Notes under the pieces: generated by a model
What the model was told of the DNA's origin: nothing
The model's input: only the letters and a program-made list of their open reading frames with translations
Databases searched by the model: none
Shown here: piece after piece, positions 1 through 64,000 of the stretch
Numbering within the stretch: position 1 is the first letter of the stretch
Layout of the letters: every line of letters starts with the position of its first letter
Translations under genes and position numbers: made by a program
Assembly (NCBI RefSeq): GCF_900099935.1
Contig: NZ_FNEK01000014.1
Span: 1-64,000 of the forward strand
Source of the DNA: Aliiruegeria lutimaris
GTDB taxonomy: Bacteria > Pseudomonadota > Alphaproteobacteria > Rhodobacterales > Rhodobacteraceae
Direction of reading: 5' to 3'
DNA: 64,000 nucleotides

Positions 1-346
1 CGGGGCTCAGAAGTTTCCCCGTGCAGCTTCCTTCAGGATGAGCTTGTCCAGCGTCAGGTCTGACACGGCTTTTCGAAGCCGTTCGTTCTCTTTCTGAAGC
101 CGCTTGAGCTCCTTCAGTTGGTCGGTTCCCATCCCGCCGTACTGCTTGCGCCAGCGATAGTAGGTCTGCTCCGTTATGCGCACCTCGCGGATCGCATCCA
201 CACGCGCAATTCCTTGCCCGACAAGCACATCAACCTGCCGTAACTTCTGAACTATCTCTTCCGGCTTGTGCCGCTTGTTCGCCATTCTCAGTCCTCCGTT
301 CCCTAAACATAACGGTGGACCAGTTCAGACGGGGCACTCCAGATCA
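1..346 (-). mobile_element. IS3-family insertion sequence, one end (partial)
   Basis: The window opens inside an IS3-family element whose terminus lies at about 340-346. The outer end reads, on the minus strand, GTGCCCCGTCTGAACTGG followed by a short leader and the OrfA start. The larger transposase frame OrfB would lie to the left, outside the window, as expected for this family. The exact terminal base is uncertain because the other end and the target duplication are not visible. The element has run into a small DUF413 gene. No subgroup is assigned. Confidence 0.75.
7..285 (-). CDS. IS3-family transposase OrfA
   Basis: A 92-residue DNA-binding subunit of an IS3-type transposase. The N-terminal half is a helix-turn-helix of the HTH_Tnp_1 type (residues about 5-50, with TEQTYYRWRKQYGG). 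The second half is a leucine-zipper-like coiled coil (about 55-85), and the C-terminus LDKLILKEAARGNF is typical of OrfA in this family. OrfA normally overlaps OrfB, which is made by a programmed minus-one frameshift; here only six bases remain beyond the stop, so OrfB cannot be seen. The gene looks intact, and its full length fits the family. Confidence 0.9.
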   Translation of the reverse strand: MANKRHKPEEIVQKLRQVDVLVGQGIARVDAIREVRITEQTYYRWRKQYGGMGTDQLKELKRLQKENERLRKAVSDLTLDKLILKEAARGNF

Positions 347-528
347 ACGGACCATTTTAGGTATGCGATTTCGTAGGGTGTCACAGCTTCCCTTCGTCCG
401 TTCACTGCATCGAGAAACAACCTTTGAGCATCGGTTTTGGCAGGGCGCTTACCCGACGCCAAGGCTTCCAATGCTGTGATGCAGGGGCGCAGCAACTGTA
501 TTTCTTTCGGTGTCAACTTCGCCATCAT
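325..528 (-). pseudogene. DUF413 (MaoP/YifE-like) protein, 3' end replaced by IS
   Basis: The 67-residue product matches the DUF413 domain found in E. coli MaoP (YifE): the order LTPKEIQLL, then GKRPAKTDAQRLF, then NGRREAVTPYE follows the family pattern of a short acidic-basic helical protein. Homologues continue past the equivalent of TPYEIAYLKW for several more residues. Here the last residues (about LECPV) and the stop codon are supplied by the end of the IS3 element, so the C-terminus is lost. Base composition is visibly lower in GC than the rest of the window. No clear ribosome binding site was seen, and the start could be either of two adjacent ATG codons. Confidence 0.6.
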
Positions 529-682
529 TGTACCAACTTTTAGACAACAGAAGTATTGAGCGATCCGATTCCTTCCTCAACTGGGCGTTTCGGCACACAA
601 TCCGATTACGTCGACCAATAGCACCTTTGGTGTAACCCAGCGACACACCAACTTTTTTACGTTATTGATTTTATTGGCAAAA

Positions 683-772
683 TGGCGGAGAGACAGGGAT
701 TCGAACCCTGGGATCCCTTGCAGGATCAACGGTTTTCGAGACCGCCCCGTTCGACCACTCCGGCACCTCTCC
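683..772 (-). tRNA. tRNA-Ser (anticodon CGA)
   Basis: The minus strand folds as a 90-nucleotide class II tRNA. The acceptor stem GGAGAGG pairs with TCTCTCC, followed by discriminator G and an encoded CCA. The anticodon loop is CTCGAAA, giving anticodon CGA for codon UCG. A long variable arm (around GATCCTGCAAGGGATC) and the T-loop GGTTCGAATCC are present. The 3' end points left, toward the low-GC DUF413/IS3 segment, which is the side on which tRNA-targeting elements insert. Confidence 0.95.
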
Positions 773-930
773 GCGCTCCCGTGGTCAGGGTGGGCGCGGT
801 TTAGTAATCTTGAGCCGCAGGCGCAAGTGCTTTTCTCGCCGCCGGTCGAGAAACTTGATACATTCTTTGCAATTGGATGCCAGCAACGATTCACCGCAAC
901 GGCGCACCGCGCCATGGGCAGGAGCCGATC

Positions 931-1791
931 ATGACCGCAAGACTGCTTCTGGCACCCTTCATGATCCTGCTGGCGGTGGTGTTCGGCGTGCCGGTCGGAG
1001 CGGGCGACAAGGTCCAGGCCACCGAAGCACAGCGCGCCGAGATCGCGCCCTTGATCGAAAGCCTGCATTTGCAAGAACTGTTCGAGATCGTCCAGTTGGA
1101 GGGCCTGTCCCACGCGGCGGACCTGGAGAAGGACATGTTTCCGGGGCGTGGCAAGGAGCGCTGGCCGGAGCTCGTCCGCAAGATCTATGACCCCGAGCGC
1201 ATGACCGGCATGCTGACCGATGCAATGGCCGCGGACATGCCGGAGAACATGGTCGAGGGCGCCAAGGACTTTTTCGACAGCGATCTCGGGCAGCGGATCC
1301 TGACGCTGGAGATTTCGGCGCGCGAAGCGATGCTGCAACCCTCGGTGGAGCGCGCCGCGCAAGACTACCTGGCCATGCTGCAGGATGATGGCGCGCCGCG
1401 CATCGCGCTGCTGGAGGAGTTCGTCGAGACCAATGACCTGGTCGAGAACAATGTCACCGCCGCGCTGAATGCCAGCTACGCCTTCTATACCGGTCTCAAC
1501 GCCGCAGGCGCCTTTGGCGAGTTTCGCAGCGAGGAAGAGATGTTGCGCGAGGTCTGGTCGCAGGAAGAGACTATCCGGCTCGACTCCGGCATCTGGGTCA
1601 TGTCCTATCTCGCCATGGCGTACCAGCCGCTGAGCGACGCAGAGATCGAGCGCTATATCGCCTTTTGTACCTCTACGCCAGGCCAGCAGATCAATTCCGC
1701 GCTGTTTTCGGGGTTCGATGTTGTCTTCCGCGTGGTTTCGCGCGAAATGGGGCTCGCTGCGGCGCAGTTCATGGGGGGCTCCGACCTCTGA
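931..1791 (+). CDS. DUF2059 domain protein, exported
   Basis: A 286-residue protein starting at ATG 931, chosen because a GGAG-type site lies just upstream and a signal peptide follows directly ([21 protein letters not shown]). The mature part is helical and acidic, with two similar halves: about residues 30-140, containing [11 protein letters not shown], and about 150-285, containing [10 protein letters not shown]. The repeated 'phe-x-x-(S/T)-x-x-G-q' element is characteristic of DUF2059. Function is unknown. The gene sits beside rplU, an arrangement recalled from Rhodobacteraceae. No catalytic residues can be proposed. Confidence 0.75.
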
Positions 1792-1857
1792 TCCTGTGAG
1801 AACGCCGTGACACTCGGCCGTTTTGCGCTCCAAGGGGTGAAAATGGCGAGGAATTCC

Positions 1858-1886
1858 TTGACCCGTTGCCGTTTCTGGCCCATATG
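1858..1886 (+). promoter_or_regulatory. Candidate promoter for rplU-rpmA
   Basis: TTGACC at 1858-1863 and CATATG at 1881-1886 are separated by 17 bases, a plausible housekeeping sigma pair with a weak -10. It would give a leader of roughly 140 bases before rplU. This is motif matching only. Confidence 0.35.
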
Positions 1887-2029
1887 CAGGCCTCCGCTGG
1901 CGGATGCTCTGTCGCGGGAACAAGAACTACGCCCATTTGGAAGGGCGCGCTGTCCGAGGTGCCGGCAACCGGCCGTAACGCCCAGATCTGGGGACCGAAG
2001 CGACGCGGATACATGAAAAGGAAAGACCC

Positions 2030-2395
2030 ATGTTTGCGGTCCTGAAAACCGGCGGCAAGCAATATCGCGTCCAGAAGGGCGATGTGCTTCGCGTCGAGAA
2101 GCTGGCGGCAACCGCCGGCGAAACCGTTCAATTCAATGACGTTTTGATGGTGGGTGGCAATGTTGGCGCCCCGCTCATCGACGGCGCGGCCGTGCAGGCC
2201 GAGGTCATCGACCAGATCAAGGACGCCAAGAAGATCACCTTCGTCAAGCGTCGCCGGAAGCACGGCTCGCAGCGGACCCGTGGCCACCGCCAGCAGCTCA
2301 CCCTGCTGCGCGTGACCGAGATCCTCGAATCGGGCGCAGGCGAAACCGGCGTGAAAGCCGCAGTCGGCGCCGCCAAGGCCCCGGCCGAAGCCTGA
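2030..2395 (+). CDS. rplU: 50S ribosomal protein L21
   Basis: L21 binds 23S rRNA in the large subunit. The 121-residue product begins [18 protein letters not shown] and contains [20 protein letters not shown], both diagnostic for bL21. It is longer than the roughly 103 residues of E. coli L21 because of an alanine- and glycine-rich tail (about residues 105-121). An AAAGGAAAG site precedes ATG 2030. It forms an operon with rpmA 19 bases downstream, the universal L21-L27 arrangement. Confidence 0.97.
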
Positions 2396-2414
2396 GAGAT
2401 AGGAGACTAGCGAT

Positions 2415-2684
2415 ATGGCACATAAAAAAGCAGGCGGTTCATCCCGTAACGGTCGCGACTCCGACGGTCGCCGCCTTGGTGTGAAGAAATACGGCGGCGA
2501 AGCCGTCATCCCCGGCAACATCATCGTGCGTCAGCGCGGCAACAAGTGGTGGCCGGGCGAAGGCGTGGGCCAGGGCAAGGATCACACGATCTTCGCCACC
2601 GCCGAGGGCGCAGTGAAGTTCCACAAGGGTCTCAAGGGCCGGACCTTCATCTCGGTACTTCCGGTCGCCGAAGCCGCGGAGTAG
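2415..2684 (+). CDS. rpmA: 50S ribosomal protein L27
   Basis: An 89-residue bL27, reaching toward the peptidyl-transferase centre of the large subunit. The N-terminus [20 protein letters not shown] and the segment NIIVRQRG are the conserved family core. The usual FHPG of L27 reads WWPG here, a normal variation. The start follows an AGGAGA-type site and lies 19 bases after rplU. A strong GC hairpin at 2714-2743 follows the gene. Confidence 0.97.
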
Positions 2685-2713
2685 GTCGAAACCCGGACCT
2701 TCAGTCTTTGTTA

Positions 2714-2743
2714 GGGGGGATCGGCGATAAAGCCGGTCCCCCC
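2714..2743 (+). terminator. GC-rich hairpin after rpmA
   Basis: GGGGGGATCGGC at 2714-2725 pairs with GCCGGTCCCCCC at 2732-2743 (one G-T wobble) across a six-base loop. No T-run follows, so it is either a weak intrinsic terminator or a 3' stabilising structure for the rplU-rpmA transcript. Confidence 0.5.
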
Positions 2744-2771
2744 AGCGATTCAACGCAATCAGGGCAATGTG

Positions 2772-3137
2772 ATGACTGCTGCACTTGGCAACAGACAGGA
2801 TCCAATCGTCTCTCTGCGCTGCAAGGCGCGGATCCGTCGGGTGCGTCCGTTGGTCTGGGCGATGATCTGGGCATCGCTGGCGCAAGTCAGCTGGCTGGCC
2901 TTCAAGGGGGCACAGGTCCGCCTGCAGCCCGACGCCATTGCCACCGGCTTGCCCGGCTTCCTGTATCGGCTGGTAATTCAGCCACTTGAATGGGTGATGA
3001 GCAGCTTTCACGGGACCGATCCGGCCCTGCTGGCCTTGCAGAGCGCGAGTCTCGTGGCCATCTGTATGGCAAATCTCGGAGTTCCCGGCCTTGTCACGCG
3101 TACCTTGGGAGGGGCACGCGCGGCTCGAGGTCGGTAA
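2772..3137 (+). CDS. Hypothetical small membrane protein
   Basis: A 121-residue frame from ATG 2772 that I do not recognise. It shows two hydrophobic stretches that could be membrane helices (about residues 27-45, PLVWAMIWASLAQVSWLAF, and about 85-105), separated by a polar segment and followed by a basic tail. It lies between rpmA and an acetyltransferase on the same strand. No clear ribosome binding site was found. Coding status rests on the hydrophobic pattern and the fit between neighbours. Confidence 0.5.
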   Translation: MTAALGNRQDPIVSLRCKARIRRVRPLVWAMIWASLAQVSWLAFKGAQVRLQPDAIATGLPGFLYRLVIQPLEWVMSSFHGTDPALLALQSASLVAICMANLGVPGLVTRTLGGARAARGR

Positions 3138-3170
3138 ATCTTTGACGCTTCCCGGGAGGAGGGAAACGAA

Positions 3171-3713
3171 ATGGAATTGAAGACGATAACCGGTCAACCG
3201 GTGATACAGGCAGAACGGATCACGTTGCGCCCATTACAGCGGTCCGATCGGGGCCTTCTCGAACTTTACGCCGGTGACGAGCGAATCGCGACCAGCACGC
3301 GGTCTATCCCGCATCCGCTGCCACCGGGCGCGGCCGAAGCGTTCATCACGCGCAGCCAGGCCCAGGGCCGCAACGAGGATGTGTGGGCACTTGACGGAAC
3401 GGGTGCCGGGCTGGGGGAACTTGTAGGCGTCATCTCGCTTTCGCGCATGGAAGATGCACCTCATCAGTCGCAAATCGGCTACTGGGTCGCGCCGATCCTT
3501 TGGCATAGCGGTCTGGCTTCCGAAGCAGTCAGCGCGCTGCTGGCCGCCAACCCGCAGAATTGCGACACGGTCTTTGCCGAGGTGTTCCAGGACAATCCCT
3601 TCTCTGCCCGCATCCTGACCAATGCCGGTTTCCAGTATCTCGGCGATGCCGAGACCTTCTCGGTTGCCCGCGACGCCAACGTGGCGACCTGGACATATCT
3701 CAAGAAATTCTGA
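3171..3713 (+). CDS. GNAT acetyltransferase, RimJ/RimL type
   Basis: A 180-residue GNAT enzyme of the ribosomal-protein-alanine-acetyltransferase-like group, predicted to move an acetyl group from acetyl-CoA to an amine or N-terminus. Family features are AERITLRPL near the N-terminus (strand 1), IGYWVAPILWHSGLASEAV (motif A region, residues about 103-121), and VFQDNPFSARILTNAGF (motif B, about 139-156). A GGGAGGAGGGAAACGAA site precedes ATG 3171. A GNAT gene after rpmA is usual in Rhodobacterales, where obgE normally follows; obgE is absent here. Confidence 0.85.
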   Translation: MELKTITGQPVIQAERITLRPLQRSDRGLLELYAGDERIATSTRSIPHPLPPGAAEAFITRSQAQGRNEDVWALDGTGAGLGELVGVISLSRMEDAPHQSQIGYWVAPILWHSGLASEAVSALLAANPQNCDTVFAEVFQDNPFSARILTNAGFQYLGDAETFSVARDANVATWTYLKKF

Positions 3714-4286
3714 GACGTAACCGCCCGGCCTCGGCGGCCAAGAGACCCGCGGTGCCGACATGGTACCGTTCGGGGTGCAAGCCATCGCGTTTGGGCTGTT
3801 CGAAGTAATGGATCTCGCGAACCTTTTCCTGCCGCTCAAGGTGCTGTTACTGGTCGAGACGGAATTCGGTCAATTCGGACAAACCACCCACTGCTGTTCC
3901 GGCGTGACCGGGCTCCCGCCGCCGGTCGCCATTGTGCTCGCCATGGTCCGATCGGCCATGAACGCCGCTCCAGTTCCAGCGGAGCCGATGGCCCGGTGGC
4001 AGAAATCACGGAAACGGTCGTGAGGGCCTTTGCAAAGACGGGTGTCATGACCAATCCGCGCGCGACGATCACGTTCGCCATCAATGTGCTGCGCGCGAAT
4101 GCGGTTGGGGGGTGACGGAAAATCCGGGTTACAATACGGTGATCATGTTTGAAGCCTATGCCGGGCCGCATGCATTGGTTTCATTGAAAAGGAATTTCAA
4201 ATGACGTTGCCGTTTTCCAATGGAGGACTGAACCGGCGCTCTCGGAAAATATTCCCCTGTGTCCCGTTCAATGAAAGGGAACGGCG
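3714..4286 (+). other. Gap without a convincing gene
   Basis: About 570 bases with no frame that keeps family features. One short plus-strand stretch (about 4000-4117) reads TETVVRAFAKTGVMTNPRAT and ends in TGA after NAVGG. It has the look of a gene end, but no start or upstream body in the same frame was found. It may be what is left of a deleted gene. Confidence 0.35.
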
Positions 4287-5561
4287 GTGACGGGAGGGCA
4301 ATCCCGGCCCCGGCAAACTCTGACCGGCTCGCGGGCCTGGCTTGCCAAGCTGATTGGCGACCTGCGCGCGAGCTACTGGTTCATTCCCGGCCTTTGTCTG
4401 ATCGCGGCACATCTTGTGGCGACCCTGACATTGCAGGCGGACCGCGCCTATCCCGAGCTGGTCTCTGCCCTGCCCTCCGCGTTTTCCCAAACGCAGGTCG
4501 AGGGCGCGCGCGGGCTACTAACGCTGATGGCCAGTTCGGTGATCGGCGTGGCCGGCGTGATGTTCTCCATGACCATGGTCGCGGTTTCCTTCGCGTCGGG
4601 CAATTTCGGTCCGCGGCTGATCGGGAATTTCATGCGGGACCGATGCACGCAATGGTCGCTCGGCATCCTCATCGGTACCTTCGCCTACTGTCTTCAGATC
4701 CTTCGCGCTGTGCATGCGGGCGGCGATGCGGAGGCCTTCCTGCCAAACCTGTCGCTCAATGCCGCCCTGTGGCTGACGCTGATTTCAATGGGTGTGATGA
4801 TCTATTTTGTCCATCACGTTCCCGAAACAATCAATGTCAGCAATATCGCTTCCGCGCTTGGCCGACGGCTGGAAGCCGGGATCCGCGCGGAAATCGACGC
4901 CGGTCCGCCGGAGCCAGCGGCCGTGACACCGACCGGCGCGCCGGACGCCCAGCCCTGTCTCAGGCGTTCCGGCTATGTGCAGACACTGGACGCGGACCGC
5001 CTCCAACAACTCGCGGAAAGTGAGGATTGGCATATCCTGCTGAGAGCAGAGCCAGGCGATTTTGTCACTGCCGAAATGCCGGTGCTGGAAGTCTATGTGA
5101 CTGCCCGAGAATCCGCACTGGATGAGAAGGATGAGGCGGCGTTGATCGCCTGTTTTGCGGTTGGAGACGAACGCACAGAGGACCAGAACCCCAGCTTCCT
5201 CGTCGATCAACTGGTCGAGATGATCGCGCGGGCGATGTCCTCGGGTGTGAACGACCCATTCACCGCGTGTGACTGCCTCAACCGTCTTTACGCCGCGCTT
5301 GATGTGGCGCTGATTTACAAGGGCGGGGTTCATTCTGTGGAGCGCGGACCGATGGGCCAGAAACAGTTGACCTTCCCTGCCCTTCTGAAGCGTTCCTTCG
5401 GCGCCAGCCTGCCCTATGTCAAAACGGACCGTATGGCTTGCGAGCACGCGGCGTCTCTTGTTGCACGGTTGCGGCCCTCTGCGCGCAATGAAGGCGAGGC
5501 CGAGGCTTTGGACCAGCTGTCGCGGAAACTAGCCGGTGCAGATCCGCACTCCGGTCAGTAA
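4287..5561 (+). CDS. DUF2254 membrane protein
   Basis: A 424-residue inner-membrane protein of the DUF2254 family, function unknown. The start is GTG 4287 after a GGGAACGGCG stretch. The N-terminal half has four hydrophobic segments (about residues 28-48, 78-105, 118-138 and 155-175), including the family core GVAGVMFSMTMVAVSFASGN followed by FGPRLIGNFMRD. The soluble C-terminal half carries the conserved SSGVNDPFTACDCLNRL (about residues 316-332). Length and order match intact family members. It stands alone, with gene-poor stretches on both sides. Confidence 0.85.
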   Translation: MTGGQSRPRQTLTGSRAWLAKLIGDLRASYWFIPGLCLIAAHLVATLTLQADRAYPELVSALPSAFSQTQVEGARGLLTLMASSVIGVAGVMFSMTMVAVSFASGNFGPRLIGNFMRDRCTQWSLGILIGTFAYCLQILRAVHAGGDAEAFLPNLSLNAALWLTLISMGVMIYFVHHVPETINVSNIASALGRRLEAGIRAEIDAGPPEPAAVTPTGAPDAQPCLRRSGYVQTLDADRLQQLAESEDWHILLRAEPGDFVTAEMPVLEVYVTARESALDEKDEAALIACFAVGDERTEDQNPSFLVDQLVEMIARAMSSGVNDPFTACDCLNRLYAALDVALIYKGGVHSVERGPMGQKQLTFPALLKRSFGASLPYVKTDRMACEHAASLVARLRPSARNEGEAEALDQLSRKLAGADPHSGQ

Positions 5562-6100
5562 CAGAACATAACGTCCTTCAGCACGATAGCGGGTTCCTCT
5601 TCGTTCTCCACATGAGCCGCACCGAAACGCGTTGATCGGGGCAAAAACCGCGGTGATCGGGGCAATAGCAGGTTTCTCCGGGCATCTGCTCGTTGCGTTG
5701 ACCATCGCGCCGATCAGTCTGTTTCTGGAATCCCTTATTCGGAAACTGAGCCAGCGCGAATGGTTTACTGATTGTTGCGCCATGTCATTGTTGGGAGTGC
5801 CGTCGCCCATCCTGCAGGGTGTGCCTGGCCTCCTGTTCAACCACATCCCCTCTTTCCGGCCGCCGCGCTGGCTATTCTGCCAAACCCGAAAGGGGCGGCA
5901 ATCCAGACGACGATCGGGAAGTTGAGGGCCGATCCAGGCAGTTTTTCCCCCTGATCCGTAGCGTTTTGCGTTTCGTCCTATTCTTCGACAACGCATTGCC
6001 AGAAGAACTGCTCCGGAAAAATCCGACTCTGCCTCAGAACAGTTGAATCGAACCGTCCGTTCAAAGATGAAGAGGCCCACCCGCTCCGAACCGGATTCTT
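5562..6100. other. Gap without a convincing gene
   Basis: About 540 bases between the DUF2254 gene and the terminator of the chemoreceptor gene. Short open frames exist on both strands, but none shows family motifs, a ribosome binding site or consistent codon use. An 11-base direct repeat (gatcggggcaa) occurs twice near 5634-5665; its meaning is unclear. Confidence 0.4.
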
Positions 6101-6147
6101 CAAAAAGCGAAACTGCCCAACCACCTTTTGGGAGAGGTTGGGCAGCC
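6101..6147 (-). terminator. Rho-independent terminator of the chemoreceptor gene
   Basis: A perfect 10-bp inverted repeat (CTGCCCAACC at 6113-6122, GGTTGGGCAG at 6136-6145) is followed on the minus strand by TTTCGCTTTTT. It lies about 55 bases after the stop of the minus-strand chemoreceptor gene. Confidence 0.8.
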
Positions 6148-6201
6148 TCGGAGTTCATCGGGCGCAGCACGCAATTCGAGCAGGCACCCGATCGAATCCG
6201 T

Positions 6202-8232
6202 TCAGAACTGTTCCCAGCCCTCATCGAGCTTTTCGGCCGTGCTCGCGGTGCTCGCCGCGGGAATGGCAGCAGATTTACGTATCACGGCCCTCTCGACAGG
6301 ACGCCTGACGGGCGCTCGCTGGGGCGGCTTACCGCCCGCCAGAGAGAAACTACCTGTGTTCTCCTCAAGTGTGGCGGCTTGCGACTTGAGCGAACTCACC
6401 GTTGCGGAAGTCTCCTCGAACATGGCGGCGTTTTGTTGGGTGACCTGGTCCAATCGGTTCACCGCGGTAGAGATCTCGGAAAGGCTCGTCGATTGCTGAG
6501 ACGAAGTGTCGGCGATCGTTTCAACCAGTTCGTTCAGGTCCAGGATCATCTTTCCGATTTCCTCGAGCGCCGTGCCTGAATCGTTCGCAAGTTCAACACC
6601 ATCGTCGACCTGCTCCGTCGAGGTCGCGATCAAGGCACTGATTTCGCGCGCGGATTCCGATGAGCGCTGCGCCAGGGCCCGGACCTCGGAGGCCACGACA
6701 GAGAAACCACGCCCGGCCTCGCCCGCACGCGCGGCCTCGACACCGGCGTTCAGGGCCAGAAGGTTGGTCTGGAACGCGATTTCGTCGATGACATTGGTGA
6801 TATGGGAGATCTTTCTCGAGCTCTCCGCGATCTCGGTCATCGCCCGGATCGTCCGTTGGACGACTTCGCCGCCAGCTTCGGACCTCTGACGCGCGAGAAC
6901 AACCGTTCTGGCGGCATCCTTCGCCCCCTGGCTGGAGTTTTCCACTGAAGCGGTCAACTCGGTGATGGCCGCGGCGGTCTCTTCCAGTGACGCCGCCTGG
7001 GACTCGGTTCGACGGGACATTTCGGAAGCCGCCTCGTCCAGCGCATCGCTCTCGCTCCGGATGGCAAGGGAGCTTTCGACGATCGAGCCGACAAGAACCG
7101 CGATCTTGCCGACGGCACCATTGAAGTCACGCCGAAGCTGTTCGTATTCCTGGGGGAAGACCTCGTCGATCTGTACGCTCAGGTCGCCGTTCGACATGGC
7201 GCTGAGGGAAGACGACAGGGCGTTCACGACTCTTTCCTGCTCTGCCCGATGACGTTCGCGCTCCGCTTCTGCAAGGGCGTTTTGTTCTTCGCGCTCCTTG
7301 CGTTGGTTTTCCTCCTCCTCCCGGCGCCGTTCGGTCTCGGCCAACTCGCGCCGCTCCATTTCGATTTCCTGTTCGCGGGCTTCCTCGCGTTGCCTGGCCA
7401 GTTCGGCGTCTTTTTCTTGCTGTTCCTTTTCAAGTTGCCGTCGCTCGACCATGGCCCCCCTGAAAGTCTCGATTGCCCGCGCCATGGCGCCGAGTTCGCC
7501 GTTTCCGTCGACATGCGGCACCTCGGCCTCGATATCGCCATCGGTCATTCCGCGCATCCGCTCCATAAGAGCCGACAACGGTCGCGTGATGCTCCGAACC
7601 AGCAACGTCGACAAAACGACGAGAACAAAAAGCCCGATTCCCGAAGCGATCAGGCTGATCTTTTTCATAACCCAAATTTCGGCCTGGATATCTGACAAGT
7701 ACGAGCCGGCGCCGACGATCCATCCCCAATCGGAGAAATCGTGCGCAAAACTGATCTTGTCTTCATGGATGGTCGCACCGGGTTTCATGAAACGATAGTT
7801 GAACGTACCTTGACCTTCGGCCCGGGCGATGTCGCGCAGTTCCTTGTATATGTTCACACCGTCGGCGTTTTTGTAGGTTGCCCGGCTTTTTCCGACCAGT
7901 TCCGGATTGGGCCGCATGACTTCCATGACAAGATCGTAGTTGAAAACGAAAAAGTACCCGTCATCGTCGAACCGCATGTCGTTCAGAAAACGCCGGCCTT
8001 CTTCCATGGCGGATCTTCGGTCGAGCTTGCCACTCTTCACTTCCTCCTCGAGCGTCACGAGCACGCTGGTTGCCGTTTCGACAACGTCGTGGAGGTGATC
8101 CCTGCGCATTTCATAGATACTGTCTGTGGCGACCGTTTGAAGGACTTCCGACAGACTGAGCGTGATCAGACAGGCGACCCCGACGATCATGTAGATACGT
8201 ACGGAGACCCGGGAGAGTAAGTGAGTGAACAT
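6202..8232 (-). CDS. Methyl-accepting chemotaxis protein with Cache sensor
   Basis: A 676-residue membrane chemoreceptor that would signal through CheW/CheA. Domains in order: membrane helix about 12-30; periplasmic sCache_2 domain about 35-190 ([13 protein letters not shown], then [13 protein letters not shown]); second helix about 193-213; HAMP about 214-265; a highly charged coiled coil about 265-335; a second HAMP-like segment about 336-380; and a signalling hairpin with the conserved tip [18 protein letters not shown]. The C-terminus ends GWEQF, resembling the NWETF-type tether that recruits CheR/CheB in high-abundance receptors. It is monocistronic, with its own terminator. The ligand is unknown; sCache domains usually bind small organic acids. 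Confidence 0.92.
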
Positions 8233-8511
8233 TGACGTGCCCGTTTTGCTGCATTCTCCACCAAAACCTGGCGTCTGGACGAGACGAACGTTCGCGGGCC
8301 GCGAAGGAATTACAGACCAACTCTAACGGATACGCAGATCTGATGGATTGATATATCACCTAACGTCAAGATCTTAACAACAGGTGAGCACATTTCGGCG
8401 TCACCTGCCTGTTTCGCGGGCGGCACCGGTCAGAGGTTTCTTAAGACAATTGTCGGATACGCCAAGATGTGACGACGATGTGTCACTGACGACAGATGGG
8501 CGATCAGCAAG

Positions 8512-11500
8512 ATGTACCAGGGTGCTTTGGGTCCATTCGATCAGAAGATCCTGTTTCAGGCAGCAAAGCATGCGGGCTTTGCCCAATGGTTTGCGGACCC
8601 GAGAACCCGGCGGATGTGGGCGACTGAAGCGTTCTATGATCTTCTCGGCTTCGACCCGCTCGAGGTCAGCCTGGATCACGAATGGATCAGGAAACGCCTG
8701 CATCCCGATGATGCCGGCAAGAATCTTGAAAACATGCGAAAGGTATTCTTTGGCGAGAATGACGGCTTCGACACCGATTTCCGTCTGATGTGCAAGGACC
8801 GTTCCTATAAGTGGTTCCACGCCACGGCCCGCCTCTATGAACGGGAAGGCAGCCGGTCGGAGCCGATAATCTGTGGAAACCTGACCGATATCTCGCACCG
8901 CAAGGAAACCGAAAAACGTCTGCGTCAAGCTCTGAGCCTTGCCGAGACGGCTCGGGAAGAAGCCGAGAAGAGCGAGGATCTGCTGCTGCTGGCGACCGAG
9001 AATGCCGGGATATCCCCCTGGTTGCTCAACCCTGGTTCCGGCACATTCATCAGGAACAAGCGCTTCAAGACCCTTAGCGGTATGCCGATGGACGGAGATG
9101 TGGGGCACTCTTCCGACGTGTCTTCCCGCGTTCACCCCGACGACATTGCCGCCGTGCGGCAGGAATTGGCGAGCCTGCTTTGCGGGCACAAGGCCGTTGC
9201 AAAGGTCGAACACAGGCTGCGTCACGAGGACGGCCATTATGTGTGGTGTTCGAGTATTGCGCGGCTGCTTCCGGGAACTGCCGAGAAGCGCTCCAACCTG
9301 ATCTGTGGCGTCACTAACGATATCTCCGAAAGAATAGCCCATGAGGTCGAACTGAATGCGGCGCTGAGGGACGCGCAGGCCAAGCGCCTTGAAGCGCTGG
9401 AAGCGGCTGAAATCCTGCGCCACTCGACCGAGAAAAGCAGCGTTGTTCCCTGGTATCGAATCCCGGAAACCGGCGAGGGTCATGTGGCCGGCCACCTGGC
9501 GACGATCCTCGGCTTTCCCTCCGATTTCGAGATAGGGTTTCGCCAACTCCGCGAACTGCTTCATCCCGATGACGCCCAGGACATGGACAATAACTTCCTG
9601 GCCCTGGATCACGGCGAGATCGAGGAACTCAGCGGCGCCTTCCGATTGCAGCGGGCCGATGGAAGCTGGCGCTGGTTCAAGGGCCAGGCGCAACGGGTTG
9701 ACCGCTCCGCCGAGGGGCTTCCTATCATGATCTGCGGCAGCCTCACGGATATCGACGAGCTCAAGCAGAACGAGGTCCGCCTTGCCGAAACGGCCAATAC
9801 GCTCCGGCGGTCGCATGAACATCTGACGCTCGTGGCCGATGTCGCGCCCGTCGGCCTGTACGAGTTCCGCCTGTCCCCGGACGGCCGGTTGGATTTTCCC
9901 TACTGCAGTGGGCGTTTCGCGGATTTCGCAGGTGTCGACCATTCCGCGATCATGAAGGACTCGATGAAACTTTTCAGCGTGGTCGTGCCGGAAGACATCC
10001 CGCCCCTTCTCGCAAGCGTCCACAGGAGTGCCGAGACGCTGGATCTCTGGCAAAGGCGGTTCCGGATCCGTCACCCCGAACGCGATATCGTCTGGCTTCA
10101 CGGAACCTCCGTTCCCCGCAAGGAGCCGGACGGAACCTGCATCTGGACCGGTGCCTTTCTCGATGTCACCGCCGATGTGGAGCGGGAACAGGAACAGCGT
10201 CATGCCCACCTTCTCGCCGAGCAGATGCGCGCTGAAAACGAACGTCAGGCGTTGCATGATGGCCTTACGGGCCTGCCGAATCGCAGATTCTACGACCGGA
10301 TGATCGGCGAAAGGCTGGAGCGCGCACGATCGGGCGGGCCGAAGGACGCGGTTCTGATCCGCCTCGACCTCGACCATTTCAAGCATGTCAACGACACGTT
10401 GGGCCATGAAGCCGGTGACGCTGTCCTGGCCCATGTCGCCGAAATTCTTGGCCGTTCCGTTCGGTCAAGCGATTTCGCGGCGCGCATCGGCGGCGACGAG
10501 TTCTCGATTCTCATGGCTCCCGGCGCTTCCGAGAAGGGCGCTCGGGAAATCGTCAAACGCATTCGCGGCGACCTGGAAAAGCCGATGAAATTCGAGGGTC
10601 GGCAATGTCGTTTCGGGGCGAGCTTCGGAGTTGCCTTTTCAGAGGACCTGTCCCGCGATGGGGCGGATATCCAGATGTTCGCTAACGCGGCGCTCTATCG
10701 CGCGAAGGTCTCGGGCCGCAACCGCCTGGAGTTCTTCACGCCCGATCTTCACCAGTCGCTTCTCCATGACCGGCGGCTGTCCGTCGAGATCCACGAAGCG
10801 ATCGAGGACGATCAGTTCGTGCCCTTTTTCCAACCGCAGATCTCGGCGGAGTCCGGCAGGCTCGTTGGCCTGGAAGTGTTGCTCCGCTGGCGTCACCCGG
10901 CAAAAGGCCTGGTGACGCCGGAGGCTTTCCTGCAGGTCGCCGAACAGCTCCGGCTCGTCGCGGATATCGACCGGATCATGATGGAGAAGTCGCTCGAAGC
11001 CCTTGGACGCTGGCGCAAAAGGGGGTTGGAGGTTCCCAAGATCAGCTTCAACGTCTCGTCCGGCCGGATGCACGATCCCGGCGTGGTGGCCCTGGCCACG
11101 CAGATGGCGGCCAGCAACACGCGGGTGACGTTCGAATTGCTTGAGTCGATCCTGATCGAGGAAGAGAACGCCGCTTTCCGCGATCACCTGGCGAAGATCC
11201 GCGCCGCTGGCATCGATATCGAGATCGACGATTTCGGCTCTGGCCATGCCTCGATCATCGGGCTCATGGAGATTGCGCCATCGGCATTGAAAATCGACAA
11301 GCGGATCATCTTTCCGGTTGCCCGCGATAACCGGGCCCGCAACCTCGTGCGCGCGATCGTCGAGATCGCCAACACGCTTGGCATCAACACCGTGGCCGAG
11401 GGCGTCGAGACCGAGGAACAGGCGATGGTGCTGCGCGAAATCGGCTGCAACGTCCTGCAAGGATATCTTTTTTCCTGCCCGTTGAGCGAGGAGCAGTTCC

Positions 11501-11541
11501 TGTCATTCGCGTTGAATCTCGAAAGAAATTCCGCCCCATGA
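8512..11541 (+). CDS. Multi-PAS GGDEF/EAL protein (cyclic-di-GMP turnover)
   Basis: A 1009-residue soluble protein. Four PAS/PAC units occupy about residues 15-145, 160-290, 305-425 and 430-560; the first three carry an HPDD motif near the end of the PAS core. A GGDEF domain follows (about 575-740) with the intact active-site motif GGDEF inside RIGGDEFSILM, then an EAL domain (about 750-1000). The EAL signature reads EVL (LVGLEVLLRWRHP), while the metal-binding EIDDFGSGHAS and the late ALKIDK are intact, so phosphodiesterase activity is plausible. No membrane segment is seen, so the signal is probably cytosolic (redox, light or small ligand). It is divergent from the chemoreceptor gene. The 279-base gap between them shows no clear promoter. 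Confidence 0.92.
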   Translation: MYQGALGPFDQKILFQAAKHAGFAQWFADPRTRRMWATEAFYDLLGFDPLEVSLDHEWIRKRLHPDDAGKNLENMRKVFFGENDGFDTDFRLMCKDRSYKWFHATARLYEREGSRSEPIICGNLTDISHRKETEKRLRQALSLAETAREEAEKSEDLLLLATENAGISPWLLNPGSGTFIRNKRFKTLSGMPMDGDVGHSSDVSSRVHPDDIAAVRQELASLLCGHKAVAKVEHRLRHEDGHYVWCSSIARLLPGTAEKRSNLICGVTNDISERIAHEVELNAALRDAQAKRLEALEAAEILRHSTEKSSVVPWYRIPETGEGHVAGHLATILGFPSDFEIGFRQLRELLHPDDAQDMDNNFLALDHGEIEELSGAFRLQRADGSWRWFKGQAQRVDRSAEGLPIMICGSLTDIDELKQNEVRLAETANTLRRSHEHLTLVADVAPVGLYEFRLSPDGRLDFPYCSGRFADFAGVDHSAIMKDSMKLFSVVVPEDIPPLLASVHRSAETLDLWQRRFRIRHPERDIVWLHGTSVPRKEPDGTCIWTGAFLDVTADVEREQEQRHAHLLAEQMRAENERQALHDGLTGLPNRRFYDRMIGERLERARSGGPKDAVLIRLDLDHFKHVNDTLGHEAGDAVLAHVAEILGRSVRSSDFAARIGGDEFSILMAPGASEKGAREIVKRIRGDLEKPMKFEGRQCRFGASFGVAFSEDLSRDGADIQMFANAALYRAKVSGRNRLEFFTPDLHQSLLHDRRLSVEIHEAIEDDQFVPFFQPQISAESGRLVGLEVLLRWRHPAKGLVTPEAFLQVAEQLRLVADIDRIMMEKSLEALGRWRKRGLEVPKISFNVSSGRMHDPGVVALATQMAASNTRVTFELLESILIEEENAAFRDHLAKIRAAGIDIEIDDFGSGHASIIGLMEIAPSALKIDKRIIFPVARDNRARNLVRAIVEIANTLGINTVAEGVETEEQAMVLREIGCNVLQGYLFSCPLSEEQFLSFALNLERNSAP

Positions 11542-11739
11542 CACTGGGTTTTCGAGCCGATGATCCGCAACTGGTCAGTGCGTTGCGCCCCATGCGTCCA
11601 AAGATGGCAGATCGCAATCCACGCTTGATCGGATTGGGGAGTCCGGAGAGAATCGCGCCAGCTTCCACGCCACTCAGGGCACGCCGGTCCGCAGGCGACA
11701 GACTCGAAACATCGCCTCGCAGCGACCGCTTGAAATACC

Positions 11740-12450
11740 ATGACAAAAATCCGTGCTGTTCTGTTCGATCTCGACGGCTGTCTTGTTGACAGCGAACCCC
11801 TTTCGATGGCCGCGCTGTCCGCGCAGATGCGGGAGATCGGCATTGCCGAGGCGTCGCCGGAATACCTGCGCGATCGCTATCTGGGAACATCTCTGGGCCA
11901 TGTCCGGGAGGAAATCGGCCGTATGCTGGGCCGGCCCTGCCCGGCGGACTTCACCGATGAATACTTCAAGAAGCTCTACGCCCTCTATTAAGCGAAACTG
12001 ACGCGCATAGAGGGCATGTGCGACCTGATCGACATGGTGAAGGCGGCCGGGCTGACGACCTGCATCGTCTCCGGCAGCGGGATGGATCGAATCCGAAGGA
12101 CGCTCGCCAGCACCGGTCTGACCGGGTATTTCGCTGAACGGATCTTCAGCGGAGAGGAAGTCCCGCGTGGAAAGCCCGCGCCGGACCTGTTCCTGCATGC
12201 CGCCGGCGAGTTGGGCGTCGCGCCCGCTGATTGCATGGTGATCGAGGATGCGCCGCTGGGCGTGCAAGGAGCAATCGCGGCCGGTATGCGCGCCTTCGGG
12301 TTCACCCGCGGCTCACATCTGGACGGTATCCGGAAGACGCACGGGGGGCGGCTCTCGAAGGCCGGCGCAAAGGCAGTTTTTGCCTCGACGCCGGAGCTTC
12401 GGCAGGCTGTGTCGCGGGAAGCGGGGCTCGACGGGGCGCAGGCCGAATAG
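11740..12450 (+). pseudogene. HAD phosphatase with in-frame TAA
   Basis: The frame encodes a 236-codon HAD-superfamily phosphoglycolate/beta-phosphoglucomutase-like hydrolase. Motif I is FDLDGCLVDSE (residues 8-18), motif II is CIVSGSG (about 108-114), motif III lies at RGKPAPDLFL, and motif IV is MVIEDAPLGVQGA. A TAA at 11989-11991 splits the reading frame after ALY, and the same frame resumes at once with AKLTRIEGM. A single G-to-T change of GAA to TAA explains it. Catalytic motifs lie on both sides, so neither piece should work alone. It lies just upstream of the SorC gene, on the opposite strand. Confidence 0.88.
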
Positions 12451-12489
12451 CATCGCGCTCCCAGGCCCCTGCCCCGCGAACAGACGCCG

Positions 12490-13479
12490 CTAGGCCGAGA
12501 TCCGCTCCGTCAGTGCAATGGCAAGATCGCCGTCAATGATCAGCCCGCGGACAAAACCGCCGCGAAGGATGGCCTCCGTCGCCGCCGCTTTTTGCGGTCC
12601 GCCCGCCAGCAGGACACAGCGGCTGCGCGCAAGGTCCTCGACACCGACGCCATTGGTCCGGTGGTTCAGCGCGTGATCGACCGGGCGGCCATCGGCCCCG
12701 AGGAAGATTCCGTTTGTGTCGCCGATGGCCCCCGCCGCGCGCAGTTCGAGCAACTCGTCGTGGGTGATCATCCCCTGGCGGCGCATCGAGGAATCTTCGG
12801 TCAATTCGCCGACCGAGATCAGCGCCAGGTCCGCACGCCGCGCCAGTTCGAGCGGCCGCAGCACCGCGCTCTGCCCGAGCAGAACGCTCCGGTCCTCGAC
12901 GGAATCGGCAATGAAGGGTATCGGCAGGAAGTAGCCTTCGCCGCCGACCGCCTGTGCCAGGGCCTGGACGACTTCGAACGGGTTGAAGGCCGAATTGGCC
13001 GTGAGAGAGCCCATGAGACTGACAAATTTGGCGTTCGGGCAGTTCACGCCGTTCATCTGTTGGCTCAGATGGGCCAGTGTGCGTCCCCCCCCGGTCCCGA
13101 CGACGGTCGAGGGGTGATCGGCGAGATGCTCGCGCAGGAACCGTGCCCCCGCCATTCCGACCGCCTTCAGCGGAAGGTCGGCCAGCGCGCCGTTTCGTGC
13201 CAGGTCCTCCTCCGTCAGTTGCATGGCCGGCGTGGTCAGGCAGAATTCGAGACCGAATTCCTGCTGGATGGCCTCCTCGACATGAAGAAGGCCGGCGTGG
13301 CGATCATTGATCGTGATCGAGACCAGTCCGGTCTCCCGCGCTTGGCCCAGAAGCTTGTTTACGCGCGCCCGGGTGAGCCCCATCCGCCGCGAGGTCGCTT
13401 CCTGGTTCAATCCCCCGACATAGTAGAACCACGCTGCCCGGGTCATCAGCTGTTTTTCGGATCTTTCGCTCATAGACAC
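12490..13479 (-). CDS. SorC/DeoR-type sugar-responsive regulator
   Basis: A 329-residue regulator of the SorC family. The N-terminal helix-turn-helix (about residues 10-55; TRAAWFYYVGGLNQEATSRR, then GLTRARVNKLL) is followed by the SorC sugar-phosphate-binding domain (about 65-325, with VVGTGGGRTL and AALGDTNG-like elements, here AIGDTNGIFL). GTG 13479 is chosen because GGAGG sits six bases upstream. It is divergent from the sugar-binding-protein gene, so it probably controls that ABC operon; the effector is likely a phosphorylated sugar or polyol. The gene is intact although several of its target genes are broken. Confidence 0.88.
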   Translation of the reverse strand: MSMSERSEKQLMTRAAWFYYVGGLNQEATSRRMGLTRARVNKLLGQARETGLVSITINDRHAGLLHVEEAIQQEFGLEFCLTTPAMQLTEEDLARNGALADLPLKAVGMAGARFLREHLADHPSTVVGTGGGRTLAHLSQQMNGVNCPNAKFVSLMGSLTANSAFNPFEVVQALAQAVGGEGYFLPIPFIADSVEDRSVLLGQSAVLRPLELARRADLALISVGELTEDSSMRRQGMITHDELLELRAAGAIGDTNGIFLGADGRPVDHALNHRTNGVGVEDLARSRCVLLAGGPQKAAATEAILRGGFVRGLIIDGDLAIALTERISA

Positions 13480-13502
13480 GATTTACCTCCCTTCCCCAAT
13501 CA

Positions 13503-13522
13503 TTCAAATCATTACATTTGCA
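13503..13522. promoter_or_regulatory. Candidate SorC operator
   Basis: TTCAAAT, six bases, then ATTTGCAA forms an imperfect inverted repeat in the 128-base divergent region between the SorC gene and the ABC operon. Position and symmetry are the only evidence. Confidence 0.35.
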
Positions 13523-13607
13523 ATCCAACGTGACAAAGGTAATCTTGGACGTAGCATGACCTCACCCGCTTAGGAGGATGAGCGGGAGTTCCAAGGGAGG
13601 AAATCTG

Positions 13608-14546
13608 ATGGACAAGTCCATTCGCACGGCCGCGCTCGCGGCTGTTTGCTTCGCCGTGTCGACACCGGTTCTCGCACTGGATGTTGCGTGGGTTCAATCG
13701 AATGCCGCCGCCCAGTCCGAACAGCGGACGAAAGCCGGCTTCGAGGCCTGGCTGAAAGAAAACGGAAAAGACTGGAACGTCAGCTTCCTTGATTCCGGCG
13801 GTTCGGGCGAAGCCACGGCGACCAACCTTCAGGATGCCGCTTCGCGCGGGGTCGACGCGATCATCATCACGATGGCCGACCTGCGTGCTTCCACTGCGGC
13901 CATCAAGGATGCCGCGGCAGCCGGCATCCCGATCTTCTCGGTCGACTCGGGGTATGTCGAGGGTGCGCTCGTCGATGTCACCACGAACAACTGGGCGATG
14001 TCCGCCGACGTCTCTCCCTACCTGCTCGACTCGCTCGGAGGCGAAGGCAAGATCATCTTCCTGCGCATGGCCGAGCACCACGGCACCCGCAAGCGTGGTG
14101 ACGTGATGGCAACGATCCTGCCGGAATATGGCGATGTGGAAGTGCTGGCCGAGCACAATATCGACTACACCGCGTTCTTCGAAGACACGACAACAACGAT
14201 GCAGGACTATGTGGCCCGTTTCGGCGACGAGATCGACGCAGTCTGGGCGCCGTGGGACGAGCCGGCACAGGCAGCGATCAACGTTTTGAAGGCCAATGGC
14301 CTGACGGATGTATTGGTCACCGGCATCGACGGCCACCCGCAGGCCATCGCCGAGATCTGCAAGGAAGACTCGATGATGCTCGCGACCGTTTCCCAGCCCT
14401 TCGAAGGCATGGGCGCGCAGGCCGGCGAGTGGATCCAGGCGATTGTTGAGGACGGTCAACCGGCGGAAGACGTCATCCCCTCGAAGATCGTCTACATGGA
14501 TGCCCCCTTGGTGACCAAGGCGAACTGCGCCGACTTCCTCAACTAA
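13608..14546 (+). CDS. Periplasmic sugar-binding protein of ABC transporter
   Basis: A 312-residue type I periplasmic binding protein of the ribose/galactose class. ATG 13608 is chosen because AGGGAGGAAA ends just upstream and a clean signal peptide follows (AALAAVCFAVSTPVLA, cleavage near residue 24). The mature fold has the typical two-domain LacI-like pattern, with ITMADLRASTAAIKDAAAAG and WDEPAQAAINVLKANG (the segment reporting ligand state). First gene of the operon; its ATPase and permease partners are both broken, so uptake through this system should fail. The substrate is probably a sugar or polyol, judged from the linked SorC, kinase and SDR genes. Confidence 0.88.
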   Translation: MDKSIRTAALAAVCFAVSTPVLALDVAWVQSNAAAQSEQRTKAGFEAWLKENGKDWNVSFLDSGGSGEATATNLQDAASRGVDAIIITMADLRASTAAIKDAAAAGIPIFSVDSGYVEGALVDVTTNNWAMSADVSPYLLDSLGGEGKIIFLRMAEHHGTRKRGDVMATILPEYGDVEVLAEHNIDYTAFFEDTTTTMQDYVARFGDEIDAVWAPWDEPAQAAINVLKANGLTDVLVTGIDGHPQAIAEICKEDSMMLATVSQPFEGMGAQAGEWIQAIVEDGQPAEDVIPSKIVYMDAPLVTKANCADFLN

Positions 14547-14591
14547 CCCCTTCACAGGAGGGGCAGTTCAGACCTGACAGGAGGGACGGCC

Positions 14592-16136
14592 ATGGCTGCC
14601 CCTCTTCCCCTCCCCACCTGCGGTCGGAGGCCCAAGGTGAGCATAGACCTTCACGACATCGTCATGGAATTTTCCGGGACCCGCGCCCTGGCCGGCGTCT
14701 CCGTGCGTTTTCAATTCGACGAGGTGCATGGACTGATCGGCGAGAACGGCGCGGGAAAATCGACCCTCGTCAGCATTCTGGCGGGCACACAGCCCCAGAC
14801 CAGCGGCACGATGACCCTGGATGGCGAACCGTTGCGGCTGAACTCGGCGCGCGACGCGCTTGCCAAGGGTATTGCGCTTGTAAGCCAGGAAGGCTGCCTC
14901 GTCCGCAGCCTGAGCGGGGCGGAGAACATCCTGCTGGGCGACGAGCCAACCCGGTCCGGGCTCCTTCAGAGCGCCGCCCTTTTGCAGCGGGCGCGCGCGC
15001 TGCTGGAAGAGTGGTTCCCCGGTCTCCAAATCGACCTGGCCAAGGAAGCCGGCACGCTGGACATGGCCGACCAGAAGATCATCGAGATCGTCCGCGCCCT
15101 GCGTAGCAACATCCGGCTTCTGATCCTGGACGAGCCGACCGCGACCCTGCAGGCGCGGGAAAAGAACCTGCTGTGGAAGATCATTCGCAGCCTGCCCGAG
15201 AAGGGCGTCGGCGTGGTGCTGATCAGTCACTTCCTGTCGGAAGTGAAGGCTCTGTCCGACACCGTCACGGTTCTCAGGGATGGTGCGCATGTCGCCACAG
15301 GGGCCGCGGACGATCTTTCGTAGCCGGACATGGTGGAGTTGATGCTCAAGCGCGGCGTTGCATCGGGCGATAGCCTGCGCGGCAGTTTCCCGAAGAGCGC
15401 TCCTCCGGTTCTCGAAGTCAACGGATGGCGTGTCGGCAGGGTCGAGGTGCCCCATTTCCAGTTGCTGCCCGGCGAAGTTGTCGGGCTTGTCGGCCTGACC
15501 GGCGCGGGGCATTTCGGGTTCGCCCGGTCGCTCTACACAAACATGGCCGTGATGGCGGGCGAAATGGTGGTTGACGGGCAGAAGGTCTCGCGCCGCAACC
15601 CGCGGGAACTGCAACGGCTTGGAGTCGGCTTCGTGCCGGATTCGCGCATGGAAAACGCGTTGACGGCCGAAGGGACGATTTCCGAGAACCTGTCCCTCGT
15701 GCATCCTGAGGCCGGAAAGTCCGGGGGCTTGCTCTGGCCGCGGCTCGAGGGGCAGGAATCCCGGCGGGTCATGGATCAGCTCAATATCCGCGCCACCGGT
15801 CCGCGCCAGACGATCAAGACGCTTTCGGGCGGCAACAAACAGAAAGCCTCGCTGGGCAAGTGGATGTACGGCGCGACCGATCGCTACAAGGTGCTGATCT
15901 TCGTCGAGCCGACGGAGGGCGTCGATGTCGGCGCCAAGCGCGAGATCTACGGACATATCAGGCAGTTTTCCGAACGGGGCGTCGCGGTGATCGTGGCGAC
16001 CTCGGACCTGTTGGAGGTGCAGCAGATCACCCACAGGGTCATTCCCTTCGTCGCCGGCCGCCCCGGCCCGGAAATCCCGGCGGAGGACTATTCGGAACAA
16101 CGCTTCATAGACGCGATGGCAGGAGAGGCCGCATGA
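14592..16136 (+). pseudogene. Sugar ABC ATPase (RbsA/MglA type) with in-frame TAG
   Basis: The frame is 515 codons long, the usual size for the two-cassette ATPases of ribose-type importers. Cassette 1 has Walker A GENGAGKST and Walker B LLILDEPTATL; cassette 2 has the signature TLSGGNKQK and VEPTEGVDVGAK. TAG at 15321-15323 interrupts it between DDLS and PDMVELMLKR, exactly between the two cassettes, and the frame then continues without change. GAG to TAG by one G-to-T change would explain it. GGAGGGACGGCC precedes ATG 14592. Reinitiation at the ATG nine bases past the stop could in principle give two half-proteins, but family members work as one chain. Confidence 0.87.
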
Positions 16137-17124
16137 CAACCGATACAGTAGCCGCACCCCCACTGGACGAACCGCGGGCGGACGCGCCGCGCAGTGACTG
16201 GATCCTGCGATATTCCACGCTCATCGTCCTGATCGTGATGTTCATCGGCTTTTCGCTCTTCGTCGACCGCTTCCTGACGGTCTTCAACCTGACCAATATC
16301 CTGCAACAGATCGCCATTCTCGGGATTGTCGGCTCCGGCCTGACCTTCAGCTTTGCCGCCAAGGAGTGGACCTTTCGGTGGGCTTCACGGTTGGCGTGGC
16401 CGGCATCCTGACGCCGCTTCTGCTGGTCAATGGCTACCCGCTGATCGTGGCGTTTCTCGCCGCATTGGCGGTCGGCCTCGTGATCGGGTTGATCAACGGG
16501 CTACTGGTGACAAAGGTCGGCATCCCCTCCCTGATCGCAACGCTTGCCATGGGCTCGGTCCTGTTCGGCGTGAACTTCCTGCTGACCGGCGGGCGCGCCA
16601 TCTATGGCGGTCTGCCCGACAGCTATCTCTGGCTCGGCCAGGGCCGCATCTGGGGTGTCCCGGTGCTCGCATTCTTCATGCTGGGCGCGGTTCTGATCGC
16701 CTGGATCGCGATGGAGCGCACGGTCTTCGGCCGCTACGTCTACGCCGTTGGCGGCAACCAGAAGGCCGCCGAGCTTTCCGGCATCCGTGTCAGCTTTTAC
16801 CGCACTGCCTCTCTCGTGCTCGTCGCCGTCTTCGCGACCGTCGCCGGCGTGCTGCTGGCCGCCCGGCTCGGCTCCGGCCAGCCCAACGTGGGCGAGCGCT
16901 ACCTTCTCGACGGTCTGGCCACCGTGTTCATCGGCATGACGATGTTCCGGCCCGGTACCTCGACCGTGATAGGCACCTTCTGCGGTGCGCTCTTCATCGG
17001 CGTCATCAATAACGGCCTGAACCTGATCGGGATGGACACCTACATCCAGAGCATCGTCAAGGGCCTGATCATTCTCATTGCCGTGGCTGTCGTCTCCCGC
17101 ACCACGAAACTCAGCATCCTGTGA
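16133..17124 (+). pseudogene. Sugar ABC permease with -1 frameshift
   Basis: An inner-membrane permease of the RbsC/AraH family, about 330 residues when read across the lesion. The first frame (from ATG 16133, overlapping the ATPase stop as ATGA) gives helices 1-2 and reaches GLTFSFAAKE, then runs out in a wrong frame. The next frame picks up at 16366 with DLSVGFTVGVAGILTPLLLV and continues to the end with NQKAAELSGI. The family pattern here is 'E-(I/M)-D-L-S-V-G', so one A is missing after GAG 16364-16366. The rest of the gene carries no other lesion. Together with the ATPase stop this disables the transporter. Confidence 0.87.
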
Positions 17125-17136
17125 GGTCAAGCTCTT

Positions 17137-18174
17137 ATGAACAAGGACAGCCCAGTGGGCCTGCAGTCAAACACCAACCTGCTCTCGTATTACCGCGAGA
17201 TGCAGCGGATCAGGACCTTCGAGGACCGGGTCGGAGAGCTCTATCTGCGCGGTGAAAGTGCGGGCTCCATGCTTCACCTTTCCATAGGGGAAGAATCCGC
17301 CGCCGTCGGCTTCTGCAACGCGATGACGGACGGCGACACCTTTACCACCCATCACCGCGGTCACGGTATCTTCCTGGCCCGCGGTGCCGACCCAAACCGC
17401 ATGATGGCCGAGATCGGCGGCAAGGAAGACGGTTATTGCCGGGGCAAGGGCGGCTCGATGCAAATCGCCGATATGGGGCTGGGGCATCTGGGCGCGAATG
17501 CGATCGTCGGCGGGGGCATTCCAGCTGTCGTCGGCGCGGCGCTGGTCGCCAAGCGGCGCGGCAATGGCAAGATCTCAGTCGCCTTCTTCGGCGATGGCGC
17601 GATGCAGCAGGGCATTCTCTACGAGAGCATGAACATGGCGGCGCTCTGGGATCTTCCGGTCGTCTTTGTCTGCATCAACAACCAATGGGGCATGGGCACG
17701 CGGATCGACCAGGCGACCAAGGCCACCAAACTGCACGAGCGCGCCGCCGCTTTCGGGCTGAACGCCGAAACGGTGAACGGGCTGGACGTGATGGACGTGA
17801 TCGCCGCGGCGGACCGCATCGTCGAGGGCGCGCGGGCGGGAACACCCGGATTCCTCGCCGTCGATTGCTTCCGCTTCTATGGCCATGGCCGCAAGGACAA
17901 GAGCCCCTATCGCACCGAAGAAGAGGAGACCGTGGGACGGCAGAAGGACCCGGTCAAATTCGCGCGCGAGGCGCTCATCGCGCAAGGTCACGACGAAGCG
18001 GAACTCGACGCACTCGACAAGGAGATCACCGAGGAAATGGACGCGACCATCGACTTCACCATCGCATCCCCGGAACCCGCTTTGGACACCATGTTCCAAG
18101 ATGTTTATGCGCCCGGCCAGCCCGTGCCGGAACCGGTTCGCAGCCGGATCGAACGCGTTCTGGCAAGGGAGTAA
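17137..18174 (+). CDS. 2-oxoacid/acetoin dehydrogenase E1 alpha subunit
   Basis: The thiamine-diphosphate-dependent E1 alpha of a 2-oxoacid or acetoin dehydrogenase complex, 345 residues. It binds cofactor through GDGAMQQGILYESMNMA to VCINN (about residues 152-185), the standard TPP motif. Other family marks are HHRGHG (about 69-74), GKGGSMQIAD, and the phosphorylation-loop-like YGHGRKDKSPYR. It lies 12 bases after the broken permease and 5 bases before E1 beta. No E3 (dihydrolipoamide dehydrogenase) lies nearby, so the complex must borrow one. The substrate cannot be set by sequence; acoA-like is the nearest description. Confidence 0.88.
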   Translation: MNKDSPVGLQSNTNLLSYYREMQRIRTFEDRVGELYLRGESAGSMLHLSIGEESAAVGFCNAMTDGDTFTTHHRGHGIFLARGADPNRMMAEIGGKEDGYCRGKGGSMQIADMGLGHLGANAIVGGGIPAVVGAALVAKRRGNGKISVAFFGDGAMQQGILYESMNMAALWDLPVVFVCINNQWGMGTRIDQATKATKLHERAAAFGLNAETVNGLDVMDVIAAADRIVEGARAGTPGFLAVDCFRFYGHGRKDKSPYRTEEEETVGRQKDPVKFAREALIAQGHDEAELDALDKEITEEMDATIDFTIASPEPALDTMFQDVYAPGQPVPEPVRSRIERVLARE

Positions 18175-18179
18175 AAGAA

Positions 18180-19151
18180 ATGAAACTCGCTTATCGAGAT
18201 GCCTTGAGGCAGGCACTGATCGACGCGATGCGGGAAGACCCCGACATTTTTGCCATCGGTGAGGAAGTTGGTCGTTATGGTGGCGCTTATGGCGTGACCA
18301 AGGGGCTGATCGAGGAATTCGGGGCCGAGCGTCTCGTCGACACCCCGATCTCGGAGCCCGCTATTGTCGGCGCCGCTGTCGGCGCTGCTATGGCTGGCAT
18401 GCGCCCCGTGGCCGAACTGATGTATGTCGACTTCGTCGGCATGACGATGGACCAGCTGTGCAACCAGGCGGCCAAGATACGCTACATGTTCGGCGGCCAG
18501 ATCGGCGTTCCGATGGTGCTGCGCACGCAGGGCGGCATCGGCCGCTCCGCCGGCGCACAGCATTCGCAGTCGCTTGAAGCTTACGTGATGCACACGCCCG
18601 GCCTGCGCCTTGCCATGCCCGGAACCGTTTACGATGCTTATCACCTGCTGCGGCAGGCGCTGAAACAGCCCGACCCGGTGGTCTTCATCGAGCACAAGGG
18701 CCTTTACGCGATGTCCGAGGAGGTCGACCTGAGCGTCCCGCCGCCCGAATGGGGCAAGGCCGTGGTGCGCCGCGAAGGGCGCGATATCGTCATGGTCACC
18801 TATTCCCGCCAGATCCACTACGCGATGCAGGCCGCCGAGGAACTGGCCGCCGAGGGGATCGAGGCCACCGTTATCGACCTGCGGACACTGAATCCGCTCG
18901 ATTTCGATACGATCCGCGCCGCCGTGGAGCCCATCGGCAAGGCCATGGTCATCTCCGAGGCCGCGATGACGGCAGGCGTGGCGGCGGAACTCGCCGCGCG
19001 GATCACCGAGGAATGTTTCGACTTCCTCGAGGATCCGGTCGTGCGCGTCGCCGGTGAGGATATTCCGATCTCGGTGTCGGTTGAGCTGGAAAAGGGCTCC
19101 GTGCCCGGACCGGCGCTTGTCGCGCAGACCGCGCGGGAGCTCGTGGCATGA
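18180..19151 (+). CDS. 2-oxoacid/acetoin dehydrogenase E1 beta subunit
   Basis: A 323-residue transketolase-like E1 beta partner. The start ATG 18180 follows GGGAGTAAAAGAA, the end of the E1 alpha gene. Features: GEEVGRYGGAYGVTKGL (residues about 27-43), the cofactor-contacting DTPISEPAIVGAAVGAAMAG, RTQGGIGRSAGAQHSQSLEA (substrate-channel loop), and the C-terminal swivel domain with VIDLRTLNPLD. It overlaps the E2 start by four bases (ATGA), so translation is coupled. It appears intact. Confidence 0.9.
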   Translation: MKLAYRDALRQALIDAMREDPDIFAIGEEVGRYGGAYGVTKGLIEEFGAERLVDTPISEPAIVGAAVGAAMAGMRPVAELMYVDFVGMTMDQLCNQAAKIRYMFGGQIGVPMVLRTQGGIGRSAGAQHSQSLEAYVMHTPGLRLAMPGTVYDAYHLLRQALKQPDPVVFIEHKGLYAMSEEVDLSVPPPEWGKAVVRREGRDIVMVTYSRQIHYAMQAAEELAAEGIEATVIDLRTLNPLDFDTIRAAVEPIGKAMVISEAAMTAGVAAELAARITEECFDFLEDPVVRVAGEDIPISVSVELEKGSVPGPALVAQTARELVA

Positions 19152-20452
19152 CCATCGGTGTCCTGAACATGCCCCGCATGGGCGAGACCATGGAAGAGGG
19201 CAAGCTCGTCGCCTGGCTGGTCGAGCAGGGCCAGCCCTTCAAGCGAGGCGAGGAGATCCTGGAGGTCGAGACAGACAAGACCATCGTGGAGTTTCCCGCC
19301 CTTGGCGATGGTGTGATCACTGAAACCCTGGTTGAGATCGGCGAGCTTGTGGAAGTTGGCACGCCGATCGCCAGGGTGGACGTGGGCGACGGCCCGAACT
19401 GGACCGATGACGGGTCCGATTCGGAACCGGAGCCATCAGAGGAGGCCAATATTTCCCCCCCGGCCTCCTCTGCCCCTTCTCCCGCCCCAGCCCCGGCGCC
19501 TGTCATTGCCGAGGCCGGGGGCTCCGCCGGCGGGCCGCTGCGGGCAACCCCTTTGGCCCGCCGGATCGCACGGATCGAAGGATTGGAACTGAGCGGCATA
19601 ACCGGCACGGGTCGGCGCGGACGCATCATGCGTAGCGATGTCGAAGCAGCCGCTCTGGCGCGTGACGCCTCTGCCTCCGACGAGGCCGCTTCCCCGGTTG
19701 CGAGCGCCGCTATGCCATCGGGGGCGACCGCCGAAGCGGTGAAACAGATGTTCGCGGCACGCGGCTTCGAGGAAGTCCAACTCGACGGCATGCGCAAGAC
19801 CGTCGCCGCGCGGTTGACCGAGGCCAAGCAGACGATCCCGCATTTCTACCTGCGCCGGGAGATCAATCTCGACGCGTTGCTGGCCTTCCGCTCGAAGCTG
19901 AACGGACAGCTGGAGGCGCGCGGGGTGAAGCTTTCGGTCAATGACTTCGTGATCAAGGCCTGTGCGCTGGCGCTGCAACGGGTCCCGGCGGCCAATGCCG
20001 TCTGGGCGGGCGACCGGATCCTGCGGCTCAGATCCTCGGATGTGGCCGTCGCCGTCGCCATCGAGGGCGGCCTGTTCACGCCAGTGCTGCGGGCAGCGGA
20101 GATGAAATCCCTCTCGGCGCTCTCTGCCGAGATGAAGGATCTCGCCGCCCGCGCCCGCGACCGCAGGCTTGTGCCCGAGGAATACCGGGGCGGCAGCTTC
20201 GCGATCTCCAACCTGGGGATGTTCGGCATCGACAGTTTCGACGCGGTCATCAACCCGCCGCATGGCGCGATCCTCGCCGTGGGTGCAGGAAAGAGGCGGC
20301 CCGCCATCGGGAAAGATGGAGAATTGACGGTCGCGACGATCATGTCGGTGACCCTGTCGGTGGACCACCGGGTGATCGACGGTGCGGTCGGGGCGGAGCT
20401 GCTCGGGGCCATTGTCGACAACCTGGAGAACCCGCTGGGCATGCTCGCCTGA
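19148..20452 (+). CDS. Dihydrolipoamide acyltransferase (E2)
   Basis: A 434-residue E2 core of the same complex. Domains in order: a single lipoyl domain (about residues 1-80) with the modifiable lysine in EVETDKTIVEFPA; an alanine/proline-rich linker (about 90-125); a peripheral subunit-binding domain (about 130-170, RATPLARRIARIEGLELSG to GRRGRIMRSDV); and the catalytic domain (about 200-434) ending in the active-site motif DHRVIDGAVGA. It is intact and follows E1 beta with a four-base overlap. Subunit order alpha-beta-E2 matches acetoin and branched-chain type operons. Confidence 0.92.
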   Translation: MTIGVLNMPRMGETMEEGKLVAWLVEQGQPFKRGEEILEVETDKTIVEFPALGDGVITETLVEIGELVEVGTPIARVDVGDGPNWTDDGSDSEPEPSEEANISPPASSAPSPAPAPAPVIAEAGGSAGGPLRATPLARRIARIEGLELSGITGTGRRGRIMRSDVEAAALARDASASDEAASPVASAAMPSGATAEAVKQMFAARGFEEVQLDGMRKTVAARLTEAKQTIPHFYLRREINLDALLAFRSKLNGQLEARGVKLSVNDFVIKACALALQRVPAANAVWAGDRILRLRSSDVAVAVAIEGGLFTPVLRAAEMKSLSALSAEMKDLAARARDRRLVPEEYRGGSFAISNLGMFGIDSFDAVINPPHGAILAVGAGKRRPAIGKDGELTVATIMSVTLSVDHRVIDGAVGAELLGAIVDNLENPLGMLA

Positions 20453-20575
20453 GCCTGCCCCAGAGGGGCATGTGACCTGACAAATGTGCGGCCCGGGATC
20501 GGGTGGAGCCAATTCCGGACCTTGCCAAGGAGGTATTCGGGTGCGGAGAGGCGCGGCCCGGGAGGAGGAAAAGAA

Positions 20576-21904
20576 ATGGCCTATGTACTGACGGCCGATG
20601 GCGGAACCGAGAGCCTGCGCGCGCGGGTCTATGATCTCGCTGGCAAGGAATTGAGCAGTGTCGCGCTCGCCTACGAGACGAAATTCTCGGCAGGCGCGCG
20701 GGCGGAGCAGGACCCGGCGGACTGGTGGAAGAACTTTGTCTCCGCCTCGCGGGGGGCGATCGCCGAGGCCGGTATCGACCCGGCGGAGATCGACGCGATC
20801 TGCTTTGATACCACCTGCTGCTCGGTCGTGGCGCTCGACGAGAACGGCAACGCGCTGCGCCCGGCCCTGATCTGGATGGATGTGCGCGCCAACGCGGAGG
20901 CCGACGCGGTGCTCGCCACGGGCGATCCCGCGCTCTGCCTGAACGGCAATGGCGCAGGTCCCGTCTCGGCGGAATGGATGATCCCCAAGTCGCTCTGGAT
21001 CAAGCGCAACGAGCCGGCGATCTACGACAAGGCCTACCGTATCTGCGAATATCAGGACTACATCACCTATCAACTGACCGGCGAATGGGCCGCGAGCCTC
21101 GATAACGCCGGGCTGCGCTGGCATTACCGCAACGATGCCGGCGGCTGGGCGGCCTCTCTGGTGACTGCGCTTGGCATGGAAGCAATGCTGGAGAAATGGC
21201 CGCCGCGCATGGCCGCCCCCGGCGAGCTGATCGGAACGCTGACGGCGAAGGCCGCCGCCGGCGCCTCGGTGATCGTGGCCGACATGGATCTGCGCGAGGC
21301 CGAGAAGACCGCCGCCGCCCTTGGCGGCAGCGCGATTGCGCTGGACGTGACCGATGCAGCGGCCGTCGAGGCGGCGGCTGCCGGGCTGGAGGCTCTGGAC
21401 ATTCTCGTCAACAACGCCGGCATCGTCCATAACGGCCCCTCGACGGAGATCGGCATTGCGGACTGGCAGCGGGTGATCGACGTCAACCTCTCCGGCGTTT
21501 TCCGTACCGCCCGCGCCTTCGGGCGCGCGATGGTCGCGCGCGGCCAGGGCTCGGTGATCTCGACCTCCTCGATCTGCGGGCAGGTGCCTGTCTGGCCGCA
21601 GCCGCAAGCCGCCTACAACGCCGCGAAGGCGGGCGTGAACCTGGTCACGAAATCGCTGGCCGTGGAATGGGCGGCAAGCGGCGTGCGCGTGAACGCGGTC
21701 GCGCCGGGCTACACGGCGACGGAGTTGACGCTTGCGGGCCGCTCGAAGCCGGAATGGTACAATGTCTGGCTTGAGCGCACGCCCATGGGGCGGTTGGCCG
21801 ATCCCGACGAGATCGCCAGCGCCGCCGTTTTCCTGGCCTCCGACGCGGCCAGTTACATCACCGGAACCGTGCTGACCGTCGATGGCGGCTACACGGCACT
21901 CTGA
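20576..21904 (+). pseudogene. In-frame chimera: FGGY kinase N-half + headless SDR
   Basis: The 442-codon frame starts properly (GGAGGAGG site, ATG 20576) as an FGGY carbohydrate kinase: MAYVLTADGGTESLRARVYD, AICFDTTCCSVVALDE, ALIWMDVRA, and EYQDYITYQLTGEW. At about residues 222-230 (around 21240-21266) it becomes a short-chain dehydrogenase that begins at its second beta strand (GASVIVADMD), with NNAG, the active-site AYNAAKAG and the C-terminal TGTVLTVDGGY. The kinase lost its C-terminal ATP-binding half, and the SDR lost its TGxxxGIG dinucleotide-binding loop. A deletion of roughly 0.9 kb between adjacent kinase and SDR genes, perhaps through a shared alanine-rich stretch, is the simplest cause. 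Neither activity is expected. Confidence 0.85.
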
Positions 21905-21923
21905 TCCCCTGGGAGGAACCATC

Positions 21924-22676
21924 ATGGCAAAGAACAGAACAGCATTCGTCACCGGCGCGAGCCGCGGCATTGGCGCGGCCATCGCGCTCGGGCTCGGCGC
22001 ACGCGGCTATGACGTGGGTCTGAACGATATTCCCACACAGGAAGGCGAGCTTTCGCAGGTCGCTGACAAGATCCGGGCGATGGGCCAGAAATCCGAGCTT
22101 TACCTCGGAGATGTGAGCCTCAAGGCGTCCTGCGAGGAGATGGGGCAGAAATTCCTCGCCGATTTCGGCCAGATCGACGCGCTGGTAAACAATGCCGGCA
22201 TCCTGATCGCCGGCGCCGTGGACGGGCTTCCCGAGGAGGTCTGGGACAAGGTTCTGGATGTGAACGCCAAGGGCGCCTTCATGATGATCCAGGCCTTCCT
22301 GCCGACGATGAAGGCGCGGGAATACGGGCGGATCGTCAATATCGCCTCGATCGGCGGCAAGCACGGCGCGCCGGAACAGGCCCATTATTCGGCCTCCAAG
22401 GCCGCCATCATGGGCTTCTCGCGGGTACTGGCACAGGAGGTCGGCCCGCTTGGCATCACCGTCAACTGCGTCTGCCCGGGCATCATCCTGACCGAGATGG
22501 GGCGGGTGAACCTCGAAGATCCGGCGATCCGCGAAGCCTGGCAGGACAAGACCGCCATGGCGCGGATCGGCGCGCCAGAGGATGTCGCCGGCCCGACTGC
22601 CTTCTTCTGTTCGGATAACAGCGCCTTCGTCACTGGCCAGACTCTCAACGTGGATGGCGGGATCGTCTTTAGCTGA
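21924..22676 (+). CDS. Short-chain dehydrogenase/reductase (3-oxoacyl-ACP reductase-like)
   Basis: A complete classical SDR of 250 residues using NAD(P)H. It has the cofactor loop TGASRGIG (residues 10-17), NNAG (about 90-93), catalytic serine in IASIGG, and YSASK, plus the C-terminal TGQTLNVDGG. ATG 21924 follows GGGAGGAACC. Lying directly after the kinase/SDR chimera in a polyol-type operon, it is more likely a polyol or ketose dehydrogenase than a fatty-acid enzyme; that is inference from context. Confidence 0.88.
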   Translation: MAKNRTAFVTGASRGIGAAIALGLGARGYDVGLNDIPTQEGELSQVADKIRAMGQKSELYLGDVSLKASCEEMGQKFLADFGQIDALVNNAGILIAGAVDGLPEEVWDKVLDVNAKGAFMMIQAFLPTMKAREYGRIVNIASIGGKHGAPEQAHYSASKAAIMGFSRVLAQEVGPLGITVNCVCPGIILTEMGRVNLEDPAIREAWQDKTAMARIGAPEDVAGPTAFFCSDNSAFVTGQTLNVDGGIVFS

Positions 22677-22694
22677 CGCAACTGTCGCTCAGCA

Positions 22695-22720
22695 TTGGCG
22701 GGGTCCTTCCGATCCGCCAA
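22695..22720 (+). terminator. Hairpin after the SDR operon
   Basis: TTGGCGGGGTC and GATCCGCCAA form a stem with a short loop 18 bases after the SDR stop. No T-run follows, so it is a moderate candidate for the operon end. Confidence 0.45.
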
Positions 22721-22914
22721 CGCATGAGACGACGTGCCGGGGCATGGCGCGACCGCCCTGCCCCGGCGCAACCGGTTTCTCAGCTTTCATCACGCAATTG
22801 AGTTTCGGAAACCGGATCGGCAAGCATCCGGTCCTTGTCGGCGTTCTCCTTCAAACCGGTTCCCGTCAGTCCCAGAACCAATACCTTCGGCTGAGCCACG
22901 CGATCTAGCGCGCG

Positions 22915-23590
22915 GCCCCGGCATGGTCGAGCCCGCCTTGGGTTTGGGTGTTGGAGATGCAGTTGCGTTCGCTGTCGCGCCGACCTGGGTGCGGGGCAAA
23001 GGTGAGATAGGCACCCAGACTATCGGCCTCGATCATTTCGATGGTGTTGGTGACATGGGTCAGCACGCAGGTTTGCGCCGGGATCGCGTGGCGGTGTCGA
23101 TATTGTCCGGTGCGAGGTTCACGCCGATCACCGCGTCGCCCACTCCTAAGGTCAGACCGTCTAGCGTCGAGGCGGCGGTGCCCGCGAGATGGTCGGCCGG
23201 GTGGTTGGGCTGGAGCCGGGAGCCCAGCCGTCCGGGCAGACCGAGCGTAGTGCGGAACGCGGCGATGACCTCGACTTTGTGCGCCACGGCAGTGAGATCG
23301 CGGTTGCGCATGATCTTGGAGACAACCGCGGCCATTTCCGGCGTGAGCCCGGGGCAAGCGCGGCGAATACCGGAAATGGCCGACGGTCATGTGGGCCACG
23401 GGTGCGAAGGCGGCTGCATCCAAGGTGTCGAAGACCAGCCTTGTGACTTCATCCGCCTCGTAAGGGATCAGCGGTTCCTCAAGGAAGTCCGCAACGGCAG
23501 TTCGGCGAGAACCATCTGGGCCGCGACCCGTTCCACCGCGCTTCCTGCAAGCGCTCGCCGGCCCGCCTGGATTTTGATCGTCTAGACAAA
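22915..23590 (-). pseudogene. eutB: eutB fossil (ethanolamine ammonia-lyase large subunit)
   Basis: Reading the minus strand from about 23580 gives consecutive EutB segments in changing frames: LAGSAVERVAAQMVLAELPL, then in another frame DFLEEPLIPYEADEVTRLVF with AAAFAPVAHMTVGHFR, then MAAVVSKIMRNRDL with GLPGRLGSRLQPNHPADHL and AASTLDGLTLGVGDAVIGVN (about 23130-23335), then again in another frame PAQTCVLTHVTNTIEMIEAD. At least three frame changes are needed, and the C-terminal half, including the B12-contact region, is gone. The enzyme would split ethanolamine to acetaldehyde and ammonia. No eutC or other eut genes are nearby. Confidence 0.85.
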
Positions 23591-23730
23591 TCCTTGCCCG
23601 GCCCTGTCGCGCGCCCCACGACTTGTTGACAGCCCTGCCCCTCCGGATGCGAACTAAAGCGCTATGAGGAAGAAGAAACAGCCGCCGACGCATTCGAATG
23701 CCGGGGCGGACAGATCGAGGCCGGGCAGAT

Positions 23731-24222
23731 CATGGAAATTGCCAGACGTTACATCCATTTCGTCGACGGGTTGAACCGGATCATCGGAAAAATCGCGATG
23801 TACGAAATCTTGGTGATCATGGCGATCCTGCTGTAGTCCTCGATTTCGAAAACCTTCTTCCTGTCATCGCGCTCTGGACGCTGGAAATGGCGCCATTCGC
23901 CATGGTCGCCAAGTACCTGCTCGGAGGCCTCTACACGATCCAGATGGGCGACAACGTCCGGATGGACCTGTTCTACGGCGAGTGGTCCGAGCGCAAGAAG
24001 AGCCAGATCGACACCATCACCGTGCTCATCAACCAGTACGGGCTTAACGAGATCTGGGATGCCGAGTATTCCACGGTGGGCGTCAAGCACATCTCCGCCG
24101 ACTCCTGGCATTCCTGCCATTTCGCCACCAAGGTCCCGATCAACTCGCTCGACGATCTCAAGGGCAAGCGCGTCTTCACCTTCCCGACCGCCGGCCGCTT
24201 CCTGGCGCTACGGTTGAAGCCG
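23731..24222 (+). pseudogene. TRAP transporter fossil: dctQ' joined to dctP'
   Basis: The first part reads as a DctQ small membrane subunit: HFVDGLNRIIGKIAMYEIL, a TAG at 23834-23836, SSISKTFF, then after a frame change WTLEMAPFAMVAKYLLGG and DNVRMDLFYGEWSERKKSQI. At about 24035 the same frame switches into the middle of a DctP binding protein (VGVKHISADSWHSCHFATK, then INSLDDLKGKRVFTFPTAGR) and breaks off. Thus one nonsense codon, one frameshift and one internal deletion are visible. dctM is absent. The DctP piece does not resemble either intact DctP of the window closely enough to be a local duplicate. Confidence 0.82.
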
Positions 24223-24245
24223 GCGGCGCGATCTACTGAGATATG

Positions 24246-24281
24246 TGAAAAGGGGAGCCCTGTCGGTGGCTCCCCTTGTGA
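24246..24281 (-). terminator. Terminator of the pdxA2-like gene
   Basis: AAGGGGAGCC (24250-24259) and GGCTCCCCTT (24268-24277) form a perfect 10-bp stem. On the minus strand the stem is followed by TTTTCACAT. It lies about 60 bases after the stop of the minus-strand pdxA2-like gene. Confidence 0.7.
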
Positions 24282-24338
24282 AACATCCTTGACGACTAAC
24301 GGGATTTCGGGCGGAGACGCGTCCGCCCCCCGCCCGGC

Positions 24339-25424
24339 TTATGCGCCGGGCTTCCGCCATTCCGCCGTCGTGTCGAGCGCCTGCGCGATGCAGGAAGCCA
24401 GAGACTCCGTCGGCTCGCTCACGTCGCCGCGTTTTTCCAGCTTCGCCAGCTTGCGTCCGAGATTCACGGCGTTGCGGGTGGCCCCGAGATCCGCGATCCC
24501 CTGCCCGGCTATGTCGTAGGCCGTGCCGTGGGCCGGCGTCACGATCGGAAACGGGTAGTTGGCAATCAGCGTCACGCCACGGTCGAAGCCGATGAGCTTC
24601 ATCGCGATCTGGCCCTGGTCATGGTACATCGTCATGACCGCGTCGAACTCGCCCTTCGTTGCGCGAACGAACACGGTATCCGACGGAACCGGGCCGGTGA
24701 CGGCCAGCTGAAGCGCACTGGCGCGCTCCACGGCGGGCTGGATGACATCCTCATCTTCCGTTCCGAAATTGCGGCCGTCGCCCGCATGCGGGTTCAAAGC
24801 CGCGACGCCGATACGCGGATGCGCGAAGCCTGCGCCCCGCATCACCTTGTCCGTCAGCACGAGGCTCTGGAAGACCCGATCCTCCGTGATCGTTTCCGCG
24901 ACCTTGCTCAGCGGGATATGAGAGGTCACGCGGGCGTTCCAGACCTCGTCCAGAACGTTGAATTCGCGTCCGCTCTCGGCGGGGTGAATCGTGGCATCGA
25001 TAAAGCCGATCTCGTCGACATAGTCGGGCTGGCCGAGCCGCATCGCATGCTTGTTGAACGGTGTGAAGAAGACCACGTCCGCATATCCCGCATTCGCGGC
25101 AAGCAGCGCGGCACGGAAATTCTGCACCGATGCCAGACCGCCCGCCTGGCTGGCTTCGCCCAAAGGAACCGATGTCGGGTCGCAATTGCGAAGATCGATC
25201 ATGAAACTGCCCTCCGGCAGGCCCGCATCGGCCTGCTCGGGTGACAGGATCGGCAGATCGAGGGTCACGCCGGCGGCTTCCGCACCGCGTTCCAGCACGC
25301 GGCGATCACCCAGGACCATGAGGTCTCCAGTGTTGGACTCCGGATCGGCAATCACCTTCGCGGCCAGTTCAGGCCCGATCCCCCCGGCATCGCCGATCGC
25401 CATTGCAACCTTGAAGCTCGTCAT
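24339..25424 (-). CDS. PdxA2-like 4-hydroxythreonine-4-phosphate dehydrogenase family enzyme
   Basis: A 361-residue NAD-dependent dehydrogenase of the PdxA family. Motifs: GDAGGIGPE at the N-terminus (canonical GDPAGIGPE), metal-binding histidines in SHIPLSKV and NPHAGDGRNFG, and YHDQGQIAMKLIGFDRGVT. The last motif and the absence of vitamin B6 genes point to the PdxA2 branch, which oxidises and decarboxylates D-erythronate or threonate 4-phosphates to dihydroxyacetone phosphate. It is divergent from a GntR regulator and a TRAP operon, which fits that role. The DUF1537 kinase normally paired with PdxA2 is not in the window. Confidence 0.8.
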   Translation of the reverse strand: MTSFKVAMAIGDAGGIGPELAAKVIADPESNTGDLMVLGDRRVLERGAEAAGVTLDLPILSPEQADAGLPEGSFMIDLRNCDPTSVPLGEASQAGGLASVQNFRAALLAANAGYADVVFFTPFNKHAMRLGQPDYVDEIGFIDATIHPAESGREFNVLDEVWNARVTSHIPLSKVAETITEDRVFQSLVLTDKVMRGAGFAHPRIGVAALNPHAGDGRNFGTEDEDVIQPAVERASALQLAVTGPVPSDTVFVRATKGEFDAVMTMYHDQGQIAMKLIGFDRGVTLIANYPFPIVTPAHGTAYDIAGQGIADLGATRNAVNLGRKLAKLEKRGDVSEPTESLASCIAQALDTTAEWRKPGA

Positions 25425-25650
25425 GGTCTTTTCTTCCGTTCTTTCTGTTCCATGGTCAGCATGGACGTTGCGGCCATGCCATGTTCGGCACGTGTTTCAA
25501 TGCTTTGCGGATATCGTCCGACAGAGTTCTTGAAAACGTACATTTTCCGGATGATGCCCAACCAGGCGGGCCGCACCGCCCGCGATGCGGACGCTTCTCG
25601 ACAACGCCATCAAACGCCTCCCTGGCCGTCGTGATTCGGCCCTCGTTTCA

Positions 25651-25713
25651 ACTTGTCTGACCAAGTCTTAGCTCATCCGACAACCTGGATCAAATTTTGT
25701 ATGCAATATGCAT
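25651..25713. promoter_or_regulatory. Candidate GntR operators
   Basis: Two palindromes lie in the 350-base divergent region. ACTTG-TCTGAC-CAAGT at 25651-25666 resembles the TTGGTnnnACCAA-like sites of FCD-type GntR proteins. ATGCA-ATA-TGCAT at 25701-25713 is a perfect 5-bp-arm palindrome 62 bases before the regulator start. Either could be the site for the adjacent GntR protein. Nothing else of note was seen between 25425 and 25774. Confidence 0.45.
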
Positions 25714-25774
25714 TACGCAGTATTGACTCGAGAAGAGGCCTCAGATTACGAATTTGGGTAACAGGGAGGAACGA

Positions 25775-26494
25775 ATGGACGCGGAGTCATCTCGGGTCGA
25801 GAAGAACGCGGTCTCGCCGGTCAAGATCGACCGGCGGTCGCTGCACGGCGAGATCCTGACACGTTTGCGCACCATGATCGTCGAGGGCGACCTCGCGCCC
25901 GGCGCGCGGATCAACGAGGTCGAGATCTGCACCCAGTTCGGTGTGTCGCGGACGCCCCTTCGGGAGGCGCTCAGGTCGCTCGCCAGCGAAGGACTCGTGG
26001 AACTCGTCCCCAGCCGAGGCGCTGTTGTCCGGGAATTCTCCGCGAAGGAAGTGCGCGACACGATCGCCGTGATCCGAAACATGGAGGAATTTGCCTGCGT
26101 CACCGCCTGTGCGCAGGCATCAGACGCCGGCATCGGCGAAATCCGTGCGCTGCACGACGCCATGGAGGCCGCCTATGAAAAGGGCGACAGGCGCCATTAC
26201 TACAACCTGAACCAGCAGATTCACACGCACCTGGTCGATCTGGCTGACAACTCGGCCCTGTCCCAGGTCCATGAAACGCTGCAGGCGCGCATGAAGCGCT
26301 TCCGCTACGCGGGGCACGAGGGTCCCGAGAACTGGGCCCGGGCAATTGCCGAACACAGGGGAATGATCGAAGCGCTGGAGGCGCGCGATCCTGACCGGCT
26401 CAAGGCTGTCATCGGTCAACACCTGGGCGCGGCCTGGGAACGTGTGGCCGACATGTTCGCCGCGACGCAGGAGGGAACGAAGGAAAAGCACTGA
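25775..26494 (+). CDS. GntR-family regulator (FCD/VanR subgroup)
   Basis: A 239-residue transcription factor. Winged HTH at about residues 20-85 (GARINEVEICTQFGVSRTPL, then REALRSLASEGLVE), followed by an all-helical FCD effector domain (about 95-225) with the metal/ligand histidines in QQIHTHLVDLAD and EHRGMIEAL. ATG 25775 is chosen for the AGGGAGGA site five bases upstream. It is divergent from the PdxA2-like gene and 155 bases before dctP; it probably represses both until the substrate arrives. Confidence 0.88.
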   Translation: MDAESSRVEKNAVSPVKIDRRSLHGEILTRLRTMIVEGDLAPGARINEVEICTQFGVSRTPLREALRSLASEGLVELVPSRGAVVREFSAKEVRDTIAVIRNMEEFACVTACAQASDAGIGEIRALHDAMEAAYEKGDRRHYYNLNQQIHTHLVDLADNSALSQVHETLQARMKRFRYAGHEGPENWARAIAEHRGMIEALEARDPDRLKAVIGQHLGAAWERVADMFAATQEGTKEKH

Positions 26495-26649
26495 ACGTGG
26501 TGGCGGTCGCAATCGGCCGGCACGTCGCGCAGTGCAGGAGGAATTCGGGAATTACGCTCCAATGCCGATGGGAACGGCGGCGGAGAACTGTTTCCGATCT
26601 AATGCGCAGGCAGAGACGTCTGCGTCCATTCAAGAGGGAGGAAGGTCTC

Positions 26650-27633
26650 ATGAACAAATTCACCAAACGCCTGACCACTGGCATGCTCGCCTGTACGGTG
26701 TCGCTCGGCGCAATGGCCGCGATGGCGGATACCTATGTCGTTGCCGTCGGCTCGGCCTCGAACAGTCTTCAGGGCCTGAGCGCCAAGAAGTTCGCCGAGG
26801 ATCTCCAGGCCAAGCTGGGCGATGCCCACACGGTCGAGTTCTATGCTGACGGCCAGCTTGGCGACGACAAGGAACTGATGCAGAAGATCCGGCTCGGCAC
26901 GGTCAACTTCACGCTGATCTCGTCGATCATGACCAACGTCGCGCCCGAATTCGCGCTTTTCGACATGCCGTTCCTGGTTCAGAGCCGGGATCACCTGAAA
27001 GCGATCGACAAGGAAATCGTCCAGCCGGTCCTCGCGCCCAAGGCGGCCGAAGAAGGCCTGAAGCTGATTTCCACTTGGGAAAACGGCTTCCGCCAGATCA
27101 CCAACAACACCCGGCCCATCAACACGCCCGCGGATCTTGACGGCCTGAAGATCCGCACCCCGTCCTCGGAATGGCGCGTGATGATGTTCAAGGAATGGGG
27201 CGCCAACCCGACGCCGATGTCCTTCTCGGAAGTGTTCGTCGCACTGCAGACCGGCACCATGGACGGCCAGGAAAACCCACTGACCAACATCACCGGCGCC
27301 AATTTCCAGGAAGTGCAGAAATACCTGTCGCTGACCGGCCATGTCTACTCGCCGATCTACCTGCTGACCTCGATGAAGTCCTGGGACGGCTATCCTCTTG
27401 ACGTGAAGGCCGCTGTCGAGGAAGTCGCCGCCTCCGTTCAGGACTGGGCGCTGGCAGAAGGCGAGAAAGCCGACAACTCGCTGGTCGACAAGGTCAAGGC
27501 TGCCGGCATGGAAGTGAACGTGGCTGACAAGGCCGCCTTCATCGAGGCCGCCGCGCCGATCTACAAGGCGTTCGCGGAGAAAGTTCCCGGCGGCGACGAA
27601 CTCGTGAGCAAGGCACAGGCCCTCGCGAAGTAA
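26650..27633 (+). CDS. dctP: TRAP transporter substrate-binding protein DctP
   Basis: A 327-residue periplasmic solute-binding protein of a tripartite ATP-independent transporter. The signal peptide covers about residues 1-26 (ending AAMAAMADT). Family marks: YADGQLGDDKELMQKIRLGT, the ligand-arginine segment GLKIRTPSSE, and GTMDGQENPLTNI. It starts after GAGGGAGGAAGGTCTC. Context (PdxA2, GntR) points to a sugar-acid substrate. A strong hairpin separates it from dctQ, allowing excess binding protein over the membrane subunits. Confidence 0.92.
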   Translation: MNKFTKRLTTGMLACTVSLGAMAAMADTYVVAVGSASNSLQGLSAKKFAEDLQAKLGDAHTVEFYADGQLGDDKELMQKIRLGTVNFTLISSIMTNVAPEFALFDMPFLVQSRDHLKAIDKEIVQPVLAPKAAEEGLKLISTWENGFRQITNNTRPINTPADLDGLKIRTPSSEWRVMMFKEWGANPTPMSFSEVFVALQTGTMDGQENPLTNITGANFQEVQKYLSLTGHVYSPIYLLTSMKSWDGYPLDVKAAVEEVAASVQDWALAEGEKADNSLVDKVKAAGMEVNVADKAAFIEAAAPIYKAFAEKVPGGDELVSKAQALAK

Positions 27634-27646
27634 CAGACCCCACACT

Positions 27647-27671
27647 GCCGGCCGGGATGTTCCCGGCCGGC
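27647..27671 (+). terminator. Intra-operon hairpin between dctP and dctQ
   Basis: GCCGGCCGGGA-TGT-TCCCGGCCGGC is a perfect 11-bp stem with a three-base loop, 13 bases after the dctP stop and 19 before dctQ. No T-run. It probably stabilises the dctP message or partially terminates transcription. Confidence 0.7.
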
Positions 27672-27690
27672 GGATCTTCGGACAGGACCC

Positions 27691-28254
27691 ATGATCGCAT
27701 ACTTCCAAAAGGCGCTCCTGCGCCTCGTGGAGACCATATCGCTTGCTCTGCTGGTGATACTGGCGCTCTCCGTGCTCTACTCCACCCTCATGCGCTATCT
27801 TGGCGCCTCGCCCACGTGGTATGACGAGATCGCCAGCGTTCTGCTCGCGTGGCTCACCTATTTTGGGGCCACCTACGCGATGCTGATGCGTCAGCACATG
27901 GGCTTTGCCGGGCTCGTGACCGCGCTTCCCGGCAAGTTGTCTGTCGGGCTTGCCCTGTTCGGCGAGTTGCTGGTTATCGTCTATTTCGCCATCACCGGCT
28001 ATTTCGGTTACCTCGTGCTCGAGGTCGCGGCCTATGACGCGCTGCTCAGCCTGCCGTGGCTCTCTCTCGACTATATCCAGGCGATCATTCCGATCTCCTC
28101 GGTGCTGATGATCGTCAGTTCCCTGCTGACCATGCCGCAGGCGATCCGCGATGCCGCCGAAGGCGTCGATCCCGAGCATGTCGAGATCGAAGAGGCCATC
28201 GCCGAAGCCGAGGTGGAAGCGAAATCCTACACGTTCAAGGAAAACCGGTCATGA
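27691..28254 (+). CDS. dctQ: TRAP transporter small permease DctQ
   Basis: A 187-residue inner-membrane subunit with four hydrophobic helices (about residues 17-37, 50-70, 88-110 and 128-150) and the DctQ signature near helix 2 (WYDEIASVLLAWLTYFGATY). A hydrophilic, glutamate-rich tail ends the protein. It overlaps dctM by four bases (ATGA), so the two are translated together. Confidence 0.9.
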   Translation: MIAYFQKALLRLVETISLALLVILALSVLYSTLMRYLGASPTWYDEIASVLLAWLTYFGATYAMLMRQHMGFAGLVTALPGKLSVGLALFGELLVIVYFAITGYFGYLVLEVAAYDALLSLPWLSLDYIQAIIPISSVLMIVSSLLTMPQAIRDAAEGVDPEHVEIEEAIAEAEVEAKSYTFKENRS

Positions 28255-29531
28255 TCCTGCTTGCTACGACCGTTGTGCTGATCACCCTGATCATGATCAA
28301 CGTACCCATCGCGGTGGCCATTGGCATCGTCGCGCTTGGCGGCTTCGCGTTTACCACCGGGACGGAGCAGCTCACCAGCATGGCCATCGCGCTCTATAGC
28401 GGCGCGACGTCTTTCCCGCTGATTGCGATCCCGCTCTTCATCCTGGCCGGAAACCTGATGAATACTTCGGGCATCTCGGTCAAGCTCATCAACTTCATCA
28501 CAGCGCTGATCGGTTTCGTCCGCGGCGGGCTCGGCATGGTCAATATCGGCGTCTCGATGGTCTTTGCTGAGATCTCCGGCTCCGCCGTGGCCGATGTCGC
28601 GGCCACGGGTACCGTGCTGATCCCGGAAATGAAGCGCCGGGGCTATTCGCGCACGCTCGCCGCGGCGATCACGTCCTCCTCGGCCTCGCTCGCTATCATC
28701 ATCCCGCCTTCCATCGCCATGATCCTCTACGGCGCGATCTCCGAGACATCCGTGCTGACGCTCTTTGTCGCCGGTATCATCCCCGGTTTTCTCGGCGGCG
28801 GTCTGCTGATGGTCGTCACTTACATCCTGGCCGTTCGCTATGACCTGCCGCGCGCCGAAGGGTTCGACCTGCGGCTTGTCGCAAAGACCTTCCGCGAAGC
28901 TTTCTGGGCCCTCACCCTACCGGTGATTATCCTTGGCGGCATCCTGACAGGTATCGTGACGGCCACCGAGGCCGCTGGGCTTGCCGTGTTCGCCGCGTTC
29001 GTCATCGGCGTCTTCATCTACGGCAATCTCGACCTTGCACACCTGCGCCGTGCCATGCTCGAGGGGATCAGCCAGACCGGCGTCGTGATGCTGCTGGTCG
29101 CCACCTCCGCCGCACTGGGCCTGTTCCTGACCCAGGCGCAGGTGCCGCAAAACCTAGCAGCGCGGATCACGGAATACACGACCAACCCCTTGATCGTGTT
29201 GGCCCTGCTGAACATGCTCCTGCTGGTGCTCGGCATGTTCCTGCACGGCGCAGCGGCGATCATCCTGGTCGTGCCGGTCGTGATGCCACTGGTGAACGCC
29301 GTGGGCATCGATCCGGTTCATTTCGGCATCATGCTGACGCTGAACCTCGCCATCGGACAGCAGACACCCCCGGTGGCCTCCGTGCTCATCACCTCCTGTT
29401 CGATTGCCAAGTCGGGGATATGGGAAACCTCGCGGACCAACCTGCCCTTCATCGGCGTTCTTGCTTTCATCCTGCTGCTGGTGACATACGTGCCGCAGGT
29501 GTCGCTGATACTGCCGAGCCTGCTCGACTAG
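28251..29531 (+). CDS. dctM: TRAP transporter large permease DctM
   Basis: A 426-residue transport subunit with about 11-12 membrane helices; it couples sodium entry to solute uptake. Typical elements are IPLFILAGNLMNTSGIS, FAEISGSAVADVAATGTVLI, and SSASLAIIIPPSIAMILYG, with the second repeat containing TEAAGLAVFAAF and NLAIGQQTPPVASVL. The length fits the family. It is followed by two hairpins, at 29570-29608 and 29681-29703. Confidence 0.93.
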   Translation: MILLATTVVLITLIMINVPIAVAIGIVALGGFAFTTGTEQLTSMAIALYSGATSFPLIAIPLFILAGNLMNTSGISVKLINFITALIGFVRGGLGMVNIGVSMVFAEISGSAVADVAATGTVLIPEMKRRGYSRTLAAAITSSSASLAIIIPPSIAMILYGAISETSVLTLFVAGIIPGFLGGGLLMVVTYILAVRYDLPRAEGFDLRLVAKTFREAFWALTLPVIILGGILTGIVTATEAAGLAVFAAFVIGVFIYGNLDLAHLRRAMLEGISQTGVVMLLVATSAALGLFLTQAQVPQNLAARITEYTTNPLIVLALLNMLLLVLGMFLHGAAAIILVVPVVMPLVNAVGIDPVHFGIMLTLNLAIGQQTPPVASVLITSCSIAKSGIWETSRTNLPFIGVLAFILLLVTYVPQVSLILPSLLD

Positions 29532-29569
29532 GACGGCCCGACCCGGTCGTATCTCGTGAAGTTGATCCT

Positions 29570-29608
29570 GTCGGGCGCCCAGCCTTGTAGAAAGCCTGGG
29601 CGCCCGAC
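29570..29608 (+). terminator. Long hairpin after dctM
   Basis: GTCGGGCGCCCAGCC pairs with the mirror-image GCCTGGGCGCCCGAC with one small mismatch, 39 bases after dctM. A T-run is lacking; a better terminator follows at 29672. Confidence 0.55.
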
Positions 29609-29671
29609 TTGCACATCCCGGTTCTCGAAACCTCACCCGGGGCTGGTCCCTACCCCCTTCCCCAACAACGC

Positions 29672-29713
29672 AAAAAATAGCCGCAGCGGTCGCGCCGCTG
29701 CGGTTGTTTTTCT
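29672..29713. terminator. Bidirectional terminator between dctM and dorA
   Basis: CCGCAGCGG (29681-29689) and CCGCTGCGG (29695-29703) form a 9-bp stem. TTGTTTTTC follows on the plus strand and TATTTTTTG on the minus strand, so it can stop transcription from both converging genes, dctM and dorA. Confidence 0.8.
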
Positions 29714-29772
29714 TGCGATCCTTCCGCTGGCAATATCGTCAGCATTTCCGCGAAGGGACGGTTTCGGAGGCG

Positions 29773-32244
29773 TTAGCCGTGCACCGGCTCGGAGAAGGCC
29801 GTCACGGCAGGGGCGTCGCCCTGAAACAACTCAAGTTCGGCCATGCAGGTGCAACCAGCGGTGCCCTGTGCGAGCTTCGACGTCGGAATGTCCGGCGTGA
29901 GCACGTTCGGATCGCCGTATTTGCAGACCGATCCCGCCTCGCTGGCGTCCGCCGGGTCGTACCAGGCGCCTTCCTGCAACTGGATCACGCCGGAACGCGT
30001 GTCTTCGGTGACGACCGCCCCGGCAAGAACCTGACCGCGTCCGTTGAAGATGCGCACCACGTCGCCGGACTTGATTCCGCGCGCCTCGGCATCCTGCGGA
30101 TTGATCCAGCACGGCTCCCGACCGGCCACATTGTAGATGTCACGCAGCTTGGCACTGCCATTTAGCTGCGAGTGCATCCGGTATTGCGGGTGGTTCGAGT
30201 TTACGTGCAGCGGATAGGTCGTGTCCTGCTGCCCGAGCCATTCGACCGGTTCGAACCATGTCGCGTGCGGCGGGCAATCGTCATAGCCGTATTTCTCGAT
30301 CGTGTTCGAGTAGATCTCGATCAAGCCAGACGGTGTCGGCAGGCCGTTGAGAAGCGGGTCCTCGCGGAAGTCGGCATATTTCGTCCGGTAGAGCGCCGCT
30401 TCCGGCGTTTCGAACTCGACAAGGGGAACGCCGTTCCAGAACGTCTCGAAATCGGGCATGTCCACGCCCATCGATGCGCCCTGTTCACGTGCCGCGGTAT
30501 AGATTTCCTCGACGAAATCCATATCCGTCCGCCCGCCCGAGAACTCCGGCTCGACACCCAGTCGGGTGGCAAGGTCCTTGAAGATGTCGAAGTCGTTGCG
30601 GGCTTCGAACACGGGATCGATGATCTGCTTCATCCCGATGATCGCCTTGTTGGCCACGACACCGACACGGTCGATATCGTTGCGTTCGGCCGAGGAGGTC
30701 GCCGGCAGGACGATATCGGCATGACGCGCCGTCGCCGTCCACTGGTAGTCCTGAACAATGAAGGTCTCGATCTTCTTCCAGGCCTCGACCATCCGGTTGC
30801 GGTCCTGATGGTGGTGGAAAGGGTTGCCTCCGACCCAGTAGCTGAGCTTGATATCGGGGTAGGTGAAGGTCTTGCCGTTGTGATCGTAGCTCGCACCGGG
30901 GTTGAGCAGCATGTCGACGACACGGGCGCAGGGGATCGAGTTGGTCCCCTTCTCCGCCGGCCATTCCTTCAACTCCTTGCGGTCGCCGATCGCGAAGGAG
31001 GGGCTGCCGAGCTTCGGGCCGTTGGCCATCGGAGCGCCGGGATTGTCGAGATGATACCGCTGGCAGAAGCCGCCGCCGGGCAACCCGATCTGGCCGACCA
31101 TGGCCGCGAGCGTGACGAAGGCCCAGGGGAACTGCTCGCCATATTGCTGCCGTTGCGGCGTCCAGCCGCTGACCAGCATGGAGCGGCCCTGGGTCAGGCG
31201 ACGGGCGAGGTCGCGGATGGTGTCGGCCGGGATGTCGGATTTTTCCGCCGCCCATTCCGCCGTCTTTTCGACGCCTTCCTCGTTGCCCATCAGGTATTCG
31301 GCGAAGATGTCGAAACCGGTGGTGCAGTTTTCAAGGAAATCGCGGTCCAGAAGCTCTTCGGTCAGCAGGGTGTGCGCCATGCCGAGCGCGAGCGCGGTGT
31401 CCGAATGCGGACGCACCTGCAGCCATTCCCCGTCGAGAATCTTGCAGCCCTCGGTTTTCGACGGATCGATGAAGACGGCCTTCTTACCGGCCTTCTTCAT
31501 GTCCTCGAACCAGGCATATTCGCCGTGGTCCGGGATCGCCGCCGAGATCTGGTTGTTCTTGAGCGGATCGGTGGCCCAGAACACGATCAGGTCGGTGTTC
31601 TCGACGATGGTCTGGTGGGTGGATTGGGGGCCGAAGGCGTCGACCTGGCCGAGCACGTAGGGCATGATCGCCTCGATGCCCGCCTTGGAGTAGTTGCTCG
31701 ACGAGACAACACTGCCGCCGGTGAGGTTCATCAGCCGCTTGAGCATCGTCTGCGGGTTGTTGGCCCGGCCGTTCGAGCGCCAGCCATAGGTTCCCGTGTA
31801 GATCGCCCAGGGGCCTTCCTGTTCCTGCACGCGGCTGATCTCGCCGGCGACAAGTTCCAGCGCCTCTTCCCAACTTACGCGGACGAAATCGCCCGTGCCG
31901 CGGGTTTCGGGCGCGGAGCCCGGCCCGTTTTCCAGCCAGTCCCGCCGGACCATCGGGTAGCGGATGCGGCTGGAGGAATAGACTATGTCCTGGAAACCTT
32001 CCAACTGCGGCGTCGGGTGCGGGTCACCTTCCCACGGACGCAAGGAGGTGAAACGGCCTTCCTCGACCTTGGCCCAGAAAGCGCCCCACTGGCAGGACTG
32101 GAGATATTCTCCGTCCACCACGGTTGCGGCCGCGGCCGGACGGAGTCCGAACGGCAGCGTGGAGAGCGCCCCGCCGGCCGCCAGAGCCGACGCAGTGGTA
32201 AGGAACTGCCGCCTTGATAGACGGAATGACGTCTGTGTTTTCAT
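29773..32244 (-). CDS. dorA: Periplasmic DMSO/TMAO reductase, molybdenum subunit
   Basis: An 823-residue bis-MGD molybdoenzyme that reduces DMSO or TMAO as a terminal electron acceptor. A Tat signal is visible (SRRQFLTTASALAAGG). The molybdenum-ligand serine lies in SSNYSKAG, in the DorA/TorA position. The segment TYGWRSNG carries the tyrosine that DorA has and E. coli TorA lacks, favouring a DMSO-reductase type; this rests on recalled alignments. DRNRMVEAWKKIETFIVQD and DIVLPATSSAERND are family core. Length equals Rhodobacter DorA. It is the last gene of dorC-dorD-dorA. The C-terminal GCTCMAEL cysteines are unusual. Confidence 0.9.
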   Translation of the reverse strand: MKTQTSFRLSRRQFLTTASALAAGGALSTLPFGLRPAAAATVVDGEYLQSCQWGAFWAKVEEGRFTSLRPWEGDPHPTPQLEGFQDIVYSSSRIRYPMVRRDWLENGPGSAPETRGTGDFVRVSWEEALELVAGEISRVQEQEGPWAIYTGTYGWRSNGRANNPQTMLKRLMNLTGGSVVSSSNYSKAGIEAIMPYVLGQVDAFGPQSTHQTIVENTDLIVFWATDPLKNNQISAAIPDHGEYAWFEDMKKAGKKAVFIDPSKTEGCKILDGEWLQVRPHSDTALALGMAHTLLTEELLDRDFLENCTTGFDIFAEYLMGNEEGVEKTAEWAAEKSDIPADTIRDLARRLTQGRSMLVSGWTPQRQQYGEQFPWAFVTLAAMVGQIGLPGGGFCQRYHLDNPGAPMANGPKLGSPSFAIGDRKELKEWPAEKGTNSIPCARVVDMLLNPGASYDHNGKTFTYPDIKLSYWVGGNPFHHHQDRNRMVEAWKKIETFIVQDYQWTATARHADIVLPATSSAERNDIDRVGVVANKAIIGMKQIIDPVFEARNDFDIFKDLATRLGVEPEFSGGRTDMDFVEEIYTAAREQGASMGVDMPDFETFWNGVPLVEFETPEAALYRTKYADFREDPLLNGLPTPSGLIEIYSNTIEKYGYDDCPPHATWFEPVEWLGQQDTTYPLHVNSNHPQYRMHSQLNGSAKLRDIYNVAGREPCWINPQDAEARGIKSGDVVRIFNGRGQVLAGAVVTEDTRSGVIQLQEGAWYDPADASEAGSVCKYGDPNVLTPDIPTSKLAQGTAGCTCMAELELFQGDAPAVTAFSEPVHG

Positions 32245-32296
32245 GACATGATCTCCTGTTGTGGTAGTGCCGTATCGGACTTCAATTCGTTCGGCG

Positions 32297-32932
32297 TCAC
32301 GCGGCTGCTTCAGCGTCGCCGGTATCTTCGGCCAGCAACGTCGTCATGGCCCTCGCGAGGGCTGCATAGAATCCGGTGGTGTCATTCTCGGCGCAGGCTC
32401 TGGCGAAGGCCGGCACCCAGCTGCGCAGACGGGCGCGGAGATTGGAAATTGCCAGCTCCGCGTCGATGCCGGTGATCGTGGCGTCAAGCCGCAGGAACTG
32501 CTCCAGAAGCGACAGTTCGATCGTCAGGTGATCGGGCGGTTCCACGAAACCCTCGGCCGGTTTCAGGCCGGTGCTTTCCAGAAGAGCGGCCATTTCGGCG
32601 ACGGGCTCCTGGAACAGCCGGCCCGTTCCGCGATAGGCGGATTCGAACGGTGGGGCGCCCTTCCCGCCGGCGACGCCGAGAAACAGCAGGAAATAGGCCC
32701 GGTTGAGCTTTGCCTGCGCCTCCGCGTCGGTGGGCGGTTCGAGCAGCGCCGACAGGGCCTGCGCAAGGTCGTCGCGAAACCTCGCGTCTTTCTCCAGGAA
32801 GGACAGGGCGGACAGGGACTGCTCCCGTCGCAACGCGGCGATATCCTCCAGTTCGAGCGGAGCTCCGAAAAACACCGCAAAATCCCTGAAAAGATCGGCT
32901 TCGAGTGTTTCGTTGCTGTCGTCTCTCATCAT
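32297..32932 (-). CDS. dorD: TorD/DmsD-family chaperone for the reductase
   Basis: A 211-residue cytosolic chaperone that holds the apo-reductase and its Tat signal until the molybdenum cofactor is inserted. It is all-helical, with the family motif region APPFESAYRGTGRLFQEP (about residues 91-108) and the central EPPDHLTIELSLLEQFLRL (about 129-147, canonical 'E-P-D-H-L'). It lies between the cytochrome and the reductase genes, 25 bases after dorC and 52 before dorA. Confidence 0.88.
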   Translation of the reverse strand: MMRDDSNETLEADLFRDFAVFFGAPLELEDIAALRREQSLSALSFLEKDARFRDDLAQALSALLEPPTDAEAQAKLNRAYFLLFLGVAGGKGAPPFESAYRGTGRLFQEPVAEMAALLESTGLKPAEGFVEPPDHLTIELSLLEQFLRLDATITGIDAELAISNLRARLRSWVPAFARACAENDTTGFYAALARAMTTLLAEDTGDAEAAA

Positions 32933-32957
32933 GATCGTTCCTCTCAGGCGTGCAGGG

Positions 32958-34127
32958 TTAGGAATGTTCCTCCCCGTCCGGCACGTTGTATTGAAGGTAG
33001 GATTTCAGGAAGTAGACCTCGGCCGCGTCGGGACTGGTGTTGTTCTTCATCCCGTCGACGATCCCGATCCACTGGGTGGCCGTGAAGTGACCGAGCGGTG
33101 TCAGGCTGTGGCAGCCGCCACAGGCCGCCTTGTACATTTGCTCGCCATAGGCCCAGAGTGCCGCCTCGTCGGAGACGAGGTTCGCAAGCGCTCCCCATGC
33201 CTCGAAGGTGACTTCCTTCCAGGTCTGGCCGGTATCCGTGTCCACCATGGTTTCGCCAAATTGTGCGGTCTGTGCGAATTCCGCGTTCACGGCGGCCTCG
33301 ATGATGCGTTCGCCCTGGCGCGCGACGATCAGGCGTTCGGCGCCTTCACGCTGCCAGCCCTCCATGCGGACCTTCGCTAAATCGCCGTCCCTCTCCAGGA
33401 CGGTCACACGGGTGCCCGGCAGGATGCGTCCATCCTCCTTCTCATGGGCCTGTGCCTTTTCATTGCCGGACCAGATGCCGTCGAGTCCGAGCGCGAACAG
33501 CACGTCACCCTCATTCGCCTCGATTGCGGGGCTGGCCTGCAATGCCGCGAATTTTTCCCGGAACCCGCTCGACATGTCGGGCATCTTGTGTGCGATGCCC
33601 TTGTGGCAGTCGATGCAGGTATCGCCATTGGCAAAGCCCTCCTGCATCCGCTTTGCGGCATCCGCCGACTGCAATTCGACATTCATGGCGTGCTGCTGAT
33701 GACAGCTGCGGCATTCGCGGGAGTCGGTCTTCTCCATGTAGGTCCAGACCCGCTCGGCCATCTCCAGCCTGTGGGCCTCGAATTTCTCCGGCGTGTCGAT
33801 GATCCCTTTCCAGGAACTGTAGAGCTCACCCAGGGCCTGGTAGTGGTCGACGAGACTTGGGACGAGAGGTTCGGGAACGTGGCAATCCGCGCAGCTTGCC
33901 TGCACGCCCGAGGCGTTGGAGTAGTGCGGGCTCTGCTGGTATTCAACGTAGACGGTATCGCGCAGCTCGTGGCACGAGATACAGAATTCGGTGCTGGTGG
34001 TGGCTTCCATCGCCGTGTGGAGTCCACCCAGAAACAGCATGCCGATTACGATGCCTGCCGTGCCTGCGATACCGATGGCAACCGGTGTCGTCAGCCACCG
34101 GAAGACCGGAGCGATAGGGTTCTTCAT
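32958..34127 (-). CDS. dorC: Pentaheme c-type cytochrome, NapC/NirT-TorC family
   Basis: A 389-residue membrane-anchored cytochrome that takes electrons from quinol to the periplasmic reductase. An N-terminal anchor (about residues 14-36, VAIGIAGTAGIVIGMLFLGG) precedes the NapC/NirT tetraheme domain with CISCH, CADCH, CRSCH and CIDCH. The TorC-type C-terminal monoheme domain carries CGGCH (about residue 335). Five CxxCH motifs and the length match TorC/DorC. It is the first gene of the operon, divergent from dorR, with candidate response-regulator boxes between them. Confidence 0.92.
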   Translation of the reverse strand: MKNPIAPVFRWLTTPVAIGIAGTAGIVIGMLFLGGLHTAMEATTSTEFCISCHELRDTVYVEYQQSPHYSNASGVQASCADCHVPEPLVPSLVDHYQALGELYSSWKGIIDTPEKFEAHRLEMAERVWTYMEKTDSRECRSCHQQHAMNVELQSADAAKRMQEGFANGDTCIDCHKGIAHKMPDMSSGFREKFAALQASPAIEANEGDVLFALGLDGIWSGNEKAQAHEKEDGRILPGTRVTVLERDGDLAKVRMEGWQREGAERLIVARQGERIIEAAVNAEFAQTAQFGETMVDTDTGQTWKEVTFEAWGALANLVSDEAALWAYGEQMYKAACGGCHSLTPLGHFTATQWIGIVDGMKNNTSPDAAEVYFLKSYLQYNVPDGEEHS

Positions 34128-34209
34128 TGTTGGTCCGGGGACAGTCTGTTATTTCGTTGGGAGCGACTTGTCCGGGCAATCTAGACGCGGGATGTAAAGT
34201 CAAATGGCG

Positions 34210-34245
34210 GCAATTGTGAACGAACCCACTGCAATTGTTAATGAA
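34210..34245. promoter_or_regulatory. Candidate DorR boxes (direct repeat, 21-bp phasing)
   Basis: GCAATTGTGAACGAA (34210-34224) and GCAATTGTTAATGAA (34231-34245) match at 13 of 15 bases and are exactly 21 bases apart, two helical turns, as expected for an OmpR-type dimer site. On the minus strand they read TTCATTAACAATTGC and TTCGTTCACAATTGC, recalling the GTTCATA core of E. coli tor boxes. They lie in the dorC-dorR divergent region, very close to dorR, so autoregulation is possible. Confidence 0.6.
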
Positions 34246-34256
34246 ATGAGACGAGC

Positions 34257-34994
34257 ATGAGCATGAGGTGGAGAATTCCCGGGAAATCCCCCAAGGGTAT
34301 CCGCATTGCCGTTGTCGATGACGAACCGATCATCCGCGAGACACTTGGCGCGTATCTGCGCAACGAGGGGATCCAGGTTTTCGACGCGGAGAGCGTGGAC
34401 ACGCTCGTGCGCCTTCTGGATCGGCAGACGTTCGACCTTATCCTTCTCGACATCCGCCTTCCGGACGGGGACGGCCTCATCCTGATGCAGCAGATCCACG
34501 CCGAGACGGATGTGCCCGTGATCCTGGTCACCAGCAAATCCGAGGAAGTCGATCGCGTCATGGGGCTCGAACTCGGCGCGGACGACTACATCACCAAGCC
34601 GTTCTCGCCGCGGGAGCTCCTTGCACGCGTAAACACCGTGCTGCGCCCGACAGCCAATATCCCGGGCGGGCGAGAACCGACCGGCGCGCGCCGTTTTGCG
34701 GGCTGGTCGCTGGATGTCGGTGACCGCCGGCTGACCTCGCCCGATGGCGATCCCGTCCGCCTGACCCATGCCGAATTCGACCTGCTCGCGGCGCTGGTCT
34801 GCCATCCGGGCCGGGTCATGAGCCGCGACGAACTCATCGGTGCGATCGGCGGGCACGAGTGGAATCCGAACGACCGGACGATCGACGTGATCGTGAGCCG
34901 CATCCGGCGCAAGATAGAACCCGACCCAAGCAAGCCGAGCATGATACAGACCGAGTACGGTATCGGCTATGTCTTTGCCGAACCGGTCACGTAA
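34257..34994 (+). CDS. dorR: OmpR-family response regulator DorR/TorR
   Basis: A 245-residue response regulator. Receiver domain about residues 15-128, with acidic pocket VVDDEP, phospho-acceptor aspartate in LILLDIRLPDGDG, switch threonine in VILVTSKSEE and lysine in DYITKPFSP. Winged-helix output domain about 145-242 (LTHAEFDLLAALVCHPGRV, NDRTIDVIVSRIRRKI). The start could be ATG 34257 or ATG 34263. It sits divergent from dorC and tail-to-tail with dorS (13-base gap), an arrangement in which regulator and sensor are not co-transcribed. Confidence 0.88.
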   Translation: MSMRWRIPGKSPKGIRIAVVDDEPIIRETLGAYLRNEGIQVFDAESVDTLVRLLDRQTFDLILLDIRLPDGDGLILMQQIHAETDVPVILVTSKSEEVDRVMGLELGADDYITKPFSPRELLARVNTVLRPTANIPGGREPTGARRFAGWSLDVGDRRLTSPDGDPVRLTHAEFDLLAALVCHPGRVMSRDELIGAIGGHEWNPNDRTIDVIVSRIRRKIEPDPSKPSMIQTEYGIGYVFAEPVT

Positions 34995-35007
34995 TCCGCG
35001 CCGTCAG

Positions 35008-37632
35008 CTAAGGTGCCCGGTCCAGCAGGGCCAGCTCCCGGGAGGCGCGCAGTTCGAAGGCCTCCAGTTCCGTTACGAAATTCTCCGCCATGTCTTCGAT
35101 GATGCGGTGCACGCTCTGGGTATCCCTTGCATTTGCGGACGTTTCCAGTCGCGAAAACCACTCCGAAATCCGGTTCGCGCCCACGTGCCGGGAAGCCCGC
35201 TTCATCCGGTGTGCAATCTCGGCAAGGCCGCAGAAATCGCACGCGGCCCCGGCCCGCAGCAGGCTCGCATAAGCGGTGGGCGCCTCCGAATTGTAGAGCT
35301 CGAGCACTTTGCGCGCTCCCTCGACCCCCAGATCGCGCGCCTGTTCCGAAAGCGCCCCCAGTGTCCGCAGCACCGACGCATGCTCCGGTTGCCGCGGCAG
35401 CGCTCCGATCGCCATTGCGATGGTCCGTTCGAGATCTTCTCTGGAATAGGGCTTGGCAAGGAAGCCGTCGAACGGGTTGCCCTGGTTTTCGGACGCGCCC
35501 CCCGCCGTGACGGCCACGACCGGGACCATGGCGCGCGTCTCGTGAGCGCATCCTCGGATACGTCGGGTTGCCTCGGTGCCGTCCAGCTGTGGCATCGCAA
35601 GGTCCATGAGCACGACTTCGAAATCTGCGGCGCCTGCGCGCTCAACCGCCTCGAATCCGGCTGTCACCACCTCGACACGGTGCCCTGCCCGCACCAGCAT
35701 CGTCCGGACGATCAGGGCGTTGACGGAATTGTCCTCGGCGACGAGGACGTCCAACCGCGGCAGCGTGAACGTCTCTGTCTCCCGGCAAGCGGCCTCGACC
35801 GAGGTCTCCTCGAGGAAAAACGGGATGCAGAAGGTGAATGTCGTTCCCCGCCCCGCACCCGGACTCGCGATATCGATCTCGCCGCCCAGCAGATCGAGAA
35901 ATCCCTTGCAGATCGCCAGCCCCAGCCCGGAGCCGCCGAACCGGCGCGACACGCTGCAATCGGCCTGAGAAAACGGTTGAAAAAGCGCCTCCCATTCCGG
36001 CTTGTCGATGCCGATCCCCGTGTCGCGGACGGTGAAACCGACCCAGACCTGTCCCGCCTCGGACGGTCTGTCCAACCGGTGGACATGCAGATCGACGCTT
36101 CCCTCCGGAGTGAACTTGATGGCGTTGCCCAGAAGGTTGAACAGGATCTCGCCGAGCTTGCGGGGATCGCCGACAAGCTGGTCAGGCACATTCGGATCGA
36201 TCGCGCAGCGATACTCCAGGCCCTTTTGTGAAGCGGAGGGCGCAACGGTCGCTTCAACCGTGGCAATCCTCTCGGAAAGCGAAAACGGGATCCGTTCGAC
36301 GGAAACCCGTCGCCGCTCGATCCGGGTGTAGTCCAGCACGTCGTCGAGAAGCTCCCGCAGCAGCTGGCAGGAGCCTTTCAGCACATCCAGCCATTTGCGT
36401 TGTTCGCCGCGCGACTGGCTCTCCTCCAGCAGTTGCACGGCGCCCAGGACCCCGTTGAGCGGCGTTCGGATTTCGTGGCTCATCGTCGCCATGAACTCCG
36501 ACTTGGCCCGGTTCACCTTGCCGGAATGTTCGATCAACGCATCGCGCATGTCGTCGATCTGCCGATTGAGGCGAAGTCCCTCCAGTTCGCGGCACCTGAG
36601 CGCCTCCAGGGCGGCGGCGATGGCTCCCGGCTCGTCGTTTCGCAGTGGGACGGGAACGGGCCTCTCCAACTCCCCCCGGTTAAGCCGTTCCACGGTGGCC
36701 TTGAGCGATTGCAGCGGTAGCGAGAGCCGACGACGGACGAAACGGAGCGAACTCACGCCGAAAGCCACGGCGATCAACAGCGCGAGAATGGAGGCAGCCC
36801 CGACAAGTGCGGCGTGCCGCTTGCGGGCTTCCGCCCTGTCGACGATGAGATCGAGGCTGTGATTGCCGATGCCAAGGATGGAGTCATAAGCGGAAACGCA
36901 GTTTTCGAACCAGCCAACAGTGTCATAGGCGGAGCGTCCGGAGTTCGAGAGGCCCAGCAGCACTTCGTCCATGACCGCCTGTGCCCGCGCGGTTTCCCTG
37001 CGGCCCTGCGCAACGGCGTCGGTGATCCACGCACTGTCGGGAAGAACGCCCGCGGCCCAGTCCATGCGGTTCCAGAGTTCGCTATAGGCGCCCACGTCTG
37101 CCCGCCAGCGCCAGACCTGCTGTCTCGTCAGCGGAATGTCGGTCTGCACGGACTGCCTGAACCGGGAGCATTGTCGCGCATACCGGTCGCGGACCGCATA
37201 GGACAGCTCGCGCACGGAGAGCAAGGCGCCGAGTTCCGGGTCGACGGCATGAAGTTGCGCCCCGATCACCGAGCTGGCTCCCCGCGCCGCCTCGGCAAGC
37301 TCGTAGATCGCCTGCCGCCACGGTTCAATCCGTTCGACATCGCGCTGCGCGCGCGGCCGGGCAGCCTCTTCGAAGAGCAGTTTCGTGTTGATGGACACTC
37401 TCTGCGCGGCCTCGATGAACGTATCGGTCGCAGCGTCGATTTCCGGCAGTCCAGAGGTTTCAAGCTCTTGCAGGGTGCGTTTATGCAGTTCTTCGGTCAG
37501 TGCGACCGTTTTTTGGATCGCTTGCTGCGGATCGTCCTGCGTGAGAAGCGCCACGCCAACCGTACCGATGCCGACCCGAATGTGCGCGGCGGTGCTGAAC
37601 AGGTTGCGATCGAGCGCGGCGATCTTCGGCAT
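35008..37632 (-). CDS. dorS: Hybrid sensor histidine kinase DorS/TorS (N-terminus split off)
   Basis: An 874-residue tripartite kinase: periplasmic-type helical sensor about residues 1-270; membrane helix about 275-297; HAMP about 298-350; HisKA with MSHEIRTPLNGVLGA; HATPase with NAIKFTPEG, DTGIGID and GGSGLGLAICKG; receiver with VLVAEDNSVN and VVLMDLAMPQLDG; and a C-terminal HPt domain with AHRMKRASRHVGA. This layout matches TorS. Unlike TorS, this frame lacks the first membrane helix. That helix is encoded immediately upstream in another frame (37652-37756), and deleting one T near 37654 would join both into one chain with no stop. As written, the sensor half would not be exported. Confidence 0.85.
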   Translation of the reverse strand: MPKIAALDRNLFSTAAHIRVGIGTVGVALLTQDDPQQAIQKTVALTEELHKRTLQELETSGLPEIDAATDTFIEAAQRVSINTKLLFEEAARPRAQRDVERIEPWRQAIYELAEAARGASSVIGAQLHAVDPELGALLSVRELSYAVRDRYARQCSRFRQSVQTDIPLTRQQVWRWRADVGAYSELWNRMDWAAGVLPDSAWITDAVAQGRRETARAQAVMDEVLLGLSNSGRSAYDTVGWFENCVSAYDSILGIGNHSLDLIVDRAEARKRHAALVGAASILALLIAVAFGVSSLRFVRRRLSLPLQSLKATVERLNRGELERPVPVPLRNDEPGAIAAALEALRCRELEGLRLNRQIDDMRDALIEHSGKVNRAKSEFMATMSHEIRTPLNGVLGAVQLLEESQSRGEQRKWLDVLKGSCQLLRELLDDVLDYTRIERRRVSVERIPFSLSERIATVEATVAPSASQKGLEYRCAIDPNVPDQLVGDPRKLGEILFNLLGNAIKFTPEGSVDLHVHRLDRPSEAGQVWVGFTVRDTGIGIDKPEWEALFQPFSQADCSVSRRFGGSGLGLAICKGFLDLLGGEIDIASPGAGRGTTFTFCIPFFLEETSVEAACRETETFTLPRLDVLVAEDNSVNALIVRTMLVRAGHRVEVVTAGFEAVERAGAADFEVVLMDLAMPQLDGTEATRRIRGCAHETRAMVPVVAVTAGGASENQGNPFDGFLAKPYSREDLERTIAMAIGALPRQPEHASVLRTLGALSEQARDLGVEGARKVLELYNSEAPTAYASLLRAGAACDFCGLAEIAHRMKRASRHVGANRISEWFSRLETSANARDTQSVHRIIEDMAENFVTELEAFELRASRELALLDRAP

Positions 37633-37651
37633 GCGCGTCGCTTCGACCGTG

Positions 37652-37756
37652 TTATGCTAGGAAAAAACCGGCGGTAACCAACGCGCCAAGGACGATGATT
37701 GCGACGGCGATCCAGTGAAACAGAAGGACAGTACGGGAGACCGAACTCGATGACAT
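37652..37756 (-). CDS. 34-aa membrane peptide; probable N-terminal helix of DorS
   Basis: A good ribosome site (GGAGGAACCAAAG) precedes ATG 37756. The product is 34 residues, MSSSSVSRTVLLFHWI to TAGFFLA, with one hydrophobic helix (about residues 10-33) and then TAA. It stops 19 bases before the dorS start and lies in the frame that becomes dorS after removing one base: FFLA would continue NTVEATRMPKIAALD. Most likely this is the signal-anchor of DorS cut off by a one-base insertion (mutation or sequence error). A separately made membrane peptide, or +1 frameshifting at GCA-TAA-C, are less likely alternatives. Confidence 0.65.
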   Translation of the reverse strand: MSSSSVSRTVLLFHWIAVAIIVLGALVTAGFFLA

Positions 37757-38059
37757 CTTTGGTTCCTCCGAGCGCAGCGCGTTCATGGCCGCGACACGGA
37801 TACGTCGTTTTCAGGAGCCGGATCGAGAACGTATAAGGACGCAGGGACGCGGACATGTCGCGCTACCGTCGGGCGGGCGATGCCCCCGGCGGGTCCGGAA
37901 ACACCTCAAGGCTTCGTCTTTCGTCCTTCCGGGCCGCGACGCCGACGCCCTGCCCCGCGCGGGCGGCATCGCTCCGTTGCCGCCTTCTCGCAAAAGCGCA
38001 CGCAGGACCGCCCCGTCAGAACGGACGGCGAGCGGCTCCGACCTGAAATTGTCGAACAA
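37757..38059. other. Gap without a gene
   Basis: About 300 bases of GC-rich sequence upstream of dorS and downstream of the phosphoribosyltransferase gene, which also points left. Open frames here are out-of-phase noise without motifs. Presumably it holds the dorS promoter; no clear -10/-35 pair was seen. Confidence 0.4.
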
Positions 38060-38731
38060 TCAGCTACTCTCTCTCAGATACGCTACGACCTCGGCATCGC
38101 TGACCTGATCGAACCGCTGATAATGTGCCCCAACCGACCAGAACGGGCTCGGCGTCTCAAGGCAGATCACCAGACCGACACGCGTCCGTAGGTCTGCCAC
38201 CGTGTCGGCCGGCGCCACGGGAACGGCCAGCAATACCCGGCGCGCCCGCCTCTGTGCCAGGCCTTTCAAGGCGGCGCGCACCGTTGCGCCCGTGGCGATG
38301 CCGTCATCCACGACGATGGCATCGCGGCCCTCCACCGAAACCGGCGACCGCCCGGGCAGGTAGATTTGCCGCCGCCTCTCGAGCTCGGCCAATTCCCTGT
38401 CCCTGATCGGGATCAGGTCCTCCCGGGTCATGCCGGCCATGCGCAAGACCTCCGGGTTGACGACCATCTGCGGATCATGGCCATCGACCACGGCGCCAAC
38501 GGCCAACTCGGCCTGGCCCGGCATCCCGAGCTTGCGGACCATCAGCAGGTCCAGCGGCGCGCTGCAAATCCGCGCGACTTCCGCGCCGATGGGAACGCCG
38601 CCACGCGGAAGCGCCAGAACAACCGGATCCGGCTCCCCCGGAAGCTTGCGAAGCGCCTCGCGAACCGCCTCGCCAAGCGCGCGGCCCGCTTCGGTGCGAT
38701 CCCGAAAAAGCGCGGATCTCATTTCATGCAT
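38060..38731 (-). CDS. Phosphoribosyltransferase-domain protein
   Basis: A 223-residue protein with a type I phosphoribosyltransferase fold. The PRPP-binding signature is IVVDDGIATGATVRAAL (about residues 139-155), and the N-terminal ALPRGGVPIGAEVA loop and MVRKLGMPGQ are typical of the stand-alone PRTase group often annotated as predicted phosphoribosyltransferases. Substrate unknown; not a purine salvage enzyme by motif. It is followed in the genome by the host-attachment-family gene, 25 bases away and on the same strand. Confidence 0.8.
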   Translation of the reverse strand: MHEMRSALFRDRTEAGRALGEAVREALRKLPGEPDPVVLALPRGGVPIGAEVARICSAPLDLLMVRKLGMPGQAELAVGAVVDGHDPQMVVNPEVLRMAGMTREDLIPIRDRELAELERRRQIYLPGRSPVSVEGRDAIVVDDGIATGATVRAALKGLAQRRARRVLLAVPVAPADTVADLRTRVGLVICLETPSPFWSVGAHYQRFDQVSDAEVVAYLRESS

Positions 38732-38756
38732 CCTGGTGGCAATTGGGTCGGATGGC

Positions 38757-39230
38757 CTACCATGCCTCGACCAGGTGTTCGGCGATCTTGTCGATTGGCT
38801 GCCCGGTCAGGGTCTTGGGAACCTCCGCCAGCACGCTATCCCGCAGCTTCGGCACCATGGCCTCGCGCAGGGCACCCAGCATCCGGGACGGCGCCGCAAC
38901 CACCAACCCTTCGCTTCCATCGGCCGCGAACAGCCTTGCGCATTCGCCGGCGATCTTGGTAGCAAACGCCTCCTCGTCCAGGCGTGCGAAATCCGGCTGT
39001 TCCATCGCGCTTTTCGGACCTCGCGGGCCGGCGGCGCCATGGCTGTCGGGCCGCCTGCCAGGCGGATTTCCCTTCAGGTCCCGCTCCTCACCGGTCGCAT
39101 CGGCCTCTATGGTCTTGAGAAGCTTGAGCGATGGATGAATGGCCGTCCCGCTATTTTGAAGAAACAGCGCCTTTCGGGCGTCACACACAATGATCGTTGC
39201 GCTTTTGGGTAAGCGTTGCAGACTCGGCAT
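38757..39230 (-). CDS. Host-attachment (AtsE-like) family protein
   Basis: A 157-residue protein of the host_attach family. The N-terminal strand SATIIVCDARKALFLQN and the C-terminal half (FATKIAGECARLF, then LVVAAPSRMLGALRE and LTGQPIDKIAEHL) follow the family pattern, an RNase H/eRF1-like alpha-beta fold. The polar middle (DSHGAAGPRGPKSAME) is the usual variable loop. Despite the name, the family is widespread in free-living alphaproteobacteria, and its role is not established. It is probably co-transcribed with the phosphoribosyltransferase gene. Confidence 0.75.
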   Translation of the reverse strand: MPSLQRLPKSATIIVCDARKALFLQNSGTAIHPSLKLLKTIEADATGEERDLKGNPPGRRPDSHGAAGPRGPKSAMEQPDFARLDEEAFATKIAGECARLFAADGSEGLVVAAPSRMLGALREAMVPKLRDSVLAEVPKTLTGQPIDKIAEHLVEAW

Positions 39231-39322
39231 TATCCGCCTCCCCCTGTCTTACATCGCGTTTCCGTGGCTTGATTATACCACCAATACATTCCTTTCGCCA
39301 ATGAGTTGGCGATGTCCGGGCT

Positions 39323-40306
39323 TCATGGAAGCAGGACGGCAGCTCCGGTCAATTGACCGCGGCGAAGCCGGTCGAGCGCGATGTTGGCCTCTCCCAGGGG
39401 AAAGGTCTCGACCTCGCAGCGAACACCCGCTTGCCGGGCGAGCGCGAGGAATTCCTCGCCATCGGCCCGCGTGAGGTTGGCCACCGAGCGGACCTGTCGC
39501 TCGCCCCAGAGGATCTCGTAGGGGAATGAGGGGATGTCGCTCATGTGGATCCCGCCACAGACGACAATCCCGCCCTTGCGAATGCCCCGCAGCGCGGCCG
39601 GCACAAGCGCGCCCACCGGTGCGAAGATGATCGCGGCGTCGAGCTCTTCGGGGGGCATCTCGGTCGAGTCCCCGGCCCAACAGGCTCCGAGCCGGCGCGC
39701 GAAGTCCTGCGCTGCCGTGTCGCCGGGGCGCGTGAAAGCAAAGAGCCGGCGTCCCTGCCACAGCGCGACCTGCGCCATGATATGCGCCGCGGCTCCGAAG
39801 CCGTAGATTCCGAGCGTTGCGGCATCCCCGGACATTTTCAGCGACCGATAGCCGATCAGCCCGGCACAGAGCAGCGGGGCCAGTTCCGCGTCGCTGCCCT
39901 CCGCGGGAAGCGGGAATGTGAAGCGCGCATCGGCCACGCAGGCCTCGGCATAGCCTCCATCGATCGTGTAGCCGGTGAAACCCGGCGCGTCGCAGAGGTT
40001 CTCGGCATGCTCCCGGCAGTAGCGGCAGCAGCCGCAGGCATGGCCGAGCCACGGCACGCCGACGCGCTGGCCCTGCTTCAGAGTGCTCACTCCGTCGCCA
40101 ATCGCTCTCACCCGTCCGACGATCTCGTGGCCCGGAACGAGCGGCAATTTGGGTTTGGTCAGATCGCCGTCAACGACATGCAGGTCCGTACGGCAAACGC
40201 CGCAGGCCGTTATTTCGATAAGGACCTGCCCCGGACCGGGCCGGGGAAGTGGCAGATCGGACAGGACGAGCGGTTCGCCCTGCCGCTCCAGTACCATCGC
40301 GCGCAT
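39323..40306 (-). CDS. Zinc-dependent alcohol dehydrogenase (MDR family)
   Basis: A 327-residue medium-chain dehydrogenase. ATG 40306 is chosen because GGAGGG lies just upstream and the family N-terminus MRAMVLERQGEPL follows. Catalytic zinc ligands are the cysteine in CGVCRTDLH and the histidine in GHEIVG; the structural zinc cysteines are in CGCCRYCREHAENLC. The cofactor loop reads GIYGFGAAAH. This CGVCRTDLH-type group oxidises alcohols with NAD. It shares strand with the host-attachment and phosphoribosyltransferase genes. Confidence 0.85.
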   Translation of the reverse strand: MRAMVLERQGEPLVLSDLPLPRPGPGQVLIEITACGVCRTDLHVVDGDLTKPKLPLVPGHEIVGRVRAIGDGVSTLKQGQRVGVPWLGHACGCCRYCREHAENLCDAPGFTGYTIDGGYAEACVADARFTFPLPAEGSDAELAPLLCAGLIGYRSLKMSGDAATLGIYGFGAAAHIMAQVALWQGRRLFAFTRPGDTAAQDFARRLGACWAGDSTEMPPEELDAAIIFAPVGALVPAALRGIRKGGIVVCGGIHMSDIPSFPYEILWGERQVRSVANLTRADGEEFLALARQAGVRCEVETFPLGEANIALDRLRRGQLTGAAVLLP

Positions 40307-40426
40307 GACTGCCCTCCATCCGTTCGGTTCCACCGGCCCCTGAAGGGTGACCCGCCGCTTTTTGCAGGTCCATGATCCATTCTGCCACGCCCCGTGATCA
40401 CTCGCCGGACCCGGTGCCAACCTGAG

Positions 40427-40443
40427 TTCTCAATTCGAGAATG
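40427..40443. promoter_or_regulatory. Operator-like palindrome upstream of bhcA-like gene
   Basis: TTCTCAATTCGAGAATG: the 5-bp arms TTCTC and GAGAA flank AATTC, giving a T-N11-A LysR-type box. It matches 15 of 17 bases of the site at 44754-44770 in front of the LysR gene. It lies between the alcohol dehydrogenase gene and the bhcA-like gene. Confidence 0.6.
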
Positions 40444-40620
40444 CGCCATTGCCAATTTTGACATGGATGACAATGCGCGCGCCCGTTAGGCTGCCCGAAA
40501 CAACCGCCGAAAGATCACGCCAGACATGCTTGCCGTTCTTCTGCCTTGCGGTTGCGAATTTCTGACGGACGGCGAACGCAATCGCCGAGGCGGCGCGCCA
40601 TGCCACTTCCAGGAGCCCCA

Positions 40621-41802
40621 ATGAGTTTTCAGAATCCCGTCTTCATCCCGGGGCCGACCAACATTCCCGAGCGCCTTCGCAAGGCATGCGACATGTCAAC
40701 GATCGATCACCGTTCTCCGCTGTTCGGTCAGATCCTGAGTCCTGCCCGCGAGGGCGTGCGGAAGGTTCTGAAAAGCGACAACGCGGAGGTCTTCATCTTC
40801 CCCTCTACCGGCACTGGCGGCTGGGAAACGGCGCTGACCAACACGCTCTCGGACGGTCAGAAGGTTCTGGCCGCCCGGCATGGCATGTTTTCACAACGCT
40901 GGATCGATATGTGTCAACGCCTCGGCCTCGACGTCCAGGTTGTCGAAACGCCCTGGGGCGAAGGGGTGCCTGTGGATCGCTACGAAGAGATCCTGTCCGC
41001 CGATACCAACCACGAGATCAAGGCCGTTCTTGCCACGCATAATGAAACCGCAACCGGCGTGACATCCGACATTGCCGCCGTTCGCAGGGCGTTGGACGCG
41101 GCGGGTCACCCCGCGATGCTCCTTGTCGACGGAGTCAGCTCCATTGCCTCGATGGATTTCCGCTTCGACGCGTGGGGCGTCGACGTGGCGGTGACCGGCT
41201 CGCAAAAAGGGTTCATGTTGCCCGCCGGCCTTGCCATCCTCGGGTTCAGCCCGAAGGCGCTGGAAGCCAGCCGGTCGGCCGGGCTGCGGCGGGTATTTTT
41301 CGATGTTCAGTCAATGCACGAGAGCTACGCCAAGAACGCCTACCCCTATACCCCGGCCTTCGGGTTGCTGAACGGGTTGAACGAAGCCTGCCGGATGATG
41401 CTGGACGAAGGACTGGAGAACGTCTTTTCCCGCCATAACCGGATTGCCGAAGGTGTCCGCGCCGCCGCGAATGCCTGGGGCCTCGATCTCTGCGCCCGTT
41501 CTCCGGAGCTTTATTCGGACACGGTCACCGCGATCTGCACACCCAGGGGCTTCAATTCGACCGATATCGTGACCCATGCGGCGGACGCCTATGGCGTCGC
41601 CTTCGGGGTCGGGCTTGGCGAGGTCGCGGGGCGTGTTTTCCGGATCAACCACCTTGGCAGCATGACCGATGTTATGGCGCTTTGCGGGATTGCCACGGCT
41701 GAGATGTGCATGGTGGATCTCGGCCTCGACATCTCGCTGGGCAGCGGTGTGGCGGCGGCACAGGAATATTACCGAATGCACCGAAACTCTTCTGGAGCCT
41801 GA
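40621..41802 (+). CDS. bhcA: Aspartate-glyoxylate aminotransferase, BhcA-like
   Basis: A 393-residue class V PLP aminotransferase. The N-terminus FIPGPTNIPERLRKACDM with TIDHRSPLFG, FPSTGTGGWETALTNTLS, the PLP lysine in TGSQKGFMLP and LGEVAGRVFRINHLGSM agree closely with BhcA of Paracoccus denitrificans as I recall it. BhcA converts glyoxylate to glycine with aspartate as donor. A GGAG site precedes ATG 40621. A generic serine-glyoxylate aminotransferase is the alternative, but the adjacent BhcC homologue favours BhcA. Expression may depend on the palindrome at 40427. Confidence 0.85.
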   Translation: MSFQNPVFIPGPTNIPERLRKACDMSTIDHRSPLFGQILSPAREGVRKVLKSDNAEVFIFPSTGTGGWETALTNTLSDGQKVLAARHGMFSQRWIDMCQRLGLDVQVVETPWGEGVPVDRYEEILSADTNHEIKAVLATHNETATGVTSDIAAVRRALDAAGHPAMLLVDGVSSIASMDFRFDAWGVDVAVTGSQKGFMLPAGLAILGFSPKALEASRSAGLRRVFFDVQSMHESYAKNAYPYTPAFGLLNGLNEACRMMLDEGLENVFSRHNRIAEGVRAAANAWGLDLCARSPELYSDTVTAICTPRGFNSTDIVTHAADAYGVAFGVGLGEVAGRVFRINHLGSMTDVMALCGIATAEMCMVDLGLDISLGSGVAAAQEYYRMHRNSSGA

Positions 41803-41863
41803 ACGCCGACGGTATCAAGATCCACGCCAGATTGCCCCGGCGACAATGAACAGAGACAGGCCA

Positions 41864-43027
41864 ATGAACGCATCAATCCCCATCGACGATCTTGAACTCG
41901 GCTTCGACTTTCCCGCGCTGCCGGGCATGGACGCGGCCGACATCCAGACGCCCTGCCTTGTTCTCGACCTCGACGCGCTGGAGCGCAACATTCGAAAGAT
42001 GGGCGAGTATTGCCGCGCGCACGGCATGCGCCACAGGGCGCATGGCAAGATGCACAAATCGGTCGACGTGGCGAGGTTGCAGGAACGGTTGGGCGGTGCG
42101 GTTGGCATCTGTTGCCAGAAGGTATCCGAGGCGGAGGTCTTTGCGCGCGGGGGCATCGGGGACATCCTGGTGTCGAACCAGGTCCGCGACCCCGCCAAGA
42201 TCGATCGCCTTGCGCGGCTGCCGAAACTGGGCGCACGTATCATCGTTTGCGTGGACGACCTCGACAACGTGGCGGAACTGGCGGCGGCGGCACAGAAGCA
42301 TGGCACCGAGTTGGAAGTCTTCGTCGAGATCGATTGCGGCGCCGGGCGTTGCGGTGTAACATCGACCGATGAGGTTGTGGCCCTGGCCCGCGCCATTGAC
42401 GCGGCTCCGGGGCTGAGCTTCAGCGGCCTTCAGGCCTACCAGGGCGCGGCGCAACATCTTCGCAGCCATGAAGACCGCAAGGCGAAGCTGGATGTCGCCA
42501 TCTCGATGGTCAAGGAAGCCGTGGCGGCGCTGAAAACGGCGGGATTGGAGCCGATGCTGGTCTCTGGTGGCGGCACCGGATCCTATCAGTTCGAGTCCAA
42601 CTCCGGCGTCTATAACGAGCTTCAATGCGGCTCCTATGCCTTCATGGATGCCGATTACGGCGGCGTTCTGGACGAAAACGGCGAGCGCATCGATCAAGGG
42701 CAATTGGAAAATGCGTTCTTTATTCTCACCCAGGTGATGAACCACGCGAAGGCGGACATGGCGGTTTGCGACGCGGGGCTGAAGGCGCAGTCGCTCGACA
42801 GTGGATTGCCGGTCATCCACAGGCGCGACGATGTGAAATACATCAAGTGCAGCGACGAGCATGGGGTCATCGCGGATCCGAACGGTGCGCTGAAAGTCGG
42901 TGACAAGCTCCGGCTGGTGCCGGGCCATTGCGACCCGACCGCCAACCTGCACGACTGGTATGTCGGCCTTCGCGACGGCAAGGTGGAAACGCTTTGGCCC
43001 GTATCGGCACGCGGAAAACTCTACTGA
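41864..43027 (+). CDS. bhcC: 3-hydroxyaspartate aldolase, BhcC-like
   Basis: A 387-residue PLP enzyme of the D-threonine aldolase/DSD1 fold (alanine-racemase-like barrel). PQ-like segments IQTPCLVLDLDALERNI, HRAHGKMHKS (PLP lysine region), VGICCQKVSEAEVFARGG, VEIDCGAGRCGV, and the metal-binding VPGHCDPTANLHDW at the C-terminus agree with BhcC (3-hydroxy-D-aspartate aldolase). It joins glycine and glyoxylate to beta-hydroxyaspartate, or cleaves that compound in reverse. It follows bhcA by 61 bases. The next two cycle genes, bhcB and bhcD, are absent. Confidence 0.87.
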   Translation: MNASIPIDDLELGFDFPALPGMDAADIQTPCLVLDLDALERNIRKMGEYCRAHGMRHRAHGKMHKSVDVARLQERLGGAVGICCQKVSEAEVFARGGIGDILVSNQVRDPAKIDRLARLPKLGARIIVCVDDLDNVAELAAAAQKHGTELEVFVEIDCGAGRCGVTSTDEVVALARAIDAAPGLSFSGLQAYQGAAQHLRSHEDRKAKLDVAISMVKEAVAALKTAGLEPMLVSGGGTGSYQFESNSGVYNELQCGSYAFMDADYGGVLDENGERIDQGQLENAFFILTQVMNHAKADMAVCDAGLKAQSLDSGLPVIHRRDDVKYIKCSDEHGVIADPNGALKVGDKLRLVPGHCDPTANLHDWYVGLRDGKVETLWPVSARGKLY

Positions 43028-43084
43028 CGTCCGGAGACCCCCATTCCCGCCATCGCCATCGCCGCCCCCCATCAGGATCCGAAC

Positions 43085-43804
43085 ATGACGACAGTCGAAG
43101 CCATCTCCCGCGCGCTCCTGGAGGCGCGTCGTACCGAGCGCCGCCTCGATGCGAGCACCCTTCCGGTTCCGGACTACGACGAGGCGCTTGAGATCCAGCG
43201 GCGGGTGCAGGCAACGATTGGCCCGGTCGGCGGGTTCAAGGTGGCGCGTCGGGGCGAGGCCTCCCCTGTCATAGCTCCCATCCCTGCCTCCCTGATCCTG
43301 CCGTCCGGCGCAACTGTGCCCGTTCGCGACCAGATGGGGATCGAACTGGAAATCGGGTTCGAACTGGTCGCCGAGCCAACGACGGAAATTCTGGCAGATC
43401 CGAAGGCCTTCTTCCGACCGCGCATCGTTCTGGAGCTTGTCGATACCCGTCTTGCCGGGGGAGCGGATGATCCGATGATGAAACTCGCGGATATGCAGAT
43501 CAACGCGGGTCTCATTCTAGGCGCCGGCCCGGAGGATTGGGACGGCACCGATTTCGGAGCGGTCAGCGCGTCCCTTCGATGTGGCGACCGACAGGTCGTG
43601 GACGGCGAAGCCACCGTCCCTGGCGGCTCGGCGCTCGCCAATCTCGCGCTTTTCTGCGCCCATGTCGGAGACCATTGCGGCGGGTTCCGCAAGGGTCAGA
43701 CGATCATCACCGGATCCCTTTCGGGACTCGAATACTTCCCGGGCGGGACGCACGTCGCGGGCCTCATAGAGGGCTTCGGCGAAATCAGCTCTCTTTTGGA
43801 GTGA
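43085..43804 (+). CDS. FAH-superfamily hydratase (MhpD/2-keto-4-pentenoate hydratase-like)
   Basis: A 239-residue protein of the fumarylacetoacetate-hydrolase superfamily, hydratase branch. It carries the metal-binding acidic cluster ELEIGFELVAE (canonical 'E-x-E-x-G/A-F') and RIVLELVDTR, with GSALANLALFCAHVG and ITGSLSGLEYFPGGTHV near the end. Such enzymes add water to 2-oxo-4-enoates or handle oxaloacetate-like compounds. It probably belongs to the bhcA-bhcC transcription unit (57-base gap). Its stop overlaps the end of the convergent LysR gene by 20 bases. Confidence 0.78.
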   Translation: MTTVEAISRALLEARRTERRLDASTLPVPDYDEALEIQRRVQATIGPVGGFKVARRGEASPVIAPIPASLILPSGATVPVRDQMGIELEIGFELVAEPTTEILADPKAFFRPRIVLELVDTRLAGGADDPMMKLADMQINAGLILGAGPEDWDGTDFGAVSASLRCGDRQVVDGEATVPGGSALANLALFCAHVGDHCGGFRKGQTIITGSLSGLEYFPGGTHVAGLIEGFGEISSLLE

Positions 43805-44732
43805 CCGGCTCTCCCCGCGCCTCGGCAAGTCGCTCCGTGGTGCGCGATACAAGGAACTCTGACACCAACCGCGCCGCGCGCGACAACGGCCGGCGTGAAT
43901 CGATGACCACGGAGATCGAGGGCGCTACCAACCCCTTGTCCTTCAGCGGCAGCAGCAGCAGTTCTCCGCGCTGAAGTTCGGGGAGAACGTCGAGTTCCGA
44001 CGTGATCATCGCCAGCCCGCCCTGTCGCAATGCGCATTTCAGCAGTTGCAGGGAATTGGACGCCAGCACCGGCGCGTTCTCGACAAAGAACCAGGCGTGG
44101 CGGTTGTCGAGATACTGCCGCGTGGGAAGGATCGCGCTCTGCGATACCAGCGCGTGACCGCTCGCCTTTGCCAGGGTGATCTCGGGTTCCCGGGCCAACG
44201 GGTGCCCGGGCGCGACGATACAGCCGAAGCGAAGTTTCTGGTTCCAGACAACGTGCTGATGGCGCAACCGCGGCATGTTGAAGGCCATGGCGACCTCGAC
44301 CGTTCCCTCGTCCAGCGCGCGCGCCGCATCGATCGGCGCCACGATGTCCACGTTCAGCCGGATGTGGGGGTGCTCGTCCAGAAGCCAGCTGTGCAGCTCC
44401 TCCAGAACGCCGTTTGCAAGGCAATCCATCGCGGCAATCCGCACGCTGCCGCGCTCCTGTCCGCGCAACTCCTGCAGGTCGGTTTCGAGCCGCTCCGCAT
44501 CCGACCGCCAGCGACGTGCCATCACGACCATCGCCTCGCCGGCCGCCGTCGGGCGCATCCCGCGCGGCAAACGCTCGAAGAGCGGTGCGCGATTCGCCTC
44601 CTCGAGAGACTTGATATGCCGGTCGATGGCCGAGGCCGCGATTCCGAGCGCGCGCGAGGCCGCTTGGACAGATCCGTGTTTCGCCACCGCCTCGACATAG
44701 AGCAACGGGCGTGGAACGAGGTGAAAATTCAT
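43785..44732 (-). CDS. LysR-family regulator
   Basis: A 315-residue LTTR. HTH at about residues 5-62 (LLYVEAVAKHGSVQAASRAL, IAASAIDRHIKSLEE), then a co-inducer-binding domain (about 92-295). Divergent from the AMDase-like/TRAP/amidase operon, with a symmetric site at 44752-44770 in the gap next to its own start. The same site occurs upstream of the bhcA-like gene, so it probably controls both operons. The gene runs antiparallel into the hydratase end. Confidence 0.88.
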   Translation of the reverse strand: MNFHLVPRPLLYVEAVAKHGSVQAASRALGIAASAIDRHIKSLEEANRAPLFERLPRGMRPTAAGEAMVVMARRWRSDAERLETDLQELRGQERGSVRIAAMDCLANGVLEELHSWLLDEHPHIRLNVDIVAPIDAARALDEGTVEVAMAFNMPRLRHQHVVWNQKLRFGCIVAPGHPLAREPEITLAKASGHALVSQSAILPTRQYLDNRHAWFFVENAPVLASNSLQLLKCALRQGGLAMITSELDVLPELQRGELLLLPLKDKGLVAPSISVVIDSRRPLSRAARLVSEFLVSRTTERLAEARGEPVTPKES

Positions 44733-44751
44733 GCAGATGCCGCCATTATTT

Positions 44752-44770
44752 CATTCTCATTTTGAGAATG
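44752..44770. promoter_or_regulatory. LysR-type operator palindrome
   Basis: CATTCTCA-TTT-TGAGAATG is a perfect inverted repeat with 8-bp arms, 20 bases upstream of the LysR start and about 200 bases before the divergent AMDase-like gene. It contains the T-N11-A pattern of LTTR boxes. It matches the site at 40427-40443. Confidence 0.7.
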
Positions 44771-44968
44771 AATCATTACTTCTTTTGTTATAGTTGGCAA
44801 TCCAAACTCTCTCTACCGTGAAGGGAACGCAACCCGAAGGACACGCTCCCAAGATGTCGATGACAGCCGGAAACACCCACGCCAGAAGGTCTCGGGCATG
44901 ACTTGGGGTCTTGTGCTCAGCCAACGGGCGGCCCGGCTTGTCATGCGCACCCTCTCGGAGGACAGCCA

Positions 44969-45745
44969 ATGAGTTTCCTTCCCGTCGACGGTCGCCGCGT
45001 GGGCATGCTGACGCCTTCGTCCAACACGGTGCTGGAGCCCTACACCTCGGCCATGTTCGCCCCTGTTGGGCAGCAGGCCAGCGCGCATTTCGGACGGTTC
45101 CGGGTGGTGGAGATATCGATGTCCGACGCCTCCCAATCCCAGTTCACGCTGGAGCCGATCCTCGACGCCGCTGAACGGCTGGCCGAGGCGAACCCGCAAC
45201 TCATTGCGTGGAACGGCACCTCTGCATCGTGGCTCGGGCTCGACAAGGACCGCGCGCTTTGCGCCGCGATCACCGAGCGGACCGGCATTCCCGCCACATC
45301 GACCATTCTGGCCTACGAGGCCCTTTTCCGCGGCATGAACGTGAAGCGCCTCGGGTTGGTGACGCCCTATATCGAGGATATCGAACGGCGGATGATCGCC
45401 AATTACGCCGCGCAGGGGATCAGCGTCGTCTCGACGGCGCGGCTCGATGACAAGGGCAATTACAGCTTCGCCACCTACCCTCCCGAACAGGTTGGCGCGA
45501 TGATCGAACAGGTGGCCGAAGCGAAGCCGGATGCCATCGCGATCGTCTGCACGAATTTCCGCGGTGCGCCCGTCGCCGAGCGCATCGAACAGGCCACCGG
45601 CATCCCGGTGATCGACTCGGTCGCCGTGACGGCGGCGCATTGCCTGAAAGTCGTGGGGCTCGACCCCGTGCGTGTGACCGGCTGGGGGAGCGTCTTTTCG
45701 CGTGTCTCCGGTCTCGATTTAACCAGTCCACCCGAACGACTCTGA
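44969..45745 (+). CDS. Asp/Glu racemase superfamily enzyme, AMDase/maleate-isomerase-like
   Basis: A 258-residue protein of the superfamily holding maleate isomerase, hydantoin racemase and arylmalonate decarboxylase (AMDase). N-terminal GMLTPSSNTVLEPY is typical. In place of the first catalytic cysteine of racemases and isomerases it has WNGTSASWLG, close to the AMDase dioxyanion loop (MGTSLSF), while the second cysteine remains in IVCTNFRGAP. A one-cysteine pattern suggests decarboxylation or one-base chemistry on a malonate- or maleate-like acid rather than two-base racemisation. ATG 44969 is preceded by CGGAGGACAG. It is the first gene of the TRAP/amidase operon. Confidence 0.75.
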   Translation: MSFLPVDGRRVGMLTPSSNTVLEPYTSAMFAPVGQQASAHFGRFRVVEISMSDASQSQFTLEPILDAAERLAEANPQLIAWNGTSASWLGLDKDRALCAAITERTGIPATSTILAYEALFRGMNVKRLGLVTPYIEDIERRMIANYAAQGISVVSTARLDDKGNYSFATYPPEQVGAMIEQVAEAKPDAIAIVCTNFRGAPVAERIEQATGIPVIDSVAVTAAHCLKVVGLDPVRVTGWGSVFSRVSGLDLTSPPERL

Positions 45746-45773
45746 CGACAGACACCCACCAAGGAGACCACCC

Positions 45774-46805
45774 ATGATCCGGAAGATCGCAACCTGCGCC
45801 GCGGCGCTGGCCGTCCTAGCTGTGCCTGCCGGCGCCGAAACCCTGCGCGTGATGGGTCAGCCCGTCGCAACAGGCCTCATCCAGAAGAATGTCGAACAGC
45901 CGTTCTTCGAGAATTTCGCGGCCGAAACCGGCCTGGAAGGCTTCACCGCCGACTACCAGCCCGTCGACGTGACCGGCATCAAGGATACCGAGCAGCTGCG
46001 CATCCTCAAGGATGGCCTGTTCGACATCGTGTCGCTGCGCCTGAGCCAGGTGTCGCGCGACGAACCGACGATCCTCGGCCTCGACCTCGTGGGGCTGAAC
46101 CCCGATTACGAGACCGGTCGCAAGACAGTCGAAGCCTTTGCCCCCATCGTCGACGCCCGGCTGCAGGAGAAATTCAACACCAAGCTGCTCGGCGTCTGGC
46201 CGTTCGGGCCCCAGGTGCTCTTCTGCGAACCAGAAATCGGCTCACTGGCGGACCTCAAGGGCCTGAAAGTGCGCGTCTACGACCAGAACCTGGCCGAGTT
46301 CGTCAGTCTCGTCGGCGGCTCGCCGGTTCCGATCGGCTTCCCCGAAGTACAGCAATCGCTTGCCCGCGGTGTGGTTGACTGCGCCATCACCGGTCCGTCC
46401 TCGGCCAATTCCGCTGGCTGGCCGGAAGTCAGCTCCTACACCCTGCCGATCGCCTTCCAGCTGGCCATGAACGGCTTTGGCATCAATCTCGATACCTGGA
46501 GCAAGCTGGATCCGGAACAACAGGAGAAATTGCAGGCCGGGTTCGACAAGCTGTCCGAAAAGATCTGGACCTACTCGGAAGAACTCTTCGTCGATGCCGT
46601 GAACTGCAACACCGGCGGCGAGCCCTGCGAGACGGGAACCAAGTACTCCCTCAAGCTGGTCGAGCCCACCGAGGCCGACAAGAAACTGGTCGGCACCGCC
46701 GTGCCCAACGTGTCCTTCCCGGCCTGGAAAGAGGTCTGCGACGCGACCAACCCGGGCTGCTCCGACGCCTGGATGAAAACCGTCGGCGCCGGCAAGGACA
46801 TGTAA
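45774..46805 (+). CDS. dctP: TRAP transporter substrate-binding protein DctP
   Basis: A 343-residue periplasmic binding protein. Signal peptide residues 1-20 (ATCAAALAVLAVPAGAE). The family core SLADLKGLKVRVYDQNLAEF holds the ligand arginine, and PVPIGFPEVQQSLARGVVDC follows. Four cysteines in the C-terminal third (NCNTGGEPCE, VCDATNPGCSD) probably form two disulfides, a feature of one DctP subgroup. AAGGAGACCACCC precedes ATG 45774. The ligand is unknown; neighbours suggest a dicarboxylate or an amide of one. Confidence 0.9.
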   Translation: MIRKIATCAAALAVLAVPAGAETLRVMGQPVATGLIQKNVEQPFFENFAAETGLEGFTADYQPVDVTGIKDTEQLRILKDGLFDIVSLRLSQVSRDEPTILGLDLVGLNPDYETGRKTVEAFAPIVDARLQEKFNTKLLGVWPFGPQVLFCEPEIGSLADLKGLKVRVYDQNLAEFVSLVGGSPVPIGFPEVQQSLARGVVDCAITGPSSANSAGWPEVSSYTLPIAFQLAMNGFGINLDTWSKLDPEQQEKLQAGFDKLSEKIWTYSEELFVDAVNCNTGGEPCETGTKYSLKLVEPTEADKKLVGTAVPNVSFPAWKEVCDATNPGCSDAWMKTVGAGKDM

Positions 46806-46826
46806 GGCCCACCGCCCAAACCCACC

Positions 46827-46853
46827 GCGCCCGGACCTCGACGGCCCGGGCGC
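46827..46853 (+). terminator. Intra-operon hairpin between dctP and dctQ
   Basis: GCGCCCGG (46827-46834) and CCGGGCGC (46846-46853) form an 8-bp GC stem just after dctP. As in the other TRAP operon, it stands between the binding-protein and membrane genes. Confidence 0.6.
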
Positions 46854-46872
46854 CAGCCATCAGGAGAGAACC

Positions 46873-47427
46873 ATGGATCGTCTCGCCACCTGGATCAGCC
46901 GCCTCTTCGGGTGGGCGTTCCTGTTTCTGTCCGCCTTCGTCGCGCTCGAGACGATCATGCGGAAGTTCTTCAACACCTCTCTCCAGGGAGCGGACGAACT
47001 CGGCGGCTACATCCTCGCCTTCGGTGCCTCCCTTGCTTTCATCGTCGCGATGATCGACCGAGCGCATATCCGCATCGACGTGATGCACGCACGCTTCCCC
47101 CTGAAATTGCAGGCACTGATCGACTGGCTTTCGGTCCTGACGCTGGGGGTGCTCGGTCTTTTCTTCCTTTATGTCGGCTGGTTCGTGATCGCCGACACAC
47201 TCGAATATGGCTCGACCGCCGCGACGCCTTGGCGCACGCCGCTGATCTGGCCGCAATCGGCCTGGTATGCGGGGCTCGCGGTTTTCGCGCTGTGCTCCTT
47301 CATCATGGCCGCCCGTGCGACGCGCCTCTTCCTGAGCGGCCGTCACCGGGAACTGGCCGCGGAATTCAATGCCAAGACCGCCGAAGAAGAGCTCAAGGAA
47401 GAGCTCGAACAGCTGCAGGACCGCTGA
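46873..47427 (+). CDS. dctQ: TRAP transporter small permease DctQ
   Basis: A 184-residue, four-helix membrane subunit (helices about residues 14-34, 44-62, 86-110 and 132-152). Family marks are VALETIMRKFFNTSLQGADE near helix 1 and RAHIRIDVMHARFP in the central loop. GGAGAGAACC precedes the start. One base separates its stop from the dctM start. Confidence 0.88.
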   Translation: MDRLATWISRLFGWAFLFLSAFVALETIMRKFFNTSLQGADELGGYILAFGASLAFIVAMIDRAHIRIDVMHARFPLKLQALIDWLSVLTLGVLGLFFLYVGWFVIADTLEYGSTAATPWRTPLIWPQSAWYAGLAVFALCSFIMAARATRLFLSGRHRELAAEFNAKTAEEELKEELEQLQDR

Positions 47428-47428
47428 C

Positions 47429-48730
47429 ATGGGCATTATCGATGTATTGATCGGCTTCGTCGTCATGATGGGCCTTCTTCTGGTCGGCCTTCGGGTCGCC
47501 ACCGTGATGGTCGCCATGGGCGTGGCCGGGGGCATGGTTCTCTACGGCCCGGTCCTGCTGAAGAGCATGGGTCCGGTGCTCTGGGGCACGTCGAACGAAC
47601 CCGTCCTGACCGCGATCCCGCTATTCATCCTGTTGGGTGAATTGCTGCTGCGCTCCGGTCTCGCGGATCGCATGTACGGAACCTTGGCGCTCTGGCTCGG
47701 CCGGTTGCCGGGCGGGCTTCTGCACACGAATATCGGCTGCTGCTCGCTCTTCGCGGCAACTTCTGGGTCCTCCGTCGCGACCGCCGCAACCGTTGGAACG
47801 GTGGCCCTGCCCGCGCTGACCGAGCGCCGGTATCGCCCCTCGCGGTCGCTCGGATCTCTCGCGGCGGGCGGCACGCTCGGCATCCTGATCCCACCCTCTG
47901 TGAACCTGCTCGTCTACGGCTCGCTCGCCAGCGTTTCCGTCGGCCAGCTCTTCATTGCCGGGATTATCCCCGGCATCCTCCTGACGCTTCTCTTCATGGC
48001 CTTTATCGCCGCGCAGGACATTCTGGCGCCCGGAGGCGCCTACCAGGAGTCGGAAGTGCCGTGGAGCGTCAAATTCCGTGCCCTCAAGCACCTTGTCCCG
48101 GCGGCGACGGTCTTCCTGATCGTGATGGGATCGATCTATCTCGGCATCGCAACGCCGACCGAGAGCGCCGCCCTTGCCGTGATCGTGGCGCTCGGCTTCG
48201 TCTGGGCCGAGGGCAAGCTCAGCATGGCCTTTCTCGACACCTGCTTTCGCACAACGGCCAAGACCACGGGCATGATCCTGCTGATCATCGTCGCGGCCTT
48301 CACGCTGAACGTGACGCTGGCGCTTGGCGGGATCACCGCTGTCATGTCGCGCTGGATCGAAGGGCTGGGCCTGAGCCCGGTCGAGCTTCTCTTCGTGCTG
48401 ATGATCTTCTACCTGGCCCTGGGGATGTTCATGGACGTTCTGTCGATGCAGGTCCTGACCATCCCGATCGTGGTGCCGATCATCATCGCCCACGGGATCG
48501 ACCCGGTCTGGTTCGGCATCTTCGTGGTCCTCATGTGCGAGCTTGGCATGATCACCCCGCCGGTCGGCATGAACCTCTACGTTGTGCAGGGCGTGCGCAA
48601 CGACCGCGGTCCCTTTTCCGACGTGATCGCCGGCGCGGTTCCCTATGCCGTCCTGATGCTGCTCTTCACCTCGGCCCTGATCCTGTGGCCCGCCATTGCA
48701 ACCTGGCTGCCGGAGGCAATCGGACGATGA
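47429..48730 (+). CDS. dctM: TRAP transporter large permease DctM
   Basis: A 433-residue multispanning transporter subunit. IPLFILLGELLLRSGLADRM, FAATSGSSVATAATVGTVAL and GTLGILIPPSVNLLVYGSLA form repeat 1; TPTESAALAVIVALGF and GMITPPVGMNLYVVQGV belong to repeat 2. It overlaps the amidase gene by four bases (ATGA), tying amidase production to transport. Confidence 0.92.
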   Translation: MGIIDVLIGFVVMMGLLLVGLRVATVMVAMGVAGGMVLYGPVLLKSMGPVLWGTSNEPVLTAIPLFILLGELLLRSGLADRMYGTLALWLGRLPGGLLHTNIGCCSLFAATSGSSVATAATVGTVALPALTERRYRPSRSLGSLAAGGTLGILIPPSVNLLVYGSLASVSVGQLFIAGIIPGILLTLLFMAFIAAQDILAPGGAYQESEVPWSVKFRALKHLVPAATVFLIVMGSIYLGIATPTESAALAVIVALGFVWAEGKLSMAFLDTCFRTTAKTTGMILLIIVAAFTLNVTLALGGITAVMSRWIEGLGLSPVELLFVLMIFYLALGMFMDVLSMQVLTIPIVVPIIIAHGIDPVWFGIFVVLMCELGMITPPVGMNLYVVQGVRNDRGPFSDVIAGAVPYAVLMLLFTSALILWPAIATWLPEAIGR

Positions 48731-50055
48731 GCTTGCCCGAAGAAAAGAACGCAACACCCGACGCGACCGCCCTTGTCGAGGCCTATCGTACGGGGCGCGC
48801 CGACCCCGTCGCCGTGATCGCGGCCCATATCGAACGCATCGACCGTCTGAATCCGGCGCTGAACGCCTATTCCAGCCGCGCGGGCGACGCGCTGGAAATG
48901 GCGCGTGCCGCGCGAAACCGCTATGCCGATGGCACCCCGGCCGGGCCGCTCGACGGTGTGCCCATAATCATCAAGGACAATCTTGTTTCGGCAGGACTGC
49001 CGGCGGCTTGGGGGAACGCGGAGCTCGCAAGGCGCGTGCCCACCCATGACGAACTTCCCGTCGCCGCGCTAAGCAAGGCCGGGGGCATCGTTCTCGGCAA
49101 AGGGAACACGCCCGAGTTCGCCGTAGAGGGCTATACCTGCAACAAAACCTTCGGCATCACGCGCAACCCGTTCGATCCGGCGCTGACCCCCGGCGGTTCT
49201 TCCGGCGGCGTCGTCGCGGCCGTGGCCTCCGGCATGGCGGTGGCCGGTCTCGGAACCGATGGCGGCGGTTCGATCCGTCGACCCGCGGGCTATACGGGCC
49301 TTTGGGGGCTCAAGCCCGGCATCGGAACCGTGCGGCGCGGTGGTGGCCTGCCGCAGGTGCTGCTGGATTTCGAAACCGTTGGCCCCATCACCCGCTCTGC
49401 CCGCGACCTTGCCCTGTTCCTGTCGGTTCTGACGGGCAATCCGGGTCGGACCGAGCCGCGTCCACTACGGATCCTTTCGGTGCCCGTGATCGACGACTCG
49501 CCCTGCGACCCTGCCATTCGCAGCGCCTTCTCCGAAAGCGTGGCGCGGCTCCAAGGCCTCGGCCACAGCGTGACCGAAGGACCGCTGCCACTCGACCTGG
49601 GACCGCTGAACGATGTCTGGGCACAGATGGCGGAGATCGGGCTGGCGCATCTCGGCTGGCGCGATCCCCCGGTACTTGCGGCGGCCGCGCAGAAATACCG
49701 CGACATGGCCGGCCGTGGCGCCGAAGTCAGCGCGGTGACGCTCTACGAAGCCCTGACCCGCGTCTTCGCCCTGCGCGAATCCGTGCGCGGGCTCTGGGGA
49801 TACGATGCCGTTCTCATGCCAACCGCCGCGGCCCTGCCCTGGCCTGCCGAAGATGTCTTTCCCGCGCAGATCGACCACCAGAGCGTCGGTCCGCGCGGAC
49901 ACGCGGTCTATACCGGCTGGGTCAATGCCGCGGGTCTGCCGGGACTTGCCTTCCCGGCGGACCTTTCAGATGGCTTGCCGATCGGCATGCAACTCGTTGC
50001 GGGCCGCGGAGACGAGAACCTGCTGCTCTCGGTTGCCGCGACGCTGGACGCCTAG
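48727..50055 (+). CDS. Amidase (amidase-signature family)
   Basis: A 442-residue amidase-signature enzyme with the Ser-cisSer-Lys triad: lysine in GVPIIIKDN (about residue 82), the serine-rich TPGGSSGGVVAAVASGMA, and nucleophile serine in GTDGGGSIRRPAGYTGLWGLKP. It would hydrolyse an amide to acid and ammonia in the cytosol. Coupled to dctM by a four-base overlap, so it probably acts on the imported compound. A GatA role is ruled out by context and by the lack of gatB/gatC. Confidence 0.87.
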   Translation: MSLPEEKNATPDATALVEAYRTGRADPVAVIAAHIERIDRLNPALNAYSSRAGDALEMARAARNRYADGTPAGPLDGVPIIIKDNLVSAGLPAAWGNAELARRVPTHDELPVAALSKAGGIVLGKGNTPEFAVEGYTCNKTFGITRNPFDPALTPGGSSGGVVAAVASGMAVAGLGTDGGGSIRRPAGYTGLWGLKPGIGTVRRGGGLPQVLLDFETVGPITRSARDLALFLSVLTGNPGRTEPRPLRILSVPVIDDSPCDPAIRSAFSESVARLQGLGHSVTEGPLPLDLGPLNDVWAQMAEIGLAHLGWRDPPVLAAAAQKYRDMAGRGAEVSAVTLYEALTRVFALRESVRGLWGYDAVLMPTAAALPWPAEDVFPAQIDHQSVGPRGHAVYTGWVNAAGLPGLAFPADLSDGLPIGMQLVAGRGDENLLLSVAATLDA

Positions 50056-50192
50056 GCCGCTGGACGCCGGACACAAAGCCTTTACTTACCTAAGGTAAAG
50101 CTTCCGTGGTACACTGCTTCCGCGCCGCCTCTTGCACCCGACCGTATTCGATCACCAATCATGCGGCGCGCTTTCAATAGGGAGGACACAAA

Positions 50193-50444
50193 ATGACTCG
50201 TTTCAAGAAGGCGATTATTCCCGTCACCTTTTTCCTGGCTTTCGCCGCGCCTGCCTATGCCTTTCATTGCCCGGCCGACATGGCGGAAATCGACAAGGCG
50301 CTGGCTTCAAGCCCGATGATTCCCGAGGGCGACATGGCAAAGGTCAAGGAATTCAGAGCCATGGGGCAGCAATTGCATGAGTCCGGCCGTCACCAGGAGT
50401 CGGTCGACACCTTGCAGAAGGCAAAGGATCTGCTGGGCATCTGA
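50193..50444 (+). CDS. Small exported protein
   Basis: An 83-residue protein with a clean signal peptide (KKAIIPVTFFLAFAAPAYAF, cleavage near residue 22) and a 60-residue helical mature part beginning FHCPADMAEIDKAL. A single cysteine and a histidine sit at its N-terminus, next to the cleavage point. AGGGAGGACAC precedes ATG 50193. I do not recognise a characterised family. A small palindrome (TTACC-TAA-GGTAA, 50086-50098) lies upstream. Confidence 0.7.
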   Translation: MTRFKKAIIPVTFFLAFAAPAYAFHCPADMAEIDKALASSPMIPEGDMAKVKEFRAMGQQLHESGRHQESVDTLQKAKDLLGI

Positions 50445-50502
50445 ACGTCAGTCTGGAGGGGGCGCCAGAGCGAACAGGCTGGCGGCTCTTTCCGCCGCGA
50501 AC

Positions 50503-50532
50503 GACCCCGCCGCTCGTCTAGAGCGGCGGGTC
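50503..50532 (+). terminator. Hairpin between the small exported protein and the PotF-like gene
   Basis: GACCCCGCCGCTC and GAGCGGCGGGTC pair with one bulged base around a five-base loop, followed on the plus strand by AGGTGTTTTCC. It may serve both converging genes. Confidence 0.55.
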
Positions 50533-50630
50533 AGGTGTTTTCCACCTTTGTCAGGGACAAAGCGGACGGATCCCTTCCCGGCCTCAAACCGGGTTGATGT
50601 GACAGGACCGCGCCACGATTTTCGTCGGCC

Positions 50631-51722
50631 TTACACCCCTGATTTGACCTTCGTCCAAAGCCGGGTACGCGCCCGCAGCGTCTTTGCATCGACGTTCCGG
50701 TCGGCAAAGAGCCCTTCGCGCGTCGCGGCGTCGGGATAGATGCCCGGATCGCTGCGGATCGCCGGATCGACCAGGCCATCGGCCGCGGCATTCGCATTGG
50801 CGAAATACACCGTGTCGGTGACCTCGGCGATCACGTCCGGGCGCAGCATGTAGTCGATGAACCGGTAGGCCGCGTCGATATTGCCGCTGTCGGCCGGAAT
50901 CGCCATCAGGTCGATCCAGAGCAGCGTCCCCTCCTTCGGGATCGCATAGAGGATCTCCGGACCGCTCTCGGCCTCCATGGCGCGGGCCTGCGCGATGCCC
51001 GCATCGCCGCTGTAGAGGATCGCCATGCAGATATCGCCGGTCGCGAGGTCGTTCACCGCCCTCTGGTTGGCAAAATAACGCGTATTTCCGGCAAGCCCGG
51101 TCAGCAGCCCGGTGACCTCGTCAAGCTGATCGCGATCGTTGGAATAGGGATCGTGGCCGAGATAATCGAGACCGATCGACACCAGCTCGATGGGCGAGTC
51201 CAGCACCGCAATGCCGCAATCAGCGATCCTGGCGGCCAGTTCCGGCTTGAACACGATATCCCAGCTGTCGACCGACACGTCGCCCAGCCGCTCGGCGATC
51301 ATGGCGCTGTTGTAGGCCAGCCCGACCGTGCCCCAGGTGTAAGGCACACCGAGTTGTCGGCCACCGGGGAGTTGATCGAGCGCCGAAACGATCTCTGGGT
51401 CGAGATTGCCGTAGTTTTCCAGTCGGGAGGGGTCAACCGGATGCAGGGCGCCGGCCGCGAATTCGCGCTCGGCATTGGACGCGGCCGGGAAGACGACATC
51501 GAAACCGGAACCGCCGGTCAGCAGCTTGGTCTCCAGCACCTCGTTGGATTCGTAAAAATCGAGCGTCACCTCGGCGCCAGTCTCTGCCTCGTAATTCGAA
51601 ATCGTGCTTTCGCCGAAATAGTCGGCCCAGTTGTAGATCGCCAGTTCCTGCGCCGCGGCGCCTGCACCGTTGCCGGCCAGCAAGGCGGCGAAAATCCACG
51701 TGATCCGTGTTCGATGATGCAT
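50631..51722 (-). CDS. Polyamine-type ABC binding protein (PotD/PotF family)
   Basis: A 363-residue periplasmic binding protein of the spermidine/putrescine group. Signal peptide about residues 1-24. The mature start ELAIYNWADYFGESTISNYE and TGGSGFDVVFPAASNAEREF, then GVPYTWGTVGLAYN, are typical of PotF/PotD. No PotG, PotH or PotI genes are nearby, so it either works with a distant transporter or acts as a sensor protein. It follows the ureohydrolase gene by 22 bases on the same strand, which links it to agmatine or a related guanidino compound. Confidence 0.87.
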   Translation of the reverse strand: MHHRTRITWIFAALLAGNGAGAAAQELAIYNWADYFGESTISNYEAETGAEVTLDFYESNEVLETKLLTGGSGFDVVFPAASNAEREFAAGALHPVDPSRLENYGNLDPEIVSALDQLPGGRQLGVPYTWGTVGLAYNSAMIAERLGDVSVDSWDIVFKPELAARIADCGIAVLDSPIELVSIGLDYLGHDPYSNDRDQLDEVTGLLTGLAGNTRYFANQRAVNDLATGDICMAILYSGDAGIAQARAMEAESGPEILYAIPKEGTLLWIDLMAIPADSGNIDAAYRFIDYMLRPDVIAEVTDTVYFANANAAADGLVDPAIRSDPGIYPDAATREGLFADRNVDAKTLRARTRLWTKVKSGV

Positions 51723-51744
51723 CGGTCAAACCTCTCTTCGTTCG

Positions 51745-52713
51745 TCAGGATTTGGCGCGGGCAGCGGCGTAAAGGCACAACAGGTCGTTGGCGATGGTGG
51801 CCGCGGCAATCGCCGTGATCTCGGAAACGTCATAGGACGGCGCCACTTCGACCACATCCATGCCGACCAGGTCGATCCCTTCCAGTCCGCGCAGGATCTC
51901 CTGTGCCTGGAACGGGCTCAGCCCGCCGATCACCGGCGTGCCGGTGCCGGGCGCCGAGGCGGGCTCCAGCGCATCGATGTCGAAGGTCAGGTAGCAGCGG
52001 CGCGCGCCGACAATGGCCCGGACCTTTTCAACAACCGCCTGCGGCCCAAGCCGCTGCACCTCGATGGCGTCGATGATGTTGAAGCCGAGCGGCTCGGGAT
52101 TATGGGTCCGGATGCCGATTTGCACGGAGGTGGACGGATCGACCAGCCCCTCGCGCGTTGCGTGCCACAGCATGGTGCCATGGTCGATCCGGTCGGGTTC
52201 GTCGGCCCAGGTATCGGTATGGGCGTCGAACTGGATAAGGCTCAGCGGTCCGAATTTCTCGGCATGAGCCTTGAGCAGCGGATAGGTGATGTAATGATCG
52301 CCGCCGATCGAGAGCAAAGCCGTTTCCTGCGCGAGTACGGCGCGCGCGGCCTCGGTGATCTGTCCGGGCACCTTGTGCGGATAGCCGGTATCGAGTTCGC
52401 AATCACCGTAATCGACGATGCTCAAAGCCTCGAACGGATCCAGCGTCCAGGGCCAGGGCGCGGACCAGGCGATATGGGATGATCCGCTGCGCACGGCACG
52501 GGGGCCAAGCCGCGTTCCGGTCCGGCTGGAGACGGCAAGATCGAACGGCACCCCCATCACTGCGACATCCGCGCCGGAAAGGTCCTTCGTATACCGCCGG
52601 CGCATGAAGCTGAGCGCGCCGGCATAGCTCGCCTCCGCTACCACTCCGCGCGCGTCCTTGCGCGTGAAGGCAAGATCGCCCGTCACCGGGTTTACACTGG
52701 AATCCTCTGCCAT
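51745..52713 (-). CDS. speB: Ureohydrolase, agmatinase-like
   Basis: A 322-residue manganese ureohydrolase. Metal ligands: the histidine in SIGGDHYITYP, the DAHTDTW motif (two aspartates and a histidine), and the pair of aspartates in TFDIDALEPASAPGTGTP. It releases urea from agmatine or another guanidino acid; agmatinase and guanidinobutyrase cannot be told apart here. It pairs with a PotF-like binding protein and a divergent LuxR regulator, forming a small guanidine/polyamine unit. Confidence 0.82.
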   Translation of the reverse strand: MAEDSSVNPVTGDLAFTRKDARGVVAEASYAGALSFMRRRYTKDLSGADVAVMGVPFDLAVSSRTGTRLGPRAVRSGSSHIAWSAPWPWTLDPFEALSIVDYGDCELDTGYPHKVPGQITEAARAVLAQETALLSIGGDHYITYPLLKAHAEKFGPLSLIQFDAHTDTWADEPDRIDHGTMLWHATREGLVDPSTSVQIGIRTHNPEPLGFNIIDAIEVQRLGPQAVVEKVRAIVGARRCYLTFDIDALEPASAPGTGTPVIGGLSPFQAQEILRGLEGIDLVGMDVVEVAPSYDVSEITAIAAATIANDLLCLYAAARAKS

Positions 52714-52805
52714 CGCCTGCTCCTGAAATCATTGCTTGCCGGCAGGTTGCACCATGTTGCCGATTCGGATTATTGCGTGACAGATATATATCCTTGTTAT
52801 TAGTC

Positions 52806-53627
52806 ATGGGCGCTGACCAAAGAACCGACATCACGCAGGATGACCTTCAACCGCCGTCGCCCAAGTGGATCGAGGCGGTTGCCGGACTGGTGCGCATGTC
52901 GGGAACAGAGCATTTCGCCATCGCACTCCGGAACTGTCTCGAACTGGTCTGTCCCTTCGATTCCATGGTGGTCTCGGCCTATGCCGGAAACGCCGCACCG
53001 GTCGCGCTCTACCACGATCTGGACGAGGTTTCGGCGGCGGTTACCGTCCAGTTCTATGCCAGCGGGCCCTATCTGCTCGACCCGGTCTATCTTGCCTGCC
53101 GCAACAACGTGGCGCCCGGGGCCTATCGCCTGCTCGACCTCGCGCCGAAGGATTTCCTGCGCTCGAATTACTACGCCACCTTCTTTCGCAAGATCCGGAT
53201 CCACGACGAGATGGCGATCCTGCTGCGTGGGAGCGGCGACGACTGGATCGCGATTTCGCTTGCCCGCTCCCGGAGCCGGAACCGTTTTGACGCGGGTGAA
53301 CGGGACCGTGTGAACCGGATATTGCCGGTTGTGGAGGCCGGCGCGCTGCGGACATGGCAACCGGATGCGCCCGCCATCGCCGCGGCCGACGCCTTGCCGC
53401 AAGACCGTCTTCGCGGTTTTGCACGCGACCTGCTCAGCCGGCGGCAGGCGGAAATCGTGCAAATGATCCTGCAGGGGCATTCGACACCGAGCATCGCCAC
53501 GGAACTCGGTATCGCCGAAGGCACGGTCAAGGTTCACCGCCACCATGCCTATTCCAAGCTCGGAATTCGTTCCCAGTCGGAACTGTTCGCGCTGCTGACC
53601 CGGTACCTGGTCGACACCAGCCGTTGA
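52806..53627 (+). CDS. LuxR-type transcriptional regulator
   Basis: A 273-residue regulator with a C-terminal LuxR HTH (about residues 205-265; SRRQAEIVQMILQGHSTPSI, AEGTVKVHRHHAYSKL). The N-terminal 190 residues are a ligand-binding region without the clear tryptophan/tyrosine signature of AHL receptors. ATG 52806 is taken; a TTG 33 bases upstream is possible. Divergent from the ureohydrolase gene (93-base gap), it is the likely regulator of that unit, with a polyamine-type signal as a guess. Confidence 0.8.
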   Translation: MGADQRTDITQDDLQPPSPKWIEAVAGLVRMSGTEHFAIALRNCLELVCPFDSMVVSAYAGNAAPVALYHDLDEVSAAVTVQFYASGPYLLDPVYLACRNNVAPGAYRLLDLAPKDFLRSNYYATFFRKIRIHDEMAILLRGSGDDWIAISLARSRSRNRFDAGERDRVNRILPVVEAGALRTWQPDAPAIAAADALPQDRLRGFARDLLSRRQAEIVQMILQGHSTPSIATELGIAEGTVKVHRHHAYSKLGIRSQSELFALLTRYLVDTSR

Positions 53628-53653
53628 GCCGGTGCCGTGCCGCGTTGCGACAG

Positions 53654-54652
53654 TTACGCCTCGATCAAGGCGATCATCTTCTCCAGACGCTCCATTGCGA
53701 GCACGCCGTCTTCAATGTTGGGAGCATTGCGGCTCTCGCCCCGCAGGGCCGCCGCCGCATCGGCGATCAGCGCGCTGTAGCCCTTGTGGTCTTCGTTCGC
53801 GGCGGCCGTGAAATTGGGTTGCCATGTCAGCGTGTCCACGGTGTCGCTGAGCGTCGCGGCCGGGTCGTCCACCTTGAATGGCGGGTCCCTGTGAAGCTCG
53901 ACATTGACGATATTGTTCACTTCGATCCGCTTGTGATCGCCCATGATGCGGATCTCTTCCATCGGCGTGCCTCGGGACTGGACCGTGCCCATGACGATAT
54001 TGCCGATTGCCCCCGCCTGTGTCGTGAAGCCGAGATGCAGCAGAAGACGCCCCGGCGCCGGGCTGACCTTGCGCACGGTCAGTTCGGCAAACTCGCTGGA
54101 GGCGAACCACGGGACGAGGTCCATGTAATGGATGCAGTGGTGCAGGAAAAATCCGGTATAGTCCGGTTCGCCTTCGAAATAGGTCGGCGCGGTCATGTAG
54201 CTGCCGGTGATGCCGAGGACCCTGCCGAAATCGCCGTGCCTGAGCAGGTTCATCGCGATACGGTTGCCGCTGGAATAGCGCTTCATGAAGCCTACGATCA
54301 CCGGCTTGCCGGCGCGGCGCGCGGCGGCGGCCACGTCCCGTGCTCCCTCAGCAGTGGCGGCGGGCGGTTTCTCCATGAAAACCGGCAATCCGCGTTCCAG
54401 AGCCGCGATCGCCGCCGCCCGGTGAACCTCGGGGCCGACCGCCATGCCGATCGCGTCCAGCCCGGGATGCCGCAGAAGCTCGCCGAAATCGTTGTAGCAG
54501 TCTTTGACGCCATAAGCCTGCGCGGTTGCGGCCATCGCCGCTCCGTCCCGGTCGCACAGGGCGGCCAGCCGAATGCCATGATCTGACAGACGTGGCAGAA
54601 GCATCTGGCGCGCGTGCCGGCCGCAGCCGATCCAGCCGATATTCAGGGTCAT
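53654..54652 (-). CDS. Gfo/Idh/MocA-family oxidoreductase
   Basis: A 332-residue NAD(P)-dependent sugar or inositol dehydrogenase. N-terminal Rossmann motif [13 protein letters not shown], the conserved lysine-proline in [14 protein letters not shown], and the catalytic-type histidine pair in [15 protein letters not shown] 54652 overlaps the end of the upstream epimerase gene by four bases. Last gene of the sugar ABC operon; it would oxidise the imported sugar or polyol. Confidence 0.86.
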
Positions 54653-55536
54653 TGGTCCACCTCCGCCAGTGCCAGCGCCGACCGGATCACGCCGAGACCG
54701 GCTTTCAGCTTTTCGCTCTCGTCCTCTCGCGGGGCGCGCCAATGGGCGATGGGCAGCGCTACCCGGTCATCGGCGCGCCGGAAGGGTTCGAGCGAGACCG
54801 GCCCCGTGTAGTTCACCTCCGCCAGCGCCCGGCAGATCGCGGGCCAGTCGAGATGGCCTGTACCCAGGTGGCCGCGGTGGTTCTCGTTCGCCTGGAAATG
54901 GACGATCCGCGGCCCGGCTGCGCGGATCGCGTCCGGAATGGAGCGTTCCTCCATGTTCATGTGGAACGTGTCGAGCATGATGCCGAGGCCGGGATCATCC
55001 ATGGCATCGACAACCTCGATGGCCTGCCGGGTGGTGCACAGAATGTCCGTCTCGAACCGGTTGAGCGGTTCCACGGCGAAGACCTTGCCGGCCGCCCGGG
55101 CCAGAGGGGCGACGCCGGCCAGCCCTTCGATGGTGCGGGCAGCGCGGGCCGCGATGTCCTCGTCGGTTCGGGGCATTGGCGGTCGGCCGGCGAAAACCAT
55201 CGGTTCCCCGTAGAGCGGACCACCGATGATACTGGCCCCGATGGCTTCGGCCACGTCGACGCAGGATTTCAGGTACTCAATCCCGCCTGTCCGTGCTGCG
55301 GGGTCTTCCGAGGCAATCGAACGTTGCGGGTTTACCCGCGCCGCGAGAACGATGCCGATCCCGGCATCTGCGGCGGCAGTGCGGACATCTGCCGGGGAAA
55401 GGTCGTCCTCCGGCTCCGGCACCAGCAGTTCGACGAAGTCGAAACCGAGTGCCTTGGCATGGGCAAAATAGTGCAAGTCGCGCCCCGTGAAGGGTCGAAT
55501 GAACTGCATCGAGATGATGCCGACGGGGTTGTCCAA
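54649..55536 (-). CDS. Sugar phosphate isomerase/epimerase (AP endonuclease 2 fold)
   Basis: A TIM-barrel epimerase of the xylose-isomerase-like superfamily, about 295 residues, related to D-psicose/tagatose 3-epimerases. Metal ligands appear in [12 protein letters not shown] (glutamate), [13 protein letters not shown] (aspartate and histidine), [11 protein letters not shown], and the final SLEPF glutamate. The start is probably TTG 55536 (AAAGGAAG just upstream, followed by [11 protein letters not shown]); no ATG fits the family N-terminus. Confidence 0.82.
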
Positions 55537-55555
55537 GTGGTCTTCCTTTCGCGTA

Positions 55556-56389
55556 TCAGCCTTTGACCGCACCCTGGGTCAGGCCGGAGATCAGGCGTTT
55601 TTGCACCAGCAGGAACAGGACCGTGGCCGGCATTGCGCCGACGATGCCGCCCGCGGTCAGCAGGCCCCATTGCACCTCGTATTCGCCGATCAGCGTCTGC
55701 ACGGCGACGGTAATGGTCCGCACGTTGCGGCCGCCGAGGGTCAGGGCATAGAGGTACTCGTTCCAGGCGGTGATGAAGATGTAGATGCCGGTGGCGATGA
55801 TCCCCGGCAGGCAGAGCGGCAGCACGATACGGAGCATGGCGCCGAGCCGGGTGCAGCCGTCGGTCATCGCCGCCTCGTCGAGCGAACGGGGGATGCCGTT
55901 CATGTAGCTTGTCATCATCCAGACCGAGAACGGGATTGCGATGGTGGAATTGGCGATGATGAGCGCAAGGTGACTGTCGAGCAGTCCCAGGATCCGCATC
56001 AGTACGAAGAGCGGCAGGATCAGCAGCACCAGCGGGAACATGTTGATGAGCAGGAACTGCATCATCAGAACGCGGCGCCCCCGGAAGGAGAAGCGCGAGA
56101 AAGAATAGGCCGCCGTGACGGAGAGCGACAAGCCGACGACGACCGTGCCGCTTGCGACGATGAAACTGTCGAGCAGGTTTTCGGCGAAGCCCACGGTACG
56201 GAAAAGGCGCGTGTAGTTTTCGATTGTTGCCCCGGCGATGGAGGGACCTTCGGTGAAGAGGCGCTTTTCCGGCGTGATCGACGTGAGGAACATCCAGAGA
56301 TAGGGCCCGAGGGTGAAGGTAAGGATTGCCAGCATCGGCAGGTCGACCGTCAGGATGCGTCGGCGGAGGGACTTTCGTTTCAGTGCCAT
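55556..56389 (-). CDS. Carbohydrate ABC permease, MalG type
   Basis: A 277-residue inner-membrane permease with six helices. The cytoplasmic EAA loop that docks on the ATPase reads [23 protein letters not shown] (split here: [10 protein letters not shown] and [14 protein letters not shown], about residues 169-192). ATG 56389 overlaps the stop of the MalF-type gene (TGATG). The C-terminal [15 protein letters not shown] is typical of MalG-type proteins. Confidence 0.9.
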
Positions 56390-57315
56390 CAGCGCAGAGC
56401 CTTTCCGGTGCGTCGCAGATAGATCACGACGATGATCATCAGCAGGATCGTGAAGGTGACGGCCAGCGCGGAGCCATAGCCGAAATCCAGATTGGTGCGG
56501 GCCTTTATGAAGGCATAGAGCGGCAGGGTATAGGTCGCGTAGCCCGGACCGCCGCCGGTCATCACGAAGATGACGTCGAAGGAATTGGCCACCCAAATCA
56601 CGCGCAACAGGACCGCGGTGACGAGCACGCCGGAGATGCCGGGCAAGGTGATGTGGCGGAACTGCCGCCAGGTGGAGGCGCCATCGATGGAGGCGGCCTC
56701 GTAGTAGCTTTTCGGAATGGCCTGAAGACCGGCGAGGATCATCACCGAGAAAAAGGGAAATCCCTGCCAGGTGAGCGTCAGCATGATGGCGCCGAGCGCG
56801 GTGTCGGGATCGGCAAGCCAGGGTATGGAGCTCTGAATGATCCCCAGGCGCAGCAGGAAGTCGTTCATCACGCCGTAGTTGCTGTCGTAGATCCAGGCCC
56901 ACATCAGCGCGATCACCACCGAGGGCAGTGCCCAGGGGATGATGATGAGCGCCCTTGCGAGCGGCCGCCACGGGAAGTTCTGGTTGAGAAGCAGCGCCGT
57001 GACGAGACCAAGCAGAAGCTGTGCGGGAACGGTGACCCCGATCCAGATCAACGTGTGCCGGAGCGAGATCCAGAAGACGTCGTCCGCGAGCACGGCACGG
57101 AAATTGTCGAGACCGATGAAGTCGAAATTCTTCGGCCGGAAAAGAACGTACTCATGCAGGCTCATCCAGGCGGTCTGCAGCATCGGCAGGAAGACGATGG
57201 CGAGCGTGACCAGCACCGCTGGCGACAGCATCGCGTAGGGCAGAACCTGCCGGGCCAGCGAGCGGCGAACCGGACGCATGGGCGTGTCGTTGCGGGAAGG
57301 ATCGGTGGCACTCAT
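56389..57315 (-). CDS. Carbohydrate ABC permease, MalF type
   Basis: A 308-residue permease with six helices; YAMLSPAVLVTLAIVFLPML is helix 1. The EAA loop has YYEAASIDGASTWRQFRHIT with LP following (about residues 216-237). It pairs with the MalG-type gene, to which it is fused by a one-base stop/start overlap. It follows the binding-protein gene by 88 bases. Confidence 0.9.
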   Translation of the reverse strand: MSATDPSRNDTPMRPVRRSLARQVLPYAMLSPAVLVTLAIVFLPMLQTAWMSLHEYVLFRPKNFDFIGLDNFRAVLADDVFWISLRHTLIWIGVTVPAQLLLGLVTALLLNQNFPWRPLARALIIIPWALPSVVIALMWAWIYDSNYGVMNDFLLRLGIIQSSIPWLADPDTALGAIMLTLTWQGFPFFSVMILAGLQAIPKSYYEAASIDGASTWRQFRHITLPGISGVLVTAVLLRVIWVANSFDVIFVMTGGGPGYATYTLPLYAFIKARTNLDFGYGSALAVTFTILLMIIVVIYLRRTGKALR

Positions 57316-57403
57316 CGGGCCTCGGGCTCTGTCGGGCCGGGCTGCGCCGGCATTGGGATTGCGAGGGGCGACGAATGCCGCCGCCCCGTCGTCTCTTTGT
57401 CGC

Positions 57404-58621
57404 CTATTCTCCGAAGAGCTTGGCGATTTCCGCGTTCATCTCGGCCGCGGTGATTTCCCCGGTGAGCGCACGCTGCATCGACACCGGCCAGACGGTGTTC
57501 ACGAAGTCCGAGGTTTCGGAGCGGTTCGGGAGCAGCTGGGCGAAGGGCAGCGAGTCCATCGTCGCCTTGACGAAACGCTCCGGGTGGAGCGACCAGCCGG
57601 CGCTGTCGGTTTTCGTCACCGGAAGCTGGCCCGTGGCCTCGTTGAACATCGTGTTGTTGCCGGCCGTCGAAAGGAAGGAGATCCATTTCCACGCCGCGTC
57701 CTTGTCCTCGGCGGTGGAGAAGACCGCCGTGCTCTCGTCGCCGAAGGCCGTCCAGTGGCCGCCGCCGCATTCCGGGACCGCCGCCGCCGAGACCTTGTCG
57801 CCAAGCGCTTCGACCATGCCGTTGGCCGAGCCGATATGGTGGATCGTCATGGCCGTGGTTCCGGCCTTGAAGGCGCCGATGATTTCCTGGAACCCGTCAT
57901 TGGGGGCCGAGGGCGGGAAGACGCCGTCTTCGCGGAAGAGGTCGACAACGAACTGCGTGCCCGCGAGTGCTGCGTCGTTTTCCATGCCGCCGACGAGGTT
58001 TACCCCCTCGCGGCTGAGCGTGAAGCTGGCCCAGTGGTCGTGCCCGCCCTTGGCGCCCCGGAAACCGAAGCCGTAGACATCCATCTGCCCGTTGCCGTCG
58101 GTGTCCCGCGTGAGGGCCTTGGCAACCTCGCGGAACTCGTCGCAGGTCGTGGGCACGGTGAGGCCCAGTTCGTCGAACATGTCGGCGCGGTAATAGAGGT
58201 AGAGTGCCACGTACTGCACTGGCAGATAATAGTTTTCACCATCCTCGGCCTTGGTCAGGTCAAGCAGGTTGTCCAGCAGGTCGGCCTTGCCCTCCCAGGC
58301 GTCGATCCGCGCTGCGAGCGGCTCCAGAGCGCCCATTTCGAGAAGTCGCGGCTGGGCGAACATCTTGACCATCGCCGCATCCGGCGCGTTGCCCCCGACG
58401 ATGGAGGTGTAGAGCGTGTCGTAATAGCTGTTCCAGGGAACGTTCTCGGCCTCAATCGTGATACCGGGATTGGCCTCTTCGAACGCGGCAACCAATTCGT
58501 CCATCGGGTTGTCGGCATTGTCGAAATGGTACCAGAAGCGCACCGTGCTGTCGGCACTGGCCGCGCCCGTCGCGAGCGCGAGAAGGCTGGCCGTCAGGCC
58601 CAGTCTCATGGTTGTCTTCAT
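57404..58621 (-). CDS. Carbohydrate ABC substrate-binding protein (family 1)
   Basis: A 405-residue periplasmic protein. Signal peptide about residues 1-23 (LTASLLALATGAASA). Maltose/glycerol-3-phosphate class features: FWYHFDNADNPMDELVAAFE, NAPDAAMVKMFAQPRLLEMG, and WKWISFLSTAGNNTMFNEAT. AAGGGAGGAAACGAAA precedes ATG 58621. It is the third gene of the GntR-led unit, after the esterase. The substrate is unknown; epimerase and Gfo-type enzymes point to an unusual monosaccharide or polyol. Confidence 0.9.
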   Translation of the reverse strand: MKTTMRLGLTASLLALATGAASADSTVRFWYHFDNADNPMDELVAAFEEANPGITIEAENVPWNSYYDTLYTSIVGGNAPDAAMVKMFAQPRLLEMGALEPLAARIDAWEGKADLLDNLLDLTKAEDGENYYLPVQYVALYLYYRADMFDELGLTVPTTCDEFREVAKALTRDTDGNGQMDVYGFGFRGAKGGHDHWASFTLSREGVNLVGGMENDAALAGTQFVVDLFREDGVFPPSAPNDGFQEIIGAFKAGTTAMTIHHIGSANGMVEALGDKVSAAAVPECGGGHWTAFGDESTAVFSTAEDKDAAWKWISFLSTAGNNTMFNEATGQLPVTKTDSAGWSLHPERFVKATMDSLPFAQLLPNRSETSDFVNTVWPVSMQRALTGEITAAEMNAEIAKLFGE

Positions 58622-58649
58622 TTTCGTTTCCTCCCTTTTTTGTGTTCGC

Positions 58650-59558
58650 TCAGGGGATCATCTCCCTGAACGCCTCTCCCACCCGCTCGAAGGCGTCTTG
58701 CGCTTCCGGAAGGGCATTTCCCATCTGCATGAAACCGTGGATCACGCCACCGCAGAGGTCGTGGCGGTCATTGCGTCCGACGGCCCTGAGACGCGCCACC
58801 AGCAGCTCGGTGTCGGATCGCAACGGATCCAGTTCGGCCGAGTTGAGGTAGAGCGGTGGCAACCGGGCGAGGTCGGAGTCCGATGCGCAAAGCGGGGCCA
58901 CCAAAGGGTCCGCGCGCTGTTCAGGCGGGGCGTACAGGTTCCAGTAGGCCCGCATTCCTGCCTGTGTCAGGCCGGGTCCATTGGCCTGTTCGACATAGGA
59001 GTCCGTTTCGAAATCCGCACCATAGACACCGTAGAAGAGCAGCGCCGCCGCAGGCAGGTCGCGGCCTTCCGCGAGCAGCCGCAACATGAGCGCAAGGCAG
59101 AGGTTTGCCCCCGCGCTGTCGCCGGCAATGCTCCACCGCCGGTCTGGTTGACAGGCCTCCCAGGCGGCAAGGCAGTCCTCGAGACCGCCGGGATAGGGAT
59201 GCTCCGGAGCCAGCCGGTAATCGATGGTCAGAACCGGCGCCCGGCAGGCGATTGCGAGCCGACGGGCCGCGCCCTCATGGGTTGCCGGCGAGCAGAACGC
59301 CCAGCCGCCGCCATGCACATGCAGGATCGCGTCGCGGCCCCTGTCATTCCCGGGAACCACCAGGCGCGACGGCATGCCCGCGTGCAGGACGGTTCTCGCC
59401 TCGGCCATCTCCGGCAGGTTCTCGTTCCACCGAAGGTTGTTCAGCAATGCCAGTGTCCGCCCATGCGGTGCGGAGACATCGGTCGGATGCGGCAGACCCG
59501 CATCCTCCTTCTCCAGCCGGTCGAGGATCGACTGCATCGATGCGCTTGGCTGCCTCAT
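58650..59558 (-). CDS. Alpha/beta-hydrolase, hormone-sensitive-lipase family
   Basis: A 302-residue esterase. Oxyanion motif HVHGGGWAFCSP, nucleophile in IAGDSAGANLCLAL (GDSAG), acid in SAELDPLRSD, and catalytic histidine in GVIHGFMQM. The start ATG 59558 overlaps the GntR stop by four bases. No signal peptide, so cytosolic. Its place in a sugar ABC operon suggests that the imported compound carries an acyl group or is processed as a lactone. Confidence 0.85.
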   Translation of the reverse strand: MRQPSASMQSILDRLEKEDAGLPHPTDVSAPHGRTLALLNNLRWNENLPEMAEARTVLHAGMPSRLVVPGNDRGRDAILHVHGGGWAFCSPATHEGAARRLAIACRAPVLTIDYRLAPEHPYPGGLEDCLAAWEACQPDRRWSIAGDSAGANLCLALMLRLLAEGRDLPAAALLFYGVYGADFETDSYVEQANGPGLTQAGMRAYWNLYAPPEQRADPLVAPLCASDSDLARLPPLYLNSAELDPLRSDTELLVARLRAVGRNDRHDLCGGVIHGFMQMGNALPEAQDAFERVGEAFREMIP

Positions 59559-60253
59559 GCGGTGTTCCCATCTGTCAGGTCCGGACCGAAATCCACGATG
59601 GTCGAAATGTGGTGGCGCAAGACCTCCGCGAGCCGCGGCGCGTCGCGGGCACGCAGGGCATCGAGGATCGGCACATGCCGCTCCGCGGTCTCCTCGAGGT
59701 CCCGCAACTGGCCGGATTTCATGATCTTGAAACGATGGACGTGCACCAGGCACCGCCGGAGGATCGGCGTCACCAGCGGTAGGTCCGCGGCTTCGAAGAG
59801 CGCGAGGTGAAATGCCCGATCATGTGCCGCAAGCCCGTATTCATCGGCATCCCGCGCGGCGTTGCGCATGTCGTTGAGCTTGCCATGCAGGATATCGTAG
59901 AGATCGGCACCGGCCCATCGCATCAGGCGGTCGATGCTGTCGCATTCGATACTCAGCCGAAGCGCGATCAGCACCTGCGCATCGGCCGAATGGCATGGCG
60001 CGACCGACGTTCCCCGGCGCGGCAGCCGCGTAACCAACCCCTCCTCGTTGAGCCGCATCAGGGCTTCGCGGATCGTCCCCTGGCTACAGTCGAAGCGCTC
60101 GGCGAGATCGAGTTCAATCAAGGCGCTTTCCGGGACTGCCAGGCCCAGAACGATCTCCCGCTGCAACTCGCCATAGACGGTCTCGCTCCGCCGTCCGGAC
60201 GGTCGCGTCACGGCTGTTCTGGCTGCTTGGCGATGAGCGGTCTCGGAAACCAT
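59555..60253 (-). CDS. GntR-family regulator (FCD subgroup)
   Basis: A 232-residue regulator from ATG 60253; the longer open frame would start inside the operator and is rejected. Winged HTH about residues 25-85 (IELDLAERFDCSQGTIREAL, NEEGLVTRLPRRGTSV), FCD domain about 95-215 with DRAFHLALFEAA and HHISTIV histidines. It is the first gene of the minus-strand sugar operon and divergent from the ATPase gene; two identical palindromes lie between them. Confidence 0.87.
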   Translation of the reverse strand: MVSETAHRQAARTAVTRPSGRRSETVYGELQREIVLGLAVPESALIELDLAERFDCSQGTIREALMRLNEEGLVTRLPRRGTSVAPCHSADAQVLIALRLSIECDSIDRLMRWAGADLYDILHGKLNDMRNAARDADEYGLAAHDRAFHLALFEAADLPLVTPILRRCLVHVHRFKIMKSGQLRDLEETAERHVPILDALRARDAPRLAEVLRHHISTIVDFGPDLTDGNTA

Positions 60254-60297
60254 CTCTGTGTTACGCCCTCCGACAACGGGTGAATCTTGCAGGTTGA

Positions 60298-60325
60298 TTA
60301 TCGATAACAAGCAAATTATCGATAA
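60298..60325. promoter_or_regulatory. Twin TTATCGATAA operators
   Basis: The 10-base palindrome TTATCGATAA occurs at 60298-60307 and again at 60316-60325, 18 bases centre to centre, in the 131-base divergent region between the GntR gene and the ATPase gene. Perfect symmetry, exact duplication and position mark them as the likely GntR binding sites for both directions. Confidence 0.75.
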
Positions 60326-60384
60326 TGCAATGATGAATGTCGCGCAAACCGGCCCCGGGGGCCGTCAAGACGGGAGGAGCGGCG

Positions 60385-61461
60385 ATGGCTGAGGTGCGGC
60401 TGGAAGGAATCGTCAAGGATTACGGTGGCTTCCGTGCGATCCATGACGTGGACCTTGATGTCGCCGATGGCGAGTTTGTTGTCTTCGTTGGTCCATCGGG
60501 TTGCGGGAAATCCACCTTGTTACGGATGATTGCAGGGCTGGAGGAGATCTCTGCCGGGCGACTCACGATCGGTGGGAGGCTCGTCAACGAGGTCGAGCCG
60601 CGCGACCGCGATGTCGCAATGGTCTTTCAGGATTATGCCCTCTATCCGCATATGACGATTGCCGAAAATATCGGATTCGGGTTGCGCATGCGCGACTGGA
60701 AGAAGTCCGATATCGAGCGGAAGGTGCTGGAAAGCGCCCGCATATTGCAGATCGAATCACTGCTCGACCGGCGGCCCGCGCAGCTCTCTGGCGGCCAGCG
60801 GCAGCGCGCAGCCATGGGGCGGGCAATTGTGCGCGAACCGTCGCTCTTTCTGTTCGACGAGCCGCTGTCGAACCTCGACGCCAAGCTTCGGGTCGAGATG
60901 CGCACCCAGATCAAGCGTCTGCACGCCATGCTCGGCACAACGACTATCTACGTGACACATGACCAGACTGAGGCGCTGACGCTGGCCGACCGAGTGGTGG
61001 TGCTGGACGAAGGTCGCGTGGTGCAGGAGGGGCATCCGCTGGAACTTTACGAGCGGCCCAATTGCCGTTTCGTGGGCGAATTCATCGGCTCACCCCAGAT
61101 GAATATCCTCGATGCGGTCATAGACAGAACCGGGGCACAGACCATGATCCGTGTCGGAGCGGCGTCCGTTCCGATCCACGATCTGCCGCTCCCGGACGCG
61201 ACGCATGTGGATGTCGGAATTCGCCCCGAGCATATCTACTGGACCTCGCTCGACGAGGGGCTGTTGACGCCGAAGATCGACGTTTATGAGCCCTTGGGAT
61301 CCGACACCATGGCGATCTGCGATCTGGACGGGCAGGAACTCACCGCCCGTCTCGACCCGAAAGTTCGGATCAAGCGGAACGAGTTCATCGGTCTGGGATT
61401 CGATGCCGACAACCTCCATTTCTTCGACCCGCGAGATGGCGCCCGGATCAAACCTGTCTGA
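60385..61461 (+). CDS. Carbohydrate ABC ATPase, MalK/UgpC type
   Basis: A 358-residue ATPase that powers the MalF/MalG-type permease encoded on the opposite strand. Walker A GPSGCGKST, Q-loop VFQDYALYPHM, signature LSGGQRQRAAMGRAI, Walker B LFLFDEPLSNLD, H-loop VTHDQTEA, and the C-terminal regulatory TOBE domain with VDVGIRPEHI. ATG 60385 follows GGGAGGAGCGGCG. Separated from its partners by inversion, but under the same operator region. Confidence 0.93.
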   Translation: MAEVRLEGIVKDYGGFRAIHDVDLDVADGEFVVFVGPSGCGKSTLLRMIAGLEEISAGRLTIGGRLVNEVEPRDRDVAMVFQDYALYPHMTIAENIGFGLRMRDWKKSDIERKVLESARILQIESLLDRRPAQLSGGQRQRAAMGRAIVREPSLFLFDEPLSNLDAKLRVEMRTQIKRLHAMLGTTTIYVTHDQTEALTLADRVVVLDEGRVVQEGHPLELYERPNCRFVGEFIGSPQMNILDAVIDRTGAQTMIRVGAASVPIHDLPLPDATHVDVGIRPEHIYWTSLDEGLLTPKIDVYEPLGSDTMAICDLDGQELTARLDPKVRIKRNEFIGLGFDADNLHFFDPRDGARIKPV

Positions 61462-61578
61462 TCCATCCGCGCCGGCGCGTGAACCGGGTTTGGGCTGCGG
61501 GCGTGCCAGTTACGCAGACCGGGGCCGGTTGTGGTGGGACTGGCGGTCACCTGCCAAGACCACTTCGAGGACGGTCAA

Positions 61579-63027
61579 TCAGGCACAGAGAACCTTTCCT
61601 GAGGCCTCTGTCACCTCTGTCCCGGGCATGAACGCGAGACGCCCGTTGACATAGACTCTCAGGATCCCCTCCGCGGGCGTCACGGGGGCGTCGTAGCGCG
61701 CTGCGTCCCTGACCCGGGCAGCATCGAAGAGCACGAGATCCGCAGCAGCGCCCACCTCGATCCTTCCGCGATCGGAAAGCCCCAGAACCGCAGCCGTCTG
61801 GCCTGACATCTTGGCCACCGCCGAGGCGAGAGGCAGCAATGACCTGTCCCGAACGTAATGTCACAGAACACGCGGGAATGTTCCCCACAGACGCGGATGC
61901 GGGCGCCTGTCGCGCGGGAGGCCGTCGGATCCGACAAGCGACGGCGGCCATGACAGGATCCGTTCAAGATCGTCATCGTCCATCTGGTGATAGATGGCGC
62001 CGCCGGGCTTCAACCGTTTCAGGGCGGTCATCTGGTCCACGCCCCACCCCGCCGCGACCTCCTCCAGATCGCGGCCGGCCATCTCGGGATGCGAGTCGGA
62101 CCAGCTCACGGTCACCTTTCGGCTGTCCTGGGCGAAATTTTCTATCAGGACAGTGGAACTGGCCGTGAAGGGGTAGACGTCGATGTCGAGGCGAATTTTC
62201 TGCCGGGCCGCCTCGATCATCGCAAGCGTCGTTCGAGAAAGCCCGAACGCCGCTTCACCGCAGCACTTATGGTGCGAGATCAGCGTGCGTGCCCCGCTGC
62301 GGCGCGCGATATCGATCGTCTCGGCGACCGCAGAAACCACCGCGGTATGTTCGTCGCGCCTATGCGTGGTCCACAGCCGCCCGGCATTGGCGACATCGGT
62401 GACGAGCGCGAGCAGTTCCTCGGTGGCGGTGGCTTTCGCCGGCGGGTAGGCAAGCCCGGCCGACAGACCGATGGCCCCCTGCTCCAGCGCGGCGGCGAGG
62501 TCGCTTCGCATGGCAGCGATTTCAGCCGCCGAAGCGGGGCCGGTCAGATCCTCGACCGCGCGCGCCCGGAGGACCGTGTGTCCGACAAGCGGAACGACAT
62601 TGACCGCCGGCCCGGCGCGCCGCAATGCGTCCAGGAAGTCACCGAAGCTCTGGTATCTGTATTCTTCCGCCGTCGCGATCAGGTCGAGGGGTGGAACCGG
62701 CACATTCCGCCGGGAGAGCGGGCTCGGGCCGAGGCTGATGCCGCAATTTCCGGTAACGACCGTGGTGACGCCCTGGCTCAGTTTCGGCAGGATGGTTTCC
62801 CGGACGATCGCCGCGGCATCATCATGGGTATGCACATCGATAAAACCGGGCGCGAGGGCGTAACCGGACGCCTCCACGACCTCGCGTGACGACAGCGAAA
62901 GGTCGGAGCCGATCCGGACGATCCGCCCCCCTGCAACGGCGATATCGGCAATCTTGGGATCTTCCCCCGAACCGTCGAAGACCTGCGCGCCGCGGATCAA
63001 CAGGTCGCATTCAAAGTCACCGCTCAT
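61579..63027 (-). pseudogene. N-acyl-D-amino-acid deacylase with in-frame TGA
   Basis: The 482-codon frame encodes a D-aminoacylase of the amidohydrolase superfamily: metal site GFIDVHTHDD (about residues 60-69), TGNCGIS, the histidine in HHKCCGE, and GSDGLPRDRRPHPRLWGTFP. TGA at 61861-61863 interrupts it after FPRVL, and the same frame goes on with HYVRDRSLLPLASAVAKM to the normal C-terminus KVLCA. GGA to TGA by one G-to-T change would explain it. About 94 codons of the barrel end and beta-sandwich return are lost. The enzyme would free D-amino acids from N-acyl forms. Confidence 0.85.
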
Positions 63028-63959
63028 CCCTGATCTCTTTCCACCCAGGAGACGACATCGCCGCCCCGGGTTCCGATGGTCGTTCCGTCGCGTAGGATGC
63101 AATAGGCCTCCTGCACGATCCGGCCCACCACGCGATTGTCGGCAATCACCGGATCTCCCCGGCGCACCGGACACCCTTCCCATTCCGGGCGACGCCAATC
63201 GGCATCGCAGGACTGAAAGGCAACAGGCCGGTCCGTCCCCGGATGGATGACCAATGCACGCAACATATCCCCTTCCCGTACGGCCAGCCCGCCAATGCCA
63301 CATTGTTGCGCGGAAGCATCGCCGGGCGAGGCAAAGTCGATAATCGCCGACACGGCAAGTTGGGCCATGGCACTGTGCGGAAAGATCGAGTTGTGCAGAA
63401 CGCCAATCGCAAGCCCCGTGGACGGGTCCGAAACCAAAGCGGACCCGATATCGTCCCGGGCATCGACCGACAACGAGTTGGACAGGGCAATCTCGCCATT
63501 TAGATTCATAACGATCAGCCCGGCATCCAGGTCCGGATAGGCCGAGAGCGCAGCATCGATGGCTCGCGTGGGCGTGGCGCCCTTGGCCATCGCAGCGAGC
63601 GCGACCATGTTCGGTGGCAATCCGTCCGGTCGCGGCATGTTCGGCAACCGATGGCCGGTCATCAATCCGGCCGCGGGATCGGCGGGGGTGAATTGCGACA
63701 GCGGTTCGGGGCGATCCGGACCGGAGGACATCAGAACGGCATGGCGGGCGGTTTCCAGTGCGCCCCACCCCGCCGAGGCGAGGATCGCCTTCGCACCACC
63801 CCTCTGCGTATCAAGTTTCAGAAGCTGGCCATCGGGTGACAGCGCGGCAAGGCTGACGAACCCACCGATTGCGCCTCGGCCGACCGCTTCCACCGCGCCA
63901 AGCCCGGCAATTGCCGCGCGGGCCGTGCCGGCCCGTTGAACTGCTATCCCGATCGTCAC
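63024..63959 (-). CDS. Uncharacterised conserved protein next to D-aminoacylase
   Basis: A 311-residue protein starting at GTG 63959, which overlaps the stop of the gene before it (GTGA); its own stop overlaps the D-aminoacylase start by four bases. The N-terminal MTIGIAVQRAGTARAAIAGL and GRGAIGGFVSLAAL, and the middle GLIVMNLNGEIALSNS, suggest an Ntn-type or asparaginase-like alpha-beta layer, but I cannot assign a function; it may belong to a DUF family seen with D-aminoacylases. No signal peptide. Tight coupling implies a shared pathway of acylated D-amino acid use. Confidence 0.7.
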   Translation of the reverse strand: MTIGIAVQRAGTARAAIAGLGAVEAVGRGAIGGFVSLAALSPDGQLLKLDTQRGGAKAILASAGWGALETARHAVLMSSGPDRPEPLSQFTPADPAAGLMTGHRLPNMPRPDGLPPNMVALAAMAKGATPTRAIDAALSAYPDLDAGLIVMNLNGEIALSNSLSVDARDDIGSALVSDPSTGLAIGVLHNSIFPHSAMAQLAVSAIIDFASPGDASAQQCGIGGLAVREGDMLRALVIHPGTDRPVAFQSCDADWRRPEWEGCPVRRGDPVIADNRVVGRIVQEAYCILRDGTTIGTRGGDVVSWVERDQG

Positions 63960-64000
63960 TGCGCCACCATGTGGCCCGGCGCCACCTCTGCAAGTGCTCC
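63956..64000 (-). CDS. 3' end of an upstream gene (partial)
   Basis: The minus strand from the window edge reads GALAEVAPGHMVAQ and TGA, with the stop overlapping the GTG start of the next gene. Only 14 codons are visible, so no product can be named. The overlap suggests it belongs to the same operon. Confidence 0.5.
   Translation of the reverse strand, partial: GALAEVAPGHMVAQ

What the first reader, a model, noticed from the sequence alone, without database searches (positions are those of the whole stretch)
40427..44770. One operator motif unites two operons
TTCTCAATTCGAGAATG (40427-40443) and TTCTCATTTTGAGAATG (44754-44770) share 15 of 17 bases, are palindromic with a T-N11-A core, and stand in front of the bhcA-bhcC-hydratase unit and the LysR/AMDase-TRAP-amidase divergent promoter. 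This makes the 40.4-50.1 kb block a single regulon of the LysR protein encoded in its middle.
Basis: partly seen in the sequence, partly recalled or inferred. Interest (0 to 1): 0.7.

Follow-up and report, generated by a model that had tools for sequence, protein, structure and literature searches.

The report
LysR promoter element links two operons
One regulator probably switches on both an uptake-and-breakdown operon and a pair of glyoxylate-using enzymes in this bacterium, because both promoters carry the same roughly 65-base control element that relatives keep next to this regulator; the arrangement is classical, but attaching half of the beta-hydroxyaspartate pathway to it is unusual.

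Summary
Confirmed and extended. The two 17-base sites are where stated and share 15 of 17 bases. They are one end of a ~65-bp composite promoter: TTCTC-N5-GAGAA, 16 bases, a second box (TTGACA or TTGTTA, N4, TGACAA or TGGCAA), 11 bases, then a -10-like GTTAGG or TCTACC, with identical spacing at bhcA and at the AMDase operon. A profile built from eight other species' lysR-divergent promoters, with no window sequence, finds two full matches in the 5.81-Mb genome: these two (E 6e-13 and 1.4e-9; next 0.29, partial). All 16 LysR loci read with 49% identity or more carry the element at lysR, 7 of them outside both window and profile. Among 394 family genomes strong matches fall in 7, exactly those with such a LysR (6 of the 7 supplied profile sites). 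LysR is the only gene common to the 16 loci, so it very probably binds; no binding was measured. The layout is canonical LysR-type. Unusual: bhcA-bhcC stands without bhcB and bhcD (found beside 29 and 28 of the 29 other bhcC loci read) under a LysR whose relatives flank urate- or hydantoin-type genes. The bhcA copy of the element is known from this one genome; ligand and pathway are inference.

The parts
40427..40441 (+). Recognition site (RBS, TTCTC-N5-GAGAA, T-N11-A) of the bhcA promoter; centre 40434, about -63 from the predicted start
40458..40473 (+). Second box TTGACATGGATGACAA (putative activation site, ABS), offset 31 from the RBS start as in the orthologs
40485..40490 (+). Predicted -10 hexamer GTTAGG of the bhcA promoter, starting 51 bases after the RBS centre
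   Evidence: predicted, no start mapped
40426..40490 (+). Whole composite element at bhcA, profile R1 match E 1.4e-9 over the genome
40621..41802 (+). bhcA, L-aspartate--glyoxylate aminotransferase
   Evidence: NCBIfam NF045640, 727.6 bits against cut-off 650
41870..43027 (+). bhcC, 3-hydroxy-D-aspartate aldolase
   Evidence: NCBIfam NF045642, 750.9 bits against cut-off 690
43085..43804 (+). hyd, probable divergent member of the 2-keto-4-pentenoate hydratase / 4-oxalocrotonate decarboxylase fold; converges on and overlaps lysR by 20 bases
   Evidence: no Pfam match; profile of 7 orthologs matches PDB 1sv6, E 2.4e-5; Foldseek best 1sv6, E 6.8e-12, on a model of mean pLDDT 64
43785..44732 (-). 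lysR, LysR-type transcriptional regulator, putative binder of both elements
   Evidence: PF00126 and PF03466; orthologs and tree
44754..44768 (+). Recognition site of the lysR/AMDase divergent promoter; at the predicted lysR start, so also placed for autorepression
44785..44800 (+). Second box TTGTTATAGTTGGCAA (putative ABS); its complement gives the predicted lysR -35 (TTGCCA)
44812..44817 (+). Predicted -10 hexamer TCTACC of the AMDase promoter, starting 51 bases after the RBS centre
   Evidence: predicted
44752..44818 (+). Whole composite element at the AMDase operon, profile R1 match E 6.4e-13 over the genome
44969..45745 (+). AMDase / Asp-Glu-hydantoin racemase superfamily protein
   Evidence: PF17645, PF01177; PDB putative maleate isomerase 5.3e-15, AMDase 8.6e-13
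45774..46805 (+). TRAP transporter solute-binding protein DctP
46873..47427 (+). TRAP small permease DctQ
47435..48730 (+). TRAP large permease DctM
48727..50055 (+). amidase (amidase signature family)
   Evidence: PF01425

Best explanation
The LysR protein (43785-44732) regulates two transcription units, AMDase-dctPQM-amidase and bhcA-bhcC-hyd, through one composite element. A LysR tetramer would hold the high-affinity site TTCTC-N5-GAGAA at about -63 and the second box at about -32. When the inducer binds, it would contact RNA polymerase at promoters with a poor -10 and activate both operons. At lysR the recognition site lies at the predicted lysR start, so the same binding would hold lysR down. 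Shown here: the sites, their identical spacing, their rarity in the genome and their conservation with lysR orthologs. Inferred: that this LysR binds them, the activation mode, the autorepression, and the signal. The most likely biology is co-induction of uptake and hydrolysis of a ureide or hydantoin-like compound together with BhcA/BhcC, which act on glyoxylate, a product of purine/allantoin breakdown.
For: Blind test: profile R1 from 8 other-species promoters, no window sequence, gives two full matches in 5.81 Mb, E 6.4e-13 and 1.4e-9; the next is 0.29 and covers 26 columns. Held-out orthologs: 6 of 6 (leaving out the window and G332, a profile genome) carry it at lysR, and so does Salipiger sp. 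CCB-MM3. Co-occurrence: E<1e-8 in 7 of 394 family genomes, exactly the 7 with LysR at 50% identity or more (6 of these 7 supplied profile sites). In an all-against-all comparison of ORFs of 120 aa or more in the 16 loci, those matching in all 16, and those matching in at least 6 of 8 loci of each type, all overlap lysR. A branch with support 100/99 separates the 16 element-bearing LysRs from the two (41% and 44% identical) without a strong element. The layout fits the LTTR scheme in PMC4834489 (passages read): T-N11-A site near -65, overlapping the divergent regulator promoter.
Against: No binding, expression or start-site data. Only one full or near-full element is found in each of 8 other LysR genomes (6 G-genomes, S. 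mucosus, Tropicimonas) and in each of the 6 other positive family genomes (stricter filters), so the bhcA link is seen in a single genome and has no comparative confirmation of its own. The second box is symmetric at 12 of 16 columns at bhcA but at 8 of 16 at AMDase. Six of the seven co-occurring family genomes contributed to the profile. The lysR promoter used for the autorepression argument is the only consensus hit in 40300-45000, and shuffles give 0.8 on average, so it is not above chance.
Confidence: 0.86

Rival explanations
1. Another DNA-binding protein, encoded elsewhere, binds the element and controls lysR, AMDase and bhcA alike; LysR is merely one of its targets.
For: Nothing here measures binding; a conserved site in front of a regulator gene would look the same if a third protein bound it.
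Against: Strong elements occur in 7 of 394 family genomes, exactly those with LysR at 50% identity or more, and are weak or absent where LysR is 41-44% identical. No other gene is common to the 16 loci. Geometry is that of a LysR-type activator.
Confidence: 0.07
2. LysR binds both, but the bhcA site is a passenger: a relic carried with a promoter fragment, with bhcA-bhcC in fact driven otherwise or silent.
For: Only one genome has the bhcA copy; bhcB and bhcD are missing, so the pair may be a decaying fragment.
Against: The two sites of this genome are 41 of 69 identical yet agree in every spacing, and bhcA is nearer to other species' AMDase-type sites (44-49 of 69, 7 sites) than to its own genome's (41); a recent passive copy of the AMDase promoter would be near-identical. 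bhcA and bhcC are open and pass curated cut-offs.
Confidence: 0.1
3. LysR represses rather than activates one or both operons.
For: A -35-like TTGACA (40458-40463) lies in the second box of bhcA, so binding there could block polymerase.
Against: TTGACA is 21 bases from the -10 hexamer that is conserved in position, and the consensus scan finds no standard sigma-70 promoter for bhcA or AMDase in 40300-45000, as expected of activator-dependent promoters. Recognition sites centred near -63 are in the activator position.
Confidence: 0.12
4. The similarity of the two sites is chance.
For: A 17-base palindrome with T-N11-A is a loose description, and 2-mismatch matches are common in the genome.
Against:: two full-length matches in 5.81 Mb, the weaker at E 1.4e-9, from a profile that contains neither.
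Confidence: 0.001

Closest known systems
LysR-type (LTTR) divergent regulation with RBS and ABS (general scheme as set out in PMC4834489, passages read)
   Same: LysR domains, T-N11-A recognition site centred near -65, second site near -35, recognition site over the regulator's own predicted promoter, target operon divergent
   Different: A second operon that is not divergent from lysR (bhcA) has a copy of the whole composite element; the second box is itself conserved and partly symmetric, whereas the paper describes the additional contacts as with non-conserved sequences
Beta-hydroxyaspartate cycle cluster bhcABCD with IclR-type activator BhcR (Paracoccus denitrificans, PMC11323563, passages read)
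   Same: BhcA and BhcC pass the curated NCBIfam equivalog cut-offs
   Different: bhcB and bhcD absent from the cluster, and the best genome candidates fall below their cut-offs; no bhcR beside bhcA; LysR-type element in its place; a hydratase-fold gene follows
Dihydropyrimidinase / racemase-family / TRAP / amidase loci, e.g. Salipiger sp. CCB-MM3 plasmid NZ_CP014599
   Same: lysR, then divergently the racemase-family gene, TRAP genes and amidase in the same order
   Different: The window has no dihydropyrimidinase in the operon (neither has S. mucosus) and has bhcA-bhcC upstream of hyd; CCB-MM3 has no hyd beside lysR

Membership tests
LysR-type transcriptional regulator | N-terminal HTH_1 and C-terminal LysR_substrate domain | tested here: met
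   PF00126 E 2.2e-16, PF03466 E 7.9e-23
LysR-type transcriptional regulator | T-N11-A site conserved at the regulator's own gene in orthologs | tested here: met
   read: 15 of 16 lysR-linked sites have it in register, L122 does not; arm symmetry runs from 14 of 14 columns down to 6 of 14 (L122)
LysR-type transcriptional regulator | recognition site near -65 of the target | tested here: met
   about -63 at both window promoters, from predicted -10 hexamers; starts not mapped
LysR-type transcriptional regulator | binds the site and responds to an inducer; autoregulates | not testable with these tools
   needs gel shift and reporter assays
Beta-hydroxyaspartate cycle (BHAC) | BhcA present | tested here: met
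   727.6 bits, cut-off 650
Beta-hydroxyaspartate cycle (BHAC) | BhcC present | tested here: met
   750.9 bits, cut-off 690
Beta-hydroxyaspartate cycle (BHAC) | BhcB beta-hydroxyaspartate dehydratase present | tested here: not met
   best of 4 genome matches is 34% identical and scores 225 bits, cut-off 550; the other three (28-31%) were not scanned
Beta-hydroxyaspartate cycle (BHAC) | BhcD iminosuccinate reductase present | tested here: not met
   only genome match at E 1e-20 is 48% identical, 378.4 bits, cut-off 500; its best NCBIfam match is still BhcD, so a distant functional counterpart is possible
Beta-hydroxyaspartate cycle (BHAC) | bhcR (IclR) beside bhcA | tested here: not met
   the upstream neighbour is a zinc-binding alcohol dehydrogenase; the rest of the genome was not searched for BhcR
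2-keto-4-pentenoate hydratase / FAH fold (hyd) | sequence profile of the family | tested here: inconclusive
   no Pfam match for the window protein at E 10; 5 of 7 members of the alignment match NF008461, best 2.4e-5, the window protein none; fold match E 6.8e-12 on a low-confidence model

The most novel reading that the evidence does not exclude
A reduced, two-enzyme BHAC module (BhcA plus BhcC, without BhcB and BhcD) has been cut loose from its IclR activator and wired by promoter capture into a LysR regulon for ureide or hydantoin breakdown, where it disposes of the glyoxylate that this pathway releases (aspartate plus glyoxylate to glycine plus oxaloacetate, with BhcC balancing glycine, glyoxylate and hydroxyaspartate).
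Probability: 0.3. Interest if true: 0.62.

Novelty: new variant of a known kind. Interest (0 to 1): 0.48.

Why it matters
It gives a sharp, cheaply testable prediction (one LysR, two promoters, defined bases) and a case where a regulator's complete composite promoter (recognition site, second site and -10) stands in front of an operon that its relatives do not control. It also yields a 65-base footprint for finding targets of this LysR group in the Rhodobacterales, which links the group to urate-type (UraD, TctAB, often HIUase) and hydantoin-type genes, and it points to a role for BhcA/BhcC outside the full BHAC.

Tried and rejected
Second box first assigned wrongly: I read TTGCCA at 40449 as the partner box of bhcA (offset 22); aligning the promoters gaplessly showed the true counterpart at 40458 with offset 31, so the idea of a shifted spacing was dropped.

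Chance and many-copies explanations: rejected. Matches with 2 mismatches are common (76 rows, the three exact rows included); one 17-base string makes up 22 of them, at least 19 within 300 bases of a contig end (for three the contig length was not shown), and looks like a repeat that breaks the assembly.

Recent duplication of the window's own AMDase promoter: not favoured, 41 of 69 identical; blastn of 40200-40620 against the loci held then finds, outside the own genome, only the element.

Genomic island by base composition: no signal, G+C 0.638 against 0.637 on either side. A DNA comparison with 3 congeners gave only scattered matches inside the block; 0 of 3 has the LysR at E 1e-80 or a full element (best E 0.017, partial).

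Literature: searches for a LysR that controls bhc genes or the AMDase-type locus (listings with starts of abstracts; 20 of 171 papers, 4 of 4, 12 of 40, 12 of 48, 15 of 197) showed no such paper in the part listed; the library holds open-licence papers only. The main text of PMC11323563 does not contain the word LysR.

The two distant LysR loci L052 and L053 were left out of the profile because their elements looked weak by eye; they stay in the counts as misses. G000 has a second BhcC-like match whose row was not listed; it was not examined. The bhcC loci read (30 of 201 positive genomes) are the best-scoring ones, so bhcA-bhcC pairs without bhcB among the other 171 would have been missed.
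Full report
WHAT WAS CLAIMED AND WHAT IS THERE. The two sites are at the stated coordinates and share 15 of 17 bases. Shuffled windows give 0.08 matches on average at up to 3 mismatches and none of 100 shuffles reaches three. In the 5,811,514-base genome the exact core TTCTC-N5-GAGAA is found at 4 places: these two, and two inside ORFs. With 2 mismatches allowed the 17-base form gives 76 rows, so the short motif alone is weak evidence.

LysR orthologs were found in Salipiger mucosus (86%) and a Tropicimonas metagenome assembly (81%), and in 8 other genomes among 394 of the family at E 1e-60 or better, the window's own being the ninth. Both named relatives carry an exact TTCTC-N5-GAGAA just upstream of lysR. 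Printing the promoters in the direction of the target genes shows a gapless block: TTCTC-N5-GAGAA, 16 bases, a second box of the type TTGNNA-N4-TGGCAA, 11 bases, and a CTAG- or CTAC-type hexamer. The bhcA promoter of the window has each piece at the same spacing: TTGACATGGATGACAA at 40458-40473 and GTTAGG at 40485-40490. The AMDase promoter has TTGTTATAGTTGGCAA at 44785-44800 and TCTACC at 44812-44817. In three other genomes (L049, L051, L121) the hexamer is displaced by one base.

BLIND TEST. A sequence-only profile R1 was built from 8 promoters of other species; of the 10 ortholog promoters, the two most divergent, L052 and L053, were left out. Neither window site was used. In the own genome R1 gives two full-length matches, AMDase E 6.4e-13 and bhcA E 1.4e-9; the next is 0.29 and covers 26 columns (150 of 339 first-look candidates were scored; E-values from the shortened calibration are rough).

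WHO BINDS IT. (a) Held-out orthologs: of 390 genomes of the order, 8 have a LysR at E 1e-80 or better; leaving out the window and G332 (a profile genome), 6 of 6 carry the element at lysR (the weakest, L115, E 3e-8 over 62 of 69 columns). A seventh, Salipiger sp. CCB-MM3, does too. (b) Co-occurrence: R1 at E below 1e-8 is found in 7 of 394 family genomes, exactly those with LysR at 50% identity or more; 6 of the 7 supplied profile sites. Eight further genomes have matches between 8e-4 and 9e-3, over at most 52 of 69 columns. G055 and G153, with LysR at 44% and 41%, have no match in that search; G153 has a weak one at its lysR (E 0.011, 0.16). (c) A branch of support 100/99 separates the 16 element-bearing LysRs from G055 and G153, and the wing of the DNA-binding domain reads RGM in 16 of 16 and SGM or TGM in the other two. 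(d) The genes facing LysR differ between two types of locus. One has AMDase-TRAP-amidase (8 loci with the window), with a dihydropyrimidinase before AMDase in 6 of 8 (not in the window or S. mucosus). The other has uraD and TctBA (8 of 8) and HIUase within the stretch in 5 of 8. Comparing all ORFs of 120 aa or more among these 16 loci, those that match in all 16, and those that match in at least 6 of 8 of each type, all overlap lysR. LysR is thus the economical candidate for the binder. No physical binding was tested.

HOW IT WOULD WORK. PMC4834489 (passages read) describes the usual LysR-type layout: a T-N11-A site near -65 that overlaps the divergent regulator promoter, further contacts near -35, activation of the target and repression of the regulator. 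Here the recognition-site centre is 51 bases before the -10 hexamer at both promoters, about -63, and the second box is centred near -32. The one sigma-70-like promoter that a consensus scan finds in 40300-45000 is TTGCCA-17-AATGAT on the minus strand before lysR, whose start would fall in the recognition site; shuffles give 0.8 such hits, so this hit is not above chance. The layout predicts activation of both operons and autorepression. These are inferences from position.

WHAT IS REGULATED. BhcA and BhcC pass curated cut-offs. BhcC-like proteins at E 1e-100 occur in 201 of 394 family genomes; the 30 best loci, the window's included, were read. The window is the only one of the 30 with bhcA directly before bhcC (71 bases between matches). 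In the other 29, bhcB is present in 29, bhcD in 28, bhcA within the stretch in 27, with 977-1208 bases between bhcA and bhcC. In the own genome the best BhcB candidate and the only BhcD candidate score below their cut-offs, and the second BhcA-like protein (34%) scores 283.1 against 650. By these tests the BHAC is not complete here. None of the 7 other loci of the AMDase type has bhcA or bhcC in the stretch read, and 6 of the 7 have hyd converging on lysR (in Salipiger CCB-MM3 another racemase-family gene sits there). The simplest reading is that bhcA-bhcC was added in front of hyd in the window's lineage together with a copy of the element; R1 finds no second full site in any of 8 other LysR genomes.

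WHY THESE GENES TOGETHER. PMC11323563 (passages read) states that glyoxylate arises from purine and allantoin breakdown and that BHAC genes are activated by the IclR-type BhcR. The LysR relatives face UraD-type (urate pathway) or dihydropyrimidinase/racemase/amidase genes; in L052 and L053, with more distant LysRs, both kinds lie in one locus. A ureide or hydantoin pathway that ends in glyoxylate would explain why BhcA and BhcC joined the regulon. This step is inference; no substrate was identified.

VERDICT. Observation confirmed; interpretation supported by strong comparative evidence; mechanism ordinary for LysR proteins; target set unusual. The evidence against is that the bhcA link is known from one genome and that nothing has been measured.

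Noticed in passing
G000, 22 places, at least 19 within 300 bases of a contig end: The string TTCTCGGACGAAGAATG recurs near contig ends, which suggests a multi-copy element (probably an insertion sequence) that breaks the assembly.
   Followed up: no
window 29773-34127 (and 35008-37632): A molybdopterin oxidoreductase and a NapC/NirT-type cytochrome, followed by a hybrid sensor kinase that by eye resembles TorS (not scanned): looks like a TMAO-type respiratory locus.
   Followed up: partly
L052 (G055) and L053 (G153): Loci in which uraD, a 41-44% LysR and AMDase/dihydropyrimidinase-type genes lie together; L053 has AMDase at 85% and dihydropyrimidinase at 83% identity. They tie the AMDase-type genes to urate-pathway genes.
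   Followed up: partly
window 43085-43804 and its orthologs: Hyd family with no Pfam match for 5 of 6 members tested at E 10, although the fold is that of 2-keto-4-pentenoate hydratase: a poorly modelled branch.
   Followed up: partly
window 44969-45745: AMDase-like protein; by eye it keeps the C-terminal cysteine (VCTNFRG) but not an N-terminal one, as in decarboxylases rather than two-cysteine racemases (motif knowledge recalled, not tested).
   Followed up: no
L145 (Salipiger sp. CCB-MM3 plasmid) 12945-15939: Behind lysR lies a second racemase-amidase pair plus a polysaccharide-deacetylase-family protein instead of hyd.
   Followed up: no
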